Below are positions 1-64,000 of a stretch of DNA of 64,000 bases, in pieces. Both the position numbers and the translations under genes were made by a program. Positions within the stretch are counted from its first letter, which is position 1; each line of letters begins with the position of its first letter. Below the pieces are notes generated by a model. That model searched no databases, was not told the DNA's origin, and saw nothing but the letters and a program-made list of their open reading frames with translations. The stretch is from Beijerinckiaceae bacterium (lineage in GTDB: Bacteria > Pseudomonadota > Alphaproteobacteria > Rhizobiales > Beijerinckiaceae): assembly GCA_030684835.1 (NCBI GenBank), contig JAUXWZ010000067.1:1-64000 (forward strand). Reading direction: 5' to 3'.

Positions 1-1
1 A

Positions 2-940
2 ACTCTGACGTTGAACCCAGCCATCGACAGCGCCAGCGAGGCCGACGAGGTGCGCCCCATCCACAAGGTGCGCACCCGCAACGAACGCTTCGATCCGGGC
101 GGCGGCGGCATTAACGTGAGCCGTGTCGTATGCGAACTGGGTGGTGAAACGCTGGCAGTCTATTTGGCTGGCGGCGCGACAGGGCCGGTGTTCGACGCAC
201 TGATCGAGGCAAGGCGATTGCCGCGCCTGCGCGTGGACATCAAAGGCCATACGCGCATCAGCCAGACGATCTTTGAGAGCTCCAGCGGGCGGGAGTTTCG
301 CTTCGTGCCGGAAGGGCCGTTGGTCGACTCGCAGGAGTGCGAGCGCCTGCTCGAGGCGCTCCGCAGCGTTCAATTTGAGTGGCTAGTGGCAAGCGGCAGC
401 CTGCCGCGCGGCGCGCCCGCCGACTTTTACACACGCGTCACTGAAGTTGCGCAGGCGCGGGGCGCAAAGTGCGTCATCGATTCATCGGGAGACGCCCTGA
501 AACAGGCTGTGGCCGGCGGGGGTCTGCATTTCGTCAAGCCGAGCCTTGGAGAGTTTGAGAATCTGGTCGGCAGTAAGCTGGCCGACCACGCGTCTCAGGA
601 AAGAGCGGCAGCGGAGATCGTGGCAAGTGGGAAGGTCGCGATGATCTGCCTCACGCTCGGCCACGAGGGGGCGCTGCTCGTCGATGCGGACGGACCGTTC
701 CGCATGCCCGCACTGCCTGTCGAAGCAAAGAGCGCCGTGGGCGCTGGCGACAGTTTCGTCGCAGCGATGACGCTGGCGCTCGCACGCGGCTTGCCGACGC
801 GAGAGGCGTTTCTTCACGGCGTCGCGGCGGGGACAGCTGCCGTTCTCACGCCCGGGACCGAATTGTGCAAGCGTGAGGACGTCGACCGCATGGTCATCGA
901 GGCCGCACGCATCGCCCGGCGATTGGGCGCCATATCCTGA
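2..940 (+). CDS. pfkB: 6-phosphofructokinase II (PfkB family), 5' truncated by the window edge
   Basis: Ribokinase/PfkB-family sugar kinase that phosphorylates fructose-6-phosphate in glycolysis. The track starts at a TTG, but the frame is open to the window edge and reads TLTLNPAID, the usual beginning of the family, so only a few residues are missing. The family signature GGGGINVSR lies near residue 35 and GGATG near 58. The C-terminal ATP/anion-hole motif AVGAGDS contains the catalytic aspartate. The pattern (DSSGDAL, VKPS, TLGHEGAL) follows E. coli Pfk-2 more closely than FruK or LacC. A tagatose-6-phosphate or 1-phosphofructokinase role cannot be excluded. The gene stands alone here, and its upstream partner is outside the window. 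Confidence 0.85.
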   Translation, partial: TLTLNPAIDSASEADEVRPIHKVRTRNERFDPGGGGINVSRVVCELGGETLAVYLAGGATGPVFDALIEARRLPRLRVDIKGHTRISQTIFESSSGREFRFVPEGPLVDSQECERLLEALRSVQFEWLVASGSLPRGAPADFYTRVTEVAQARGAKCVIDSSGDALKQAVAGGGLHFVKPSLGEFENLVGSKLADHASQERAAAEIVASGKVAMICLTLGHEGALLVDADGPFRMPALPVEAKSAVGAGDSFVAAMTLALARGLPTREAFLHGVAAGTAAVLTPGTELCKREDVDRMVIEAARIARRLGAIS

Positions 941-1010
941 TCGCTCTCGCGCGAAGAACCAGCGGTCAACGCCGCTGGCCTCTCCTGCGAGCATCAAAAT
1001 TCTGCAAACA

Positions 1011-1103
1011 TCAAAGTTCTATAGTCGTCGCGAGCCACGCCACGGACAGGGCGACGCCGATCAGCACAGTCGCCAAAGCAATGAAGTCATCACTGCGGAT
1101 CAT
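1011..1103 (-). CDS. 30-residue single-helix membrane peptide, unknown function
   Basis: This is too short for the ORF track. An ATG preceded by a strong ribosome binding site (AAGGAGG, 6 bases upstream) opens a 30-codon frame. It has a short charged N-terminus (MIRSDDF) and then one continuous hydrophobic stretch of about 20 residues. It resembles the small bitopic membrane proteins often found beside unrelated genes. I recognise no family. Support rests on the Shine-Dalgarno sequence and the clean helix. It lies alone between pfkB and the terminator of the isochorismatase gene, on the opposite strand to pfkB. Confidence 0.45.
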   Translation of the reverse strand: MIRSDDFIALATVLIGVALSVAWLATTIEL

Positions 1104-1273
1104 GGAAGCCTCCTTGTCGTACAAGATACGGAGCAAGTTGTATTCCAGACCAGCCTTGTCTGCGCCTTGCGGCTATCTAATGGCGCGCCCGGCCCTCAGG
1201 CCGATTTCGCGAACCCGTTCCAGAACTTCCGGCGGATATACGTCGGCCTTGCGCAGACTTTCCACGACATGAA

Positions 1274-1299
1274 AACGCGCCGCTGATGGGCGGCGCGTT
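1274..1299 (-). terminator. Intrinsic terminator of the isochorismatase-family gene
   Basis: A perfect 10-bp stem (AACGCGCCGC / GCGGCGCGTT) with a 6-base loop. On the minus strand it is followed by TTTT. It sits about 35 bases past the stop of the gene at 1335..2090. Confidence 0.7.
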
Positions 1300-1334
1300 C
1301 ACTCTTGCAGAAGCAGTGCGTTTTGGCGGCGCCG

Positions 1335-2090
1335 TCAGACGAGCGCGGGCTCTTTCGCCTTGGCGGGCGCGCGGAAGTTTTCGAGCCATTCCACCGCCTT
1401 TGCAGCGGGGATGACGTCCGCATATTTCTGATGCATGTCGAAAAGGTTCAAGGCATGCGTCGCTTCATGGCGATCGAAGCAGCCTTCTTCGACAACCTGT
1501 ACGCGATAGCGATGCGACGCTGCTTCAACCACTGACGCGCGTACGCAGCCGCTGGTTGCTTCGCCGGCAACAATCAATGTGTCGATGCCGTGGAACGTGA
1601 GATGTCCCGCCAGCGGCGTGCCCCAGAAGGAGCTTGGCGCAGTTTTCTTCAACACGACTTCACCAGCGATGGGCGCAACCTCGTCGACGATTTGCGCCGA
1701 ACGCTTTTTGCGGTCCAGCGCCGCGGCGTCCATCTCGCCGCCGCGTCCAAGGCCTGCACGTCCGCCGCTGTCGCGATGGGCGGCGTCGAACCAGCCCAGC
1801 ATGCCCGAATCCGCCAACATCGTGATGTGGATGACCGGAATCTGCGCCGCGCGGCTTGCTTCCAGCACCCGCTGGATATGGGGCAGCGCGTTCCAGCCAG
1901 CCATGCCATGGCTCGACGGCCAAAGCTTGATGGATTCCAGCATGGGCTCGGGCTTGTCGCCGAACACAGCGCGGTAAAGGTCGATCAACAGCAGAGCCGG
2001 TTTCGAGCCGAAACCGACGCGGCGATCTTTTGCAACAGCCAGATGCGCCTTATCGGCGTCCGTCAGGTAGGGTTCCCAAATGCGAGCCAT
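1335..2090 (-). CDS. Isochorismatase-family cysteine hydrolase
   Basis: Cytoplasmic alpha/beta hydrolase of the isochorismatase/N-carbamoylsarcosine amidase superfamily, 251 residues. The catalytic triad is visible: Asp37 in LLLIDL, a lysine in EVVLKKTAP near residue 150, and the nucleophilic cysteine in ATSGCVRAS near residue 185, preceded by the usual non-proline cis-peptide region. The length is slightly above the roughly 200-residue family norm because of an N-terminal extension (MARIWEPYLTD) seen in amidase-like members. The substrate cannot be told from sequence: an N-carbamoyl compound, a nicotinamide-like amide and a ureide are all possible. It is monocistronic, with its own terminator downstream. 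Confidence 0.85.
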   Translation of the reverse strand: MARIWEPYLTDADKAHLAVAKDRRVGFGSKPALLLIDLYRAVFGDKPEPMLESIKLWPSSHGMAGWNALPHIQRVLEASRAAQIPVIHITMLADSGMLGWFDAAHRDSGGRAGLGRGGEMDAAALDRKKRSAQIVDEVAPIAGEVVLKKTAPSSFWGTPLAGHLTFHGIDTLIVAGEATSGCVRASVVEAASHRYRVQVVEEGCFDRHEATHALNLFDMHQKYADVIPAAKAVEWLENFRAPAKAKEPALV

Positions 2091-2225
2091 GTGTTGTCCT
2101 TTTCGTCGCCAAAAATGATGCGCAGGTTCGCAGCCGGACGGCCCTGACGCAAGTAGGATTTGTAGGCGCGGCCCTGCCCTCTCAGGCGGCGCCGCGCGCC
2201 TTGTCCCACAAGCAACGCTTATGGA

Positions 2226-2756
2226 TTACCTGATCAGAAACGCGGCCGCGAAGGCCGCCGCAGCTGACAGGACGACGAGATACGGGCTCACTTTCGTGAA
2301 GTAAAAGAGCGCGCAACACAAAAGGATCGTGGCGATCTCCAGCGGACCCACCTTTGCCGCCCTTATGACGGCGAGCGCGCCAGCGAAGATGAGACCCACC
2401 GCAACGGGCGCAAGCCCCCGTTCGATCGCGGATTTCAGGGGCGATCCCTTGTTGCGCTGCCACCAGTTGGAAACGCCGTACACGAGCAGGGAGGACGGCA
2501 CATAAATGGCGAAGCACGCCACCAGAGCGCCGGTGAGCCCGGCGACATGGTAGCCGATCAGCGCGGCGATAAGCGTGCTCGGTCCCGGCGCGGCGCGGGA
2601 GATCGCGAACATGTCGGCGAACTCCTGATTGGTCAGGTAGCCGCGTAATTCGACGGTTTGATACTGAATATCGGCGACGATCGCCTGTCCCCCGCCAAAC
2701 GACAACAGCGAGAGCGGAGCGAATACGAGGAAAAGCCCAAGGAGCCTGTTGTCCAT
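2226..2756 (-). CDS. CHR-family (chromate) transporter, second half of a short-chain pair
   Basis: A 176-residue membrane protein of the chromate ion transporter (CHR) family. It has the family's FGGGQAIVADI motif near the start and PGPSTLIAALIGY near residue 57, followed by hydrophobic segments. Full-length ChrA proteins hold two such domains. Here the halves are separate genes, with this one starting right after the stop of its partner at 2757. Short-chain pairs are known to work together as heteromers in chromate/sulfate export. Whether this pair moves chromate is inference, as no chrB or other metal gene is nearby. Confidence 0.85.
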   Translation of the reverse strand: MDNRLLGLFLVFAPLSLLSFGGGQAIVADIQYQTVELRGYLTNQEFADMFAISRAAPGPSTLIAALIGYHVAGLTGALVACFAIYVPSSLLVYGVSNWWQRNKGSPLKSAIERGLAPVAVGLIFAGALAVIRAAKVGPLEIATILLCCALFYFTKVSPYLVVLSAAAAFAAAFLIR

Positions 2757-3332
2757 TTACTTAGCCCCCCGCACATGAAGCCACGCGAGGCCAATGCTCA
2801 GTGGAACCGCGATGGCGACAACCGGCAGCATGGGCCATCGAAAAACGCCCACCGCCAGAAAAACCGTGAGGCCGATGAGAAACGTCAGCACGTCACGCGG
2901 CAATTTCGATGAGACCTTGGCGCCGACCGCCAACGTTGCGCCGATGCCGACGGCGGCGACGCCGCCCAGGATGAAGTGCGTGATCGGTAAACCGGAAAAC
3001 TGCCGATAGCCGTATCCCATCAGCATGATGATGCAGAAGGCGGGAATGATCATCGCCGTCACGGCCACAACCGCGCCTGGCCCGCCGCGCGCTTTCATGC
3101 CCATATAAAGCGCCAGATTGACCGGGTTCGCGCCCGGCAAAACCTGCGAAATGGCGAGCCCGGCGAGGAACGCCTCGTCACTGACCCACTTTCTACGCTC
3201 CACAACCTCGCGATGCATCATCGCCTGAGTCGAGCCGCCGAACGCCGATCCGCCAATCTTGAGAAATGACCAGAATACGTCCGCAAGCGGGGCGGCCTCT
3301 GTATGCGTTTGCGCCGACTCGCCGTCCGACAT
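2757..3332 (-). CDS. CHR-family (chromate) transporter, first half of a short-chain pair
   Basis: N-terminal partner of the split CHR transporter. It has FLKIGGSAFGG, REVVERRKWVSDEAFLAG and the PGANPVNLALYMG motif, followed by hydrophobic helices. The track frame begins at 3383, but I place the start at the ATG ending at 3332 (MSDGESAQ). A GGGGAG ribosome binding site lies about 9 bases upstream, and the extra 17 residues of the longer form have no CHR character. The stop abuts the next gene, so translation is probably coupled. The left boundary of the integrated element lies about 210 bp upstream. Confidence 0.85.
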   Translation of the reverse strand: MSDGESAQTHTEAAPLADVFWSFLKIGGSAFGGSTQAMMHREVVERRKWVSDEAFLAGLAISQVLPGANPVNLALYMGMKARGGPGAVVAVTAMIIPAFCIIMLMGYGYRQFSGLPITHFILGGVAAVGIGATLAVGAKVSSKLPRDVLTFLIGLTVFLAVGVFRWPMLPVVAIAVPLSIGLAWLHVRGAK

Positions 3333-3545
3333 GCCCAATACTCCCCGTGAATCGCCTGAGCGGTTTAGATGAGCGGCCATCATATGACTGCACGGGAGCG
3401 AGTGTCATCAATCCTGACGCATGTCGGCGCAGACAGGAGCGACCCGGCAATGCGGACGGCCATCAGGGATGTGAGGAGGGTCTAATACACGCCCCACGGG
3501 CGAGAACCCGCGCCGCTTTTGCGGTGTGGCGACGAAAAATTGGGG

Positions 3546-3593
3546 TGGTACCACCTCCCGGGCTCGAACCGGGGACCCCCAGATCCACAATCT
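3546..3593. repeat. attL: displaced 3' half of tRNA-His (48-bp direct repeat)
   Basis: Identical over 48 bp to 20407..20454. It covers the CCA end, acceptor 3' strand, T-arm, variable loop and anticodon-stem 3' side, up to the anticodon loop. It diverges on both sides and cannot fold into a complete tRNA, so it is the remnant left when the element inserted. Confidence 0.92.
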
Positions 3594-3726
3594 TGTCGGG
3601 CCAAAAATCAAAGCCTAACAGACCCGAACAATTTTCCGGGCTGTTTCAGCTGAGAAATCAATTGGATAACGCAACTGATCTGCCCTGTTACGCGCAAAGC
3701 CTAACTTTCCAAAACACCCCTGCCAT

Positions 3727-3743
3727 GTTACCGGTCCGTTACC
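3727..3743. repeat. Candidate integrase arm-type sites, left end
   Basis: Two GTTACC repeats 11 bp apart (TGTTACCGGTCCGTTACC), just inside the left end and upstream of the integrase. A near copy lies just inside the right end at 20340..20357. Mirrored placement at both ends is what integrase arm sites look like. This is inference only. Confidence 0.4.
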
Positions 3744-3782
3744 CCAAACGGACCACAAGATTTTTCAAGCGAGTCGGGGAGA

Positions 3783-5003
3783 ATGCCGAAACTCACTGCG
3801 GCGATGGTCGAGAAGTTGACGCCGGATCTCGCAAAACGTCGGGAGGTCCCGGACAGCATTCTGCCGGGTCTCTACCTCCAGATCCAGCCGACCGGCGCAA
3901 AGAGCTGGGCGGTCCGCTACCGCCATCGAGGCCGGACCCGGAAGCTTACGCTGGGCACGGTGGCAGTGCTGCCCCTCGCCCTAGCCCGGGAGCGCGGCAG
4001 GGAAGCGCTACAGGCGGTCGCTGCAGGCCTCGACCCGGCGACGGAGAAGCGGCACGCACGAACCAGCGAAGCGGACCTGGTGAGGTCGATCGTGGCGGAG
4101 TTTCTCGATCGCCATGTCAGATCCAACAACAAACCCCGGACGGCGGAAGAGGTCGAGCGCACCTTCAGGCTGCATGTGGTTCCGGCATGGGGCGACCTGC
4201 CCTTGAAGGAAATCACACGCCGGGACGTCATTGCGTTGCTCGACGCGATCGTCGACGGCGGCAAGCCGATCGCTGCCAACAGAGCTTTCGCCGCGGTTCG
4301 CAAGCTTTTCAATTGGAGCATCGAACGCGGAATTGTGGACACATCGCCATGCGATCGAGTGCGGGCGCCATCGGCGGAGGTCAGCCGCGAGCGCGTGTTG
4401 TCGGACGACGAGGTCGTGCTGTTCTGGAAGGCTGCGGAGACCGTGGGCTGGCCCTTTGGCGCCATGGCGCAGCTGTTGCTGCTGACTGGGCAGCGGCGCG
4501 ACGAGGTGGCGGGCATGAGGCGCACGGAGATCGTCGGGGACCTTTGGCAGATCCCGGGCGCCCGCACGAAGAATGGTATGGCGACAGAGGTTCCATTAAG
4601 TCCGGCCGCCAGAGACATCATCGCGGCGGCGCCTCGCATCGCCGCGTCCGATCTCGTTTTCTCAACGAACGGGCAGACGCCATTTTCCGGCTTCGCCAAG
4701 GGCAAAATTCGAATCGACGTCGCTATGCTCGCAGTGGCGCGAGAGCGAGCGCTGGCGGCCGGCTCAAACGATCTGGACGCCATTGCCCTCACGCCGTGGC
4801 GTCTGCACGATCTCCGACGCACGCTCGCCAGCGGCATGGCGCGCCTCGGCGAGCCGGTGCACGTGATCGAGGCGGTGCTCAACCATCGGGGTGGCGCGAT
4901 CAGCGGCGTGGCGGCGGTCTACAACAGGCACAGGTATCTCGAGGAGAAGCGGGCCGCGCTGGAGCGGTGGGCTCAGCATATTGCGAGGCTGATGCAATCA
5001 TGA
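3783..5003 (+). CDS. int: Tyrosine site-specific integrase (P4-type, DUF4102 arm-binding domain)
   Basis: 406-residue phage integrase that catalyses recombination between the element and the tRNA-His 3' end. The N-terminal arm-binding domain (LTPDLAKRREVPDSILPGLYLQI, then GRTRKLTLGTVAVLPLALAR) spans about residues 5-90. A SAM-like core-binding domain follows, then the catalytic domain. Catalytic residues visible are Arg in TGQRRDEVAGMR near 237, His-x-x-Arg in HDLRRTLASGM, His in VLNHRGG, and the nucleophilic Tyr in AVYNRHRYLEEKRAAL. The length is normal for P4-type integrases. The gene sits about 190 bp from attL and its stop overlaps the next start (ATGA). The enzyme looks intact. Confidence 0.95.
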   Translation: MPKLTAAMVEKLTPDLAKRREVPDSILPGLYLQIQPTGAKSWAVRYRHRGRTRKLTLGTVAVLPLALARERGREALQAVAAGLDPATEKRHARTSEADLVRSIVAEFLDRHVRSNNKPRTAEEVERTFRLHVVPAWGDLPLKEITRRDVIALLDAIVDGGKPIAANRAFAAVRKLFNWSIERGIVDTSPCDRVRAPSAEVSRERVLSDDEVVLFWKAAETVGWPFGAMAQLLLLTGQRRDEVAGMRRTEIVGDLWQIPGARTKNGMATEVPLSPAARDIIAAAPRIAASDLVFSTNGQTPFSGFAKGKIRIDVAMLAVARERALAAGSNDLDAIALTPWRLHDLRRTLASGMARLGEPVHVIEAVLNHRGGAISGVAAVYNRHRYLEEKRAALERWAQHIARLMQS

Positions 5004-5815
5004 AATTAAGCGCAGCCGTTCAGGAGCTGATGATCCTCACCGATCTTTCCGAAGCCGCCGCGCAGAGCGAGCTCTTAAGATTTCTGCGCGAAATAGGCTG
5101 CGACACTTGGGCAACGCGCGTGCACCGCCGAGACGCTTTCGGGGAACGCGATGGACCCCTCAGCATCACGGACAACGAGGTCCTCAGCAAAGACGACTGG
5201 CGGCTCATCAAGGCGAACTGGACGGCCAGCGTTCTTTACCGCGACGAGACTGTCCCTGCGGGAGAAACGCCCTGGTGCGGCACCATAGTAAAAGCCGAAG
5301 GCGTGCAAATTGATCGCACAGACTTCGGGAAACTAGCGGAATTACTTCAATTACAAGTAAAGCTGTTTTCCTTTAAAGAACGGATGCGGCAACGCCAACC
5401 TGCTGCACAGACGCGCAATCGAGGGGGCGTCAAGGCGCGCATAAATTGGCCCGGCGCTGGGGGATACGTCGCCGGCTATTTGCAAGCGAATATGAGAAAG
5501 CCTTCTACCAAAGACCTCGCCTCTTGGTTCGCACAGAGAACCGACGGCTGCGGAGACGTGAAAGCAATCAGGAAGTTCCTCACGGCCGCCGACAACCATC
5601 AGACCAAGACTTCTGACGGTCGCATGCTGACGATTGATTGGGCGCGGCTCGCCATCCCCGTAAGTCAATTCATAAATAAAAATGATCCCTCGTCTGAAGC
5701 GCTGACGGATTTCCTGAGCAAACGCATTCAGGCTGATGATTCGGATGTCGCCCGGTTCGTGCAAGAGGCGCTTAAAAAGACCCCGCCGACGAGCAAACGG
5801 GTAAAACCTCCGTAA
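5000..5815 (+). CDS. Hypothetical protein, translationally coupled to the integrase
   Basis: 271 residues starting at an ATG that overlaps the integrase stop (ATGA). The track shows it only as the tail of an 849-residue frame that begins far upstream in a non-coding frame. I recognise no domain. It is mostly hydrophilic and predicted soluble. The N-terminus (ELMILTDLSEAAAQSELLRFL) looks helical, and the C-terminus is basic and proline-rich. Coupling to the integrase suggests a role in integration, excision or element maintenance, but that is inference. It ends with a 166-bp gap before the AlpA gene. Confidence 0.7.
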   Translation: MKLSAAVQELMILTDLSEAAAQSELLRFLREIGCDTWATRVHRRDAFGERDGPLSITDNEVLSKDDWRLIKANWTASVLYRDETVPAGETPWCGTIVKAEGVQIDRTDFGKLAELLQLQVKLFSFKERMRQRQPAAQTRNRGGVKARINWPGAGGYVAGYLQANMRKPSTKDLASWFAQRTDGCGDVKAIRKFLTAADNHQTKTSDGRMLTIDWARLAIPVSQFINKNDPSSEALTDFLSKRIQADDSDVARFVQEALKKTPPTSKRVKPP

Positions 5816-5841
5816 CCGCGAAACGCTAGTCCCATCAAATG

Positions 5842-5918
5842 GTTAGGCGTAATTCCGGGTATAACCTAACGGGAGGTTCTACCCCCCAGTTTTACCCCTT
5901 CTACCCGTTTCAACGGGT
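5842..5918 (+). promoter_or_regulatory. Inverted repeats upstream of the alpA-like gene
   Basis: The 166-bp gap before the AlpA gene holds GTTAGG...CCTAAC (arms 17 bases apart) and a tight hairpin ACCCGT-TTCA-ACGGGT at 5903..5918. Either could be an operator or attenuator of the rightward operon. No convincing -35/-10 pair could be assigned. Confidence 0.35.
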
Positions 5919-5981
5919 CCGAACGCTGGCACTCCTATGCCCGTGAACGATGAAACTTGTTCAAACAGAAAGGCTCTCAAG

Positions 5982-6224
5982 ATGAGCGAAACATTAATCA
6001 CCCCAAAGAGGCTGCGCGAAAAGCTCGGTGGGGTCAGCGACATGACCATCTGGCGGCACTCGAACAAGCCCGACTCAGACTTCCCGCTCGCCGTCCTGAT
6101 CAACGGCAGGAAGTTTTATCGCGAGGCCGAAATCGATGAATGGATCGCATCCCGGCCGCGCAAGCAGCCTGGCGCCGCTGGCCCGCGGCCCGGTTCGTCA
6201 GTGGAAAACGGAAGGGCTGCTTGA
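5982..6224 (+). CDS. AlpA/excisionase-type helix-turn-helix regulator
   Basis: 80-residue DNA-binding protein of the AlpA/MerR-like excisionase group: MSETLITPKRLREKLGGVSDMTIWRHSN is the helix-turn-helix and wing start, followed by FPLAVLINGRKFYREAEIDEWIASR. P4-like elements and phage satellites use AlpA to switch on the integrase or the early operon. I prefer this ATG to the track start at 5937 because homologous proteins start just before the ITPKxL motif. The stop overlaps the next ATG (TGATG). The basic tail after residue 65 is unlike the core. Confidence 0.8.
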   Translation: MSETLITPKRLREKLGGVSDMTIWRHSNKPDSDFPLAVLINGRKFYREAEIDEWIASRPRKQPGAAGPRPGSSVENGRAA

Positions 6225-6451
6225 TGATCTGGAAACGCACGAGCGCCCGCTCAGCAGCCCCGCCCGGCTTGAACGAAAAAGCCGTCCCCGCGCCAACGGG
6301 GAACGGCTCATTTCAGAGCAGATCACCCATCATGAATAACACAACTCACCATCGCCCTGCAATCGCGATTGAACGCAACGGCTTCGTGCTGGCGATCTGC
6401 GACAACGCCGCCCATGCGCGCGCTATCCTGAGGGAGACACGCACATGGTGA
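6224..6451 (+). CDS. Small hypothetical protein
   Basis: 75 residues in the track's 6140..6451 frame, here started at the ATG that overlaps the AlpA stop. An internal ATG at 6332 (MNNTTHHRPAIAIERNGF) gives a 39-residue alternative. No family is recognised. The C-terminal half (AIERNGFVLAICDNAAHARAILRE) looks like a small mixed alpha/beta fold, and the N-terminal half is low-complexity and basic. It overlaps the next gene by 7 bases and belongs to the rightward early operon. Confidence 0.45.
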   Translation: MIWKRTSARSAAPPGLNEKAVPAPTGNGSFQSRSPIMNNTTHHRPAIAIERNGFVLAICDNAAHARAILRETRTW

Positions 6452-7140
6452 CGATCCCAATCCACACGGCTGCGATCGGGCTGAAAAACGTCCGCTTTTT
6501 TGCCGCGCCGCTCGCTGGCCCGCATATGCCGTGGGTTTCGTTCGACGACCTCCTGCACGCTGCTTCGCTTGATCGCAAACGCAGGCGGTTCTTCCTTACC
6601 GCCTTCCACGAGGGGCTCGGGGATCACCGCAAGGTGCGAACGATCGATGGCCCGACGACGAGCGTGTCGCACCCGGCCGCACAGGCATTCTTCGAGGCCT
6701 TGCGCGACCTGGGGTTGCTGCCCATCGGGCTCGACGACGCCTATACGCACGGCGCCGCTGACGCGATGAAGATCCTCACACGCGACATGAGTGACGACGC
6801 GGCGCATGACCTTCATGTGCGCCGCGTTCCGCAATTCGCAGGGCATGCCGCCTCTGAAGACGGGAGGCGCGAAATGAGTATCGATTATCAAGCGATGGTT
6901 GATCGTCGCCTCTCCCATCTGGAACAACTCGGAGTCCAGTTCTTCCTTCTTTGGTCTCCGACGAGGGGCCTGCACTGGGGCTTCGAATGGACGACCGGCA
7001 GGCTGCACTCACGTGAAATTCGACGGATCATCAACGCCGTTCGTTATGAGGCGACCGACGAGTTTCGCGAGTGTTTCGGTCGGGAAGTGATCCGAAGGGC
7101 GATAGCTTGCGGCGAAGTGCCGATTGAGGTGCGCGCATGA
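6445..7140 (+). CDS. Hypothetical protein of the early operon
   Basis: 231 residues with no recognised domain and predicted soluble. Residues 1-95 (up to PIGLDDAYTHGAADAMKIL) and the C-terminal part (SIDYQAMVDRRLSHLEQLGVQFFLLW, then EIRRIINAVRYEATDEFRE) look like two separate small folds. An internal ATG at 6874 (MSIDYQAM) follows a purine-rich stretch, so a second, shorter product is possible. It overlaps the following gene by four bases (ATGA), so it is translated as part of the AlpA-to-replication operon. Function unknown. Confidence 0.65.
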   Translation: MVTIPIHTAAIGLKNVRFFAAPLAGPHMPWVSFDDLLHAASLDRKRRRFFLTAFHEGLGDHRKVRTIDGPTTSVSHPAAQAFFEALRDLGLLPIGLDDAYTHGAADAMKILTRDMSDDAAHDLHVRRVPQFAGHAASEDGRREMSIDYQAMVDRRLSHLEQLGVQFFLLWSPTRGLHWGFEWTTGRLHSREIRRIINAVRYEATDEFRECFGREVIRRAIACGEVPIEVRA

Positions 7141-7349
7141 CCGCCCCCTCCGAGACCCACATCTATGCGGGCCGCGTGCCTATCGGCATGATCAAGCCCG
7201 TCCGCGACGGCTTCGAGGCGTTCGTCATCGGGCCCCATGACGAGCTGATCTATCTGGCGAAAGCTCGCGATCGTCGTGAAGCCGCCGACCTCGTGTACGA
7301 GCACACGGCGCGCCTCCGGCGCTCACAGATCGAACGGGGGGCCGCATGA
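7137..7349 (+). CDS. Small hypothetical protein of the early operon
   Basis: 70 residues with ATGA overlaps to both neighbours, which is strong evidence that it is translated. It is mixed hydrophilic, with GFEAFVIGPHDELIYLAKARDRREAADLVYEHTARLRR. The short strand-then-helix pattern looks like a single compact domain. No family is recognised. It directly precedes the replication gene. Confidence 0.65.
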   Translation: MTAPSETHIYAGRVPIGMIKPVRDGFEAFVIGPHDELIYLAKARDRREAADLVYEHTARLRRSQIERGAA

Positions 7350-8251
7350 CGGCGCCGATGAAAGATCGCGCCAAAGGCGACGACTTCAATAGGAGAAAGC
7401 TCGAATGGCTTAGCCAGGTCCTGCGCGACCATTCCTTGCCGCGAATTGCCTTACACGTGGCGGTCGCGCTCGGCGATTACTTTAATCGCGGGAACATGGA
7501 GGCATGGCCCAGCCAATCGAAGCTCGCGACAGACTGCGGCCTGAGCCGCAATGGTGTCCGGAAGGGCATCAAAGCGCTGGAGGCGGGAGACCATCTTGCC
7601 GTTGTGCCGGGTCAGGGTCTCGGAAATTCCAGCCGTTACAAGTGGAACCTAAAGGGCCACGGCGGGTGCCCTTTCAACGCCGAGAAAGGGCCACAACCGT
7701 TGCCCTTTTCGGAAACTAAAAGGGCCACAGCGGTGAACGAAAAGGGCCACAGCGGTGTGCATGAAAGGGCCACAGCGGTGGCCACTAACCTTATGAATGA
7801 ACCTATTGAGGAACCTGTTGAATATATATCTCTCAAAGACGACGATCTCTTCGGCGAAAAAAAACACCAAGAAGCGCTGACCAAGTCACCGCCTCGGAAG
7901 TCTAAGCCGGACGCACCGGACGGCTTTGAGGAATTTTACGCCGCATATCCGAGAAGGGTTGAGCCGGATGATGCTCGAACTGCTTACGATCGTGTGATCC
8001 GCAAGGGCAAGGCGACGGCCGAGGAATTGCTCGCCGGAGCTATCCGCTACGCCAGCGAACGCGATGGGCAGGAACGGAAGTTCACGAAACACCCCGCAAC
8101 CTGGTTGAACAAGGGTTGCTGGGCCGACGAGCCCGCGCCGGCTGCGGCGCCCTACTCCAACGGCTTACGCCACGAACCCGCCATGTCGACGACTGAGCGG
8201 CTGCTGCGCCGTGTCCATGAGCGCCAGCACGCGCAACAGGAGGATTTATGA
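7346..8251 (+). CDS. Replication initiator-like protein with winged helix (lambda O-like layout)
   Basis: 301 residues. Residues 10-95 form a helix-turn-helix/winged-helix domain of the HTH_36 type (EAWPSQSKLATDCGLSRNGVRKGIKALE). Residues about 100-170 are a low-complexity linker whose DNA carries five iterons. Residues about 185-265 form a C-terminal domain common in phage replication proteins (FEEFYAAYPRR, KFTKHPATWLNKGCWADE). An N-terminal DNA-binding domain, iterons in the linker and a C-terminal helicase-loading part match lambda O and related phage initiators. The protein probably binds these iterons and opens the adjacent AT-rich tract. Its stop overlaps the next start. The family call is moderate; the layout is seen directly. 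Confidence 0.75.
   Translation: MTAPMKDRAKGDDFNRRKLEWLSQVLRDHSLPRIALHVAVALGDYFNRGNMEAWPSQSKLATDCGLSRNGVRKGIKALEAGDHLAVVPGQGLGNSSRYKWNLKGHGGCPFNAEKGPQPLPFSETKRATAVNEKGHSGVHERATAVATNLMNEPIEEPVEYISLKDDDLFGEKKHQEALTKSPPRKSKPDAPDGFEEFYAAYPRRVEPDDARTAYDRVIRKGKATAEELLAGAIRYASERDGQERKFTKHPATWLNKGCWADEPAPAAAPYSNGLRHEPAMSTTERLLRRVHERQHAQQEDL
7651..7780 (+). repeat. Five iterons inside the replication gene (candidate replication origin)
   Basis: Copies of AAAGGGCCACAGCGGTG start at 7651, 7685, 7719, 7741 and 7764. The last three are exact and the first two are variants (AAAGGGCCACGGCGGGTG, AAAGGGCCACAACCGTTG). Each of the first two is followed by an inverted GCCCTTT, giving AAAGGGC-10-GCCCTTT palindromes. 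Spacings are 34, 34, 22 and 23 bp. An AT-rich stretch follows at about 7796..7870 (with GAATATATATC), as expected for an unwinding element. Confidence 0.8.
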
Positions 8252-8997
8252 TGAATGCTCAATCAAAGCCGCTGACGCCTATCTCCCGCGCCGCACCGTC
8301 ACCCGCAAAAGCCGCACCGCCTACGATCGATAACGCAGCAATCATTCGACAAGCAGCCCAACCGCTGCGCGACGTTCGATTTACAGAACAGGCGTACGCG
8401 GCTGTGGCTCTCAAGACCGCCATGTTCGAGCAGCAACACGCCGACCGCGCATGCCGCAAATTGGTTCCTGGCATGGGGCGGGTTATCACGACGACCGCAC
8501 TGAATCTGGTGGAAACAGAATTCCGCGAGGTGCTGAACCGCCTCCCTGCGCTCCCCGATCTCGCCTCGGCCGAGAGACGAATAAACGCAGCGCTACAGGA
8601 ACCAGCCACAGAGGCGCATTTCGCCTTGTGCGCGGGGATCATGAGCGACGTGTTCCCAGGCAAATCGGGCGAAGGGGCCGCCGTCTACGCGGATCTGATG
8701 GCCTGCGTATTTGAGTTTCTGCCCGAAACTGACGACGGCACGAAGGTGCGGGAAATGCCATTTTGTGCAGTCGCGGCCGCGTTGCTCGACCTGTGCACAA
8801 CAAAGACTTTCCGTCCGACTATTGCGGAGGTCATCGAAAAGGCGCGGTCTCAACGCGATCGACTGCTTCGCGCGCAGAGGTGTATCGTGATAGTGCGCAA
8901 CGCGATCAACTTCACGACGGAATGGCTCGGGTCGATCGAGGAAAAGCGCGCACAGGCCGTTGACGTGCTCGACTCCGACCGCGAAGCGCGGGCATGA
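8248..8997 (+). CDS. Hypothetical protein after the initiator, possibly a helicase loader
   Basis: 249 residues starting inside the stop of the replication gene (ATGATGA). The first 35 residues are proline/alanine-rich. The rest is helical, with FALCAGIMSDVFPGKSGEGAA near 130 and a C-terminal FRPTIAEVIEKARSQRDRLLRA. The position after an O-like initiator and the (F/R)xPTxxEvxE motif with its trailing basic helix recall phage P-type helicase loaders. Sequence similarity is too weak for a firm call. No Walker A is visible, so it is not a DnaC-type ATPase. Confidence 0.6.
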   Translation: MMNAQSKPLTPISRAAPSPAKAAPPTIDNAAIIRQAAQPLRDVRFTEQAYAAVALKTAMFEQQHADRACRKLVPGMGRVITTTALNLVETEFREVLNRLPALPDLASAERRINAALQEPATEAHFALCAGIMSDVFPGKSGEGAAVYADLMACVFEFLPETDDGTKVREMPFCAVAAALLDLCTTKTFRPTIAEVIEKARSQRDRLLRAQRCIVIVRNAINFTTEWLGSIEEKRAQAVDVLDSDREARA

Positions 8998-9350
8998 CGA
9001 AGGACGATGAAGAAAAGGCGCGCCGGCACTGGCGTTGGCCTGTTTCGCGCATTGCGCTGGCTGCGCAACTCCATGGCGCCGGCTGGACGTTCGATGAAAT
9101 CGCGCGCCATCCGAACGTCGCCTCGACGGGATACAGCGTGCGACGCGCCCTCAAGCGCGCGGGTGTGGAGATTGACGACGGGCGTCGCGGGCGCACCATC
9201 CGCGTGATGATCCGTCATCCCGATCTTCCAGCTCTCGATGCGGCGGCGCAGACGCGGCGGATCGATCTGCCAGAGCTAATAGAAAGGTTGGTGCGGCTGC
9301 TCGCAGAAGAGCCCGCGCTGATCAGCAACGTATTCGACGACGGGAGGTGA
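8994..9350 (+). CDS. Small helix-turn-helix-like hypothetical protein
   Basis: 118 residues with ATGA overlap to the preceding gene. The first half (ALAAQLHGAGWTFDEIARHPNVASTGYSVRRALKRAGV) has the spacing of a helix-turn-helix like those of resolvase C-terminal or GcrA-like domains. The C-terminal half (LPELIERLVRLLAEEPALI) is helical. It could be a late-gene regulator or a DNA-binding accessory of replication. Neither can be shown. Confidence 0.6.
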   Translation: MTKDDEEKARRHWRWPVSRIALAAQLHGAGWTFDEIARHPNVASTGYSVRRALKRAGVEIDDGRRGRTIRVMIRHPDLPALDAAAQTRRIDLPELIERLVRLLAEEPALISNVFDDGR

Positions 9351-9352
9351 GC

Positions 9353-9658
9353 ATGACGCCCTCACGCCGCGCTCATTTGGAGTCGATGTGGTGCGTAGCG
9401 CTCGCCTATTTGGAATCCCTCAACCACATGCTTGAGACAGAGACGGCCACGATCGGATATGCAGACGCCGCAAAGATGGCCGAATGCACTAAAGACGCAA
9501 TGCGCCAGCGCGCTGTCCGTGGAACCGTGCCGAAGGTGCCGGGCCAGCCGCGAATCCAGCGCGAACTATTTGAGGCCGAACTGCGAAAGCAAGCGATCGC
9601 GCAGGCCATGATCGAAGCCGTGCAGGATTGGCCGGACGCGCCTTGTGTCACAGATTAA
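9353..9658 (+). CDS. Small hypothetical protein with AlpA/Cox-like helix-turn-helix
   Basis: 101 residues. The start is taken at the ATG 4 bases after GGGAGGTG; the track's GTG at 9347 lies inside that ribosome binding site. The middle (GYADAAKMAECTKDAMRQRAVRGTVPKVPGQPRI) looks like an excisionase or terminase-small-type helix-turn-helix with its wing. The N-terminal helix may be for dimerisation. Function unknown. A 76-bp gap follows and ends the tightly overlapping early gene string. Confidence 0.55.
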   Translation: MTPSRRAHLESMWCVALAYLESLNHMLETETATIGYADAAKMAECTKDAMRQRAVRGTVPKVPGQPRIQRELFEAELRKQAIAQAMIEAVQDWPDAPCVTD

Positions 9659-9737
9659 TTCGATCTTGTCACACCTTCGCGCGTGCGTCCGTTGCGCGCC
9701 TGCGGCAGAATTGCTTCAGTGATTTGGAGCGATCGTG

Positions 9738-9947
9738 ATGAGCGTCGACAATCAGTTTGAACAAACTATTCGCGCCGAAGAGCGCATGCGAATTCGCAAG
9801 ATCATAGCGAGCGCGAGCGCGCACCTCGTGCCTCTGGAAGCGATGACGCTGGCCCTTCGGACGAACCTGCGTGCTGACCAAGCCGAGAAGATCCTCGCGC
9901 AAACTGCAAAAGCCGTCTCAACAATCATCAGAGGGCCGCGCCTGTGA
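9738..9947 (+). CDS. Small hypothetical protein resembling the tail of phage head proteases
   Basis: 69 residues. The track starts one codon earlier. The segment AEERMRIRKIIASASAHLVPLEAMTLALRTNLRADQAEKIL reminds me of the C-terminal tail found in many S49/ClpP-type prohead proteases of alphaproteobacterial prophages, here as a free-standing protein. No protease domain is present in the element. The resemblance is from memory and untested. Its stop overlaps the next GTG start (GTGA). Confidence 0.45.
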   Translation: MSVDNQFEQTIRAEERMRIRKIIASASAHLVPLEAMTLALRTNLRADQAEKILAQTAKAVSTIIRGPRL

Positions 9948-10918
9948 AAAAGCTTCTCGACATGATCCGCGGCGACAGAAACACCAGCAATACAAGCCAC
10001 GAATTGCGCCAGGCGATCGATGTGGCTGAACAGAACGTGACCAGGGCCGAAGGCCTGCTCACGCAGGCGCGCGAGTCCTACGAGTCCTCGCTGCTCGACC
10101 CTGACGAAAAGGCGAGCATCGCCGCGCACCGGACACTCAGCGATATGCAGGTGCGCCTCGACCGCGCGCGCATCCTGGCTGAGAAGCTCAGAGCCGAACT
10201 GGCAGAGGTGGAAGCCGAAGAGGCCGAGGCCGAGCGCCAAACGCAATTCGAGGCGGCCACGAAACTCGCAAATGACGCCAAGGCGGCACTCCTGAAATAT
10301 CCCGCAGCCGCACACGCCGTTGCTGCAATCATTTTCAAGAAAGTTAGGGCCGACGTCGCCATTGCCGCAGCAAACAAAAACCCTCCGAAGGGCGCCGAGC
10401 TTATCGCCTATCCCGAGCACGAACTTCGCGGACTTCCGGCTGACCATCGCGTGATCGTCGACGAGCGCATTGAGGACGCAGGCTGGTGGTTTGCCGACGG
10501 ACGCGGGCGCGTCGAAGAGTCCCTGATCAAAGAAATTGAACACCACAACGGCAAGAGCTTCGTTAACATCAAAATGCGGGGCTACGAGGCTAAACGCGTC
10601 GCGGTCGAACGCCGGAAGCGGCTGGTCACGACGTTTCTGCCGCGCCGGGACGGCTATCATCCCGAAGGACTCTCGATGGCGGTGCGGCTGCCCGGCTTGA
10701 AGCCCGGCGAAGCCCCCATCTGGAACGGCTGGGGCGACTTCACACCGGAAACCGAAGACGATCCGAGGTTCTTGGAATTCGTTGAATCCGTTGAGGCGAG
10801 TTGGCGCGAGAAGCCGTCAGACCCGCGCGGCCCTCGCGGCGAAGAGCGCGAAGTTTCCTGGCTGAGTGAAGATGAAGCGGCCGACAGGGAGGCGCTCGCC
10901 CACACGCTAAACCTCTAA
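9944..10918 (+). CDS. Coiled-coil hypothetical protein
   Basis: 324 residues starting at a GTG that overlaps the previous stop. Residues about 20-115 form a long Glu/Ala/Arg-rich coiled coil (ARILAEKLRAELAEVEAEEAEAE). The C-terminal half (GAELIAYPEHELRGLPADHRVIVDERIEDAGWW onwards) is a globular region without a recognised fold. The last 40 residues are acidic and charged. A coiled coil upstream of tail genes could be a scaffold or structural accessory, but nothing in the sequence fixes that. Confidence 0.6.
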   Translation: MKKLLDMIRGDRNTSNTSHELRQAIDVAEQNVTRAEGLLTQARESYESSLLDPDEKASIAAHRTLSDMQVRLDRARILAEKLRAELAEVEAEEAEAERQTQFEAATKLANDAKAALLKYPAAAHAVAAIIFKKVRADVAIAAANKNPPKGAELIAYPEHELRGLPADHRVIVDERIEDAGWWFADGRGRVEESLIKEIEHHNGKSFVNIKMRGYEAKRVAVERRKRLVTTFLPRRDGYHPEGLSMAVRLPGLKPGEAPIWNGWGDFTPETEDDPRFLEFVESVEASWREKPSDPRGPRGEEREVSWLSEDEAADREALAHTLNL

Positions 10919-10960
10919 TCGCCCGGGTGCCTCGCCGGCCTTCGCTGAGGCAAGGTCTTG

Positions 10961-11038
10961 AACGTGAGGCGGCTCACTGGTGAGCGGCGCCGCCTCGCGA
11001 GGCGGCCGGGAGGAAGCCCAGCGCTGCCTCCCGGCCGC
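10961..11038 (+). promoter_or_regulatory. Strongly folded intergenic region before the tail genes
   Basis: The 157-bp gap between the coiled-coil gene and the tail genes contains GTGAG...CTCAC repeats, an 18-bp perfect palindrome (GCCGCCTCGCGAGGCGGC, 10989..11006) and an overlapping 12-bp stem-loop (11002..11013 with 11027..11038, loop 13). The stems share bases and are mutually exclusive, as in attenuators. No U-tract follows, so a simple terminator is unlikely. Confidence 0.55.
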
Positions 11039-11075
11039 AAGCCCAGGCGCAAATTAATGGACGCAGGATGAACCG

Positions 11076-11324
11076 ATGATCCAACTGCGCACGCCCGTCA
11101 CGTTCGCAAACCAGGTCTACACGACCTTTCCCGTGCAGCCGCCGTGCGAGGAAGCGCTGCGCCGCTTCACGGCGATCACGCGGGCGGGAGGCGGAATAGA
11201 AACAGCATGGATCGCGTTTGCGGCCGCACAGGCGGGATGGCCAACAGAGGCCGTCCGCAAGATCAGATCATCCGACTTTGCACAGATCGTCAAAGCTTAT
11301 CGAGAGAACAACCATGAACGATGA
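11076..11324 (+). CDS. Small tail-module protein, possibly a tail tube/chaperone accessory
   Basis: 82 residues just before the tail assembly chaperone, whose start it overlaps by 11 bases. The pattern MIQLRTPVTFANQVYTTFPVQPPCEEALRRF begins like proteins of the Phage_TAC group (a strand followed by a helix). The overlap with the next gene argues for coupling. No firm family assignment can be made. Confidence 0.55.
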   Translation: MIQLRTPVTFANQVYTTFPVQPPCEEALRRFTAITRAGGGIETAWIAFAAAQAGWPTEAVRKIRSSDFAQIVKAYRENNHER

Positions 11325-11637
11325 AGCACACTCCGAAAGCACGCCAACGCCCGCCCCTCGTTTTGTCGACACAGGCAAGGCCCGCACCAAGACGGTGATG
11401 CTTGAATGGCCTGTCGAATTCGACGGCAAGGTGTGGTCGGAAATCACCATTCGCAGGCTCACCGCCGCAGAGGTTGACATGTTCGTCGAGGATGCACGCG
11501 AGGCCGGCGCAAAGGCGCGACTGCCGATGTTCGATGCGCCCTTCGATGTGCTGGACGCGCTCGACAGTGACGACGCTGAAAATCTCAACCGCGAGGCCGA
11601 GCCTTTTTTGCCCTTGGCGTTCCGGGCGCGCGAATAG
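11314..11637 (+). CDS. Phage tail assembly chaperone (P2 gpE / Mu gp41-like)
   Basis: 107 residues from the ATG at 11314; the track's longer start at 11218 overlaps the upstream gene in a frame without homology. The core VMLEWPVEFDGKVWSEITIRRLTAAEVDMF is the typical TAC_7-type beginning (strand, DGkv, IxxR). These chaperones bind the tape measure protein during tail assembly in Myo- and Siphovirus-type phages. A slippery heptamer TTTTTTG near the 3' end, in the correct frame, allows a -1 frameshift into a downstream extension, just before the tape measure gene. This is the standard organisation. Confidence 0.8.
   Translation: MNDEAHSESTPTPAPRFVDTGKARTKTVMLEWPVEFDGKVWSEITIRRLTAAEVDMFVEDAREAGAKARLPMFDAPFDVLDALDSDDAENLNREAEPFLPLAFRARE
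11604..11610 (+). promoter_or_regulatory. Programmed -1 ribosomal frameshift site TTTTTTG
   Basis: The heptamer T-TTT-TTG is in the correct register relative to the chaperone frame (CCT TTT TTG). After slipping one base back, the frame reads TTT TTT GCC and stays open to the stop at 11769..11771. The same slippery sequence is used in the phage P2 gene E. An inverted repeat GCGCTC...GAGCGC lies 27 bases downstream. Confidence 0.75.
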
Positions 11638-11771
11638 CGCTCGCAGATCCCCGGAGCGCAATCGCCATGACAGCCTCTACCCTGTCGACACCGATCCCCT
11701 TCTTCCTCGCGCAGGATTGGCGTGAGTTCGCGTCGTGGCATTCCCGAGCCCTTGATCTTCGGAGGTTCTGA
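11610..11771 (+). CDS. Frameshift extension of the tail assembly chaperone (E' part)
   Basis: Codons read after the -1 slip at 11604..11610, ending at a TGA that overlaps the ATG of the tape measure gene. The fused product would have about 152 residues. The frame also contains an ATG at 11667 that would give a free 34-residue peptide (MTASTLSTPIPFF...). The end FLAQDWREFASWHSRALDLRRF fits the small GpE'-type extensions, which carry a conserved tryptophan helix. It has no obvious ribosome binding site of its own, supporting translation through frameshifting. Confidence 0.65.
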   Translation, partial: ALGVPGARIALADPRSAIAMTASTLSTPIPFFLAQDWREFASWHSRALDLRRF

Positions 11772-14065
11772 TGGCCGGAAATAACGTGGTCGCCAATCTG
11801 GTTCTGCGGCTTGTGGATCAAGTCAGCGACCCGGCGAAAGGCGTTGCCGGTTCTCTCAAGAACCTCGGCAACGTCGCCGGGAAGCAGAGCCTTCAAAATC
11901 GCCGCGCGAACCTGCTTTCGCCGGAGGGCGGCGCTCTGGCCATCGCGCGCATGAAGGCGCTCGATAAGGAGACGGCGAGATTCGGCAAGCGATACGAAAT
12001 CGCCGCGGCGAAAAACGGGAAGTCGTGGTCGACAAATCTCGCCGCCACAAGCGCCATGATCGCGGCGCAAGGCAAGGCGCTGGATTCAGCGGGTCGCAAG
12101 GCTGCGACGACGGCAACGCATTTTCGAGCGACGTCCGCCGCCGCGCACGGCGCCATGTATACGTTGTCGAAAGTGCAGCGCGCTCCGCTTTCGACGGTTT
12201 CTTTGGGGCCGGTGACGCCGAGCGAAACATCGCGCCGCGCGGCCGAACAGGGCAAGCAGCGGGCCTCCACATGGGTCGCAGCTCAAGGCGCTGCGGCGGG
12301 CGCTGCTGCTGCTGCGTCTCGGGGCGGCGGCGGAGGCGGAGGCGACGATGAGGACGGCAAAAGACGCGGGCGCAGGGTAGGCGGCGTCGCCGGCGGCGTC
12401 GGCGCGGGCGGAACGGCTGCTGCAGTCTGGACGCTAGCTAAGAAGCGTGCCGAGGCGGAACGGCGCATGACCCGCGCAGCTATCAGCGCAGGCCTTGAGC
12501 ATGGGCGCGTGCCGGGCGAAGTCTCAAAGACTTATGCCGAGTTTCGCCAACAAGCGACCGACATGGGCGTCGAGGTCGGATTCATCCAGGACGGATTCGA
12601 GGCGCTAATTACGCTGGGCCGGTCCTGGGAGGAGGCTCGACGCGAGGCTCGGACTGTTGCGCAAGCAGCGCACACCTACGACACGTCCGCCGAAGACATG
12701 GCCCGTACGCTCGATACGGTGGCCGAAAATCTGGACATGAAGAGCGGTTCGGATCGCGAGGCCGGGCTGAAATCGATCGTCGGCGGCGGCCGCAGCGGCA
12801 CGTTCGAAATCAAGGACGTTGCGAAGAACTTTCCCGAATTGGCGCCAAAAGCGAAAGCCGCAGGCTACAAGGGTAACGAGCACCTACAGCAATTCCTCGC
12901 CAAACTACAGCTAATCAACGAGCGAACGAACAACGCCTCGACCACGACGACACAGATGTCGCGTCTGCTCGACGAATTGAACTCGCCGCAGGCGCAGAAG
13001 CGATTTCAGAAGGCGGGCGTTAATCTGACGGAAGGGATCGAGCGCGGCGTCAAGGAAGGCAAGACGAGGCTCGACGCCTATCTTGACGTGCTGCGCAAGG
13101 CCACGGGCGGCGACGAGAACAATCTGAATAAGTACATCGTCAACACGCAGGCGCGCGATGGCGCGCGGGCTTTGCTCAACCTGCAGTCGTATCTTGAGAA
13201 GATCAAGGAGGTGGCGGAGCGTTCCCAGACCGGGCTCGAACAGGACGCGAAGCTGCTCGACGATCACAAGAAAAACATGGAATCGTTCGGCCGCGCGCTT
13301 GGCGATCTGGGTGACGAAATCGGCAAGGTGGCGGTGAAAGCGACGCCCTTTGTCCAGCGGCTCACGGACAGCTTCCGGCTTCTGTCCGGCAATATGTCCA
13401 ACGAAGAGCGCGAGAAGGTTCTGAAGAATCGCACCAAAAGCAGTGATCCTGTTACGCGTTTCTGGGCCAGCCGCTCCCTGACTGAACTCGAGAAGCGCAT
13501 GGGGCGCGGCCGCGACTTCACATTGGGCCAACCGGGCCACCGGCTTTCGCCCACCGGCATCCCCGTCGAGAACGGCGGCTTTTTCCAGCCGTCAGACTCG
13601 ATGAATCGTCTAGCCACCAAATCCATTGAAGAAGGGATGAAGCGCAGCCCTTTGCCATCGGTGCGTTCCGGCCGCGTCACTGGCCAGGCTGGACTCTATC
13701 CAGGCGCATTGTCGCCGGGCAGCATATCCGCGGCTCCCTTTCTGGCACCAACATCAACGATGCCGGGCGTGCCGCCGTTGCCACCCATGCGGCCGAAGGT
13801 CGACAAGAGCGAACTCGACTCCGCGAGCAATGTCTTCGATCACATCAACACCATGCTTGACGAGGTGAACGGCAAGACGACGACGCCGCACATCAACGCG
13901 GAGTCAATCAAGCGGGCGCACGACCTCCTGCGCGAGTTCCTGAACGATCTCAATCGCGCCGATCAGGGAATGAAGAGCCTAGGAAGCGGGGCGCAGAAAA
14001 CGCTCCAGCCCGGCGGCCGGGTCCGCGAAGCCTTCCGCGCTGGCAACTTCGACCAAGGCAGCTGA
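11771..14065 (+). CDS. Phage tail tape measure protein
   Basis: 764 residues. The N-terminus (MAGNNVVANLVLRLVDQVSDPAKG) is typical of tape measure proteins. A helical region follows, then a poly-glycine hinge near residue 185 (RGGGGGGGDDEDG) and a hydrophobic Gly/Ala stretch near 203-223. The TP901-type core begins near 240 (MGVEVGFIQDGFEALITLGRSWEEA). The C-terminal 200 residues are proline-rich and then helical. It sets tail length and plugs the tail tube. By the usual rule of thumb (about 1.5 angstrom per residue) it would span roughly 115 nm at most. It begins inside the stop of the chaperone extension. It is the largest gene of the element and intact. Confidence 0.88.
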   Translation: MAGNNVVANLVLRLVDQVSDPAKGVAGSLKNLGNVAGKQSLQNRRANLLSPEGGALAIARMKALDKETARFGKRYEIAAAKNGKSWSTNLAATSAMIAAQGKALDSAGRKAATTATHFRATSAAAHGAMYTLSKVQRAPLSTVSLGPVTPSETSRRAAEQGKQRASTWVAAQGAAAGAAAAASRGGGGGGGDDEDGKRRGRRVGGVAGGVGAGGTAAAVWTLAKKRAEAERRMTRAAISAGLEHGRVPGEVSKTYAEFRQQATDMGVEVGFIQDGFEALITLGRSWEEARREARTVAQAAHTYDTSAEDMARTLDTVAENLDMKSGSDREAGLKSIVGGGRSGTFEIKDVAKNFPELAPKAKAAGYKGNEHLQQFLAKLQLINERTNNASTTTTQMSRLLDELNSPQAQKRFQKAGVNLTEGIERGVKEGKTRLDAYLDVLRKATGGDENNLNKYIVNTQARDGARALLNLQSYLEKIKEVAERSQTGLEQDAKLLDDHKKNMESFGRALGDLGDEIGKVAVKATPFVQRLTDSFRLLSGNMSNEEREKVLKNRTKSSDPVTRFWASRSLTELEKRMGRGRDFTLGQPGHRLSPTGIPVENGGFFQPSDSMNRLATKSIEEGMKRSPLPSVRSGRVTGQAGLYPGALSPGSISAAPFLAPTSTMPGVPPLPPMRPKVDKSELDSASNVFDHINTMLDEVNGKTTTPHINAESIKRAHDLLREFLNDLNRADQGMKSLGSGAQKTLQPGGRVREAFRAGNFDQGS

Positions 14066-14075
14066 GGGGGATTGA

Positions 14076-14879
14076 ATGGCTCGACGCTCCCTCACCCTGC
14101 GCGCGACGGCAATTCACGAAAGCGGCCATGTTTCGTGCGCGTGGCACTATGGCATCCCGATCGCGCATGCATCGATCGTCCCAGAAGATTCGGCCCTCGG
14201 GCATGTGCAGATCGCGCCGGGCCGTGAGAAGGGCCCGCCGTCGGGCCGCACGTTCTTCGAACATATGGCGGTGATCTATTTCGCCGGCGGAGCGGCGCAG
14301 CGCATCTACAACCCACGATCGGGCCTCAAGCAGGCCTGCCGCAAGGATCACGAGGAAGCCGCCCGCCTCGCTGGGGTGTTGTGCCTGTCGCCCGACACTG
14401 AGCGCGCCTGGCTGCGTTGTGGGGCGCTGATGGCCCGCGACATCGTGCAGGCCAGATGGTCAGTGGTGGAGGCCCTTGCCAGCGCCCTGGAGGCCCTACG
14501 CGTGATCCCCGGGGACGAAGCCTTCCGCATCTGCGACGAGGCTGCTGCGCGCAATGACGCGGCCCATACAACGTCGCCGCCCGAGCGCATTCCCTCCGAC
14601 CTTGAGTTAGAGGCGTACGTCGCAGCGCGACGTGCACGCCGCGCCCAACGCCGGGACGTCGATGCGGCGATCTCCCGTGCGTGGATCGATCGCGCCGCAA
14701 CCGGGGAAGGTTCGCCCGGTGAAGTCAAGTCTATCCTCATCGCCGCCGCAGAGAGCATGACGGGCGCGTTCAAGCATGAAGACTTCGCCGCGCGCCTCGA
14801 AGCCATGATCGCCGAACGTCAACAGCTCGCCTGTCGCGGCTGGCGCCCTGTCGTCGACACAATGAAGGAGACCACATGA
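14076..14879 (+). CDS. Orphan M41-type (FtsH-like) zinc peptidase domain protein
   Basis: 267 residues. The N-terminus TAIHESGHVSCAWHYGIPIAHASIVP matches the zinc-binding HExxH region of FtsH proteases (AxHExGHAxxA...V.IxP), and ALGHVQI follows as in FtsH (ALGxTx). A later AGGAAQRIYN...CRKDHEEAARLAG aligns with the FtsH segment that supplies the third zinc ligand, here Asp in KDHEEA. No AAA ATPase domain or membrane helix is present. The gene lies between the tape measure and the minor-tail-Z-like gene, so it may process a virion protein or a host factor. Its stop overlaps the next start (ATGA). Confidence 0.7.
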   Translation: MARRSLTLRATAIHESGHVSCAWHYGIPIAHASIVPEDSALGHVQIAPGREKGPPSGRTFFEHMAVIYFAGGAAQRIYNPRSGLKQACRKDHEEAARLAGVLCLSPDTERAWLRCGALMARDIVQARWSVVEALASALEALRVIPGDEAFRICDEAAARNDAAHTTSPPERIPSDLELEAYVAARRARRAQRRDVDAAISRAWIDRAATGEGSPGEVKSILIAAAESMTGAFKHEDFAARLEAMIAERQQLACRGWRPVVDTMKETT

Positions 14880-15493
14880 AGATCGAGATCACCATCGACG
14901 CCGGGCTGAAGCAGTTCATCGGCAACGTCGAGAACCTCTCCGCCAAGGCCCGTGAGGAAATGGAGCGCGGCCTCATGAGGGGCGGCGAGCGTCTACGCAC
15001 GCCTGTCCGCCGCGCCCTGCAGAAGCAAACCTCGGCCAAGAAATACGGGACCATCGTCCAGCACACCCGCTCATGGCTCTCCGGCCCGCTCGAATACTCC
15101 ATTGCCGGGCGCGCCAAGGGCCTGCCCATAGAGGAATTCCCGCACAAGGTCTCGCGATCCAAGAAGCTCGCCATGCGATGGAGCCGCACAGATCACTGGC
15201 GCCTGCAGAAGCGAAACGCCAAAGGCCAATTCGGCACCCTCCCCGAGATGAATGAGCGCGGCGTCTCGGCAACCATGTGGACGAAGAACCGCGCCTTCGC
15301 CCGTTCCTTCGGCCATCCCTCCAAAGGCCCCGTCATGCAGCGCATCCCCAAGAAGCCGGGCATGCGCAAACTCTTCGGCCCCTCACTCGCCAAGGAGATC
15401 GTCAAGGACATGTCGCTCGCCGCGTTCATCGAGAACGCCGAGCAGCTCGTCCTGCCCGAAATCCAGAAGCGCCTCGTCGGCCTCCTGCGATGA
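14876..15493 (+). CDS. Minor tail protein Z-like / tail completion protein
   Basis: 205 residues, basic. The N-terminus (EITIDAGLKQFIGNVENLSAKAREEMERGL...RTPVRRALQKQT) and the C-terminal block (KLFGPSLAKEIVKDMSLAAFIENAEQLVLPEIQKRL) match the layout of lambda gpZ-type proteins, which act at tail completion or the head-tail joint. It follows the peptidase with a 4-base overlap. It is placed after the tape measure, unlike in lambda where Z precedes the tail tube gene. The call rests on pattern, not alignment. Confidence 0.6.
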   Translation: MKIEITIDAGLKQFIGNVENLSAKAREEMERGLMRGGERLRTPVRRALQKQTSAKKYGTIVQHTRSWLSGPLEYSIAGRAKGLPIEEFPHKVSRSKKLAMRWSRTDHWRLQKRNAKGQFGTLPEMNERGVSATMWTKNRAFARSFGHPSKGPVMQRIPKKPGMRKLFGPSLAKEIVKDMSLAAFIENAEQLVLPEIQKRLVGLLR

Positions 15494-15515
15494 GCCGGGC
15501 GTGTTGCGCTGCACA

Positions 15516-15548
15516 TACCGCAGCGCACACGGGCTACCGCAGCGCACA
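15516..15548 (+). repeat. Direct repeats upstream of terS (candidate packaging site)
   Basis: Two exact copies of TACCGCAGCGCACA (15516..15529 and 15535..15548) with a 19-bp period. They are preceded by an inverted partial copy (TGTTGCGCTGCAC at about 15502). Small terminase subunits often bind repeats next to their own gene, as in lambda cosB upstream of Nu1. This is inference from position. Confidence 0.4.
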
Positions 15549-15656
15549 AGGCGCGGGTCCTTCCGGCCAAGGTAGCCCCGCCGGCCCTAGGCAGCCCTTA
15601 AAATGAGCATTTTTCGACCGGTGAAATTCGCAGTTTGGTTTGGTCAGGAGAGCGAT

Positions 15657-16142
15657 ATGAACGTGAGTGAAGCAAAGCAGGCGCGGGTCTCGGTGGCTCA
15701 GTTGGCGACCTTGACCGGCGTAACCGAGACGTGGATTCGGCGGCTAATCAAGGAGGGCTGGATCCCTGCCCCGGAAGACCACCTGGTGCCGGTCGTCGCC
15801 GGCGTGCAGGGCTACCTCCGCTACCTTAAGGACCCGTCCCGCCGCGCGCAGGGGTCAGCCGAGGAAAACCGTTTACTCAACGCGAAGGCGGAACTCCTGG
15901 AGAGCCGGAATAGGGATCGGGAGGACCGGCTGATCGACATCGAGGAGCATCGCGAGTGCGGGGAGTTCGTGCTCACCGCACTCGACGAGGCCTTCAAGGG
16001 CGTTCCGGATCGCTTCACCGCCGACCCCGTTGTGCGGGAGCGCATCAGGATGGAGATCGCCGCGGTGCTGGCCAGGTCCCGGGCCCGTTTCGAGCGGCTC
16101 ACGGCGGAGCTGATGGCGCGCGGCAAGGCGCGGCGGCACTGA
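15657..16142 (+). CDS. terS: Terminase small subunit (Nu1-like DNA packaging protein)
   Basis: 161 residues from the ATG after AGGAG; the track start at 15603 lacks a ribosome binding site. The N-terminal winged helix (VSVAQLATLTGVTETWIRRLIKEGWIP) and the wing with V.GYLRYL are typical of Nu1. A helical segment (EENRLLNAKAELLESRNRDRE) and a C-terminal part with EHRECGEFVLTALDEAF follow. In phages the small subunit selects the DNA to package and hands it to the large subunit. No large subunit exists in this element, as in SaPI-type satellites that use the helper's motor. It is the last gene of the rightward virion-related block. Confidence 0.85.
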   Translation: MNVSEAKQARVSVAQLATLTGVTETWIRRLIKEGWIPAPEDHLVPVVAGVQGYLRYLKDPSRRAQGSAEENRLLNAKAELLESRNRDREDRLIDIEEHRECGEFVLTALDEAFKGVPDRFTADPVVRERIRMEIAAVLARSRARFERLTAELMARGKARRH

Positions 16143-16262
16143 GGGACGGTCCTAACGCGTAGGCCACGTCCGAACCGCGAACCGCGAACCGCGTTAATCT
16201 AACGCCGGGAAGCCGTTGCCCCGGCTGGCCCGTATCGGATCGGGCGTTTCTGGGACGGCTAA

Positions 16263-16290
16263 GGCGGAGAGGGTCCAATTCCCTCCCGCC
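16263..16290. other. Stem-loop after terS
   Basis: GGCGG-A-GAGGG pairs with CCCTC-CCGCC around a 7-base loop, with one bulged A. It lies 120 bp past terS in a 190-bp gap that otherwise holds only a 7-bp triple repeat (GAACCGC). No T-run follows. It may end the late transcript. Confidence 0.4.
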
Positions 16291-16332
16291 GGGACGGGGC
16301 GCGGAAGGCGAATGAGGGGGAGCGAACTGCTG

Positions 16333-16620
16333 TCAGGAGAGGCCTTCATCCTTCGTTTCGGCAAGGCGCTTTAGCAAACGCTGCACCTGCACTGTCTGCC
16401 ATGTAGTGCGCCCCCGGGATGTCCGCACGTTGCCAGAGGTCAGCGCTGCAGCGATACGGCTTGGAGTTGTAGCGCCTTGAGCAGCTAAGTCGGCGATTAC
16501 CTGGCGCATGGACGTGGCCCACGCAAGCGAGCGAGCGCGTACGGTGGCATGCGTGCGCGCGAGGCTCTCCGGTGTCGAGCCGCGACGGCGTGAAGGATAT
16601 TCGTTGGGGGTCCCATGCAT
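16333..16620 (-). CDS. C-terminal-type fragment of a serine recombinase
   Basis: 95 residues, leftward against the rest of the element. The segment RQVIADLAAQGATTPSRIAAALTSGNVRTSRGRTTWQTVQVQRLLKRL has the pattern of the small DNA-binding end of serine resolvases (A...IAxxLN..GixTxxGxxWxxxqVxrvL). No catalytic N-terminal domain is present, and an in-frame stop lies just upstream of the ATG. It is either a remnant or a small stand-alone DNA-binding protein. It marks the start of the mosaic right end. Confidence 0.45.
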   Translation of the reverse strand: MHGTPNEYPSRRRGSTPESLARTHATVRARSLAWATSMRQVIADLAAQGATTPSRIAAALTSGNVRTSRGRTTWQTVQVQRLLKRLAETKDEGLS

Positions 16621-16756
16621 GGTGGCTTTCTATGCCGTTGAAGCCTGGACGTGCAACCTCGCGCCGCGCTCGACTGTCGCCACGCGTGACGCGCTCGGGC
16701 ACCATGAGAGATAAAGCCAGCTTCGCGGCCACCATAGCCCGCTACTTTTCGTTCAA

Positions 16757-16980
16757 GTGGCAACGCCGCCGACGCCGCTATCCGCCGACGCCGCAAGGAG
16801 TCCGAGGCGGGCCATTCGCATCCGGGACCGCGCTATCCGGCGCATGGGCGAAGTGCTGAAACAGTTCGACGCACAGGGACAACGATCCGACAAATTTAAG
16901 GAGGTCGACCGCCCTAAGTTGTCGCAACGAGAAGCAGCCCAAGACGCAGGTATCTCGCCGCACCAGCAAAAGCAGGCGGG
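16757..16980 (+). pseudogene. Fragment of a phage ParB-like/regulatory protein
   Basis: RAIRIRDRAIRRMGEVLKQFDAQGQRSDKF and later KLSQREAAQDAGISPHQQKQA resemble the middle of a widespread phage/plasmid ParB-like protein (RAERRxGELL..., LxdLGIsxxQSSRWQkLA). The N-terminal nuclease-like part is missing, and the sequence turns unrelated after QQKQA. The frame runs on into the next gene as random sequence. I read it as a decayed remnant. Confidence 0.4.
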
Positions 16981-17018
16981 CTTTTTGCCTTTCTGTGCTT
17001 GCGCGCTAGCTTCTGATC

Positions 17019-17237
17019 ATGGGCCGTTACTATTTTCACGTGCGATTAGGGGATCAGGTTTCGCTTGACGATGTCGGGGTTGAGCTTCCCGACGTCAGCA
17101 GCGTCAAAACGTCCATAAGCGACGCCCTGCACGCTAGCGGACTTAACCTGACGCTGGGTTGGGTGTTCGAGGTCGCCGACGAGACCGGGCGCATTGTGCT
17201 CATAGTGCCAATTGCAGACCTTCCAAAGACGCAATAG
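17019..17237 (+). CDS. DUF6894-type small protein
   Basis: 72 residues starting MGRYYFHVRLGDQVSLDDVGVELPD and ending with WVFEVADETGRIVLIVPIADL. This pattern (MxRYxFH...D..G.elpd...W...V.De.G..v..vPF) marks a very common small family of unknown function in Rhizobiales chromosomes, plasmids and islands. It is intact. It may be cargo rather than part of the element's life cycle. Confidence 0.75.
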   Translation: MGRYYFHVRLGDQVSLDDVGVELPDVSSVKTSISDALHASGLNLTLGWVFEVADETGRIVLIVPIADLPKTQ

Positions 17238-17473
17238 GTCGGTCCCTCCTCAAATGATCGAGGCCTTTCGAAGGCTGGGTTCTTCGTTTTGATCGTCAGG
17301 GTTTGATCCAGAGCGGTACCGGGATCCGCGCCGCGAGACCTACGAGGCGCTTGCCGACCGCGCCCTGCGGCTGGCGATGGCGCACCGATTAGCCGAAATT
17401 GAGCTGGATATTGGCAGCGGTCAGCCTAAGGCATTGACCGCGCTGGACATATATAAGTACTTGATTCCCCACA
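17238..17473. other. Intergenic region with a short coding-like remnant
   Basis: Between the DUF6894 gene and the antitoxin gene. A frame from about 17297 reads DPERYRDPRRETYEALADRAL and stays open to a stop near 17494, but it has no start codon early on and no ribosome binding site. It is probably a remnant. The last 60 bases are AT-rich (ACATATATAAG) and probably hold the promoter of the downstream pair. Confidence 0.35.
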
Positions 17474-17974
17474 ATGAACCCATATATTGCTGATATGTTC
17501 TCCACAGTGGCAATAGCTAACACATTCATTGAATCGGCGGCGCGTAGGGGTATTCCCCTTACTCCGTTGAAGCTGATGAAGCTTGTCTATATTGCGCATG
17601 GCTGGTGGCTTGCGCAAAGAGGGTCCCCGCTCATCCCTGACGAGGTGCAAGCTTGGAAATTCGGGCCTGTCATTCCGGCTCTGTACCAACGTACGAAGCA
17701 ATGGGGGCGCGGCGAAATCACGTCGAAGATACCGACGTGGTATTTCGATAGCGGCAATGTTGAACTTCCTCCCGAGGCGGCCCGGTTCGTGGATGCCGTC
17801 CTCGATAGTTACGGTAAATTCGACGGGATCGCGTTGTCGAATTTGACCCACCGACCGGGAACGCCATGGTCACATATGTACCGGGATGGTCTGCTCAACA
17901 AAACGATTCCAAACGACGCTATAAAGAGTCACTATCAAGAGTTGCTGCGAGAGCGCTCTAGTGTCCAACGGTGA
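17474..17974 (+). CDS. Panacea-domain (SocA/GepA-like, DUF4065) antitoxin candidate
   Basis: 166 residues. The core is the Panacea/SocA-like domain: ANTFIESAARRGIPLTPLKLMKLVYIAHGWWLAQRGSPLIPDEVQAWKFGPVIPALY, with the diagnostic KLxKLxYxAhG and W.fGPV.p.lY motifs. Known members neutralise very different toxins encoded next to them. The downstream gene overlaps by 14 bases and encodes a membrane protein, the expected arrangement for a Panacea pair with a membrane-active toxin. The local base composition is more AT-rich than the host. An in-frame ATG at 17495 is an alternative start. Confidence 0.85.
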   Translation: MNPYIADMFSTVAIANTFIESAARRGIPLTPLKLMKLVYIAHGWWLAQRGSPLIPDEVQAWKFGPVIPALYQRTKQWGRGEITSKIPTWYFDSGNVELPPEAARFVDAVLDSYGKFDGIALSNLTHRPGTPWSHMYRDGLLNKTIPNDAIKSHYQELLRERSSVQR

Positions 17975-18332
17975 CGAGCCTAAAGCCCCTCCTCCTCCCG
18001 AGGAGTGGGCCAAAAGCGATACTTGGAGCGACGACTATTTCGCTCTCAAAGAAGAAGAAAAATTCCCGAACGAAGCTGAGTTAAAGTCAGCGCACGACCA
18101 CAACAAAATTCGTGTTGTCAAACACTCCGGCATAATCATCGTTGTTATATTGTGGGTTGTGTCTCTGCTTTTCGTATCCAGCTTTGCTTGCTGGATGTGG
18201 CATCAAATTGCCCCGCAAAAGTGGATGTGGATGGCGAAAGAACAGCTAGATCAAATCAAAACGATCATTTTTAGTGGTGCGATTGGCGGGCTGATGACGA
18301 CAGCCGTCCAAAAATACATCATGCGTGATTGA
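17961..18332 (+). CDS. Two-helix membrane protein, candidate toxin partner of the Panacea protein
   Basis: 123 residues from a GTG within the antitoxin 3' end. Residues 1-50 are hydrophilic and acidic/proline-rich. One strong transmembrane helix spans about 55-78 (HSGIIIVVILWVVSLLFVSSFACWMW). A second, weaker hydrophobic stretch lies at about 100-117 (IIFSGAIGGLMTTAVQKYIM). I recognise no family. A membrane protein coupled to a Panacea gene suggests a membrane-depolarising or membrane-anchored effector. The toxin role is inferred from the partner alone. Its AT-rich composition suggests recent acquisition with its partner. Confidence 0.6.
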   Translation: MSNGDEPKAPPPPEEWAKSDTWSDDYFALKEEEKFPNEAELKSAHDHNKIRVVKHSGIIIVVILWVVSLLFVSSFACWMWHQIAPQKWMWMAKEQLDQIKTIIFSGAIGGLMTTAVQKYIMRD

Positions 18333-18419
18333 CCCACGCCGCCGCGCCTCCAAGGCACCCCCCTTCGCCAGCATGGTCGATCCTTTGAACCCCCGAATTG
18401 CGGATCGGCCTCGCTTCGA

Positions 18420-18656
18420 TTATGTTGGCTTCAGCTTGAGGCGAAAAGCCGGCTGACCGCGGATGTAACGGCAGTTTATTGCAGCGGAGGCCTGCCCACT
18501 TTTGGGCAGGGGTACTACACCATTCCAGCCACCGGGAAGCAGCAGCATCGCTGCTTGGATCTGAACCGCGACGGCTTCATGCTGCTCGCCAAAGGGTTCA
18601 CTGCCCGCAATTTTGCGGCGAGCGACCCCAATGGCCTGCGTCGACAAAATGGTTGA
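18420..18656 (+). pseudogene. Fragment of a Rha-family phage regulatory protein
   Basis: This frame, not in the track because it has no start, reads YYTIPATGKQQHRCLDLNRDGFMLLAKGFT. It matches the core of Rha-type regulators (y.d..GR...y.LtrdGFxLLamGFTG). The upstream DNA-binding half is absent and the sequence diverges after KGFT, where intact Rha proteins continue GKKA..wK. It is a decayed remnant and further evidence of past recombination at this end. Confidence 0.55.
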
Positions 18657-18671
18657 AATCGCCCCTGCGCC

Positions 18672-18788
18672 TTACCTGGTTACGGCCAAGAAGATCATGA
18701 CGGCGAGGCCGATCACCATGACGGCGATGGCACCGAGCACAATGCCGGCTAAAATGTAGTCTTTGCGGCCAAAGGTGACGAACCCCAT
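18672..18788 (-). CDS. 38-residue single-helix membrane peptide
   Basis: Starts MGFVTFGRKDYILAGIVLGA and continues as one hydrophobic helix of about 24 residues, ending VTR. It overlaps the 3' end of the preceding 80-codon gene by 40 bases in another frame and ends the leftward RHH operon. The ribosome binding site is weak (GGGAAC). I recognise no family. A holin-like or toxin-like role is possible but unsupported. Confidence 0.45.
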   Translation of the reverse strand: MGFVTFGRKDYILAGIVLGAIAVMVIGLAVMIFLAVTR

Positions 18789-18991
18789 CGATCAGTTCCC
18801 ACGGCTGACTTCGGTGCTGCTCCAACGCGGCGCTCGTCAGCATGATCCTTCTCAGCGCGCCCCCGCTCGCCCGATAATCGCGCGATTATGCCGTCAATCT
18901 CGTCGAGCAGCGCGCGGAGGGCGTCACTGTCAGCCGCGGATGGAGCAGGCGAGCCCTTATCCCGCTCCTTCTTTTGCTGCTCACCGGTCAT
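18749..18991 (-). CDS. Small hypothetical protein of the RHH operon
   Basis: 80 residues whose ATG overlaps the stop of the RHH gene (ATGA). It is hydrophilic, with a helical core (DALRALLDEIDGIIARLSGERGRAEKD) and low-complexity ends. Coupling to a ribbon-helix-helix protein suggests a partner in a small regulatory or toxin-antitoxin-like operon, but no toxin fold is recognisable. Confidence 0.5.
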   Translation of the reverse strand: MTGEQQKKERDKGSPAPSAADSDALRALLDEIDGIIARLSGERGRAEKDHADERRVGAAPKSAVGTDRWGSSPLAAKTTF

Positions 18992-19362
18992 TTGGTTGCC
19001 TTCGGCTTGGCGCCGTTGCGCGCTTTCAAGGATCGCAGCTTGGTTTCGGCGAGACCGCGCCGCAGCGTCGCCATGCCCTGCGCTGCAGAAGGCTCGCCCT
19101 CGAGTGGGTTGTTCGCGATCGTGCGCTTTGTCCGCGCGATCTTTTGATCAAGGCTCTCTGGCGGACGCTGGGTGCCGAGCGCGCTTTCCAGAAGCCGCCT
19201 GATCGCCTCGGAACGCGTAGGGCACGGCTCCGGGTGCGCGGCAATCCAAGCGTCGAGCGAGCGTGCCTGAGCCGCAGGGAGCCGCAGCCCTATTGAGACG
19301 GGATCATCCAATGTCTTTGGACGCCCCCTGATTTTTGTTTCACGAATATCTTGACGGTTCAT
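18988..19362 (-). CDS. Ribbon-helix-helix DNA-binding protein
   Basis: 124 residues. Residues 12-68 are a clear ribbon-helix-helix: RGRPKTLDDPVSIGLRLPAAQARSLDAWIAAHP, then TRSEAIRRLLESAL, i.e. strand, helix 1, helix 2 with the SEAIRxLlexaL signature. The C-terminus is a lysine/arginine-rich helix. It is transcribed leftward and divergently from the gene at 19451. The 88-bp region between them (AT-rich near ATAATTTATGTGTAAC) is the likely operator. A repressor controlling both directions is plausible. Confidence 0.75.
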   Translation of the reverse strand: MNRQDIRETKIRGRPKTLDDPVSIGLRLPAAQARSLDAWIAAHPEPCPTRSEAIRRLLESALGTQRPPESLDQKIARTKRTIANNPLEGEPSAAQGMATLRRGLAETKLRSLKARNGAKPKATK

Positions 19363-19450
19363 AATTTATGTGTAACAAAACTTGCGAGCCGGGGCAAGAG
19401 TATCAGTCTCGCCACCGGCCCTAACCACAGCGAACGATAGGAGATTCGCA

Positions 19451-20335
19451 ATGGCTGATCGTGCGCATAGCACGGGCGACGACGCGCGCCCAGTTGATCC
19501 CGACACCTTATTCCCCGGAGCCTTCCAGCGCTGGTTTTGCGCGAAATGGCAGGCGAACATGTCACTCGCCTCCTATCACTGGGCCTCCTCAAATGCGGTG
19601 AGCGATCATGGCGGCGCAAAGGATACGCCGGAGTCGGAGGGGCATATCAGCGACGCCAACGCGGCGGCTGCGGAGGCCGAGGAATTGCTCGCCCGCATTG
19701 AAGGCATGCGACCCGAGGACGCCCTTGTGGCGCATGAGATGCTCGGCGTTGCCGACGAAATCCTGGTTCAGCGCCAACGCGATCCTGAAGCCCGGCTCGG
19801 CAAGGGCGATGTGCTGGCCATCATTCGGAACGTGCGCGACGAGCTGGGCTATCTCGGGATATTTCCCCTCGGCCAGCGTGGGCTCGAACTGTCGCTCGAA
19901 GTCCAGAGGCGCGAGGATGCTGATTCCGGCTCCGGCCATGCCGATCGGGATATCATGGATCTTTGCGCGAGGGCCGAGGAAGCCCGGCTTCAGCGCGAAG
20001 CTGCCGAGCAACGGCACGAAGAGGCGAACGAGCGGGGGATAGATAGCCACGCGGCAAGGGCTCAGGTCGAGGCGCTGAACAAGGAAGCGCAACGCCTGTA
20101 CAACGTGGCTGCAGGACTGCGGGAAAAGCTCATGTTCACGCGGCCGCGCACCATGGAAGGCGTCGTCGCCAAAGCCCGTGTCGCGGCGGCTAACTACGGG
20201 GGAGTCGACTTCCTCGACGGCGCGGTGCGGCGCCTGCTTGCGGACGATGATTTCAGCGAAGCCTTGTGCATGTCCGTCGTCGCCGACATCGCCGCCCTGG
20301 ACGCTGCGGAGACCGAAGCCCAAGCGGATGGCTGA
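19451..20335 (+). CDS. Hypothetical protein with coiled coil, right end of the element
   Basis: 294 residues from the ATG preceded by AGGAG; the track's earlier start at 19382 lies in the promoter region. Residues about 180-245 form a coiled coil (LCARAEEARLQREAAEQRHEEANERG). The C-terminal region (RPRTMEGVVAKARVAAANYGG...DFSEALCMSVVADIAAL) matches a pattern common in small regulatory proteins of rhizobial prophages (tlxGlxaKAR.a). The function of that family is unknown. It is the last gene before the right attachment site. Confidence 0.65.
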   Translation: MADRAHSTGDDARPVDPDTLFPGAFQRWFCAKWQANMSLASYHWASSNAVSDHGGAKDTPESEGHISDANAAAAEAEELLARIEGMRPEDALVAHEMLGVADEILVQRQRDPEARLGKGDVLAIIRNVRDELGYLGIFPLGQRGLELSLEVQRREDADSGSGHADRDIMDLCARAEEARLQREAAEQRHEEANERGIDSHAARAQVEALNKEAQRLYNVAAGLREKLMFTRPRTMEGVVAKARVAAANYGGVDFLDGAVRRLLADDDFSEALCMSVVADIAALDAAETEAQADG

Positions 20336-20339
20336 GGCT

Positions 20340-20357
20340 GTTACCCGTGCCGTTACC
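20340..20357. repeat. Candidate integrase arm-type sites, right end
   Basis: GTTACCCGTGCCGTTACC, two GTTACC repeats 12 bp apart, 50 bp inside attR. It mirrors the pair at 3727..3743. Confidence 0.4.
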
Positions 20358-20406
20358 CGGAACTCACAAAGGACCTTGGCTATGATCGCTAAGTCATTGA
20401 AAGATT

Positions 20407-20454
20407 TGGTACCACCTCCCGGGCTCGAACCGGGGACCCCCAGATCCACAATCT
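20407..20454. repeat. attR: 48-bp direct repeat within tRNA-His
   Basis: Identical to 3546..3593. This copy completes the functional tRNA gene, so integration leaves tRNA-His intact. Confidence 0.92.
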
Positions 20455-20483
20455 GGTGCTCTAACCAACTGAGCTAAGGCGGC
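20407..20483 (-). tRNA. tRNA-His (GTG anticodon)
   Basis: The 77-nt cloverleaf with encoded CCA reads GCCGCCTTAGCTCAG at the 5' end, the anticodon stem-loop CCAGA-TTGTGGA-TCTGG, and TTCGAGC in the T-loop. The acceptor stem has 7 pairs with G1-U72, then A73 and CCA. There is no extra G at -1. Most bacteria need G-1 on tRNA-His, while alphaproteobacteria use A73 without G-1, so this supports the taxonomic placement. It is the insertion target of the element. Confidence 0.95.
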
Positions 20484-20611
20484 CTGCAAAGAAGGGCGGA
20501 ACCTAGTTTGCCCGCCGCCAGATTGCAAGCTCCGAGGCAACGAGATTTTCAGTTTCGCGAAAGGGGCCGCACGCACGCCGGGCAGCCCGGCGCGCAATAC
20601 GCAGTGTTTAC

Positions 20612-21112
20612 TCAGGCGGCCGTGCCGAAGGTTTTGGAAAAAGTTTTGTTGATCGGCGCGAAAGATCGGGCAGAGACTTCCTCCGCGAGCTTGGCAAACT
20701 CACGCGTTTGCGCGCTCATGGCCTCGAACTGCTTGCCCATGAACTCGGTTTGAATCGCGATCACGTCAGGCAATGTCTTGGCCTTCGCCAATGCGGCGAA
20801 ATAATCGAGCGCTGCATCGGTCGACACCTTCATGACGTCAAAAGCCATCATGTTGAAGTCGCTGACGCCGGAACTGGCGGCGGCGGCCGAAGCCTTAAGC
20901 CCTGACTGGGCCTCTTCTGCGGACTCCTGGACGCGGTCAAAGGACACCTGGGCTTTGTCAAGCGACTGTTCAACCGACTGGCCAATGGCTTCGCCAGCGC
21001 GTTCGGCCTCGGTCGTCATCGTCTGCGCGATCTCGATCGGAGCGTTGGCGTCGATGTAAGGTACGGGCGCATCTGAGAGAGAATCCTGCGCCGTTTGTTT
21101 ACTGTCGCTCAT
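20612..21112 (-). CDS. Phasin family protein
   Basis: 166 residues. Phasins coat polyhydroxyalkanoate granules. The helical core, MAFDVMKVSTDAALDYFAALAKAKTLPDVIAIQTEFMGKQFEAMSAQTREFAKLAEEVS, is the Phasin_2 signature. The acidic N-terminal 40 residues are poorly conserved in the family. It is followed leftward by tRNA-His and preceded by a second phasin gene 35 bp upstream, so the two form an operon. Confidence 0.9.
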   Translation of the reverse strand: MSDSKQTAQDSLSDAPVPYIDANAPIEIAQTMTTEAERAGEAIGQSVEQSLDKAQVSFDRVQESAEEAQSGLKASAAAASSGVSDFNMMAFDVMKVSTDAALDYFAALAKAKTLPDVIAIQTEFMGKQFEAMSAQTREFAKLAEEVSARSFAPINKTFSKTFGTAA

Positions 21113-21147
21113 TTGAGAGCCCTTTCCTCTTTAGATGGGTCGAGCGC

Positions 21148-21504
21148 CTACTTTTTGGCGCCGGTCACTTTCTGAACCACTTCGCCCATTTCGCGGGTCT
21201 GATGCTGAACAGCCTCCATCTGCTGCTTCAGGTACTCGGCCTGGAGCGACAGAACTTCCTGGATGTCTTTGGCGTGGACGAGCTTTTGGGCGAGATCGAA
21301 AGCAGCATTGACATTGGTTTCGGCAAACGAGACGGCCTTGGAGCTAAAGTCTTTCATGCCAACGCCTGCGGGCGGTTCAATGCTCTCGGTTGTCTTTTGG
21401 ACAGCGCCCATAAACCCTTCGAAGGCCTTGCGGGCCTGAGCGACGCTGCGCTCTGCCAATTCGCGCATTTCTGCCGGGATCTGCGGCTGGGTGAAGTCGG
21501 CCAT
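21148..21504 (-). CDS. phaP: Phasin family protein, first gene of the pair
   Basis: 118 residues: MRELAERSVAQARKAFEGFMGAVQKTTESIE, then NVNAAFDLAQKLVHAKDIQEVLSLQAEYLKQQMEAVQHQTREMGEVVQKVTG. This is the standard small granule-associated phasin of Rhizobiales. It is the promoter-proximal gene, with a strong promoter and candidate PhaR sites 70-120 bp upstream. Accumulated phasin stabilises PHA granules and titrates the repressor PhaR. The symbol is by family and not by locus. Confidence 0.92.
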   Translation of the reverse strand: MADFTQPQIPAEMRELAERSVAQARKAFEGFMGAVQKTTESIEPPAGVGMKDFSSKAVSFAETNVNAAFDLAQKLVHAKDIQEVLSLQAEYLKQQMEAVQHQTREMGEVVQKVTGAKK

Positions 21505-21573
21505 GATGAAGTCCTCCGGTTATGTTCGCTCATGAAGAATGAATTGGACGAACCATTGTTCGCCTACATCTAT

Positions 21574-21631
21574 TATATAGGAGTATTTTTGCTGCAATGC
21601 AACATAATGGGCCAGATTTTTTGCAGTGCAC
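21574..21631 (-). promoter_or_regulatory. Phasin promoter with candidate PhaR operator
   Basis: On the minus strand, TTGCAT (21597..21602), 17 bp, then TATATA (21574..21579). The -35 lies within TTGCTGCAATGCAA (21589..21602), and a second TTGCAGTGCA lies at 21621..21630. TGC/GCA-type palindromes at phasin promoters are the known sites of the PHA-responsive repressor PhaR. Confidence 0.55.
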
Positions 21632-21766
21632 AATGACCATTAATTATGAATCCGACCTCCTGGGGGCAAAGTGAAACCGGTCAATGGACCGTGCGTAATT
21701 GACAGGTTAATGATCAGTTAAGCGCAGTTGGCTGAACCAGGCCGGTGCAAGGGAACCCCGCGAGCA

Positions 21767-24700
21767 ATGACGCAGGCTATAAACGACCCGAACGCCATCG
21801 CTGCAGCGCTCGCCGATCCGGCGTTTTCTGCCCTTGCGAACGGCCCGGTGCTAGTTGCTGGCGGCGCGCCTGTGCGGATCTTGCACGCGAGCGAACCTTT
21901 GCTGGCATTGTTTGGCGCGCACGATCCGGACGCGCTCAACAAGCGGATTTTTGAAGGTTCCGAACCGGGCGCCCGGCGCTTGGCAGAACTTGTCGCCAAC
22001 TTGCCGCAGGGGCAGCCCAGGCTTGAGCGGTTACGGTTTTACGTCGGCGGCGTCTCCGAGGCGATCACCTTTCAGTGCAGGCAAGTGGCTGGCGTACCCA
22101 ATATGTTCGTCGCTGCCGCCCTTGGCGTGCGGCCGTCGCTTTTGACCCGCCCGGCGACGCGGGCCGCTTCGCTGGCGGCAGATGCGCCGGCCACAATAGC
22201 CACGCTCGAGGCCGCGCCGACTGAAACCGCCGCGCCAGCGCAAACGCCGACGCCAGAACTTCCCGCTCCTCGTGCGCCCGAAGCGCGGCAGACAGGCAGC
22301 GTGCGCTTCTTGTGGAAGAGCGACGCCGAGGTTCGTTTCACGAGTTTTGACCGCACGGGCAGCAATGCGCTTGGCGTGGAGCCGGACGTGCTGATCGGGC
22401 GCAGCGTTCTCGAGCTCGCTGGTTTGCCAGGATTTGATCCAGACGGGCGCCTCTGCGCCGCTCTCATGCGGCGTGAGACTTGGAGCGGCATTGAGGTGAA
22501 CTGGCCGATGGGCGACGGCGACGAAGCCGCTCCTGTCGTGATGGGCGCGCTGCCGACCTTCGACCGCGAGCGAGTGTTCACAGGATACAGCGGGTTCGGG
22601 GTCGTTCACCTCGACCGCGTGATGAAACGTGTGCTGCCGTCAAATGACGCGCTGGCGGCGGACATTGCAGAAGAGACCGCGCCGCAAGAGTCCTTTGACG
22701 ACGAGCCGACCCAGATCGCCGAGGTTGCATTGGCGTCCGCGGGCGAAATGGCAGCTGTGGCCATGATGGAGCCCGACGCTGACGCGCCCTCCGACGCTGA
22801 GATGGCGCCCGAGGCTGACATGGCCGCCGACGCTGACATGGCCAAAATCGCGGCGCAAATTGAAGAGCCATCGCTGTTTGATGCGCTCGAAGCCGAGGAT
22901 GGCGCCCCCGGGTCAACGCTGGAACGCGACGCAGATCTCAACGGCGACCACATTGCCGATTCGCAGGTTGAGCGAGCTTTCCCTCCGCTGGAGTTTGGTT
23001 CGCGCCCCGCGGCGCCTGCCGTAGCCGCCTTCACGTCGCAAAATGTTGTGCCGCTGAATGCTTGGAAGACCGGCGGCAGCCAACCCAACGGGCAGGCGCC
23101 TGCCAACGTCGTCACACAGATCACCTCGCAACCCGCTGCGAGCCAGACGCCAATGGCCACCGCAGGCGAAGCGAAAGAGGTCACGTCAAAAGACGAGTTT
23201 CAAAGCCGCGAAGGCGAGGAAGAGGAACTCGTTCGGCTCACGCCAACTGAACGTCACGCATTCCGCGAGATTGCGCGTGCGCTGGGCGCCCGCATTGAGG
23301 ATGCTGAAAAACGCCGTGTGAGCCGCGACGAACGCGAAACCGACCAGCGCAGGAGCGAGCCTGCGCGCACGCCCCTGCACACCGAAGCCGAGCGCAGCGC
23401 GCGCAGCGTCGACCGCGCCATTGATCGCGCTCCAGTCATAACAGCGCAAAGCTCCTCGCAGGACGTGGCGAGCCGGCGACTGCTCGACCGCATCGACGCG
23501 GCGCTGATGGTGTGCCGCGAAGGCGAGGCCGTTTTCCTCAACAAGCCGCTGCTCGAAACGCTTGGCTACGACAGCTTTGCGGACTTTATTTCGGCCGGTG
23601 GCGTGACGCGCATGTTCCGTGGTCGCGCACCAGACGCAGCGAACGGCGGCGGAGCCGTTCCGGTGGTGCGCCGCGATGGCGAGATCGTCGCGCTCGAAGG
23701 CAAGCTGACCACCATTGAATGGGATGGCGCGCCCGCGATGCTGACCACGTTCCGGCGCCCGGCAGATACGGAGCTGACGACGCGCTTTCGCGCCCTTGAG
23801 CTTGATTTGCGCGCGCGAGAGGCGGAAGGGCGCGAACTGCACGCGATTCTCGACACCGCAACCGACGGCGTCGCGATCCTTGATGCAGACGGAAGGATTC
23901 TGGGCCTGAACCGCTCGGCGGAGGCGTTGTTCGGTTACGAGCAGAACGAAGTCGCCGGCGAGTCCTTCACGATCCTGTTCGCGACGGAAAGCCATCCCGC
24001 CGCGATTGATTATCTCAGCGGGCTGAAGACCAACGGCGTGCGCAGCGTGCTTAACGACGGCCGCGAAGTCATGGGCCGAGCCCGCCAGGGCGGCGTGATC
24101 CCGGTCTTTATGACGATTGGCCGCATTGGCGTGGAGCCGGCCTCGAAATTCTGTCTGGTCATGCGCGACATGACGCAGTGGAAGAACGCCGAGCGCGACC
24201 TGAAGGACGCTCGCCGCACCGCTGAAGAAGCAAGCGCGCTGAAATCTGATTTTCTGGCGAAGATCAGTCACGAAATCCGCACGCCGTTGAACGCCATCAT
24301 CGGCTTCACCGAAGTCATCCTCGAAGAGCGCTTCGGCCCCATCGGCAATGACCGCTACAAGGATTATCTCAAGGACATTCACGCATCAGGCGCGCTTGTT
24401 ATGAGTCTCGTCAACGACCTGCTGGATCTCTCTAAAATCGAGGCAGGCAAGCTTGAATTGAATTTTGGCAGCGTAGACGCCAATCGCGTGATCAACGAAT
24501 GCGTCTCCATGATGCAGGCGCAGGCGATCCGTGAACGGGTCATCATCCGCCTGTCGCTCGCGCCTCACTTCCCCAACATCGTCGCGGATGAGCGCGCGCT
24601 GCGGCAGATCGTCCTCAATCTCCTGTCGAACGCGGTGAAGTTCAACCAACCGGGTGGACAAGTTATCGTCTCCACAGCGTTAACCGATGCGGGAGCAGCC

Positions 24701-24934
24701 GTGTTGCGCGTGCGCGATAACGGCGTCGGCATGACGGATAAAGAGGTCGAGATTGCGCTTGAGCCATTCAGGCAAATCCAGACGTCGCGACACACAACTG
24801 GCACCGGCCTTGGTCTGCCGCTGACGAAAGCGCTTGTGGAAGCCAATCGCGCCGCGTTCACCATCCGCAGCCGGAAGGACGAAGGCACGCTTGTTGAGGT
24901 CTCTTTTCCCTCGACCCGCGTTCTGGCCGAGTGA
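21767..24934 (+). CDS. PdhS-like PAS sensor histidine kinase
   Basis: 1055 residues from the ATG at 21767; the track's TTG at 21728 is less likely. The N-terminal sensor region has an early PAS-like part. A long acidic low-complexity stretch follows (DAEMAPEADMAADADMAK near residue 355). A second PAS lies near 560 and a clear PAS near 700 (AILDTATDGVAILDADGRILGLN). The HisKA box FLAKISHEIRTPLNAIIGF has its phospho-histidine near residue 835. The ATPase has NLLSNAVKFN and GTGLGLPL. The block EERFGPIGNDRYKDYLKDIHASG with LLDLSKIEAGKLELNF is characteristic of PdhS/PleC/DivJ kinases that phosphorylate DivK and control the cell cycle. There are no membrane helices, as in cytoplasmic PdhS. Confidence 0.85.
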   Translation: MTQAINDPNAIAAALADPAFSALANGPVLVAGGAPVRILHASEPLLALFGAHDPDALNKRIFEGSEPGARRLAELVANLPQGQPRLERLRFYVGGVSEAITFQCRQVAGVPNMFVAAALGVRPSLLTRPATRAASLAADAPATIATLEAAPTETAAPAQTPTPELPAPRAPEARQTGSVRFLWKSDAEVRFTSFDRTGSNALGVEPDVLIGRSVLELAGLPGFDPDGRLCAALMRRETWSGIEVNWPMGDGDEAAPVVMGALPTFDRERVFTGYSGFGVVHLDRVMKRVLPSNDALAADIAEETAPQESFDDEPTQIAEVALASAGEMAAVAMMEPDADAPSDAEMAPEADMAADADMAKIAAQIEEPSLFDALEAEDGAPGSTLERDADLNGDHIADSQVERAFPPLEFGSRPAAPAVAAFTSQNVVPLNAWKTGGSQPNGQAPANVVTQITSQPAASQTPMATAGEAKEVTSKDEFQSREGEEEELVRLTPTERHAFREIARALGARIEDAEKRRVSRDERETDQRRSEPARTPLHTEAERSARSVDRAIDRAPVITAQSSSQDVASRRLLDRIDAALMVCREGEAVFLNKPLLETLGYDSFADFISAGGVTRMFRGRAPDAANGGGAVPVVRRDGEIVALEGKLTTIEWDGAPAMLTTFRRPADTELTTRFRALELDLRAREAEGRELHAILDTATDGVAILDADGRILGLNRSAEALFGYEQNEVAGESFTILFATESHPAAIDYLSGLKTNGVRSVLNDGREVMGRARQGGVIPVFMTIGRIGVEPASKFCLVMRDMTQWKNAERDLKDARRTAEEASALKSDFLAKISHEIRTPLNAIIGFTEVILEERFGPIGNDRYKDYLKDIHASGALVMSLVNDLLDLSKIEAGKLELNFGSVDANRVINECVSMMQAQAIRERVIIRLSLAPHFPNIVADERALRQIVLNLLSNAVKFNQPGGQVIVSTALTDAGAAVLRVRDNGVGMTDKEVEIALEPFRQIQTSRHTTGTGLGLPLTKALVEANRAAFTIRSRKDEGTLVEVSFPSTRVLAE

Positions 24935-26482
24935 TCAGCCGATCAACTCCGCTTTGCCCTGCCCGCGCCGCACGCGCAATTGCGCAAGCGTGCCAAGAGG
25001 CGGCTGCGTCTGCGCGCGCGCATCAACCGTGCGCAAAGTAATCCGCGTCTCTTCCGGCGTAACATGCACGAGGCCGTAGCCACGGTGCTCGGCGTTCGCG
25101 ATCTTGCAATGAGGATTGATCGCGCGATCCCGATCCATCGCTTTCTGCGAACGGCCCGCCAACGAAGATATGCTCGTGCCGGTGAATTCCGCAGCGACGA
25201 CGGGCGACGAGACATCGAACTGGTCCGCGTGAACATCCGCCACCCAGTTGCGATGAATGTCGCCCCCCACGATCAGCGTGCGCCGGGGCGCGTGTCGTTC
25301 GATCATCGCGATGACACGCTTGCGCGCGTCAGGATACCCATCCCAACGATCGGCGGAACTGCGATGCGCCTCGCCCCGAGGATAAGCGTCAGTCGTGAAG
25401 CGCGTTTGCTGGCCGATGATGTTCCAGGCGGCGTCCGAGCCTTGTTGAAGACCTTCATCAAGCCAACGCTCCTGCACGGCGCCGAGCATCTGGCGCGTTG
25501 AAGCTTCGTCAGCAACACAGGCCGCCGCGTTGTCTTTCCTGTTAGGCGCGCAAAGCGGCGGCGTGCGATACTGACGCGCATCAAGCAGGTGAAGCCGCGC
25601 AAGGCTCCCGAAGTCGAGGCGGTCGTAAATACGCAACCGCGCGTCCCGCTTAAGGCCTTCAAGCGCGCCAATCATTGTGCGGGCGCGCAGCGGCATGTGT
25701 TCGTAATAGGCGCGATAGCCCGCCACGCGCAGCGTCTGGAAGTCAGGGTCGGCAACGTCGGAGAGGTCGCCGGTGTAATTGTTCTGAACCTCGTGATCGT
25801 CCCATGTAACAAGCCACGGACAAACCCTGTGCATCTCCTGAAGCAACGGATCGCTACGATAGCCGGCGTAGAGATCGCGATAATCCTCCAGCGACCGGGC
25901 GTTGCGAACGGGATGCGGCCGCACCGCATTTTTCGCATTGGCGCGCCGCTCGTAAATGTAGTCTCCCAGAAAGAGAACGAAGTCCGGCTCCTCGCGCGCC
26001 ATATGCGCATAGGCCCAGTATTGCCCGACATCGAACCGCTGGCATGAGGCGTAAGCGAACCGCATATTGGATGTGGCGACGCCGTGCGCTGGAACGGTTC
26101 TTGTGCGCCCGCGAGGACTCGCCGCCCCCATCGTGGCAAATTCATATTCATACCAGCGGTCTGGCTTCATGCCTGTCACTTCGACATGAATCGTGTAGCC
26201 AAACTCTGCGGGCGCTTCCTGTTCGCCAGAGGCGATGGGCGTCGCGGCGCCTTCCTCGAACACTTTCCACGCCACGTTAGCAGCGCCGCGCAGGCCTTGC
26301 GCCGCCAATCGCGTCCACAGCACAAAACCATCCGACGAGGGCGAACCACTAGCGACGCCAAGGGGAAATCGATCGCCCGCAGGCGTAGCGAACACCCGAC
26401 GCGCGCCAAAGCCTGAAGCGCCGAGGCTTGTAACGCCAAGGCCAGCAAACATTTTGAGAAGTTGACGGCGCTCGACGCTCAT
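24935..26482 (-). CDS. phoD: Alkaline phosphatase D (PhoD-like), Tat-exported
   Basis: 515 residues. The N-terminal twin-arginine signal (VERRQLLKMFAGLGVTSLGASGF, RRxxLK) points to folded export. The N-terminal domain (FPLGVASGSPSSDGFVLWTRL) and the metallophosphatase core (FAYASCQRFDVG, FLFLGDYIYE, TWDDHEVQNNY, GGDIHRNW) match PhoD. The metal ligands Asp/Cys/Tyr of the PhoD type are visible in these motifs. It hydrolyses phosphomono- and diesters, typically under phosphate limitation. The 3' end is adjacent to the PdhS-like gene stop (convergent). No Pho box was identified. Confidence 0.92.
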   Translation of the reverse strand: MSVERRQLLKMFAGLGVTSLGASGFGARRVFATPAGDRFPLGVASGSPSSDGFVLWTRLAAQGLRGAANVAWKVFEEGAATPIASGEQEAPAEFGYTIHVEVTGMKPDRWYEYEFATMGAASPRGRTRTVPAHGVATSNMRFAYASCQRFDVGQYWAYAHMAREEPDFVLFLGDYIYERRANAKNAVRPHPVRNARSLEDYRDLYAGYRSDPLLQEMHRVCPWLVTWDDHEVQNNYTGDLSDVADPDFQTLRVAGYRAYYEHMPLRARTMIGALEGLKRDARLRIYDRLDFGSLARLHLLDARQYRTPPLCAPNRKDNAAACVADEASTRQMLGAVQERWLDEGLQQGSDAAWNIIGQQTRFTTDAYPRGEAHRSSADRWDGYPDARKRVIAMIERHAPRRTLIVGGDIHRNWVADVHADQFDVSSPVVAAEFTGTSISSLAGRSQKAMDRDRAINPHCKIANAEHRGYGLVHVTPEETRITLRTVDARAQTQPPLGTLAQLRVRRGQGKAELIG

Positions 26483-26644
26483 TGCGCGACCTCAAGGCGA
26501 AGCAGAGGGAGCAAGCTTATCATTAATGCTGCCTGAGTCGAAGTTGACGGGTCAGGGCAAGCGCCCCAAGCTTTCCGGCCGACTCCCGCCGCCAGGCGTG
26601 CCTTCACTGCTCAAGTCGCAACATCGTAGACGGGAACCTACGTC

Positions 26645-29341
26645 ATGAGCATTCGCAATCTCAACCGACTGTTCCAGCCGCGCTCGGTGGCGCTTGTCGG
26701 CGCAAGTTCGCGCGCGGGCAGTCTTGGCGCAGCCGTACTTGCAAATCTGCGCGCCGGCGGTTTTCGCGGCGGCCTGCATCTCATCAATCCACGCCATCGC
26801 GACATTGGCGGCATCCCCTGCGCGGCGCGCCTCACCGACCTGCCTGCTCCGCCAGATCTCGTGGTCATCGCGGCGCCGCGCGACAAAGTCGTAGAGATTG
26901 CAGAAGAAGCCGCGGCCTTTGGCGTTCCCGCCGCCGTGGTTATCACCGCCGACCCGAGCCATGGGCCGGACTCGCTGCGCATGCGCCTCAAGGAGATGGC
27001 TGCGCGCACCGGCATGCGTATTGTCGGGCCAAATTGTCTCGGCGTGCTGTCGCCCCGCGCGGGGCTCGATGCAAGTTTTGCAGCGCATCGCGCGCCGCCG
27101 GGCGATCTCGCTGTCATCTCGCAGTCGGGCGCCATCACGGCGTCACTTCTTGCTTTTGCCGCGGCGCGGCGGGTAGGCTTTTCTGGCCTTGCCTCGATCG
27201 GCGACACAGCGGATGTCGACTTCGACGATCTTCTTGACTGGTTTGCAATCGATCCAGCGACACGCGCGATCCTCATGTATGTGGAGGCGATCACCGACGC
27301 CAAAGCGTTCATGTCGGCGGCCCGCGCAGCGGCGCGCGTGAAGCCAGTCATCGTCATTAAGGCTGGCCGCAGCAGCGGCGCAGCGCGCGCCGCCGCCACC
27401 CACACCGGCGCGCTAACCGGCGCCGACGATGTCTACAGCGCAGCCTTTCGGCGCGCGGGTGTTTTGCGTGTGAATGACATCGATGAATTGTTCGCGGCCG
27501 CAGAAACGCTTGGCCGTATCGCGCCATTCAAGGGAAACAGGCTTGCGATCCTTACTAACGGCGGTGGACTTGGCGTTCTGGCAGTGGACGAACTCGCCGC
27601 CCTTGGGGGCAAACTTGCGACGTTCGCGTCCGGCACAGTCGAGAAACTGGATGCTTTGATGCCGCCCACATGGTCGCGCGCTAACCCCGCCGACATTGTA
27701 GGCGACGCAGACGCTGCGCGCTTTGCCGCCGCGCTGGGACCAATACTCGAAGATGTAAACTGCGACGCAACGATGGTCATCCATTGTCCAACCGCGCTCT
27801 CCCAACCCGTGGAAGTCGCGCGCGCTGTGGTTGACGCCGTGCTGGCGCATCGGCGCATATCCTACCGCACCAAGCCCGTCTTCGCTGTCTGGCTTGGTCA
27901 CGAGCAAGCCGCCGACGACATTTTTGAACAAGCCGCCATTCCACATTATTCGAGCAGCGCGATGCGCGGCTTCATGCACCTCGTGACCTGGCGCGAAAAC
28001 CGCGATGGACTAATGGCGACGCCGCAGGGCTTGCCTGCCGGCGAATGCGATCGCGAGTCCGCGCGCTCCATCGTCACAAAAGCGCTTTCGCGCGGCGAAC
28101 GCTGGCTCGACGTTCTCGACATCACACGCGTTCTGGAGGCGTATCGCATTCCCTGTGCGCCAGCATATCTTGCAAGAACGCCGGACGAAGCGGCCGAAAT
28201 CTCCGCGCCACTCATCGCCGAGCACGGCGCTTGCGTGGTAAAAATTTATTCGCGCGACATTACGCACAAGTCGGACGTCAGTGGCGTCATGCTCGACATC
28301 ACGACGCCGGACGGCGCCCGCAAAGCCGCAGCGCAAGTGATGGAGCGGGCGCGCGCGGCGCTGCCCAACGCGAACATCGAAGGCGTCACCATCCATCCGA
28401 TGATCCGCCGCCCCAACGCACGCGAACTTATCGCTGGCGTTGGCGAAGATCCTACGTTTGGTCCCGTCATCCTGTTCGGGCGCGGCGGCACGGCGGTGGA
28501 AGTCATCAACGACAAGGCGCTGTCGCTGCCCCCGCTCGACATGAATCTTGCGCGCGCGCAAATCGAACGCACGCGGGTCGCGAGGCTTCTGCGCAGCTAT
28601 CGCGATAAGCCGCAGGCGGATATCGACGCTGCGGCGCAGACGCTTGTTCGCATCTCGCAATTGTCCGCGGACATTCCCGAAATACGCGGGCTCGATCTCA
28701 ATCCCCTCATTGCCGATGAGCTTGGCGTGATTGCGCTCGACGCCCGCATCGAGATTGCCTCCTGCCCCGCGACCATGCCAGACGCGTCAAACGCACGGTT
28801 CGCGGTGGCGCCCTATCCGCGCTGGCAGGAAAAGCGACTCGAACTGAAGGACGGGGCGAAACTGTTCTTTCGCCCCGCACGGCCGGAGGATGAAGATCTC
28901 TATCGCCGCTTCTTCAAGAGTGTAAGCGCCGAGGACATGCGCCTGCGCTTCTTTACGACGGTGAAAGACCTCGATCACGTCTTCGTCGCACGATTGACGC
29001 AGATCGATTATGCGCGCGCTTGCGCGATCGTGGCCATTGATGAAACGGACGGAGAAATGGCGGGCGGCGTGCGCGTGATGCATGATCCCGACGAGACCGC
29101 AGGCGAATACGCCATCCTGGTGCGCTCGGACTTCAAAGGGCGCGGTCTTGGCTGGGCGCTGATGCGCGCCGCGATCGATTATGCCCGCGCCGCAGGGCTC
29201 AAGACAATCCATGGGCATGTGCTGGCGGAAAACCGCGCGATGCTCGACATGTGCATCGGACTCGGTTTTTCGATTGGCGAAGACCGGGAGGACGTGACGT
29301 TGAAAGTTGTCACACTTGATGTTGCGACGGCGTTCGCGTGA
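26645..29341 (+). CDS. Acyl-CoA synthetase (NDP-forming)/GNAT fusion, Pat-like protein acetyltransferase
   Basis: 898 residues. Residues 1-130 form a CoA-binding Rossmann domain (SVALVGASSRAGSLGAAVLANL). A succinyl-CoA-ligase-like domain runs to about 450, an ATP-grasp domain to about 690 (VVKIYSRDITHKSDVSGVMLDI), and a GNAT domain from about 730 (LFFRPARPEDEDLYRRFF, then RSDFKGRGLGWALMRAAIDYA). The architecture equals Salmonella Pat, which acetylates and inactivates acetyl-CoA synthetase. Unlike Pat, the segment GAARAAATHTGALTG keeps the histidine that is phosphorylated in active ADP-forming synthetases. It may therefore still make acyl-CoA. It is monocistronic. Confidence 0.88.
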   Translation: MSIRNLNRLFQPRSVALVGASSRAGSLGAAVLANLRAGGFRGGLHLINPRHRDIGGIPCAARLTDLPAPPDLVVIAAPRDKVVEIAEEAAAFGVPAAVVITADPSHGPDSLRMRLKEMAARTGMRIVGPNCLGVLSPRAGLDASFAAHRAPPGDLAVISQSGAITASLLAFAAARRVGFSGLASIGDTADVDFDDLLDWFAIDPATRAILMYVEAITDAKAFMSAARAAARVKPVIVIKAGRSSGAARAAATHTGALTGADDVYSAAFRRAGVLRVNDIDELFAAAETLGRIAPFKGNRLAILTNGGGLGVLAVDELAALGGKLATFASGTVEKLDALMPPTWSRANPADIVGDADAARFAAALGPILEDVNCDATMVIHCPTALSQPVEVARAVVDAVLAHRRISYRTKPVFAVWLGHEQAADDIFEQAAIPHYSSSAMRGFMHLVTWRENRDGLMATPQGLPAGECDRESARSIVTKALSRGERWLDVLDITRVLEAYRIPCAPAYLARTPDEAAEISAPLIAEHGACVVKIYSRDITHKSDVSGVMLDITTPDGARKAAAQVMERARAALPNANIEGVTIHPMIRRPNARELIAGVGEDPTFGPVILFGRGGTAVEVINDKALSLPPLDMNLARAQIERTRVARLLRSYRDKPQADIDAAAQTLVRISQLSADIPEIRGLDLNPLIADELGVIALDARIEIASCPATMPDASNARFAVAPYPRWQEKRLELKDGAKLFFRPARPEDEDLYRRFFKSVSAEDMRLRFFTTVKDLDHVFVARLTQIDYARACAIVAIDETDGEMAGGVRVMHDPDETAGEYAILVRSDFKGRGLGWALMRAAIDYARAAGLKTIHGHVLAENRAMLDMCIGLGFSIGEDREDVTLKVVTLDVATAFA

Positions 29342-29346
29342 AGCGG

Positions 29347-30018
29347 TCAGTCGTCCACCATGATGATATGCAAGCTGCGCGGCCCGTGCGCGCCCAGCAG
29401 CAGTTTCTGTTCGATGTCGGCGGAGCGTGACGGGCCAGTAACGAAGTTGACCGTGCGCGGCAGAACGCCCTTGCCGAAACGCGCGCGCAGCCGAATCCAG
29501 ACCGCTTCATAGTCAGCTTCAATATCTGCCGTGCGCAGAACTGCGATGTGGTTGTCGGGCAGAAAGTTTAGCGTCGTGGGGTTGTGCGCGCCCGAGACGA
29601 AGACGAGCGTTCCCGTCTCTGCGACGCCCGCTTCGGCAAAACTGATCGCGTTGAGATCGTCGCCTGCCGATGGGCCGCGCGTCATTTCCAGCTGGGTCGC
29701 ACTCCACGGCATCGCGGCAAGGCGCGCATCCTCGCCCATGCGAATGTGCGCGGCAAGGTTGCGGGCGCGCAGGAAACGCGCGGCGGCTTCGGGAACGAGG
29801 TCGAGTGAGGCGACGCGTTCAATCGTTACGCTCACGCGCTGCGCCTCATCCACGAATGTACGGGCCCGCGCGTCAGCATCTCCCTGCCCGCGCAGGGGAC
29901 GCAGGCCCGGCGCGCCCGCCCCGATGCGTGACTCGACAGCCGCGCGTCGCGCTGCGTCATCGGTCGCAGCGCCCAGCGAGCGGCGCACGGTGGCGAGTAT
30001 CTCGTCGCGGGCGCTCAT
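29347..30018 (-). CDS. lutC: Lactate utilisation protein C (LutC/YkgG)
   Basis: 223 residues from the ATG that overlaps the lutB stop; the track's longer frame begins inside lutB. The LUD domain shows ADIEADYEAVWIRLRARFGKGVLPRTVNFVTGPSRSADIEQKLLLGAHGPRSLHIIMVD, with the diagnostic GPSRTADIE and G.HGP motifs. LutABC oxidises L-lactate to pyruvate using Fe-S subunits. It is the last gene of the leftward cluster. Confidence 0.92.
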   Translation of the reverse strand: MSARDEILATVRRSLGAATDDAARRAAVESRIGAGAPGLRPLRGQGDADARARTFVDEAQRVSVTIERVASLDLVPEAAARFLRARNLAAHIRMGEDARLAAMPWSATQLEMTRGPSAGDDLNAISFAEAGVAETGTLVFVSGAHNPTTLNFLPDNHIAVLRTADIEADYEAVWIRLRARFGKGVLPRTVNFVTGPSRSADIEQKLLLGAHGPRSLHIIMVDD

Positions 30019-31445
30019 CGGCTGCGCTTTCTCTGCGTCTTCCACTGCGCCTGGAACGTTGCGCCCTGCGGCGCAGGCATATCGCGCGTTTTCGTCCAGC
30101 CTTTCGCCAACGGCAGGCTTGCGAAACGGCCCTTGTCGCGGCCCAGCCATGCGAGCGCACGCATGGCGACGGACGTTGCGAAACGATAAAGCGCGGGGCG
30201 TTTTGCGAAGAAGGCCCACAAGCTCAGGCCCGCGCGCGCGGGCGCAGGCGAAAGATGACGCTCAAATTCACGCTCGCGCCAATGGCGCATCAGCTTGGGC
30301 AACGGGATATGCACGGGGCACACGCTTTCGCAGCGCCCGCAGAACGTCGACGCGTTCGGCAGATGCCCAGACTTTTCGACTCCGATCAGCGAAGGCGTGA
30401 GCACAGCGCCCATAGGGCCCGGATAAACCCAGCCGTACGCATGTCCGCCGACCGCATGATAAACGGGACAATGATTCATGCATGCGCCACACCGGATGCA
30501 GCGAAGCATGTCCTCGAAGTCCGTGCCAAGCATGTTCGAGCGGCCATTGTCGACCAGAACGACATGGTATTCCTGCGGCCCATCGACATCATCAAGCCGG
30601 CGCGGGCCGGTGGAAAGCGTCGTGTAGACAGACATATCCTGACCCGTGGCCGAACGCGCGAGCACGCGCATGAGCGCACTTGCGTCTTCCAGCGTCGGCG
30701 CAATCTTCTCGATGGATGCGACGACCACGTGAACTTTGGGCAAGATCTGCGAGAGGTCGCCATTGCCTTCATTTGTGACGATGATCGATGTCCCCGTCTC
30801 GGCCACCAGAAAGTTAGCGCCCGTCACACCAACATCGGCGCTAAGAAACTTTGCGCGCAACTCGGCGCGCGCTTCAGCCAAAAGCGCTTCGGGGGCTTCA
30901 AGATCTCGATCTTTTGGCAGATGGGTGTGCGCCTTTCGGAACTCGGCCTCGACATCTTCCTGATTGAGATGAACGGCGGGCGCGATGATGTGCGAGGGCG
31001 CCTCGCCGCGCAGTTGAATGATGTATTCGCCAAGATCGGTTTCGATCGCCTTCACGCCCGCGCGCTCGAGCGCAGCGTTGAGGCCAATCTCCTCAGACAC
31101 CATGGACTTGCCCTTGGCTACGGTTTTAGCGCCGCGCGCTTTGGCAATGTCCACGATGATGCTGCACGCTTCGTCCGCTGTGCGCGCCCAGTGTACATGG
31201 CCGCCCGCCGCGACGACGTTTCGCTCGTAAATTTCGAGATAAACGTCGAGATAGCGCAGTACATGGTCGCGGATGTCGCGCGCCTGATCACGCAGCGCTT
31301 CAAACTCGGGCAGGCGATCAGCGGCGGCGGCGCGGCGACCAATGAAATTCAAGCGCACATTTCCAAGCGCTTTCTGCAATTGCGCATCAGCGAGAGCGTT
31401 GTGCGCATTTTCCTTGAAAGCGGGCGAGGTGGAGTGCGCGGTCAC
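30015..31445 (-). CDS. lutB: Lactate utilisation iron-sulfur protein B (LutB/YkgF)
   Basis: 476 residues from a GTG that overlaps the upstream stop (GTGA) and follows GGAG; the track start 18 codons earlier lies inside the upstream gene. The LUD domain spans about 50-290. Two 4Fe-4S motifs follow: CIRCGACMNHCPVY near residue 300 and CGRCESVCPVHIPL near 350. The tail after 380 is a membrane-association-like helix region. It is the core electron-transfer subunit of the lactate dehydrogenase complex. Coupled to the fused gene upstream and lutC downstream. Confidence 0.93.
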   Translation of the reverse strand: MTAHSTSPAFKENAHNALADAQLQKALGNVRLNFIGRRAAAADRLPEFEALRDQARDIRDHVLRYLDVYLEIYERNVVAAGGHVHWARTADEACSIIVDIAKARGAKTVAKGKSMVSEEIGLNAALERAGVKAIETDLGEYIIQLRGEAPSHIIAPAVHLNQEDVEAEFRKAHTHLPKDRDLEAPEALLAEARAELRAKFLSADVGVTGANFLVAETGTSIIVTNEGNGDLSQILPKVHVVVASIEKIAPTLEDASALMRVLARSATGQDMSVYTTLSTGPRRLDDVDGPQEYHVVLVDNGRSNMLGTDFEDMLRCIRCGACMNHCPVYHAVGGHAYGWVYPGPMGAVLTPSLIGVEKSGHLPNASTFCGRCESVCPVHIPLPKLMRHWREREFERHLSPAPARAGLSLWAFFAKRPALYRFATSVAMRALAWLGRDKGRFASLPLAKGWTKTRDMPAPQGATFQAQWKTQRKRSR

Positions 31446-33577
31446 TGGTTGCTCCGCAGGTTCAGGATGCTCATGAGATTGCTGCTCCTGTCCGTCCACA
31501 CGATTTCTGATTTGCCGTCATCGCGCCATGGCGAGGCGACCTGCGCCAATTCCGGCACGTTAAAGAATGCCGGATCACGCGTATAGAGAGCCCACGATAT
31601 CGGGGCCTCGCAATCGGGGCCCTTCGGCGTTTCAAACCAGCGCGCGTGCAGGCCAAAGGCGCGGGCCATGCCGCGATGTAGAGGCGCCATTTCAAACGTA
31701 TCAAGATCGAAGTTGATCGCGAGAATACCGTTGGGCGAAAGATGAGCGAGATAGGTTTCGAAGGCTTCCCTGGTCATGAGATGCATCGGCGGCGACGCGC
31801 CGCGAAACGCGTTCATGACGAGAATGTCGAAGTTCTGATTGTCCCCGCTTTCAAGCTGGCGCTCCATGACGAGCCGGGCGTCGCCCACCAGCACATCGGC
31901 CTTGGCCTTGCCGTCGCGCAGGAATGAGAAATACCGTTCGGCCAGATCCACAACGGCGGGGTTAAGTTCATAGTAACGCAGGACGTCGCCGCTATGTCCG
32001 AGGCCCGCAACCATGCCGGCGCCAAGGCCAACCACACCGATGCGCAGCGGCGCGTCCTGACCATCGGTCCGCCGTCGCGCCTGATGGCGAAGCGCCAGCC
32101 CAAGCGCGCTTGCTTCATCATAACCGCAAGGTGGCGTCAGTTTGAATTCATTCTTCTGGAATTGCCATCCCTGGTCCACGCCCGCCTGCCGCAGCGCATA
32201 CGAATATTTTTCAGGGTTGGACTCGCGCTCCTTCACAACTTCAAGCACGCCGTAGAAATTGCGCACCCGTTCGACAAGAATGCTGCGCGTATTGAGTTCG
32301 TTCTGCACCGCAGACGCCACGCCAATTGCGAAGAAGGCTCCCATCGCGCCCGCCGCCATTTTCATCAACCCGGTGCGCGCGCGCAGAAGATGCGCAATCG
32401 CGACAAGCGCAATCGCAATGAGCGCAAGCTGATGTTCAAAAAATTGCTTGAGCAGCAATGGCGCCGCCACGGCGGTGAGCAAACCGCCGATGGCCCCGCC
32501 CGCAGCAACCGCCAGATAGAATTTCGGCAACCGCTCCGGCGCAGGCTGGCGGCGCGCGAGTTCGCCGTGGCATATCATGCAGCCCGCAAATAGAACGCCG
32601 GATTCCACAATAAGCTGCGTAAGCAATTGGCTTGCAGTCTCAGGATAGACAAGCAGCAATTCAACGCCGCAAAGCCCAAGAAACACGAGCGACCAACTAC
32701 GACGCCCATATGCGCGCGGGGCGCCGAATGCGACGACGAAACTGAGAAGATAAAGCCCGAGCGGCAACACCCAGAGGAATGGTACGACTGCCGCATAAAG
32801 CGTGATGGCGTTAGACGTCGCCAGCAAAAGCACCGAGCCCAGAGCCGAATAGGCGACCCATGCGAACATTTGATCCTGCGCTGCAGCCTCGCCAGGCGCC
32901 GGGAGGATGCGGGCGGGCGCAGCAGGACTCGCGCTACGAAGCACGATGAGCGCACACGCGGTCAGCATCACGGCATAGAGCGCGAAGCCGGCCGACCATG
33001 CCAGCGTCTGCTCCCGGCTTGTCAGGTTCGGCTCAACAATGAACGGATACGCGAGAAGGCCTGCAAAGGCGCCCGCATTGGCGACTGCGAAAAAGCGCGC
33101 TGGCGACATATCGGGCGCCGCGCGCGACAGCCAACGCGACAACAGCGGTGTTGTCGTCGCAAGCGTCATGTAAGGAATGCCGACGCTGGCTGCGAGAATG
33201 GCGATGATCCGCCACGTTGGATCTTCCGATCCGGTTGGTTTCCAGGCGTCGGAGGGCGTCACGGGCAACAGGAAAAGCGCTGCTGTGACGACGCCAATCT
33301 GCACCTTCGCTTGCGTGGAGATAGCGAGCGGCAACGTGAGGCCGTAGGCATAGATATAACCGCCAAGCAAGGCGGCCTGGAAAAACAACATCGACACAAT
33401 CCATGTCGATGCGCTGCCGCCAAACCACGGCAAGATAAGCTTGCCCGCCATGGGTTGAACGAGAAAGAGAAGAAACCCTGCGAGCGCCATAGTTGCGGCA
33501 AAAAACCACGGCGCCAGCGTGCGCGTTAAAGGCGCGCGGGTCACCAGGCTGTCCAGCTTGCGTGGATCATGTGGCAT
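31442..33577 (-). CDS. Membrane-fused spermidine synthase-like protein
   Basis: 711 residues. The first roughly 400 residues contain 10 or more transmembrane helices (FFAATMALAGFLLFLVQPMAGKLILPWFGG, and so on). The C-terminal part is a Rossmann methyltransferase/aminopropyltransferase fold: IGVVGLGAGMVAGLGHSGDVLRYYELNPAVVDLA, then DARLVMERQ and FDILVMNAFRGASPPMHLMT. This matches fused MFS/spermidine-synthase-like proteins of unknown physiological role. The acidic residue of the aminopropyl-accepting site is not conserved as in SpeE (NAF instead of D-S/T-D), so true spermidine synthesis is doubtful. It sits between lutA (3 bp away) and lutB (overlap), in one transcript. Confidence 0.8.
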   Translation of the reverse strand: MPHDPRKLDSLVTRAPLTRTLAPWFFAATMALAGFLLFLVQPMAGKLILPWFGGSASTWIVSMLFFQAALLGGYIYAYGLTLPLAISTQAKVQIGVVTAALFLLPVTPSDAWKPTGSEDPTWRIIAILAASVGIPYMTLATTTPLLSRWLSRAAPDMSPARFFAVANAGAFAGLLAYPFIVEPNLTSREQTLAWSAGFALYAVMLTACALIVLRSASPAAPARILPAPGEAAAQDQMFAWVAYSALGSVLLLATSNAITLYAAVVPFLWVLPLGLYLLSFVVAFGAPRAYGRRSWSLVFLGLCGVELLLVYPETASQLLTQLIVESGVLFAGCMICHGELARRQPAPERLPKFYLAVAAGGAIGGLLTAVAAPLLLKQFFEHQLALIAIALVAIAHLLRARTGLMKMAAGAMGAFFAIGVASAVQNELNTRSILVERVRNFYGVLEVVKERESNPEKYSYALRQAGVDQGWQFQKNEFKLTPPCGYDEASALGLALRHQARRRTDGQDAPLRIGVVGLGAGMVAGLGHSGDVLRYYELNPAVVDLAERYFSFLRDGKAKADVLVGDARLVMERQLESGDNQNFDILVMNAFRGASPPMHLMTREAFETYLAHLSPNGILAINFDLDTFEMAPLHRGMARAFGLHARWFETPKGPDCEAPISWALYTRDPAFFNVPELAQVASPWRDDGKSEIVWTDRSSNLMSILNLRSNQ

Positions 33578-33580
33578 GGG

Positions 33581-34360
33581 TCACGCAGACTTTTTCTGCG
33601 GCGCGCCGATGGCCGGCGTCCCGGTCATGCCCGCGAGGACTTCGGCGACGTGACGGACCTCGATGCCTGAGCCGCGGCGCGAGAGTTTGCCGGCCATGTT
33701 CATGAGGCAGCCGAGATCGCCAGCCAACACGACGCGCGCGCCAGACTCCTCGATTGTATCAGCCTTGACCCCTACGATAGCGTCGGAAATCTCGCCGTAT
33801 TTGACCGCGAACGCGCCGCCAAAGCCGCAGCATACGTCTGGGTCCTTCATCTCCACCTGCTCCAGCCCTTCCACAGTGTCAAGCAGTTTGCGGGGCTGGG
33901 CGCAGACGCCAAGTTCCCGCAGACCCGAGCAGGAGTCGTGATAGGCGACCTTTTCAGGAAACGCCGCCTTTACATGCTCCACCTTGAGCACATCGACGAG
34001 GAAGCTCACGAGTTCGTGCATCTTGGCGGCGAAGGCGTGCGCGCGCGCCCGCAGCGATGGGTCGTTCTCAAAAAGTTCGGGATAATGGCGGGCGATCATG
34101 CCGCCGCACGAACCCGAAGGCGCGACAATGTAATCGACGTTGACGAACGCATCCATTACCTGCAGGGCAAGGTCGCGGGCCGTGCGGCGGTCGCCGGAGT
34201 TGAACGCCGGCTGGCCGCAACATGTCTGCGACGGCACGGTGACCTGACAGCCCGCATCTTCCAGCAGCTTGACAGCGGCGAAGCCGACCGAGGGGCGGAA
34301 CAAATCCACAAGGCAGGTCGCGAAAAGGCCCACGCGGGGCGGTTGTTTTTGGGCGTTCAT
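33581..34360 (-). CDS. lutA: Lactate utilisation protein A (LutA/YkgE), Fe-S CCG-domain protein
   Basis: 259 residues with two cysteine-rich CCG domains: LFATCLVDLFRPSVGFAAV...SQTCCGQPAFNSG in the first half and HDSCSGLRELGV...DVCCGFGGAFAVKYGEIS in the second. These bind an iron-sulfur cluster and pass electrons to the quinone pool. It is the first gene of the leftward lut cluster. It is divergent from glcD with 258 bp between them, which must hold both promoters; no clear operator was found there. Confidence 0.92.
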   Translation of the reverse strand: MNAQKQPPRVGLFATCLVDLFRPSVGFAAVKLLEDAGCQVTVPSQTCCGQPAFNSGDRRTARDLALQVMDAFVNVDYIVAPSGSCGGMIARHYPELFENDPSLRARAHAFAAKMHELVSFLVDVLKVEHVKAAFPEKVAYHDSCSGLRELGVCAQPRKLLDTVEGLEQVEMKDPDVCCGFGGAFAVKYGEISDAIVGVKADTIEESGARVVLAGDLGCLMNMAGKLSRRGSGIEVRHVAEVLAGMTGTPAIGAPQKKSA

Positions 34361-34618
34361 GTTAGCTGTTCAAAGACTCCCTCGACGCCCTCGCCCACGC
34401 AGCGCCATCTTAAGTGCGGCCGGAGATAAGCGAGACGCCTTGTATCTGGCAAGGCGCCGCGTCCAGCCACCGCCCTCAGCCACTATATGTGGGCCTTCAA
34501 AGGGCGGGCGTCCACCGTGCGTCCAGACTTTGGTCGCGCGCGGACAATCGGCGCTTGATGGCTGACGCGCCCAGGCCATAGATAGCGCAGCCTCGTCCTT
34601 TCGCCCCAGGGTCCGCCC

Positions 34619-36055
34619 ATGAGCGCCATCGCCTTTCCCTTGCCAGACCCCGGCATCCTCGCCCGGCGCGCGGAGATCATCGCCGGGCTGTCCGTCCTCC
34701 TGCCGGCCGACTGCCTGGTTACAAGCGAAGACGAACGGCGCGCTTTCGAGACCGACGCGTTGACCGCCTATCGGCGAGTACCGCTGGCCGTGGCCCTTCC
34801 CCGCACGACAGCGGAGACTGCCGCCGTGCTGCGTTTTTGCCGCGAGGCGGGCGTGAATGTCGTCCCGCGCGGCGCGGGCACGTCGCTCTCCGGGGGCGCG
34901 ATTCCGCAGGAAGACGCAATTGTGATCGGCATGTCGAAGATGAACCGCATTCTCGACGTGAATTACGCCAACCGCATCGTGCGCGTGCAGGCGGGCGTCA
35001 CGAACCTCGCCATCTCCGAAGCCGTTTCGCCAGACGGGTTCTTTTATGCGCCGGACCCTTCTTCGCAGCTTGCGTGCACCATTGGCGGCAACATCGGTAT
35101 GAATTCCGGCGGCGCCCATTGCCTCAAATATGGCGTGACGACCAACAACGTGCTGGGCGTCACGCTGGTGACCATCGACGGCGAGATCATCGAGATTGGC
35201 GGCGAGGGGATGGATGCGGCGGGGCTTGATTTTCTGGGCCTCATCGTGGGCTCGGAAGGGCAACTTGGCATTGTCACGGAAGCTGTCGTGCGCATTTTGC
35301 GCTCAGCGGAAGGCGCGCGGCCCGTGCTCTTTGGTTTTGATTCAAGCGAAGAGGCGGGCGCCTGCGTCGCCGCCATCATTGGTGCGGGCGTCGTGCCTGT
35401 CGCGATGGAATTCATGGATAAACCCGCCATCCACATCTGCGAAGCCTTCGCCAAGGCAGGTTATCCTCTGGATGTTGAAGCCATGCTCATCATTGAGGTC
35501 GAGGGTTCGGAAATCGAGATGGAGGCCGAGCTTCAACGCATCGTGGAGATTGCGCAGCAGCATGGGGTGCGCGTGGTGAAAGAATCGCGTTCCGCGTTGG
35601 AGACCGCGCTGATCTGGAAAGGCCGCAAATCGGCCTTCGGCGCGACGGGACGCGTCGCAGATTACATCTGCATGGACGGCACGGTGCCCACCAGCCAATT
35701 GCCTTACGTGCTCAAGCGCACCGGCGAGATTGTCGCGAGCTACGGGTTGCGTGTCGCCAACGTGTTTCACGCGGGCGACGGCAACATGCATCCACTCATA
35801 CTTTACAACGTCAACGATCCGGCCGAGCAGGAAAAGGCCGAAGCCGCGGGCATGGACATCTTGCGGCTCTGTGTGGAAGCAGGCGGTTGCCTAACCGGGG
35901 AACACGGCGTCGGTATCGAGAAGCGCGACCTCATGCGCGAGCAATTTACGCAAGCGGACCTTGAACAGCAGATGCGCGTGCGCGCCGCTTTCGATCCGCG
36001 CTGGTTGCTCAATCCGGCAAAAGTGTTTCCACTTGATGGCCGGGTGACCGCGTGA
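34619..36055 (+). CDS. glcD: Glycolate oxidase, FAD-binding subunit GlcD
   Basis: 478 residues. The FAD-binding PCMH domain spans about 60-235 (VVPRGAGTSLSGGAIPQ, TIGGNIGMNSGGAHCLKYG). The FAD-linked oxidase C-terminal domain follows, with VFHAGDGNMHPLILY and GCLTGEHGVGIEKRDLM, containing the conserved H-x-G-D-G-N-H and E-H-G-x-G metal/substrate motifs. It oxidises glycolate (and often D-lactate) to glyoxylate (pyruvate), passing electrons to GlcE/GlcF. The stop overlaps glcE (GTGA). Confidence 0.95.
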   Translation: MSAIAFPLPDPGILARRAEIIAGLSVLLPADCLVTSEDERRAFETDALTAYRRVPLAVALPRTTAETAAVLRFCREAGVNVVPRGAGTSLSGGAIPQEDAIVIGMSKMNRILDVNYANRIVRVQAGVTNLAISEAVSPDGFFYAPDPSSQLACTIGGNIGMNSGGAHCLKYGVTTNNVLGVTLVTIDGEIIEIGGEGMDAAGLDFLGLIVGSEGQLGIVTEAVVRILRSAEGARPVLFGFDSSEEAGACVAAIIGAGVVPVAMEFMDKPAIHICEAFAKAGYPLDVEAMLIIEVEGSEIEMEAELQRIVEIAQQHGVRVVKESRSALETALIWKGRKSAFGATGRVADYICMDGTVPTSQLPYVLKRTGEIVASYGLRVANVFHAGDGNMHPLILYNVNDPAEQEKAEAAGMDILRLCVEAGGCLTGEHGVGIEKRDLMREQFTQADLEQQMRVRAAFDPRWLLNPAKVFPLDGRVTA

Positions 36056-37224
36056 CGCTAACGCCCGCATCCGAGCAGGAAGCTTGCGACATGATCCGCG
36101 CGGCGCGCGCGGACGGACGCACGATCGAGATCAAGGGCGGCGGCACGCGATGCGGGTTCGGCCGCCCCATGCAAGCAGGCGTAACGCTCAGCACGCATGG
36201 TCTGTCGGGCATTACCGCCTACAAGCCCAGCGAACTGGTGATGTCCGCGCTGGCCGGCACGCCGATGAGTGAAATCGACGCGGCATTGGCCGCCAATAAT
36301 CAAATTCTGCCTTTTGAGCCGATGGATCATCGCGCGCTATATGCGACGACCGGCGCGCCGACCATCGGCGCTGTCGCGGCCTGCAACGTCTCCGGCCCTC
36401 GTCGCGTCAAGGCTGGAGCCGCGCGCGACTCCCTGATTGGCGTGCGCCTCGTCAACGGGCGCGGCGAAGCCGTCAAGAGCGGCGGCCGCGTGATGAAGAA
36501 CGTCACCGGGCTCGATCTCGTAAAACTCAATTGCGGCGCGCATGGCGGGCTGGGGCTTCTCACCGAGGTGACGTTCAAACTTGTGCCCAAGCCCCAACGC
36601 ACGGGAACCCTTGTGCTCGAGGGCCTAGATGACGCGCGGGCTATCGCCGCGATGTCGGCGGCGGTCGGTTCGCCCTTTGAAGTGAGCGGCGCCGCGCATC
36701 TGCCGGGAGAGCGCGCACGAACGCTGCTGCGCGTTGAGCATTTTGCGATCTCCGTTGAATACCGGCTTGGCGAACTTTCAAAACTGCTGGCTGGCTATGG
36801 CGAAGCGCGCCTAACGGACGAGCAAGAGGCCCTGACATTGTGGCGCAAGGTGCGCGACGCTGCGCCAGTGGCTGATTCTGCGCATCCAGCGATCTGGCGC
36901 GCGTCTCTACCGCCGACCAACGCGGCGGCCTTCGTTGCAGAAATCAACGCAGCGGGCTTGCTGCGCAATCACTTCTACGACTGGGGCGGTGGGCTCGTGT
37001 GGCTCGCCACTGAGGCGCACGCGCTGGATACGGGCGCGGTTCACAGAGCTGCAGCGCGCGCGAAAGGCCATGCAACCCTCATGCGCGCGGCCGATGAGGC
37101 GCGTGCGCGCGCAGATGTCTTCCAGCCACAGACACGCACGCTGATGGACCTCACAAAGCGCGTGAAAGCGAGCTTCGATCCGGACCGGATTTTGAATCCG
37201 GGACGCATGTACGCAGGCGTTTAG
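36052..37224 (+). CDS. glcE: Glycolate oxidase subunit GlcE
   Basis: 390 residues. A smaller FAD-binding (PCMH-type) subunit with IEIKGGGTRCGFGRPMQAG, TIGAVAACNVSGPRRVKAGAARDSLIGVRLVNGRGEAVKSGGRVMKNVTGLDLVKL. This pattern (G.va.n.sGp.R...G..RD) is the GlcE hallmark. The C-terminus ends FDPDRILNPGRMYAG, typical of FAD-linked oxidases. Starts at GTG overlapping the glcD stop, and is followed by glcF after 19 bp. Confidence 0.95.
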   Translation: MTLTPASEQEACDMIRAARADGRTIEIKGGGTRCGFGRPMQAGVTLSTHGLSGITAYKPSELVMSALAGTPMSEIDAALAANNQILPFEPMDHRALYATTGAPTIGAVAACNVSGPRRVKAGAARDSLIGVRLVNGRGEAVKSGGRVMKNVTGLDLVKLNCGAHGGLGLLTEVTFKLVPKPQRTGTLVLEGLDDARAIAAMSAAVGSPFEVSGAAHLPGERARTLLRVEHFAISVEYRLGELSKLLAGYGEARLTDEQEALTLWRKVRDAAPVADSAHPAIWRASLPPTNAAAFVAEINAAGLLRNHFYDWGGGLVWLATEAHALDTGAVHRAAARAKGHATLMRAADEARARADVFQPQTRTLMDLTKRVKASFDPDRILNPGRMYAGV

Positions 37225-37243
37225 CGAGCGGGGCGGGCGAAGC

Positions 37244-38551
37244 ATGCAGACAAATTTCAGCGCCGACCAGCTGGCCGATCCGCACATGCGCGAATCTGAA
37301 AAGATTTTGCGCAGCTGTGTGCATTGCGGTTTCTGCACGGCGACGTGCCCGACGTACCTGCTGTTGGGCGATGAACTCGATTCACCGCGTGGGCGCATCT
37401 ATCTCATCAAGGACATGCTCGAGAACGGCAAGCCCGCCACAAAAGAAGTCGTCAAGCATGTGGACAGATGCCTCTCGTGTTTGTCGTGCATGACGACATG
37501 CCCCTCTGGCGTGCACTACATGCATCTTGTCGATCACGCGCGCGCGCACATCGAGAAAACTTTTGTGCGTGGAATTGCTGACCGGTTGCTTCGCGCGCTA
37601 CTCGCCCATGTTTTGCCCTATCCGAAACGCTTCCGGCTTGCGCTTGCCAGCGCGAGGTTCGCGCGGCCGTTGCGTCATGTGTTCGCGCGCCTGCCTTCTG
37701 TAGGCCCACACATGGCGGCGATGCTGGAACTGGCGCCCAGGCGTTTCCCACGCCGGCAAATTACGGGGGCTGCTCCGGCCAATGCGAGCCGGCGCGTCAT
37801 CATGCTGGAGGGCTGCGCGCAGCCGCTTCTGGCGCCTTCAATCAACGCCGCCGCGCGGCGCGTGCTGGCGCGCGCGGGCGTTGAAGTCATGGACGCGCCG
37901 GGCGAGGGCTGCTGCGGCGCACTCGTTCATCACATGGGGCGCGAAGAACAGGCGCTCGGTTTTGCGCGGCGCAATGTGGACGCCTGGATCGCGCGCATGG
38001 ATCGCGACGGCGCCGAGGCCATCGTCGTCACGGCGTCCGGGTGCGGCACGACGATCAAGGATTACGGCTTCATGCTGCGTGAAGACGCCGCCTATGCGCA
38101 AAAGGCGCAGCGGGTTTCTGCGGCGACCAAGGACATCACGGAATATCTCTGCTCGCTGGATACGCTTGCTGTCGCGAGGCAGGACAAGATTGTGGTGGCC
38201 TATCACTCCGCCTGCTCCATGCAGCATGGCCAACAGATCCGCGACGAACCCAAGCGATTGCTGCGCGAGGCGGGCTTTGTTGTGCGCGACGTGCCGGAGG
38301 GCCACATCTGCTGCGGGTCCGCAGGCGTCTACAACATTCTCCAGCCAGAGATTGCGGGCCAGTTGCGGGCGCGCAAAGTGGCGAACGTCGAGCGCATGAA
38401 ACCTGCCATCATTGCGACCGGCAACATCGGCTGCATCACGCAAATCGGCGCGGGCACGGCGTTGCCAATCGCGCACACGGTAGAGTTGATCGACTGGGCG
38501 CAAGGGGGGCCCCTGCCCGTCGCGCTGGAAGAGTCTGGATTTTTGCGCTGA
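37244..38551 (+). CDS. glcF: Glycolate oxidase iron-sulfur subunit GlcF
   Basis: 435 residues. Two 4Fe-4S motifs, CVHCGFCTATCPTY near residue 25 and CLSCLSCMTTCPSGVHY near 76, are followed by two CCG domains (EGCCGALVHHMG, then HSACSMQHGQ and GHICCGSAGVYNI). It carries electrons from GlcD/E to the membrane quinone pool. Length and layout are normal for GlcF. No glyoxylate-handling gene follows in the window. Confidence 0.95.
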   Translation: MQTNFSADQLADPHMRESEKILRSCVHCGFCTATCPTYLLLGDELDSPRGRIYLIKDMLENGKPATKEVVKHVDRCLSCLSCMTTCPSGVHYMHLVDHARAHIEKTFVRGIADRLLRALLAHVLPYPKRFRLALASARFARPLRHVFARLPSVGPHMAAMLELAPRRFPRRQITGAAPANASRRVIMLEGCAQPLLAPSINAAARRVLARAGVEVMDAPGEGCCGALVHHMGREEQALGFARRNVDAWIARMDRDGAEAIVVTASGCGTTIKDYGFMLREDAAYAQKAQRVSAATKDITEYLCSLDTLAVARQDKIVVAYHSACSMQHGQQIRDEPKRLLREAGFVVRDVPEGHICCGSAGVYNILQPEIAGQLRARKVANVERMKPAIIATGNIGCITQIGAGTALPIAHTVELIDWAQGGPLPVALEESGFLR

Positions 38552-38600
38552 CTTGTGGCGTTGTTCGCGCGCAAAAGGGCCGCGGGGGCCGGAGGTCGAG

Positions 38601-39797
38601 ATGGCTCGCAAAAGGCCTGCAAAGAAGAGCGTTGGCGCGAAGGCTGTAAAGAGCGCCGCAAAATCACGCGCAGCAAAGAAGGCCGCGCGCTCTGCGTCGA
38701 AATCGCCCGTCGCAGCGAAAAAGACAAAAGCTAAAGCCGACAAAAAGGCCATGGCGCCTCCGGCGAAGACGGCGCGCGCCGCCAAGGCACGGCGCACCGT
38801 GGCGGAGAAGGCCGCCAAGCGCACCGGCCCTGCAAAAACCAGCGCCACAAAGCTGGCCAAAACTGCTGTCAAGCCTGCCGCCAAATCTGCGCGCAAATCC
38901 TCGACTCACAAGTCGCTGCCAAGCACGCCCCCGCCGCGCAAGCCGGCGGAGGCGGCTCAGCCCTTGCCGACAGCGCGCCGCTCCGCGCCACGCATATCGG
39001 CTGGCCGCAGGGCTGACTCGCGCAAGGTGGCAGGTCGCGAGGCGCTCGCGAAAAATACGCTCGCCGTGCGCACTGCGCCAGCGCGCAAACCCACCAAAAA
39101 AAGCCCTGCGAAAAAGCGCCCCGCCAAGCGGGCGCCCGCACCCAAAGCAGCGGGCAAGACCGCACGCAGTCGCCTGACCCCGCGCGCGACGCAAACTCTC
39201 GCGCCGCCTGTGTTGCGCGACACAGCACGCCGCCGGGTCGTCAAACCGACGGCGCCGCGTCCCGAAAAGCCAGCCGCGCGCGTGCGGCGCGCGCCCTTTC
39301 GATTACACGCGTTAGGCGTGCGCGACGAACATCCCACCGATCGCGCGCAGATCAGCGCCCTTCTGAGCGCGGCGTTTGAGCGCCCTGATGAATCCGCCAA
39401 TGTCGAACGCGCCCGCACAAACGGGAACATCGTTTTGTCGCTCGTCGCAGAGTATGACAGCGAGATCGTCGGACACATCGCATTCGTGCGCGTCGAGGCG
39501 TTGATCGACGGCAAAGCCGTCAAGGCGGTTGAGCTCACGCCGCTTGCCGTAGCGCCATCGCGTCAGGGTCGCGGGATCGGTTCGGTGCTGGTGGGCGCAG
39601 GTCTTGAAGCTGCTCGCACGGCAGGGTTTGACGCAGTCTTTGTGGCTGGTGACTCAGCTTACTTTACCCGCTTCGGATTTTCGTCGCAGATCGCGAAGCT
39701 TTTCGAATCAGATGAGTTGGCGCGCCTTTCTGCCATTGAATTAAAGGCCGGCGCTCTGACCGGTGGGACGGGAACGCTTGCCCGCCCCCCTTCGTGA
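38601..39797 (+). CDS. GNAT acetyltransferase with a histone H1-like basic tail
   Basis: 398 residues from the ATG after GGAGG; the track start is 16 codons earlier. Residues 1-245 are an extreme Lys/Ala/Pro/Arg low-complexity region (KKSVGAKAVKSAAKSRAAKK, PAKKRPAKRAP), like the C-terminal tails of eukaryotic H1 and bacterial H1-like nucleoid proteins. Residues about 250-395 form a YhbS-type GNAT acetyltransferase: VEHPTDRAQISALLSAAFER-like start, IVGHIAFVRV, ELTPLAVAPSRQGRGIGSVLVGAGLEAA (acetyl-CoA loop), and FVAGDSAYFTRFGFSS. The tail should bind DNA or RNA. The acetylated substrate is unknown, and autoacetylation of the tail is a possibility. Confidence 0.8.
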   Translation: MARKRPAKKSVGAKAVKSAAKSRAAKKAARSASKSPVAAKKTKAKADKKAMAPPAKTARAAKARRTVAEKAAKRTGPAKTSATKLAKTAVKPAAKSARKSSTHKSLPSTPPPRKPAEAAQPLPTARRSAPRISAGRRADSRKVAGREALAKNTLAVRTAPARKPTKKSPAKKRPAKRAPAPKAAGKTARSRLTPRATQTLAPPVLRDTARRRVVKPTAPRPEKPAARVRRAPFRLHALGVRDEHPTDRAQISALLSAAFERPDESANVERARTNGNIVLSLVAEYDSEIVGHIAFVRVEALIDGKAVKAVELTPLAVAPSRQGRGIGSVLVGAGLEAARTAGFDAVFVAGDSAYFTRFGFSSQIAKLFESDELARLSAIELKAGALTGGTGTLARPPS

Positions 39798-39980
39798 GCC
39801 GCTGATCGCGCCTTAACCGCGTCAAAATTGTGACATCGGCGCCACAGACGTTTCACATAGTACTCACTCCTGACTCTATTGCACAAAGAGGCAGCACATT
39901 GCTCAACGCGTGACCTTGCTCAGCGTGATGGTGTGACTGCAAGGATGCGTCACTGAATTGAAGTGCTGACGGAGCAAAAA

Positions 39981-40775
39981 ATGTCCTTCAAGTATTCCAC
40001 GATCATCGCCGCTGCCTTTGCGGTTTCCGCGCCCGCATTCGCGGCTGATCTGCCGATCCGGGTCGCTGCCCCGGCCCCGGCCCCCGTGTTCACGATGTTC
40101 GAGTTCGCGGTTGGCGGCAAGCTGATGACGGATTACAATTTCCGCGGCATTTCGCAGTCTGATCGCGGCCCGGCCGTGACGGCTTACGCGGAAGGACGCA
40201 TCAACTTCAACGAGACCTTCCAGGGCTACGTCGGCGTGCAGGGCTGGTCCGTTAAGCTGCCGTCAGATCCCACCGCCGAAGTCGATATCTACGGCGGCGT
40301 TCGCGCCACGTTCGGTGCGCTCGCCCTCGACGTCGGCGTGATGCGCTACTGGTATCCGAGAGAAATTTTCAACACGGACTTCACGGAATTCTACGGCAAG
40401 GCCGCCTATACGTTCAACGAGACGTTCACGGTCGGCGCGAACCTGTTCTACACCAATAACTGGTTGCAGTCGGGCGCATCCGGCACCTATGCGGCCGCCA
40501 CTGCGAAGGTCGCCCTGCCATATGATTTCGCGGTCTCCGGCGAGGTCGGGCGGTACATGTTCGGCACCCCGAACTTCGGCGCGTTCGTGAGGGACTACAC
40601 CTACTGGAACGCTGGCGTCTCCTACACCTACAAGGTCGCCACGCTCGACCTGCGCTACCACGACACGACGCTCTCCAAGACCGAGTGTTTCTTCATGGCG
40701 GGCGCCACGAAGTGGTGCGGCCAGGCGTTCATCGCCACCCTTTCGTTCGACATCACGTCGAAGGATCTCAAGTAA
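39981..40775 (+). CDS. TorF-family putative outer membrane porin
   Basis: 264 residues. The start is chosen at the ATG after GGAG (MSFKYSTIIAAAFAVSAPAFAADLP), giving a standard signal peptide cut after AFA; the track adds six residues. The mature part is a beta-barrel of alternating strands, with YNFRGISQSDRGPAVTAYAEGRIN, the TorF signature. The C-terminus has the CFFMAG...WCGQAFIATLSFDI block with a likely disulfide. It probably forms a small outer membrane channel. A strong terminator follows at 40801. Confidence 0.88.
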   Translation: MSFKYSTIIAAAFAVSAPAFAADLPIRVAAPAPAPVFTMFEFAVGGKLMTDYNFRGISQSDRGPAVTAYAEGRINFNETFQGYVGVQGWSVKLPSDPTAEVDIYGGVRATFGALALDVGVMRYWYPREIFNTDFTEFYGKAAYTFNETFTVGANLFYTNNWLQSGASGTYAAATAKVALPYDFAVSGEVGRYMFGTPNFGAFVRDYTYWNAGVSYTYKVATLDLRYHDTTLSKTECFFMAGATKWCGQAFIATLSFDITSKDLK

Positions 40776-40800
40776 ATCATTCCGGTTTCCCGGATTGCGA

Positions 40801-40828
40801 GCGCCGCCCCTCCGGGCGGCGCTTTTTT
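40801..40828 (+). terminator. Intrinsic terminator after the TorF-family gene
   Basis: A perfect 9-bp stem GCGCCGCCC-CTCC-GGGCGGCGC followed by TTTTTT, 25 bp past the stop. Confidence 0.92.
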
Positions 40829-40936
40829 GTTTGACGCTGCCGGGGTCGCGAAACCGACCATCAGCGGCTAACAATCGCCTCAGCAACGCGCCATATGTTC
40901 TGCGGCGCGATTGGAAACGCGCTCACGGAGGCGTAA

Positions 40937-41722
40937 ATGACACCGCAGGAACGCGAGCTGCTTGAAGGACTGTTTGCGCGTATTCGCGCCGCCCCGGCGG
41001 GGGCGCGTGACACCGAGGCGGATTCATTCATCACCGAACAGGTTCGGCAGATCCCGCACGCCGCCTATCTCCTGTCGCAGACGGTCATCGTGCAGGAAGA
41101 AGCGCTCAAGGCGGCAGCCGCGAAGATCGACGAATTGAACGCCCGCGTGGCCGATCTCGAAGACACGCAGCAAGCGCAACCATCCAGTTTCCTTGGCGGC
41201 GTAGGAAAGTCGGCCTTTAGCGGCGCCGAGCCGACCATTGCGACCGGTCGCGGCAGCGTCCCATCCGTCGGAGGATGGCGTTCGCAGGACCAGCAGATGC
41301 CCGAGCCTTCGCGCGCCGGGGGCATCAGCATGCCGAATGTCGCTCCTGCCGGGAGCCGGTGGACTCAACAGGGGCGCCCCCTCGCCGCAGCCCAGCAACC
41401 GCAGGCAGGGGGCGGATCATTCCTGAAAGGCGCGCTTGGCGCGGCGGCAGGCGTGGCAGGCGGCATGCTGCTGGCAAATTCGCTCAGCGGCCTGCTCAAG
41501 GGTTCCGACAATCCGCTGGGAATCGCGGACGCCAAGGCCGGTCAAAAGACCGAGTCTTCGGGCGGCGCAACGACGCCAGCCTCCGAACAGGACCGCCAGC
41601 CGTGGGGCGGCGCAGATTCGCGGGAGGACACATCAAGCGCCGAGGACGATGGTTTTGACGGCTCTGCGTTTGACAACGACGATCATGACGACGGCGACGG
41701 GGGCTGGTCCGACGATTTGTGA
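40937..41722 (+). CDS. DUF2076 domain protein
   Basis: 261 residues. The N-terminus, MTPQERELLEGLFARIRAAPAGARDTEADSFITEQVRQIPHAAYLLSQTVIVQEEAL, is the diagnostic DUF2076 opening. A helical segment follows, then a Gly/Ala-rich hydrophobic stretch near residues 155-190 (GGGSFLKGALGAAAGVAGGMLLANSLSGLL). The last 30 residues are Asp-rich (DNDDHDDGDGG). The family is described as periplasmic/ligand-binding by annotation only. Function unknown. No signal peptide is visible. Confidence 0.85.
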   Translation: MTPQERELLEGLFARIRAAPAGARDTEADSFITEQVRQIPHAAYLLSQTVIVQEEALKAAAAKIDELNARVADLEDTQQAQPSSFLGGVGKSAFSGAEPTIATGRGSVPSVGGWRSQDQQMPEPSRAGGISMPNVAPAGSRWTQQGRPLAAAQQPQAGGGSFLKGALGAAAGVAGGMLLANSLSGLLKGSDNPLGIADAKAGQKTESSGGATTPASEQDRQPWGGADSREDTSSAEDDGFDGSAFDNDDHDDGDGGWSDDL

Positions 41723-41731
41723 ATAAGAAAA

Positions 41732-41759
41732 CGGCCGCTCGGATTTTCCGCAGCGGCCG
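41732..41759 (-). terminator. Intrinsic terminator of the L,D-transpeptidase gene
   Basis: An 8-bp stem (CGGCCGCT / AGCGGCCG, 12-base loop) between two convergent genes. On the minus strand it is followed by TTTTC, so it mainly serves the leftward gene. Confidence 0.6.
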
Positions 41760-41799
41760 GTTGCTTCATGTGGAGACGCGAGCCTAGGGCTCGGTTCGT

Positions 41800-42690
41800 C
41801 TAAATCACGACAACTCTCGTGCCGACGTTGACGCGCTTGTAAAGATCGACGACGTCATCGTTCATCATACGAATGCAGCCTGACGAGACGTTTTGGCCGA
41901 TGGTCCAGGGCTCGTTGGTGCCGTGAATTCGATACAGAGACGATCCGAGATAGAGCGCGCGGGCGCCGAGCGGGTTCGCAGGGCCTCCCTTCATGAAGGT
42001 AGGCAGGTCCGGGCGGCGCTTGAGCATTTCGGCTGGCGGTCGCCAATCGGGCCACTCGGCCTTGCGCGTAACGGCCTTCACGCCTGCCCATTCGAAGCCG
42101 GGGCGGCCGACGCCGATCCCGTAGCGCATGGCGCGACCGTTTCCAAGCACGAGGTAAAGGTAACGGCTGGGCGTATCGACGATGATCGAGCCTGCTGCAT
42201 GACGACCAGCATAATCGACCTCCTGCCGCTCGAAGCGGGGATTAACCCGGCGCGACGGCATTGCAGCCGTGGGCGCAATAGCGGCCTGACGCGCCGGGGC
42301 CGCGCGCGGCGCGTATTCCACAGCTGGCGCGGGGGCGCCGTAGTTTCCGCGAAACCGCTGATAGGACGAGTCAGCGGGGGGCGTGTTGGTGACAGCAGCA
42401 CGAGGCGTGGGATCGCGGCCCGTCACCAGCAATTCGATGAACCCGCCGCCGTAGCCGCCCGAGTTGGCGGTCGCATACTGCTGGGCCTGCGGGGTGGGCT
42501 GACGCGCCACGGGCGCTGCGTTGACTGCGGGATGGCCGAGGTGCGCGCGACTTGGCGCGACGTCCCGGGAAAGCTGCGGCCCAACGCCGGCGAAGACAAT
42601 ATATTCCTGATTGGCGTGGGCGAGGCCCGCCGCGAAAATTCCTGCGGCGAGCGCCGCTACCGATACGCAATTACGCAACACCATGGACAC
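41800..42690 (-). CDS. L,D-transpeptidase (YkuD family), secreted
   Basis: 296 residues. The signal peptide MVLRNCVSVAALAAGIFAAGLAHA is cut after AHA. A Pro/Ala-rich linker lies at about 40-140. The YkuD domain spans about 165-296: SIIVDTPSRYLYLVLGNGRAMRYGIGVGR, then YRIHGTNEPWTIGQNVSSGCIRMMNDDVVDLYKRV, with the catalytic H-x-n-S-x-G-C-[IV]-R motif and its cysteine in SSGCIRM. It crosslinks peptidoglycan (3-3 bonds) or attaches proteins to it. The start may be the GTG at 42690 or the ATG two codons later. Confidence 0.92.
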   Translation of the reverse strand: MSMVLRNCVSVAALAAGIFAAGLAHANQEYIVFAGVGPQLSRDVAPSRAHLGHPAVNAAPVARQPTPQAQQYATANSGGYGGGFIELLVTGRDPTPRAAVTNTPPADSSYQRFRGNYGAPAPAVEYAPRAAPARQAAIAPTAAMPSRRVNPRFERQEVDYAGRHAAGSIIVDTPSRYLYLVLGNGRAMRYGIGVGRPGFEWAGVKAVTRKAEWPDWRPPAEMLKRRPDLPTFMKGGPANPLGARALYLGSSLYRIHGTNEPWTIGQNVSSGCIRMMNDDVVDLYKRVNVGTRVVVI

Positions 42691-42856
42691 AGGCTCCTGT
42701 GGCCGCCAAGCGCCGGCGGCGCTTAGGACGAACGTGAGTCCGCTAATGATAGCGCATCGCAGCGTCAGGATGAGGGCGGAGCAAAACCTTGGTTAGCAGC
42801 TAATTATTTTCTAGTTTTAGCCGGTTAACCTAAAGCTTCTTAAGGTTGACAGAGCA

Positions 42857-44287
42857 TTACGCCCTGCGCGCAGCGACCTGTCGAATGGCCTGCAACAAGA
42901 TCGGGCGCAGGCCCGCGATGTTGAACATCATAATGAAAGCAACCATGATCACGCCGCCTGTTAAGACTTGCGTAGCCAGCGTGCCCACGCCCGGCGTCCA
43001 ATCGCGCATCGGCAACAGCGCCAGCGTCATAACGGCGACGCCGACCGCCGCATAAAACAGATGTAGCAAGGCGGGACGCTTGGCGCCGGCAACAAACGAC
43101 AGACCGACAAGGCAGAAGAACGCCGCCGCGTAGGCGACGGACTGCGCAATGGGGATCGTGCTGGGCTGCGAGGAACTGGCCATTAAAAACAACAGAAGCG
43201 CATTCACCGCAAAGCCGACAAATGCAGCGGCGACGATGACTCTCGTATTTTTCTGTATTTGAAACACCGCATTGATCGCGTATGTCGCCATGCCCTGACA
43301 ATACAGGCCCGGGAGCAGCAGTTCGAGATAAGCGGCGAAGTGTCCACGGAAACTGGGCGGCGCCAGCAGTGCTTCGATACTCGGCAAGATAAGCCAAAAA
43401 CCGACAGCGGCCGGCGTGAGGATAGTGAAAACAACGGTCAGATTGCGCGCAACCTGCTCCTGCGCGGCGTGCCGACCATGGTGCTCATCGGCCTTGACCG
43501 CGAGTTGAAAAAGCAACGCGTCCAGCGCGGTGCCGACTGCGCCAATGAGCCGCCCGCCAAGATCGCTGGCCAGCGAGAAATATCCCGTCTCGGCGAACCC
43601 GTACCAGCGCATCATCAGGTAGCGGTTGATCAGCGAGATGCCGGCGTAAAGCACATTGGCGACGACGATGGGCATCGCGTAATGCGCGCAATCCAGCGCG
43701 ATGCTGCGCTTGCCGCCGCGAAACCGATTTATCTCAAGACGCCAGGCTCGCGAGGCGAACACGACTGATCCCGCCATTGAAACGCACGCGCCCACCAGCG
43801 CCGCAAAGGCGGAGCCCGTGAGGAACGCGGCGCCGACCGTCAGCGTGATCGCCATCACGTTCTTGATGAGCATGAGCCGCGCATAGGCGCGGTCGAGAAA
43901 CTGGGCGCGCAACAGGGCGGAGCGGTAGTCGAAAAGCCCGTTGGCGATGGACGCCGCGATTGCGACGCCAAACAGCGCGCGAGAGGGCGGCAGATCAATG
44001 CCCGACAACAGCACGGCCGCCGCAAGAACGGACAGGCAGACTGACATAATCACGAGGCTGAAATCGAGCGTCGGCGCCAATTCCGGCCGGTTTGCATGCG
44101 CCGCGCCGGAGAAAAAGCGCAGCGCGGACAATCGGATCCAGTCCAGCACGAGACTTTGCGTCATCGCGCCTATGGCGAGCGCAAGCGCGAAGCGGCCGAA
44201 CTCGGCTGGCCCCAGGAAATAAGCGACCAGAAGCCCGAGAAAGAAATTAAAAATCGTATTCAACAGAAACGCGGCAAGCACCGTCAT
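42857..44287 (-). CDS. Polysaccharide flippase (Wzx-like, oligosaccharide flippase family)
   Basis: 476 residues with about 12-14 transmembrane helices throughout, starting TVLAAFLLNTIFNFFLGLLVAYFLGPAEFGRFALALA. The N-terminal GPAEFGRFALALAIG matches polysaccharide transporters of the MATE/MOP superfamily that move lipid-linked oligosaccharides across the inner membrane. No glycosyltransferase or polymerase gene lies next to it, so it may serve a distant exopolysaccharide or O-antigen locus. It is monocistronic here. Confidence 0.85.
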   Translation of the reverse strand: MTVLAAFLLNTIFNFFLGLLVAYFLGPAEFGRFALALAIGAMTQSLVLDWIRLSALRFFSGAAHANRPELAPTLDFSLVIMSVCLSVLAAAVLLSGIDLPPSRALFGVAIAASIANGLFDYRSALLRAQFLDRAYARLMLIKNVMAITLTVGAAFLTGSAFAALVGACVSMAGSVVFASRAWRLEINRFRGGKRSIALDCAHYAMPIVVANVLYAGISLINRYLMMRWYGFAETGYFSLASDLGGRLIGAVGTALDALLFQLAVKADEHHGRHAAQEQVARNLTVVFTILTPAAVGFWLILPSIEALLAPPSFRGHFAAYLELLLPGLYCQGMATYAINAVFQIQKNTRVIVAAAFVGFAVNALLLFLMASSSQPSTIPIAQSVAYAAAFFCLVGLSFVAGAKRPALLHLFYAAVGVAVMTLALLPMRDWTPGVGTLATQVLTGGVIMVAFIMMFNIAGLRPILLQAIRQVAARRA

Positions 44288-44495
44288 GGGCGACCTCCGG
44301 GCCGCCCTTCGCTTCTACTGGTCTTGGGTCGACTCACCGGTGTCCGCCTTGCTTCACGCTGTCGACTCGATCAAGCGTCACTCTCTTAAAGTCAAGCCAT
44401 GGCTGACTTGCGCGATGTACAATGGCAGCTAATGTCCAATGCAACCTTGCCGAAGGGTGTTAACGAAGCCTTTGGCCAAACGATGGGGAGCGGGA

Positions 44496-45266
44496 ATGAG
44501 CGAGCCGGTGGACCAAGTCCTTGATGTGCAGGGCGTGCAGATCAGAGTTCAGCAGGCCGGGTCCGGCGCGCCTCTCCTCTTTCTGCATGGCGCGGGCGGG
44601 CGAAACTGGACCGCCCTGCACCGTCGGCTTTCCAATAACTTTCGCGTGATCGCTCCAGAGCATCCCGGGTTCGGCCGATCCCCCATTCCCGAATGGATGA
44701 ACAGCGTTGGCGACCTCGCATTCTTCTATCTCGACCTCATGGAGGCGATGGATCTGCAAGGCGTCCACCTTGCGGGCCATTCTCTGGGAGGGTGGACCGC
44801 GGGCGAGATCGCCATCCGCAACACGTCGCGCCTCGCCTCGTTGACGCTTATGGCGCCTGCCGGCGTGGCCGTTCCCGAGGCGCCATTCGGCGACATTTTC
44901 CTGTGGTCGACGGAACAAGCGACGCGCGCCCAGTTTTTCGATCAGGCGCTGGCTGAAAAGCGCCTTGCCGCGCCTGCCGACCTTGATCTTGTTCTCCACA
45001 ATAAAACCGCCGTCGCCCGTCTGGCGTGGAGCCCGCGTCTTTCCAACCCGCAATTGCCCTACTGGCTACACCGGATCGACAAACCAACGCTGTTCGTGTG
45101 GGGCCGCGAAGATCGCATTGTTCCCTATGCGTGCGCGCAGCCCTGGCGAGCGCGCGTGCCGCAGAACCAGCTTGTCACCCTTGATGAATGTGGACACGCC
45201 ATCCACAACGAAAAGCCGGACGAAGCGGCTGATGCAATCATCTCGTTTCTGAAGACAGCGCCATGA
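44496..45266 (+). CDS. Alpha/beta hydrolase
   Basis: 256 residues from the ATG after GGGGAG; the track begins 19 codons earlier. The fold is canonical: FLHGAGG (oxyanion hole) near residue 30, nucleophile elbow HLAGHSLGGW near 95, acid in FVWGREDRIVP near 205, and the catalytic histidine in DECGHAIHNEKPDEA. It resembles C-C hydrolases/haloalkane dehalogenase relatives. The substrate is unknown. It overlaps the downstream flavin monooxygenase gene (ATGA), and the two likely act in one catabolic step series. Confidence 0.88.
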   Translation: MSEPVDQVLDVQGVQIRVQQAGSGAPLLFLHGAGGRNWTALHRRLSNNFRVIAPEHPGFGRSPIPEWMNSVGDLAFFYLDLMEAMDLQGVHLAGHSLGGWTAGEIAIRNTSRLASLTLMAPAGVAVPEAPFGDIFLWSTEQATRAQFFDQALAEKRLAAPADLDLVLHNKTAVARLAWSPRLSNPQLPYWLHRIDKPTLFVWGREDRIVPYACAQPWRARVPQNQLVTLDECGHAIHNEKPDEAADAIISFLKTAP

Positions 45267-46414
45267 AGCTCTTCTTCTTCCACCTGATGCCTTACGCCGA
45301 TCTGGATCTGTCCTACGCGCAGAAACATGACACCGCGTGGGTGACGCTGCCCAATTCATATTTCGACCCTGCGCATGGCAAGCCAAGTTATGATCGCTAC
45401 ATCCGCGAGTTGGAACTTGCCGACGAACTAGGATTCGACGGCATTTGCGTAAACGAACATCATCAGACCGCCTATGGTTTGATGCCTGCGCCGAACCTGA
45501 TTGCCGCCGCGCTGGCGCGCACAACCAAGCGTGCGAAAATCGCCGTGCTGGGACGCGCGCTGCCGCTCGTCAACAATCCGGTGAACATTGCGGAAGAATT
45601 CGCGATGCTGGATCAGATGTCCGGCGGGCGCCTGATCGCGGGCTTTGTGCGCGGCATAGGCTCGGAATATTTCGCATCAGCCGTTAACCCGACATATTCG
45701 CACGAACGCTTCTACGAAGCGCACGATCTCATCTTGCAAGCGTGGACGCGCGAGGGACCGTTTCGATTTCAAGGTAAGCATTATCAGTTCGACTACGTGA
45801 ATTTGTGGCCTCGTCCGCTGCAATCGCCGCATCCGCCGGTGTGGATTCCCTCGCAGGGAAGTCGCGAGACCATCGAATGGTGCGCAGCAGCTGCGCGCAA
45901 ATACACGTATCTGCAAACCTTCTCGCCCATTGCGCTCGCACAGAAGAATTTCGATTTGTATCGCGAGATCGCCGCGAACGACGGCTATGAAGCCAGCCCT
46001 CAACAATTGGGCTGGGCTGTGCCCACTTATGTCGCGGAAACGGACGACATCGCGCGGCGTGAATTGAAGCCGCATGTGGAAGCTTTCTTCAATCGCTTCC
46101 TGCGCTTTCCTCTCGAGATGCGATTGCCGCCGGGCTATTCATCCGTTGCTTCAACGAAACATCTCATCGAGACGAAATTTGCCGTGCGCTCATCGGATCA
46201 GACGATCGATTCGCTCATTGAGCTGGGCATGGTGGTGTGCGGCTCGGCCGCCACCGTTCGCGATACATTTCTGCACCGTCAGAAAACAATGGGATTCGGC
46301 AATCTCATCGCCATGATGCAGATCGCGACGCAGCCTGCCGAGCAAACCGAGAAAAGTCTGCGGCTTTTCGCAGCAGACGTCGCACCGCATCTGAGACGCG
46401 CGGGCGTGGATTGA
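45263..46414 (+). CDS. LLM-class flavin-dependent monooxygenase
   Basis: 383 residues of the bacterial-luciferase-like TIM barrel: MKLFFFHLMPYADLDL at the start, then FDGICVNEHHQTAYGLMPAPNLIAAALARTT, and NIAEEFAMLDQMSGGRLIAGFVRGIGSEYF, the family's diagnostic segment. It uses FMNH2 supplied by a separate reductase, which is not in the window. The overlapping hydrolase suggests oxygenation followed by hydrolysis of a ketone, sulfonate or similar compound. Confidence 0.9.
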   Translation: MKLFFFHLMPYADLDLSYAQKHDTAWVTLPNSYFDPAHGKPSYDRYIRELELADELGFDGICVNEHHQTAYGLMPAPNLIAAALARTTKRAKIAVLGRALPLVNNPVNIAEEFAMLDQMSGGRLIAGFVRGIGSEYFASAVNPTYSHERFYEAHDLILQAWTREGPFRFQGKHYQFDYVNLWPRPLQSPHPPVWIPSQGSRETIEWCAAAARKYTYLQTFSPIALAQKNFDLYREIAANDGYEASPQQLGWAVPTYVAETDDIARRELKPHVEAFFNRFLRFPLEMRLPPGYSSVASTKHLIETKFAVRSSDQTIDSLIELGMVVCGSAATVRDTFLHRQKTMGFGNLIAMMQIATQPAEQTEKSLRLFAADVAPHLRRAGVD

Positions 46415-46507
46415 TTGCACGCGCCGCGGAATTGTCGCATTGCGCGTGCATCCCGGCGGCATGAACGACTTATCGAGTGAGATTCTCGCCAGAAAAGCGC
46501 GAACGCC

Positions 46508-46900
46508 GTGAAGGGGCGCGCAATTCCTGTTCTGCCGTCGCGCGACACACGGCGCACGCTGGCGTTTTATCAACGCCTCGGGTTTTCAAGCGCGGGCGCG
46601 GACGAATGGCCGGACGATTATCTCGTTCTGCGCGCGGGTGAAATCGAGCTGCATTTTTTTCGGTGGGATGATCTCGACCCGCACGCGTCAGCCGCACTGT
46701 GCCATTTGCGCGTGCCCGACACTGATGCGCTACATCGACTTTGGGCTCCGCTGCATTTGCCAAGCGAAGGCGTGCCGCGCATGTCGCGCGTGAATGGCAC
46801 GCCCTGGGGCATGCGTCAGTTCGCGCTGGTCGATCCCGACGGCAATTGCCTGAGCTGCTGCCACATGGCGCACGAACTCACATCCGCAGAACCGGCTTGA
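46508..46900 (+). CDS. VOC-family protein (bleomycin-resistance-like)
   Basis: 130 residues: AIPVLPSRDTRRTLAFYQRLGFSSAGADEWPDDYLVLRAGEIELHFF is the first glyoxalase/bleomycin-binding module, and WGMRQFALVDPDGNCLSCC the second. These small dimeric proteins bind drugs or act as metal-dependent lyases. Its 3' end overlaps the convergent alcohol dehydrogenase gene by 23 bases. It may confer resistance by sequestration, but this is family-level inference. Confidence 0.85.
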   Translation: MKGRAIPVLPSRDTRRTLAFYQRLGFSSAGADEWPDDYLVLRAGEIELHFFRWDDLDPHASAALCHLRVPDTDALHRLWAPLHLPSEGVPRMSRVNGTPWGMRQFALVDPDGNCLSCCHMAHELTSAEPA

Positions 46901-47975
46901 CGGTGAGGCCCGTTTCACTGTCGTGGAAAGCTTTTTCAAGCTCGGTGAAGGCATAGAATTTTACCAGCCTGTCGAACGGAAATCGGCCATCCATAAACCA
47001 GTCGACGAGCTGGGGAATGAACACATCCGGGTTGCTGTTGCCTTCGATGATGCCGCGCACCTTTCGCCCGAGCAGAAGATGGCGCGGCGAGATCGACAAT
47101 TCCGATCCATCCCACGGGCTGGTGACGAAGCCACATTCCCCGCGCGGCGCAAGAGCGTCGATGGCGGCGCGCATCACGGTGAGAACGCCGGTCGTATCGA
47201 TGGCGTAATCAACGCCGATGGGTACGATGGCCTTGATCTGCGCGGGCAGCGGCTCTGCGCCGCCGAGAATAATGTCATGGGCGCCAAGCTCGCGCGCAAG
47301 ATCGAGTCGGCCTTTATGGCGATCAATCGCGATGATGCGGCCAGCGCCAGCCAGCCGCGCGGCCATGACGGCGGAAAGACCCAGTGCGCCGACGCCAAAG
47401 ATCGCCAGCGTCCGGCCCGGCTTCACGCGCAGATCGTTGAGCACGGCGCCCGCGCCCGTCTGCACGCCGCAGCCAAGCGGCCCAAGCAATTCCAGCGGCG
47501 CGTCCTTGCGCACCTTCACAACGTTCCGCTCACGCCCGATGGCGTGGGTCGCAAAGGATGATTGCTGGAAGAAATCGCCAAACACCGGCGAGCCGTCCGC
47601 GGCGCGCAAATATGAGGAACCGTCCGGCCGCTTGCAGCCAAAACTCAGCGGCAGCGCGTGGTGGCAGTACGCGGGCTCGGCTTCCTCGCAAGAGCGACAG
47701 CGCCCGCAAGAGCCAAACGTCATCACGACATGATCGCCGGGCGCGACCTTCGTTACGCCCTGCCCCACCGCCTCCACTACGCCTGCGCCTTCGTGGCCCA
47801 GCACGACGGGACGGGGCGACATGGATTCCGGCCCGGCGGCCTTCGCGTCCGTATGACACACGCCGGTGGCCACCATGCGCACGAGCACTTCACCGGGGCT
47901 CGGGCCCGTCAGATCGAGGGTCTCGAACGATGGCTTCAGCGTCGCGTCGCGGAAAACGGCGGCTGTGATTTGCAT
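46878..47975 (-). CDS. Zinc-dependent alcohol dehydrogenase (aryl-alcohol type MDR)
   Basis: 365 residues. The catalytic zinc site has Cys in TGVCHTDAKAAG and His-Glu in VLGHEGAGVVEAVG. The structural zinc loop is CGRCRSCEEAEPAYC near residue 92. The NAD-binding fold shows IFGVGALGLSAVMAARLAGAGRIIAIDRHKGRL, with Asp after the last strand favouring NAD. The pattern is close to aryl/benzyl alcohol dehydrogenases such as XylB. It is monocistronic and divergent from the Bug-type transport gene. Confidence 0.92.
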   Translation of the reverse strand: MQITAAVFRDATLKPSFETLDLTGPSPGEVLVRMVATGVCHTDAKAAGPESMSPRPVVLGHEGAGVVEAVGQGVTKVAPGDHVVMTFGSCGRCRSCEEAEPAYCHHALPLSFGCKRPDGSSYLRAADGSPVFGDFFQQSSFATHAIGRERNVVKVRKDAPLELLGPLGCGVQTGAGAVLNDLRVKPGRTLAIFGVGALGLSAVMAARLAGAGRIIAIDRHKGRLDLARELGAHDIILGGAEPLPAQIKAIVPIGVDYAIDTTGVLTVMRAAIDALAPRGECGFVTSPWDGSELSISPRHLLLGRKVRGIIEGNSNPDVFIPQLVDWFMDGRFPFDRLVKFYAFTELEKAFHDSETGLTVKPVLRM

Positions 47976-48067
47976 ACTTCCCCCCTGACCAATGTTGACG
48001 CAAGATGGGACGCGCTTAAGCCCCGGTCAAATGGAGGGTGCGCGCAGAGGAAACAGAGGGGGTCTCC

Positions 48068-49072
48068 ATGAAACTGCTCGCCGTCGGCCTTGCCGGCTTC
48101 ATTGCACTTGCCGGCCCCGTTGCGTTTGGCGGCTTGTCTGTTCTTGGCGGCGCCGCGTGGGCGCAGACGCCCAATTGGCCAACGCAGCCCATTCGAATTG
48201 TTGTGCCATCCGCCGCTGGCGGCACGACAGATTTTCTGGCGCGCGTCTCAGGCGAGTTTCTCAGCTCGCGGCTGGGCCAGCCTGTCATCGTTGAAAACAA
48301 CACGGGCGCGGGAGGCAATGTCGGCACGTCGATGGTGGCGCGCGCAACGCCGGATGGCCATACGTTCGGCTTCATCACGACGAACAACCTCGCCATCAAT
48401 CAATTTCTGTTCAAGACGCTGCCTTACGATCCGCTGAAGGATCTGACGCCGGTAGCCATCGTCGCGGAAGCGCCACAGATCCTGGTTGTGGCGAAAAAAG
48501 TCCCGGCGCAAAACCTGAAAGAGTTCATCGCTCTGCTCAAGGCGAAGCCCAACAGCCTCAACTACGCGTCCGCAGGTGTCGGCACGACGCCGCATCTGGC
48601 GGCTGTGCAATTCATGCGTCTTGCCGACGTTCAGATGACGCATGTGCCTTATCGCGGCGCGGCGCCGGCCGTAACCGATCTGGCGAGTGGCCAGGTTGAA
48701 GTATTGTCCGTCGGCGCGGCGCCCGTCGCGGGCGTGATGGCGTCTGGCGATGTGCGCGCGCTGGCCGCCGCCACCAAAGCGCGCATGCCTAATCTGCCTA
48801 ATCTGCCGACCGCCGCGGAAGCCGGGTTGCCGGGTTTTGAGTCGACCACATGGTTCGGACTCGTCGCGCCGGCCAAAACGCCCGCCCACATCGTCGCGCG
48901 CGTGAATGGGTTGATGCGCGAATGGGTCACAGACCCCAAGGTGCAGGAGCGCTACAACCGGGCCTACCTCCTGCCCATGAGCATGAGCCCGGACGAACTC
49001 ACCAAGTTTGTCGCCGACGAAGCGATCAAGTGGGAGAGGATCGTCGCTGCTTCCGGCGTCAAGATGGATTGA
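48068..49072 (+). CDS. Tripartite tricarboxylate transporter substrate-binding protein (Bug family)
   Basis: 334 residues from the ATG after AGAGGGGG. The signal peptide MKLLAVGLAGFIALAGPVAF...GGAAWAQ precedes WPTQPIRIVVPSAAGGTTDFLARVSGEFLSSRLGQPVIVENNTGAGGNVG, the Bug hallmark. The second lobe has ALLKAKPNSLNYASAGVGTTPHLAAVQFMRLADVQMTHVPYRGAAPAVTDLASGQVE. It binds a carboxylate or aromatic acid in the periplasm. No TctA/TctB membrane genes are here, as is common for orphan Bug proteins. Confidence 0.92.
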   Translation: MKLLAVGLAGFIALAGPVAFGGLSVLGGAAWAQTPNWPTQPIRIVVPSAAGGTTDFLARVSGEFLSSRLGQPVIVENNTGAGGNVGTSMVARATPDGHTFGFITTNNLAINQFLFKTLPYDPLKDLTPVAIVAEAPQILVVAKKVPAQNLKEFIALLKAKPNSLNYASAGVGTTPHLAAVQFMRLADVQMTHVPYRGAAPAVTDLASGQVEVLSVGAAPVAGVMASGDVRALAAATKARMPNLPNLPTAAEAGLPGFESTTWFGLVAPAKTPAHIVARVNGLMREWVTDPKVQERYNRAYLLPMSMSPDELTKFVADEAIKWERIVAASGVKMD

Positions 49073-49107
49073 ACGGCTTCGCTTGCCTCGAAGCGCGCGC
49101 GGCCTAA

Positions 49108-50943
49108 GTGCAAGGCGTGCGCTTTAAAACAGAACCACCCGCCCGCATCGAAGATTATGCGCTGATCGGCGATTGTGAAACCGCCGCGCTGGTTTCGCAC
49201 GACGGTTCCATTGACTGGTTGTGCTGGCCGCGCTTTGACAGCGGCGCGTGCTTTGCCGCCCTGCTGGGGGACCGGTTCAACGGGCGTTTCCTGCTGCGCC
49301 CATTGGACGGAGACGCGCGCAGCTCGCGACGGTATCGCGATGGTTCGCTGGTTCTTGAAACCTGCTGGCGCACATCCAGCGGCGTCGTGCTTGTCACCGA
49401 CTTCATGCCACTGCGAAATCGCGCCTCGGACATCATCCGTCTCGTGCGTGGGCTGGAGGGTCGCGTCGATTTTTATGCAGAATACATTCTGCGTTTCGAC
49501 TATGGCCGCATCACGCCGTGGATCAACCGCATGGAAGATGGCGCGTTGCGCGCAGTGGGCGGTCCCGATTGCGTGACGCTTCGCACGGACGCGCCGATGT
49601 ATCCGCGCGGGCGCACGCACGCTGCCGAGTTTTGTGTGCGCGCTGGTGACGAGGTCGCGTTTCACCTAGCGTGGACGCCCTCGCACCTCCCCCCTCCTGC
49701 GGCAGGCGATTATCATAAGGCGCTCGACGATACGGACGCCTTCTGGAAGCAGTGGAGCGCGCGCTGTGCCAGCGCCGGGCCTTATTCGGATATCGTCAAG
49801 CGCTCGCTGATTACCCTCAAGGCGCTCACCTACGCGCCGACGGGCGGCATCGTCGCGGCGCCAACAACTTCTCTGCCGGAAGAAATCGGCGGCGAACGCA
49901 ATTGGGATTATCGCTATTGCTGGTTGCGGGACGCGACTTTCACGCTGCTCGCACTGATGGACGCCGGCTATTACGAAGAGGCCGAGGCGTGGCGCGACTG
50001 GCTGTTTCGCGCAGTTGCGGGCGATCCCGCGCAGTTACAGATCATGTATGGCATCGGAGGCGAGCGCCGCCTCACGGAGGAGACGCTGGATTGGCTGCCC
50101 GGCTTCCAGCGTTCGGCGCCCGTGCGCATTGGCAACGGCGCAGCGCACCAATTGCAACTCGATGTCTTTGGCGAGGTGCTGGACTGTCTCTATCAGGGGC
50201 GCTGCGGCGGGCTGGCTGAAAGCCATCTCGACTGGCGCCTGCAAAAATCGCTACTCGACCAGCTGGACCGGGTCTGGCGCAAGCCCGACGCGGGCCTGTG
50301 GGAGGTGCGCGGGCCGCTGCGCCATTTCACATCATCGAAAGTGCTGGTTTGGGTGGCCTATGATCGGGCGATCAAGGCGATGGAACGGTTTGGCCTTGCG
50401 GGCGAGCCAGCGCGGCTGCGGGCGGCCCGCGCCCGGGTTAAGGCCGACATCTTGCGACGCGGCTTCGACCCGGAGCTGGGTTCGTTCGTTCAGAGTTACG
50501 GCTCAAAAGCGCTTGATGCGAGCCTCCTGCTTATCCCTCTTGTCGGGTTCCTGCCGGCCGACGATCCGCGGGTGAAGGGCACGGTGGCGGCCATCGAACG
50601 CCGGCTGATGCGGCGCGGCTTTGTGCGGCGCTACGATACGGACGAGACGGACGATGGTTTGTCGGGCGACGAGGGCGCGTTCCTCGCCTGTTCGTTCTGG
50701 CTGGTCGACAATTATGTGCTGGCGGGCCGAATGGATGAGGCCCGAGAGATGTTTGAGCGCCTCACGGACGCCGCCTGCAACGATCTTGGCCTGATGGCGG
50801 AAGAATATGACCCCCGTGAAGAGCGCTTTCTGGGGAATTTCCCGCAGGCGCTGTCCCACATTGCGCTGGTCAACTCGGCTTTCAATATTTCCAGGCAGTT
50901 GAAACCCGTGGAGCAACGCTCAGAAATTCGGGCTCCAGACTAG
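49108..50943 (+). CDS. Glycoside hydrolase family 15 protein (glucoamylase/trehalase-like)
   Basis: 611 residues starting at GTG. The N-terminal beta-sandwich (IEDYALIGDCETAALVSHDGSIDWLCWPRFDSGACFAALLG) is typical of bacterial GH15 proteins, and the (alpha/alpha)6 barrel starts near 230 (SLITLKALTYAPTGGIVAAPTTSLPEEIGGERNWDYRYCWLRDATFTLLAL, containing one catalytic Glu region). The second acidic region is MAEEYDPREERFLGNFPQALSHIALVNSAF. It probably hydrolyses alpha-glucans or trehalose. It is cytoplasmic, with no signal peptide. Confidence 0.92.
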   Translation: MQGVRFKTEPPARIEDYALIGDCETAALVSHDGSIDWLCWPRFDSGACFAALLGDRFNGRFLLRPLDGDARSSRRYRDGSLVLETCWRTSSGVVLVTDFMPLRNRASDIIRLVRGLEGRVDFYAEYILRFDYGRITPWINRMEDGALRAVGGPDCVTLRTDAPMYPRGRTHAAEFCVRAGDEVAFHLAWTPSHLPPPAAGDYHKALDDTDAFWKQWSARCASAGPYSDIVKRSLITLKALTYAPTGGIVAAPTTSLPEEIGGERNWDYRYCWLRDATFTLLALMDAGYYEEAEAWRDWLFRAVAGDPAQLQIMYGIGGERRLTEETLDWLPGFQRSAPVRIGNGAAHQLQLDVFGEVLDCLYQGRCGGLAESHLDWRLQKSLLDQLDRVWRKPDAGLWEVRGPLRHFTSSKVLVWVAYDRAIKAMERFGLAGEPARLRAARARVKADILRRGFDPELGSFVQSYGSKALDASLLLIPLVGFLPADDPRVKGTVAAIERRLMRRGFVRRYDTDETDDGLSGDEGAFLACSFWLVDNYVLAGRMDEAREMFERLTDAACNDLGLMAEEYDPREERFLGNFPQALSHIALVNSAFNISRQLKPVEQRSEIRAPD

Positions 50944-50984
50944 AGGTTGGCGCGGGCTAACCATAATCTTGGCCGGGACCGGCC

Positions 50985-51013
50985 TTGACAGAAACGCGCC
51001 CTACCCCTACTTC
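50985..51013 (+). promoter_or_regulatory. groESL promoter
   Basis: TTGACA (50985..50990), 17 bp, then TACTTC (51008..51013), directly upstream of CIRCE. The overlapping CTTGA...CCTACTT also fits alphaproteobacterial heat-shock (RpoH) promoters. Confidence 0.6.
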
Positions 51014-51020
51014 GGGCCTC

Positions 51021-51047
51021 GTAGCACTTGCCATCGGTGAGTGCTAG
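51021..51047 (+). promoter_or_regulatory. CIRCE element (HrcA operator)
   Basis: GTAGCACTT-N9-GAGTGCTAG, close to the consensus TTAGCACTC-N9-GAGTGCTAA. It lies between the promoter and groES, so HrcA should repress groESL until heat stress. Confidence 0.92.
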
Positions 51048-51120
51048 CAAAGAGCATCCACGGGGACCCACAGGCCGGCTGATGGCCGCCAAGGGTCCGC
51101 CAACCACAGGAAACGATCCC

Positions 51121-51408
51121 ATGAAGTTTCGTCCCCTGCATGACCGCGTTGTGGTCAAGCGCCTCGAAGGCGAAGATAAGACCAAGGGCGGCATCATCAT
51201 CCCCGATTCCGCCAAGGAAAAGCCCCAGGAAGGCGAAGTCGTAGCTGTGGGCCCCGGCGCCCGCGACGAAAGCGGCAAGCTTGTCCCGCTGGACGTGAAG
51301 GCCGGCAACCGTATCCTGTTCGGAAAGTGGTCCGGCACGGAAGTTAAGATCGACGGTCAGGATCTCCTGATCATGAAGGAAAGCGACATCATGGGCGTCG
51401 TGGGCTGA
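51121..51408 (+). CDS. groES: Co-chaperonin GroES
   Basis: 95 residues from ATG ([50 protein letters not shown]), the standard GroES sequence with mobile loop [14 protein letters not shown]. The track's longer start would add 31 residues from the leader region and is wrong. It caps the GroEL ring during protein folding. Followed by groEL after 60 bp, under CIRCE control. Confidence 0.98.
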
Positions 51409-51465
51409 AGCCTGACGCTCCGTCGTTCCAGACGATCTGACAAGACACCGATTTAGGAGATTTAA

Positions 51466-53112
<1,647 letters not shown>

Positions 53113-53141
53113 GCTGCTTCCATACCTTCTTTTTAAAATTG

Positions 53142-53170
53142 ACAGGTCGGGCTCACGCCCGGCCTGTTTT
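53142..53170 (+). terminator. Intrinsic terminator after groEL
   Basis: CAGGTCGGGC-TCAC-GCCCGGCCTG (one G-T pair) followed by TTTT, 30 bp past the groEL stop. Confidence 0.88.
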
Positions 53171-53546
53171 CGTGAGAACCGAATTTCATCATAGATTTTG
53201 CAGAGCAAGACGCGGTGACGCGGTTGCCGAGTTTAAACTCGTCTCCTGGACTGCGTGGAGAGGCCAGCCCGCTCCGGCAGGCGAAAACGTCCCGAAAAAA
53301 ACACTTGCGATAGATGAGAAAATGCAACAGGCGGCGCTCCATCGCGCGCATTTGGCGCGCGCGCGCATTTTCTCTTTGACGCAGCTTGTACAAAGGGCTT
53401 GAATTTGTAAGGAAGCACAAGAGCCGGGGGGCTCGACGAACGAGTGGCCGCAAGGCCACTGGTCTGCGGAAGGTAGGTCGGCGAGGGAGGGTCTGCAAAG
53501 ACCACGCCGATCAGCGCTTCGGGGACGTGAAGGGCGGCAAAGAAAC
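53171..53546. other. Intergenic region upstream of the IHF-like gene (376 bp)
   Basis: I see no convincing gene on either strand. The track ORFs there lack ribosome binding sites and protein-like composition. It holds an alternating GC tract (GCGCGCATTTGGCGCGCGCGCGC), a short hairpin GTGGCCGCAAGGCCAC, and a GA-rich stretch followed by GTCTGCAAAGAC. A structured 5' leader or small RNA is possible. Confidence 0.4.
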
Positions 53547-53918
53547 ATGACCAATAGAACACTCACCCGTCAGGATCTCCTGCATGCGGTCTATGTCGCT
53601 GGTCCGGGGCTCTCGCGCGTCGAAGCCAAGCAGATCGTCGAGACGGCGCTTGAGGAGATCTGCGTCGCGCTCGAACGCGGCGAGGCTGTAAAGCTGCGCG
53701 CATTTGGCACTTTCTCGGTTCGCTCGAAACGTCCGCGCGTGGGCCGCAATCCAAAAACCGGCGCGGAATATCCAATTTCGGCGCGGCGCGTGCTTACATT
53801 CAAGCCATCGCCCCGCCTGGTGGCCTCCATCAATGGCGAAGTCCTCAGCGATGAGGACGAAGACCTCAGTTCATCGACCCAAGGCAAGCGCCCTCTTCTC
53901 GCCGCATCACAGCGATAG
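53547..53918 (+). CDS. IHF/HU-family DNA-binding protein (IHF alpha-like)
   Basis: 123 residues. TLTRQDLLHAVYVAGPGLSRVEAKQIVETALEEICVALERGEAVKLRAFGTFSVRSKRPRVGRNPKTGAEYPISARRVLTFKPSPRL contains the helical dimer body and the DNA-bending arm with RxGRNPKTG and the intercalating proline. It is closer to IHF-alpha than to HU (ISARRVLTFKPS). The acidic C-terminal tail (SDEDEDLSSS) is unusual. It may be a second IhfA paralogue, since the main ihfA is normally next to merR/plsX-fabH genes, which are absent here. Confidence 0.88.
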   Translation: MTNRTLTRQDLLHAVYVAGPGLSRVEAKQIVETALEEICVALERGEAVKLRAFGTFSVRSKRPRVGRNPKTGAEYPISARRVLTFKPSPRLVASINGEVLSDEDEDLSSSTQGKRPLLAASQR

Positions 53919-53966
53919 CGAAGGCAAAAGCGCCCTGCGCGACGACCAAGCCACGAGATTTAAACA

Positions 53967-56081
53967 ATGACGTTTCTCAGCGGTCTTGTTGCGGCTACGG
54001 CCGCTCTTTGTTTCGTCGCTGGCATTTACAAGGGTGGCTCCTCATTTCTCGGCGTTCAGGTCGATGCGACGCTGATCGGCGTAGCTGTCACCGGCGCGCT
54101 GATGTCCCTCGCCACGGCGCGGGTCCACGCGATCTCCACCTTCCTGCGCATTTTCTCCACGATCTTCGCGGTCGAATACGTGCTGCTGGGATTGGCGTTC
54201 GCGATGTCTACGCTGGGCGTGTGGCCCGCAACTCTCGCCATCATTGCGCCGCCTGCGAGCCTGCCCGCAACCATCGCGATTTTCGGCGTCGTTGTGTACG
54301 GGATCTCATTCATCCCGGTGATCAGGCAGATCACGGATATTGCCGATCCTTTCTTTGAGACCGATCGCGTTCGCACCATTTCGTTTGGACCGCTCGGCTC
54401 GCGCCACATGTCAGAGCGCACCGTCGGAACATCACTGATCATCATTCTGGTTGTGTTGAACCAGCTGCAGGTCGCTATCAACGTTCGACTTTCATTCTTT
54501 AACCGCGACTTCTTTAACGCCATTCAGGAAAAGAACGAGGCCGCGTTCTGGAATTTGCTGGTCTTCGTGTTCTGCTTCTGGGCGGCCATTTACGTATTCT
54601 CGGTTTTGATAGAGTACTTCCTCGAATCCCTGCTCAAGATCACGTGGCGCGAATGGCTGACCGAGCGCTATTCGGCGAACTGGTTGTCGCGCGGCGGTCT
54701 CTATCGCATGAACCTCATCGGCGAAGGCGCCGACAACCCCGACCAGCGCATCGCGGAAGACGTTCGCGCCTTCATCAACCTCACCTACGCGTATTCGATC
54801 AGCATGCTATCGACGCTATCGAATCTTGTATCGTTCTCGATCATCCTGTGGATGATCCCGGCCAATTTCGTGATCCCTGGCACCAGCGTCGTCGTGCCGG
54901 GTCTGCCGTTCTGGGTGGCCTTGATATATGCTCTGGTTGGCACGTGGATCACGCACAAGATCGGCAGGCCGCTTGTGCGTCTCGACTACATGCAGGAGCG
55001 ATACGAAGCTGATTTCCGCTTCTCGCTGGCGCGTCTGCGCGAATACGCCGAACAGGTGGCGCTGCTGCGCGGCGAAAAGGCCGAGCGGCAAATTCTCGGC
55101 AACCGGTTCTCCGAGATCGTCCAGAACTATTTCGCCATCGTCGTGCGCAACATGAAGCTCACCACGTTCACGCAGAGCTTTTTTCAGGCCAGCGTGGTGA
55201 TCCCCTACATCATCGTCGCGCCGTACTATTTTACAGGGCAGATTACGCTGGGCGTGATGACGCAGACCGCTGGCGCATTCTCGCGTGTCGAGGGCGCGCT
55301 AACCTTCTTCATCTCTCGCTATCAGGCGCTGGCGAGCTACAAGGCCGTTGTGGATCGTCTCTCTACCTTCGGCGACGCCATGAAGCGCGCGCAATTTCTC
55401 GGCAGCGAGCCGCCGCGCATCGAGCATGACGCATCCACGGATCGCGATCTTGTGCTGCGCGACCTGAAGCTGCATCTGCCAAACGGCAGGCAGATCGTCG
55501 CTGTCGATGAACTCGTGCTTGCTGCAGGCCGATCGACGCTTGTCACCGGCCCTTCGGGCTCAGGCAAATCCACCCTGTTCCGCGCCATTGCCGACATCTG
55601 GCCTTATGGCGATGGCCGCATCGAAGCGCCGCGCGATGCGCGCGTCATGTTGCTTCCGCAGCGGCCTTACGTGCCTACGGGTTCGCTACGCACGGCCGTA
55701 ACGTATCCAGGTCTCATCGGGGCTTATAGCGATGAAATGATCGTGCGCGCCTTGAATGCGACGAAGCTGGGCTCATTCGTCGATCAACTCGATACCGAAG
55801 ACAATTGGGGGCAGCGCTTGTCTGGCGGCGAGCAGCAACGTCTCGCCATCGCACGCGCCCTGCTCGATAGGCCCGACTGGCTATTCCTTGATGAAGCAAC
55901 GTCCGCGCTCGACGAAAAACTCGAAGGCGAAATCTATAGAATGCTGCGTCAGGAATTACCCGAGGCCACCATCGTGTCGATCGGTCACCGCAGTACGCTC
56001 ATAGAGTTGCATGACGTGCGGATCGACATGCAGACGGGCGACGACGGAGTTTCGTCGCCACGCTATCTCGCAATCGCTTAA
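53967..56081 (+). CDS. SbmA/BacA-like ABC transporter (BclA/YddA type)
   Basis: 704 residues. Three short helices near the N-terminus lead into the ABC_membrane_2 (SbmA/BacA-like) domain: NRDFFNAIQEKNEAAFWNLL, SVLIEYFLESLLKITWREWLTERYSANWL, NPDQRIAEDVRAF, RYEADFRFSLARLREYAEQVALLRGE. A full ATPase domain follows: Walker A GPSGSGKST near residue 528, LSGGEQQR near 618, Walker B DWLFLDEAT. Relatives import peptide antibiotics or cobalamin, and BclA of Bradyrhizobium is needed for symbiosis with peptide-producing legumes. Whether this one does either is not shown by the sequence. Confidence 0.88.
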   Translation: MTFLSGLVAATAALCFVAGIYKGGSSFLGVQVDATLIGVAVTGALMSLATARVHAISTFLRIFSTIFAVEYVLLGLAFAMSTLGVWPATLAIIAPPASLPATIAIFGVVVYGISFIPVIRQITDIADPFFETDRVRTISFGPLGSRHMSERTVGTSLIIILVVLNQLQVAINVRLSFFNRDFFNAIQEKNEAAFWNLLVFVFCFWAAIYVFSVLIEYFLESLLKITWREWLTERYSANWLSRGGLYRMNLIGEGADNPDQRIAEDVRAFINLTYAYSISMLSTLSNLVSFSIILWMIPANFVIPGTSVVVPGLPFWVALIYALVGTWITHKIGRPLVRLDYMQERYEADFRFSLARLREYAEQVALLRGEKAERQILGNRFSEIVQNYFAIVVRNMKLTTFTQSFFQASVVIPYIIVAPYYFTGQITLGVMTQTAGAFSRVEGALTFFISRYQALASYKAVVDRLSTFGDAMKRAQFLGSEPPRIEHDASTDRDLVLRDLKLHLPNGRQIVAVDELVLAAGRSTLVTGPSGSGKSTLFRAIADIWPYGDGRIEAPRDARVMLLPQRPYVPTGSLRTAVTYPGLIGAYSDEMIVRALNATKLGSFVDQLDTEDNWGQRLSGGEQQRLAIARALLDRPDWLFLDEATSALDEKLEGEIYRMLRQELPEATIVSIGHRSTLIELHDVRIDMQTGDDGVSSPRYLAIA

Positions 56082-56083
56082 CC

Positions 56084-56572
56084 TCAGAGCGAGCGGCGGA
56101 AGCGCAGGACGCCGGCGCGGGACTTGAGGATCAGAGAGTCGCCGATCTGATCCCAGTTCGGGCGCGAATAAAGCGCCTGAAGATATGCGCGCTCGAACGC
56201 CATCACTGGCGCCGGGCAGGTTCGGCGGGTCAACGCCGGCGTACTGGGCATCAACGTTTGTTCGCGCGCGGGGTACATCGCAGACGAAAACGCGTTGCAG
56301 CCCGCGGAGCCGGATGCGCGGTACGTCGAGTCAACGCGCAACGTGGCTTCAACGCCAGCTGGCGGGCGCTTGCCGCCGATGTCCTCCAGCACCCATCTCA
56401 CACCCACCGGAAAACGCTTCTCCAGACCACGCTTGCGTTCCGCTTCACGCTGCTGATCCATCTGGCGCGCACGGGCCCGCGCAGTGTCCTGCACCGATTG
56501 CTGCGCCAACACAGGCTCAACAATCAGCGGACCAGAAACGACGAGGGCGAGGATGATGCGCAGGCTCAGCAT
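56084..56572 (-). CDS. META-domain secreted protein
   Basis: 162 residues. The signal peptide MLSLRIILALVVSGPLIVEPVLAQ is cut after VLA. A charged helix follows (ARARARQMDQQREAERKRGLEKR), then a META/HslJ-like domain: VRWVLEDIGGKRPPAGVEATLRVDSTYRASGSAGCNAFSSAMY with the SGSAGCN motif. Relatives are lipoproteins of the cell envelope with unclear roles in stress. It converges on the BclA-like gene with 2 bp between stops. Confidence 0.75.
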   Translation of the reverse strand: MLSLRIILALVVSGPLIVEPVLAQQSVQDTARARARQMDQQREAERKRGLEKRFPVGVRWVLEDIGGKRPPAGVEATLRVDSTYRASGSAGCNAFSSAMYPAREQTLMPSTPALTRRTCPAPVMAFERAYLQALYSRPNWDQIGDSLILKSRAGVLRFRRSL

Positions 56573-56640
56573 GTATGGCTCCGGAATGTTCGCTTGTTGG
56601 CGCGCAGTCTATTGAGCAACGCGCGCTGCGCAACGAAAAA

Positions 56641-56667
56641 CCCTCCGCGGGGGGCAAACGCGGAGGG
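56641..56667 (-). terminator. Bidirectional-looking terminator
   Basis: CCCTCCGCG-N9-CGCGGAGGG, a 9-bp stem with 9-base loop. TTTTT follows on the minus strand and CTTTT on the plus strand. It ends the leftward small secreted protein gene. Confidence 0.8.
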
Positions 56668-56706
56668 CTTTTGGATTTTGGAGGTTATGCGTCGGTGCGG
56701 CTGCGT

Positions 56707-57006
56707 TCAGTTGCAAACGCGAATGTTGCGATAGCCGACGATATCGCCGTAGCGGTTAAAGACCGGCTGCTTTTCGCGCCAGCAGGAAGGCGCGTAGGCA
56801 TAGGAGGGCGCGTAGGTGTAGGACGGTCCGGCGTAAGCATTCGATGCGATCGCTGCGCCGACCAGACCAGCGGCTAATCCGCCAGCAACCCAGGCCGCGC
56901 CGCGTCCACCGCGCGCTTCGGCGGGGGCCGCAGAGGCGGCCATGGCGCCGGCCAGAGCAATGGCGCCAATCGCGCCGGTGAGGGCCTTCTTCGAAAAAGC
57001 GTTCAT
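56707..57006 (-). CDS. Small secreted protein, unknown function
   Basis: 99 residues. The signal peptide (MNAFSKKALTGAIGAIALAGAMAASAAPAEA) is cut near AEA. A short Gly/Ala-rich hydrophobic segment follows (GAAWVAGGLAAGLVGAAIAS), then tyrosine repeats (YTYAPSYAYAPSC) and a C-terminal CWREKQPVFNRYGDIVGYRNIRVCN with two cysteines. This architecture is common in small envelope proteins of Rhizobiales. Function unknown. A terminator lies about 40 bp downstream. Confidence 0.75.
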   Translation of the reverse strand: MNAFSKKALTGAIGAIALAGAMAASAAPAEARGGRGAAWVAGGLAAGLVGAAIASNAYAGPSYTYAPSYAYAPSCWREKQPVFNRYGDIVGYRNIRVCN

Positions 57007-57146
57007 CTGATCTCTCCGTTTTCTGCGTCCTGGCCGCGATGTCCGCCGCCGATGAATTGGAGATTAGATGCGATTTGCGCCCCCCGATGTGCGCAAGCGC
57101 ACAAGAGTTCGATGGATCAAAATCACGGGCTTAACCGTTATCGGCG

Positions 57147-58478
57147 ATGGTTCGGCTCCGGAATATCGTCGCGCATATTCGCGCTCAGTTATGGTTGCTT
57201 CCCGCCCTGATGGCGGTTGGCGCAGCTTTGCTTGCTTACGTCGCATTGAGCTATGGCGGGGTGGTGCGAGATCTGGCGGGCGATTCCGCCTGGTGGCTCT
57301 ACAGCGGTGATGCTTCGACGGCGCGCAATCTTCTCGCAGCGTTTCTGTCAGGCTTGATCACGATGACGTCGCTCGTGGTGTCTGTCACGATCGTCATTCT
57401 TACGACTGCCGCCAGTCAACTGGGGCCCAGGCTCATCGCGTATTTCATGGGCGACCGACAGATCCAGTTCGTGCTCGGCCTTTTCCTCGGGACAACCCTT
57501 TACGTTGTCATTGTCATGCGCACGCTTAATGACGAATTGGGGGATGAAGGAATCCCTCACGCCGCGGTCACTGTTGCAAGCCTGATGACGATCGCCTGTG
57601 TCTTTGCGCTTCTTTTCTATGTCCACAAGATCGCGCGTTCAGTCATCGCAGACAATCTCGTCGAGCAGGTGTGCGAGTCTCTGCTTACCGACATTCGCGA
57701 TATATTGGATGAAGAAGCAGGTGATGATGACCCCGAGCCAGTATCGATGGGCGACCGGCAATGTTCGAGTATTTCGTTGGGGCGCGCTGGATACATTCAG
57801 TTGATCGATTATGAGCAACTTGTGAAGCTCGCCAGCAAACACGATGTCATCATCCGCTTGAACGTTCGCGCAGGTCATTTTGTACTCGCAAACGGCACGC
57901 ATGTGGAGGTTTGGGACGGCGCGGAAGGTGGCGAGACTCTTGCTGATGAAATCAGGAAAACCGCCGTCATCGGGTCCACCCGCACATCCGCGCAAGACCT
58001 TGAACATGGCCTTCGCCAGCTTGTAGAGATTGGCTTGCGAAGCCTCTCGCCAGGGATCAACGATCCGTTTACGGCCGCAACGGTGATTGACCGCATTGGC
58101 TCCACGCTCGAGAATATTTTCGAAAGACGATTGCCGCCCCATTTTCTGGCAGATGAAGCGGGGGAAGTCCGGGTCATCGCGGATCGCAGCGACCTTACCG
58201 GGCTCATCGGCGCGGCCTTCAACCAGATAAGGCAGGCAGGAGCTGGCCAACCCGCCATCATCTTAGCATTGGCTGAAACGCTTCGCCGTCTGGCTCCTTC
58301 TGCTCATCAGATGGCCCGGCAAGCGTTGCTGGATCAACTTCAGCGGCTTGAGCAAACAGCCGCGACCTCGCAATTTGGCGCCGCCGATACCGCAGACGTG
58401 CGCGCCGCCATCGATGAATCGCGGCGCGTGATCATTTCGCACCCTCATGTGACGGCGCCAGTCAGACTCTCCGCATGA
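57147..58478 (+). CDS. DUF2254 membrane protein
   Basis: 443 residues. Four transmembrane helices lie in the first 165 residues: about 15-36, 62-90 (FLSGLITMTSLVVSVTIVILTTAASQLGPRL, the family hallmark), 108-124 and 139-163. A soluble C-terminal region follows, with SPGINDPFTAATVIDRI near 290. The family's role is unknown; a small-molecule or ion permeability role has been guessed for relatives. It is monocistronic. Confidence 0.88.
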   Translation: MVRLRNIVAHIRAQLWLLPALMAVGAALLAYVALSYGGVVRDLAGDSAWWLYSGDASTARNLLAAFLSGLITMTSLVVSVTIVILTTAASQLGPRLIAYFMGDRQIQFVLGLFLGTTLYVVIVMRTLNDELGDEGIPHAAVTVASLMTIACVFALLFYVHKIARSVIADNLVEQVCESLLTDIRDILDEEAGDDDPEPVSMGDRQCSSISLGRAGYIQLIDYEQLVKLASKHDVIIRLNVRAGHFVLANGTHVEVWDGAEGGETLADEIRKTAVIGSTRTSAQDLEHGLRQLVEIGLRSLSPGINDPFTAATVIDRIGSTLENIFERRLPPHFLADEAGEVRVIADRSDLTGLIGAAFNQIRQAGAGQPAIILALAETLRRLAPSAHQMARQALLDQLQRLEQTAATSQFGAADTADVRAAIDESRRVIISHPHVTAPVRLSA

Positions 58479-58541
58479 AAAGACACGTAGAGGTTTACAA
58501 CGAGGCTGAAAATGCGGTATAAGATATTGAAATCAATAGTA

Positions 58542-58559
58542 TTTTAGAACCTTTAAAAA
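58542..58559 (+). promoter_or_regulatory. Candidate iron-responsive (Irr-like) box upstream of bfd
   Basis: TTTTAGAACCTTTAAAA resembles the Irr ICE motif (TTTAGAA-N3-TTCTAAA) but is imperfect (two-base spacer, A for C in the right arm). It lies just before the bfd start. Location fits iron control of bfd-bfr. Confidence 0.4.
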
Positions 58560-58572
58560 CTGAGGGAGCGCG

Positions 58573-58803
58573 ATGATCGTTTGTTCCTGCAATATCCTGT
58601 CAGAGAAGCAGGTTCGCGACGTCGTGGAAACTCAATGTGCTCCCCGTAAGGTGAGCGAAGTCTACGGTTGTCTCGGCTGCTCACCGCAATGCGGACGGTG
58701 CGCCCGCACCATTCGCGACATTATGAAAAGCTCGGGCGCATGCTGTTCACTTGCGCTGTCCGACGAAGACTTGCCTGAAGCTGTGCTGAACGGCGAAGCA
58801 TAA
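58573..58803 (+). CDS. bfd: Bacterioferritin-associated ferredoxin
   Basis: 76 residues: MIVCSCNILSEKQVRDVV with CxC, and CLGCSPQCGRCARTIRDIM supplying CxxC-type cysteines, which bind a 2Fe-2S cluster. Bfd docks on bacterioferritin and reduces stored ferric iron for release. It lies 102 bp upstream of bfr, same direction. Extra cysteines near the C-terminus (ACCSL) are unusual but not unique. Confidence 0.93.
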   Translation: MIVCSCNILSEKQVRDVVETQCAPRKVSEVYGCLGCSPQCGRCARTIRDIMKSSGACCSLALSDEDLPEAVLNGEA

Positions 58804-58905
58804 TTCGCATCGGAACTGAACCTTTCGCCTCGGATTATGTTTCCCGAGGGGCTGGCGCATGGGCGCAGCTGATGTGTTTCTTCCTTATTGGCTTCGGAGT
58901 TTGAT

Positions 58906-59385
58906 ATGCGCGGCGATCCAAAAGTCCTCGATTACATGAACCGCGGACTGCGGAGCGAATTGACGGCTATCAGCCAATACTGGCTGCATTACCGCCTACT
59001 CGACAATTGGGGCTTTAAGGATCTGGGCAAGCAGTGGCGCGCAGAATCCATTGAAGAAATGGGGCATGCGGACAAATTCGTCGACCGCATTCTCTTCCTC
59101 GATGGCTTTCCCAATATGCAGAATCTCGATCCGCTGAAGATCGGGCAATCCATCGAAGAGATCATGGACGCGGATCTTGTTTCCGAAATGGAAGCGCGCG
59201 CGCTTTATCTTGAAGCCGCGCAATATTGCGACACCGTCAATGATCGCGTTTCAAAGATGCTGTTTGAAGAATTGGCGAGCGATGAGGAACATCACATCGA
59301 TTTCCTTGAAACGCAGATCAATCTGATCAAGACGCTGGGCATTCAGCTTTATGCCCAAAAGCACATGGGCGGGCTGGAAGGCTAA
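58906..59385 (+). CDS. bfr: Bacterioferritin
   Basis: 159 residues from the ATG after GGAG (MRGDPKVLDYMNRGLRSELTAISQYWLHYRLLDNWGFKDLGKQWRAESIEEMGHADKFVDRILFLDG). Ferroxidase ligands Glu/His lie in SELTA, EEMGHAD and later EELASDEEHHIDFLE. The haem-binding methionine near residue 52 is missing or shifted relative to E. coli (ESIEEMGHAD supplies Met). The track start adds six residues at a TTG and is unlikely. It stores iron as a 24-mer and is fed by Bfd. Confidence 0.95.
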   Translation: MRGDPKVLDYMNRGLRSELTAISQYWLHYRLLDNWGFKDLGKQWRAESIEEMGHADKFVDRILFLDGFPNMQNLDPLKIGQSIEEIMDADLVSEMEARALYLEAAQYCDTVNDRVSKMLFEELASDEEHHIDFLETQINLIKTLGIQLYAQKHMGGLEG

Positions 59386-59402
59386 CGCCTGCGCGCCAAG
59401 CG

Positions 59403-60488
59403 TCACACGCGCGCCTTAAGCCGAGCAATCCGTTCGACTGATTGCTCGATGCGACCCCTTGGAATGCGGCCCGATGCGGCCGCTTCCTTGACCGCCGCGA
59501 TAAGAGCCACGGGCAGGTTCGGGTCGGGCTTCAATGAATTCGACAACAGAATGATGTCATTGCCCGCAGCGATGGCGCGCACAACTGCGTCGGCGAGCGA
59601 ATAGGTGGAGCGGATCGCGGCCATGTCGAGATCGTCCGTCATCACGGCGCCCTGAAAGCCGATGTCGCGGCGCAGCAGACCTTCGATCGCTACGCGCGAC
59701 AACGTAGCGGGCTCACCGCCAGTGAGTTTGGCGTGAGTGAGATGGCCGCTCATCACGATGTCGAGCGTGTTTGCGCGCGCCATGCGGCGGAACGGTTCGA
59801 GTTCGTCCGGCCGCCATGTCGGCGCCAGATCAATGGGTCGTTCGTGGCTGTCGCCCAGCGTCGAGCCATGCCCGGGGAAATGCTTCACCGCCGTGAGCAC
59901 GCGCTCAGCCCGATGGCTTTGCACGAAGGCCGTCGCATAGCGCGCGACGGTTGCGCCGTCGGGGCCATAGGCGCGGCCCCATTTGGCGATAACAGGATTT
60001 CTTGGCTCGAAGCCAAGATCAACTACTGGCGCGAGATTGAGATTGAACCCGGCCGCGCGCAACGTGCGCGCCATGCGTTGATAAACGCCATACGCCTCCT
60101 CGGGCGAGCCGCGCTTGGCAAGAGCCTGCGCCGTGGGGATCGCGTCATAGCCGGAGCGAGCGCCAAGGCGCTGAACGGCGCCGCCTTCCTGATCCACGCT
60201 GATCAACGGCTTGGTGCGCGCCGCGCTCGACTGGAAGACTTTCGCAATGCCCTCGATGCCGGCGCGCGTACGCGCGTTGTAGCCGAGAAAGCAAACCCCA
60301 CCGACGCGGCCAGCATTGAGATGCCGCGCAAGACCCTGCACGCCAGCGGCCTCCGGCGTCGATCCATTGAAGCCCAGGATCAGCATTTCGCCGATCATGC
60401 TGTCGTCAGCAGCCGCTGAGGCCTGCGTCACGTAAGGGGCGGCGAGCGCGCCTGCCAAAACCATGCGGCGGGAAATGGGCCCTGTCAC
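59403..60488 (-). CDS. nagZ: Beta-N-acetylhexosaminidase NagZ, Tat signal
   Basis: 361 residues from a GTG preceded by AGGAG; the track's 531-residue frame adds upstream non-coding sequence. Residues 6-25 (ISRRMVLAGALAAPYVTQASA) form a twin-arginine-type signal, unusual because classical NagZ is cytoplasmic. The GH3 barrel shows VGGVCFLGYNARTRAGIEG, SVDQEGGAVQRL, NLNLAPVVDLG, AVKHFPGHGSTLGDSHERPIDL (catalytic His loop) and MTDDLDMAA (nucleophile Asp). It removes GlcNAc from muropeptides. The signal suggests an exported form. Confidence 0.9.
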   Translation of the reverse strand: MTGPISRRMVLAGALAAPYVTQASAAADDSMIGEMLILGFNGSTPEAAGVQGLARHLNAGRVGGVCFLGYNARTRAGIEGIAKVFQSSAARTKPLISVDQEGGAVQRLGARSGYDAIPTAQALAKRGSPEEAYGVYQRMARTLRAAGFNLNLAPVVDLGFEPRNPVIAKWGRAYGPDGATVARYATAFVQSHRAERVLTAVKHFPGHGSTLGDSHERPIDLAPTWRPDELEPFRRMARANTLDIVMSGHLTHAKLTGGEPATLSRVAIEGLLRRDIGFQGAVMTDDLDMAAIRSTYSLADAVVRAIAAGNDIILLSNSLKPDPNLPVALIAAVKEAAASGRIPRGRIEQSVERIARLKARV

Positions 60489-60696
60489 GAATCGTCTCCT
60501 GCGCGCTGCTTGTGCCAGCGCACGCGCAATGTGCCCAAGGGTTGGGGCGCAAGCAAGGCGTGCGGCGGAACGTGACGCTCGGCCGATGGGGCGCCCAACC
60601 GCGTCATGCCGGCAAAGGCCAGCATCCACGGCAGACCAAGGGCGCAAAAAGGCCTGGCAGCTTTCACCTAGAGTGGATGGTCGCCTTCGACCACGA

Positions 60697-61674
60697 TCAC
60701 GCCACGCGGGCGGCGAGTTTTTCGTAGAGCGGATTGCGCGCGCTGAAGACGTAATCGAGCGATGACACGGTGACGTGCTGCGCGCCGCGCGCGATGAGCC
60801 AATCAGCCAGCGGCCCAATCTCGTCCGCGGGACAGACGAGTTCGAGCGCCGGGCCATCGACGCCCAGCAAAGCGCGGGCGCCAAACGTCTCGCCGGCAAG
60901 CCGGGCCGTCTCCGCCACATCCGCAACGCGGGCGCGCACGCGGCGTGTGGTGCGAGCTTCTTCTTCCGCCGCGATGCGCGAGAGGATTGCACGGGCAAGC
61001 GCCAGCGTCGGCGAGCTCCACGGCGCGTTGACCGAGGCGACGAGATTGGCCTGCGAGCGCAGCATCACGCCATCGTCGAGCACCTTCAGCGCATTGGCTT
61101 CCAGCGTCGCGCCGGTGGTGGTGATGTCGACGATAAGTTCGGCCTGCCCCGCGGCGGGCGCGCCTTCTGTGGCGCCAAGAGATTCCACGATGCGGTAATC
61201 AGTGACGCCCATCTGCGCGAAGAAGCGGCGCGTCAGGTTCACGTATTTGGTGGCGACGCGCATGCGCTGGCCGCGCCGCGCGTGGAACGCAGCCGCCACG
61301 TCTTCGAGGTCAGCCATCGTGCGCACGTCGATCCACGCCTGCGGCACGGCGACAACGACATTGGCGTGGCCAAAGCCCAGCGGGGTCAGCAGTTCAACCT
61401 TGTGGTCGGCGTCGGCCATCGTCTCGCGCACGAGATCTTCGCCGGTGACGCCCAGATGCGCGGCGCCGGAGGCAAGCTGTGAGACGATTTCGGATGCGGA
61501 CAAAAACGCAATTTCGACGCCGGGGATTTCACGCAACACACCACGATAATCGCGCGCGCCGCGGCCCTGCATGAGCTTGAGCCCTGCGCGGGCGAAAAAG
61601 TTGAAGGCGTTCTCTTGCAGGCGGCCCTTGGAGGGGACGGCGAGCGTGAGCGCCGCGTTGGGTGCGTCGCTCAT
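60697..61674 (-). CDS. hisG: ATP phosphoribosyltransferase catalytic subunit HisG
   Basis: 325 residues: [50 protein letters not shown], and the PRPP-binding [24 protein letters not shown]. It catalyses the first step of histidine synthesis. The length is about 100 residues above the short HisG that usually pairs with HisZ, because of a C-terminal domain as in Bradyrhizobium HisG. It starts inside the stop of hisZ (ATGA). Confidence 0.95.
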
Positions 61675-62798
61675 TCGGCGGCTCCGGCGGTAGGGTCAGT
61701 GAGGCGTTCGCACCAGATGGCGGCGCCGACGGCGGGGATGTCTTCGGTAGCGCCCAGCGTGCGCAGCAAGCCATCATAACGCCCGCCGCCGACAACGGGA
61801 CGCCCGTCGGTGCGGCGGGTGTCATGAGCCTCGAAAACGAAGCCCGTGTAATAATCGAGGTTGCGGCCAAAGCCAGCGGCGAAATCGAGCGCGTTCACAT
61901 CAAGCCCGCGCGCAGCGATAAAGCCCAAGCGCTCGTCAAAGGCGTCCAGCGGCGCGCGCAAGTCGAGCCCCGCGTCCTGCGCCAGCATGCGCAGCTGGCG
62001 CGACGACGCGTCCGGGTTGCCGCACACGGCGAGCCAGCTTTCGATGACCTGACGCTTCTCTTGCGAGAAGCCCGCCCCGCCCTGCAGCGAGGCCTGCTCC
62101 AGAAAGCGCTCGGCGATCTCGGCGGAGCTGCGGCCGCCGACGGACGAGATGCCGGCAATGGAGAGCAGATCCTGCACCAGCGCCCGGGCGCCCTTGCGAT
62201 CGACGCCCTCCAGCGCGGCGAGCACGCCAGAATGATCGGCGCCGTCCACCTTGTCCGCGCTCTTCACCAGCTCGGCGAGCGATACTCCGCGCGAATGGGC
62301 GCGGCGGATGCGCCGCAGCCACACTGGGGAGAGGTTGAGCGCCTCAAGCAGGCGCGAGAACAGGCCCGCGTCGCCAAAACGGATTTGCAGGGCGCCAGCC
62401 CCGCTCTTTTCGGCGGCTTCCAGGCTCAGTGACAGAATTTCAGCGTCGGCAGCCTCGCGATCCGTGCGGCCGAAGCTTTCCATCCCCGCCTGATAAAACT
62501 CCCCCGGCCCGTTGGCGCGGATGCGGAACACGCGGCCAAAATACGAGAAGCTCGCAGACCGGCCCGCCGCGCTGGAGGCCAGATAATCGAGGCATACGGG
62601 GATGGTGTACTCGGGCCGCAGGCATAATTCCGCGCCCGCCCCGTCCGACGTCACGTAGAGGCGGCTTCGGATGTCCTCGCCCGCCAGATCGAGAAACACA
62701 CGCGCCGGCTGGAGGATCTCCGGCTCGGCGCGGTCATAGCCCGCTTCGACGAGATGGGCGATAAGCCCCTGGAGCCCACGCTCCCCGTTGTCCGCCAT
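61671..62798 (-). CDS. hisZ: ATP phosphoribosyltransferase regulatory subunit HisZ
   Basis: 375 residues of the class II aminoacyl-tRNA synthetase-like fold: [66 protein letters not shown], and [31 protein letters not shown]. It lacks an anticodon-binding domain, which separates it from HisS. It pairs with HisG and makes it sensitive to histidine. It is the first gene of the pair. hisS, often upstream in Rhizobiales, is not present in the 256-bp gap. Confidence 0.95.
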
Positions 62799-63039
62799 GA
62801 TCCTGCTGGGTCCTTCGTTACGTTGGCCGTTGTCTTAGCAAGGGCGAGGCGCCGCCGCGACTGCTTTCCTGCGGCAAAGTGAACGAAAGCCCCCTTCCAG
62901 ACCGCCCACATTGCGCGCCCCGGCGCAGCCCTGCCGCAAATCGGGCGCGGACTGACCTTAACTGAGCCGGAATCGAGAGGCTTAATGCCCTCTCCGTTGC
63001 TTTGCGGAGCGCGCAATCCGACCGGGGGAGTTCTTCGTA

Positions 63040-63369
63040 ATGAGCATGTCAACAGCCATGGCGCAGGACGCCAGGGAGGACCGAATGGATGTTCTGGATC
63101 GGAATTCGCGCGACTCAGTGATCGAGCGCCGCAATTTCTTCATCGGCCTTTGGGCAGGCCAGCTGATGGGCTATGAAGGTGACGATCTTGCGCTTTATGC
63201 GGGGGAGATCATGGCCAGCGACCTTGCCGAGCCCGGCCCGCAGGACATGATCGCCCGGATTGTCGAGGATTTCGCCGCCAACGGAATCACCGTCACTGAA
63301 ATGGACATCGGCTCGCGGTTGAGCCAGACGGAACGGCTTGTAAGAGCCGAACTTTTAAGCACAGACTGA
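63040..63369 (+). CDS. DUF1476 (zeta-inhibitor-like) protein
   Basis: 109 residues by the track start. An ATG at 63085 after AGGGAGG gives 94 residues and is an equal or better start. The core RRNFFIGLWAGQLMGYEGDDLALYAGEIMASDLAEPGPQDMIARIVEDFAANGITVTEMDIGSRL matches DUF1476 (RRNxLlGLWAaexlG...YAxEvv..D.eepGd.Dv..Kv..D...kG). Known members are the zeta subunit that inhibits F1-ATPase, where the N-terminal segment (EEGFEKKFAHDEEL) is the inhibitory part. That segment is absent or very divergent here, so it may be a non-inhibitory paralogue. Confidence 0.7.
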   Translation: MSMSTAMAQDAREDRMDVLDRNSRDSVIERRNFFIGLWAGQLMGYEGDDLALYAGEIMASDLAEPGPQDMIARIVEDFAANGITVTEMDIGSRLSQTERLVRAELLSTD

Positions 63370-63417
63370 GTGCTTTGGTTCGGATCGCGCAGCGTTGGCG
63401 CGCAACGGAGTATCGGG

Positions 63418-64000
63418 ATGTTGGAACCGGCGCAGAACGCCTTGAGCGGCGGCGAAACGCGCAAGGCGCTGCGGCGGCTGATAGAGGCGACTGAGGCGGT
63501 AGATCGCCTCACGGTCGGCGCTATGGTGGACTCGCTGGGCCGCTCCGGCCACGGTCTCATCCTGCTGATGCTCGCCCTGCCCTCGTTCATTCCCATTCCC
63601 GGCCTGCCGACTGGCCTCGTTTTCGGCGTGGCGCTGATGCTGGTCGCCGTGCAAATGATCCGCGGTCAGCAGACCGTAGCGCTGCCGGGCTGGATTCGCC
63701 GCCAGGCGCTGCCCCGGGGCGCGCTACTGGCCATCGTGAAAAAGCTCGACTCGTGGATGCAGTCGCTCGAACGCCTGCTGCGCCCGCGCCTGCACGCGCT
63801 CACGGAGGGCGCGGCGATGACCATCGTCGGCCTGCTCGTGCTCATTATGGGCGTCACGCTGCTGCTGCCCGTACCCTTCGGCAATCAGGGCCCCGCGTTC
63901 GCCGTCGTGGTGTTCGCGTTCGGCATCATGGAGAAGGACGGGCTGGCGATTATCGCCGGCGCCGTACTCGCGGCCATCGGTTTTGCGTGGAACGTCGCGC
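63418..64000 (+). CDS. Exopolysaccharide synthesis protein ExoD-like, 3' truncated by the window edge
   Basis: Open to the end of the window (194 codons), so absent from the track. It starts MLEPAQNALSGGETRKALRRLI after a GGAG-like site. The first part (LTVGAMVDSLGRSGHGLILLMLALPSFIPIPGLPTGLVFGVALMLVAVQMI) is the ExoD signature with two helices, followed by a linker (LPGWIRRQALPRGAL) and further helices (MTIVGLLVLIMGVTLLLPVPFGNQGPAFAVVVFAFGIMEKDGL). ExoD affects exopolysaccharide and alkaline tolerance in rhizobia. The C-terminal few residues are outside the window. Confidence 0.85.
   Translation, partial: MLEPAQNALSGGETRKALRRLIEATEAVDRLTVGAMVDSLGRSGHGLILLMLALPSFIPIPGLPTGLVFGVALMLVAVQMIRGQQTVALPGWIRRQALPRGALLAIVKKLDSWMQSLERLLRPRLHALTEGAAMTIVGLLVLIMGVTLLLPVPFGNQGPAFAVVVFAFGIMEKDGLAIIAGAVLAAIGFAWNVA

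Follow-up and report, generated by a model that had tools for sequence, protein, structure and literature searches.

A probable in-gene replication origin in an integrated phage-like element of a Beijerinckiaceae bacterium

Introduction

A predicted replication initiator gene in a Beijerinckiaceae genome carries in its middle five copies of a short DNA repeat, which raises the question whether these copies form the origin at which the encoded protein acts, or serve as regulatory sites, as RNA signals or as code for a repetitive peptide. Origins formed by iterons within a gene are a classic type, and most detailed knowledge of them comes from SPP1 and the relatives of lambda; an earlier note on this DNA had proposed an origin of the lambda type. 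Here the locus is considered within the window, i.e. the whole stretch of 64,000 nucleotides that was analysed, and beside its relatives. The reading we prefer, with a probability of roughly 85%, is that an integrated phage-like element of 16.9 kb has its replication origin inside its own initiator gene, that the repeats belong to this origin, and that it works by the steps proposed below.

The element and its initiator

The element (3546-20457) is integrated at tRNA-His. Its left end, attL (3546-3596), duplicates 51 nt from the 3' portion of the tRNA gene (20407-20483) and is 98% identical to attR (20407-20457), the right end within that gene. It encodes a tyrosine integrase (3783-5003, plus strand; Pfam Arm-DNA-bind_3 and Phage_integrase), an AlpA/excisionase-like protein, the initiator, a tape measure, a neck protein, a small terminase (TerS) and a SocA-like protein. 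Because no capsid, portal or large terminase was recognised among its genes, the element is taken to be a remnant or satellite-like; it may be decaying, with its origin idle. For its 10-kb core, no full relative was found in 149 genomes of the family. A 350-bp segment at ~9006-9355, part of the open reading frame 8994-9350, has an 82% identical copy at G000:C66:71215-71567, probably in another prophage.

The initiator gene (7346-8251, plus strand) encodes 301 amino acids. The phrog_270 replication initiation protein profile matches residues 25-279 (E 4.6e-32) and thereby spans both domains; Pfam reports HTH_36 (E 2.8e-7), a weak GntR match and no lambda O family, while weak local matches exist to the O-like PHROG families 678, 391 and 345. 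Judged by these profiles, the protein is a member of the HTH_36/phrog_270 group of phage replication initiators, with no homology to lambda O by Pfam. It consists of a winged helix (residues ~6-100), a linker (~103-190), a helical C-terminal domain (194-260) and a C-terminal helix; the AlphaFold model reaches a pLDDT of ~95 in the winged helix and falls below 50 in the linker, which is predicted to be disordered and whose coding DNA holds the iterons. No solved structure matched the initiator sequence, and Foldseek gave generic winged-helix proteins with E > 0.01 throughout, some of them labelled no more precisely than 'Structure of initiator' or 'Structure of Rep-DNA complex'.

The next gene (8248-8997, plus strand; 249 aa) matches a single profile, phrog_9804, a family of unknown function. 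Its place is taken in other relatives by DnaC-like helicase loaders or by DnaB, and it aligns at 23-31% identity with the genes following the initiators of L048 (2412-3233), L229 (1180-1842) and L005 (870-1529). The structure model of its product is all-helical and of low confidence, and a structure search with this model gave no informative match. By position and alignment, a role as loader is plausible, possibly in a new helicase-loader family together with the genes of L048, L229 and L005.

Iterons and the adjoining A+T-rich tract

Between 7651 and 7780 the plus strand carries AAAGGGCCAC(N)GCNG five times and, as in lambda-type origins, these multiple iterons fall inside the initiator's own coding sequence. 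Iterons 1 (7651-7674) and 2 (7685-7708) are 24-nt full palindromes, AAAGGGC-N10-GCCCTTT, with perfect 7-bp inverted repeats; the earlier note, too, had described them as palindromes. Iterons 3 (7719-7735), 4 (7741-7757) and 5 (7764-7780) are exact copies of AAAGGGCCACAGCGGTG over 17 nt, from which iterons 1 and 2, ending in GCCCTTT, depart by 3 mismatches over the same length. Iteron 4 follows iteron 3 by 22 bp and iteron 5 follows iteron 4 by 23 bp, the set being completed by two longer gaps of 34 bp; with the inner palindrome GGCCAC-AGCG-GTGGCC of iteron 5, the inverted-repeat form is complete in two of the five copies and partial in one. Chance would supply 0.18 iteron matches in the window, and the word AAAGGGCCACNNCNG occurs five times in the whole 4.9-Mb genome, always at this locus, with 0 control hits. 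When codons were reshuffled synonymously with the protein kept, none of 5000 reshuffles reached the observed repeat statistic of 66 (mean 1.9, maximum 27), so that the repeats claimed for the linker between the winged-helix and C-terminal domains are well established.

The copies fall in all three reading frames (offsets 2, 0, 1, 2 and 1), from which it follows that the repeated unit is DNA and not peptide. The linker peptides KGHGG, KGPQP, KRATAV, KGHSG and ERATAV can be understood as one DNA repeat read in different frames, and the earlier suggestion that the DNA repeat had shaped them is borne out. These observations show that the repeats are under selection at the level of DNA. That they are instead selected as protein, with the DNA repetition a by-product of a repetitive flexible linker, is highly improbable and, in view of the frame usage, refuted: the linker is predicted to be disordered and such linkers tolerate repeats, but the copies encode different peptides in three frames, synonymous shuffles never reproduce the repetition, and the gaps in relatives include 22 and 23 bp.

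Directly 3' of iteron 5 an A+T-rich tract begins after GGCCAC (7781-7840, plus strand), the proposed DNA unwinding element. Its A+T content is 63%, against 39% in the element, which places it in the top 0.4% of the element's 60-mers, and it occupies the place of the ~40-bp A+T-rich region found directly 3' of the iterons in lambda-type origins. The AT-rich stretch noted earlier is therefore real, but its end at 7870 was set somewhat long, as the A+T content drops again past ~7860. Within the tract stand three AACC words, AACCTTATGAATG, AACCTATTGAGG and AACCTGTTGAAT (7787-7823, plus strand; starts at 7787, 7800 and 7812). Given the encoded peptide, this triple alone is not significant (251 of 2000 shuffles, p ~0.13), and for this reason the case for an AACC array rests on the family.

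The locus is thus ordered as DNA-binding domain, iterons, A+T-rich tract on the 3' side, C-terminal domain and finally the gene in loader position, a polarity that speaks for an origin. The proposed lambda-type in-gene origin is well supported as a working analogy, each of its sequence elements being present in order, although by Pfam the protein does not belong to the lambda O family; 'lambda-type' describes a mode of working, not a kinship of proteins.

Relatives: iterons that follow the winged helix

Scans of viral contigs and two genome searches supplied the pool from which we took 95 initiators that have both domains and are non-redundant under a 30% 10-mer filter; the shuffle statistics below ignore the kinship remaining between loci. 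Scans for close relatives gave few loci with the protein of the window and none with those of L009 and L005. The repetition of the linker exceeded all 19 protein-preserving shuffles in 71 of the 95 relatives, and at the sensitivity of this test the other 24 have no significant linker repeats. On the question raised earlier, whether relatives possess the same protein without repeats, most relatives prove to have them, though at this sensitivity not all. The repeat gaps cluster at 21-24 bp (135 gaps) in mixed reading frames, and the inverted-repeat score was higher than in shuffled sequences in 60 of 69 loci of the family. In the relatives, A+T amounts to 60% at 10-50 nt past the iterons, compared with 45% in the helix-turn-helix part, and just 3' of the iterons it exceeds the mean of the respective open reading frame in 91% of 69 loci.

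The earlier note had asked whether the repeats of relatives vary together with the helix-turn-helix, and this is what the relatives show. Iteron similarity tracks winged-helix similarity (Mantel r 0.30, p 0.0005; 0.18 for C-domain similarity), also after C-domain similarity has been removed (partial Mantel 0.29, p 0.0005), the signal coming mainly from pairs of more than 50% identity, below which the iteron words look unrelated. Individual pairs are instructive in this context. L162 and L142 are 84% identical in the winged helix and 18% in the C-domain; they have iterons and AACC array in common and diverge after the array. The pairs L083/L125, L205/L115 and L076/L053, on the other hand, possess similar C-domains and different winged helices, and differ in both iterons and array. 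An exchange of winged helices has been published for Gordonia phage initiators (PMC10684548); pairs such as L162/L142 agree with it and suggest that the exchanged unit includes the origin. From these comparisons, winged helix, iterons and AACC array appear to behave as one DNA cassette, kept together when the C-terminal domain is exchanged.

The same genome holds two more initiators of this class, L009 (G000:C63:112381-112848) and L011 (G000:C189:563-835), with different iteron words, AAAGGTGTCACGGCTGTAACACCTTT in L009 and CCCTCC...GGGAGGG in L011. The whole-linker repeat test is weak for L009 (4, shuffle maximum 5) because its repeat copies are degenerate. L009 and the window agree in the residues of the recognition helix, GVRK, and in a half-site, AAAGG..CACGGC. 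In L048, the iteron spacings equal the unusual 34 bp and 22 bp of the window, with a similar core (AACAGCCGTT vs CACAGCGGTG).

A family-wide AACC array

Directly 3' of the variable iterons the family carries a strand-specific array of approximately AACCRTCA every 10-14 nt, in all frames. It was first spotted by eye, as GAACC-N7-8 repeats after the iterons, and tested afterwards. AACC occurs in 85 of the 95 loci, in all three frames, at 12.9 per kb in the linkers compared with 3.2 per kb in the N part and 3.9 per kb in the C part (GGTT: 2.1 per kb); by position, its density is 26.8 per kb after the iterons, 6.8 per kb before and 7.9 per kb within them. Plain k-mer enrichment over synonymous shuffles lacked the strength to bring out the array, much of which is already fixed by the encoded peptides, and tests of frame and spacing were used for this reason. 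With proteins kept and codons shuffled, 278 AACC words compare with 181 ± 10 expected, 69 spacings of 10-14 nt with 17.5 (maximum 27), and 34 such spacings that are not multiples of three with 8.3 (maximum 17). Fifteen further non-redundant loci, including named phages and several related Arthrobacter-type phages, gave 24 AACC spacings of this kind against 4.6 (null maximum 10). Among named viruses, the initiators of JBD68, EBPR podovirus 2, Arthrobacter phage Kuleana and Caudovirus D_HF5_3 resemble the one described here in having the same two domains, iterons of their own and then the AACC array; their iteron words differ, their annotations go no further than hypothetical or replication initiation protein, and in Lilmac1015 the array is not clear.

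We propose that the array may be the strand captured by the initiator on opening. In the few informative pairs its type follows the winged helix and not the C-domain, a hint that recognition lies with the winged-helix side, or merely a sign that the DNA is inherited as one block. Tentatively, and at slightly under even odds, it could be a class-wide single-strand recognition array (AACCRTCA every 10-14 nt), conserved across phages of Proteobacteria and Actinobacteria beside freely diverging iterons, a phage counterpart of the DnaA-trios or the RK2 13-mers that is written across frames in the initiator gene and travels with the winged helix as a cassette. Repeats in A+T-rich regions are known, and their length, spacing and sequence are described as differing from one replicon to another (PMC10797057); a description of a common AACC word was not found in the literature searched, mostly open-access, where motifs are rarely spelled out in the text.

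Among 63 initiators with the same C-domain and other N-domains, 28 linkers exceed all shuffles. In L001, L006, L052, L089, L091, L101 and L108, which also combine this C-domain with other N-domains, the C-domain is preceded by different arrays, short in period and poor in T (GGAACAG, CAGAGT, CAGAGACAGA, AACCACC).

Other roles for the repeats

Winged-helix initiators often autoregulate, and the repeats might be operators for repressing or pacing the initiator's own expression, with the true origin elsewhere, for instance 3' of the gene as in PICIs. The satellite-like look of the element, with its integrase, AlpA-like protein, initiator and small terminase, lends this some weight, integrase, AlpA-like protein and TerS being PICI-like features. 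In PICIs the origin is found on the 3' side of the replication gene, where two iteron sets flank an A+T region (PMC6092414); the present element has one set, inside the gene, and also a tape measure and a neck protein, and does not conform to a PICI-type satellite. The repeats moreover sit mid-gene rather than at a promoter, no second copy exists in the window or genome, and the A+T tract with its AACC array follows the iterons family-wide. We regard operators in place of an origin as unlikely; autoregulation as such is compatible with origin function.

It is still less likely that the repeats are sites for a different protein, for instance a host factor or a partition protein. Iteron-like arrays do act as partition sites as well, but none of the open reading frames tested gave a parA/parB-like match, and the repeat words differ among the same genome's three initiators (L004, L009 and L011) and follow the winged helix, which a host factor leaves unexplained. 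A role in mRNA, where hairpins might slow translation or bring transcription to an end, is suggested by the perfect 7-bp inverted repeats of iterons 1 and 2 and is marginally weaker again: the three exact copies, iterons 3-5, appear to lack strong hairpins, and their repetition and spacing of 22-23 bp suit a protein on duplex DNA.

Known origins and a proposed mechanism

The in-gene origin preferred here resembles that of lambda gene O, together with P22 gene 18 and the O genes of Stx phages, where iterons lie mid-gene between the DNA-binding and C-terminal domains (PMC5043065, PMC7466680), as inverted repeats ~20 bp apart with an A+T-rich tract directly 3'. It differs in an HTH_36 initiator by Pfam, an unrelated iteron word, five iterons with two 34-bp gaps, and the AACC array, which is absent from lambda, whose tract reads ACAAAAGACACTATTACAAAAGA, partly common to P22. 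Lambda and P22 (L129 ~621-650, L309 ~2926-2960) have unrelated iterons followed by a common ACAAAAGACA-N-TAT(T)ACAAAAGA, a pattern of variable iterons beside a common tract, as in the AACC family. Bacillus phage SPP1, compared by description only, is similar in that oriL lies in gene 38, an origin-binding protein gene with direct repeats and an A+T-rich unwinding element, and its replication proteins include the helicase loader gp39 (PMC6316719); host phylum and sequences are different. Plasmid RK2 oriV, served by the winged-helix TrfA, likewise combines double-stranded iterons with a separate adjoining array of ~13-nt repeats; its unwinding element contains four 13-mers, bound by the initiator as one single strand (PMC4081077). 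Unlike the present locus, RK2 is a plasmid with its origin outside the initiator gene, a monomeric initiator on direct repeats, and DnaA boxes involved.

The following sequence of events can be envisaged. The element would excise, and winged-helix dimers of the initiator would occupy all five iterons, with some two helical turns from one to the next among the last three, and build a wrapped complex. Strain from this complex, supercoiling and transcription of the gene could together melt the A+T-rich tract directly downstream; the initiator would then hold the melted strand that carries, or faces, the regularly spaced AACC words, and its C-terminal domain, with the product of 8248-8997, would recruit the host replicative helicase. 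Binding and dimerisation of the initiator, melting of the tract, capture of a strand and loading of the helicase are our inferences from the anatomy of the locus, which fits the same order of steps as lambda O and the plasmid initiators. Lambda O dimers on inverted-repeat iterons open the adjoining 40-bp A+T region (PMC5043065), whose single-stranded DNA is bound by lambda O as well (PMC7466680). In plasmids, winged-helix initiators bind one strand of the unwinding element's 13-mers, and altered 13-mers abolish replication (PMC4081077).

Significance

The locus and its relatives amount to ~110 natural winged-helix/iteron pairs, a data set for studying initiator specificity and the co-evolution of initiators and origins. 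The part that specialists might not expect is the family-wide AACC array. Should it prove to be the captured strand, phage origins would gain a recognisable unwinding code by which to annotate them from sequence, and short oligonucleotides could be used to test whether winged-helix initiators capture a strand.
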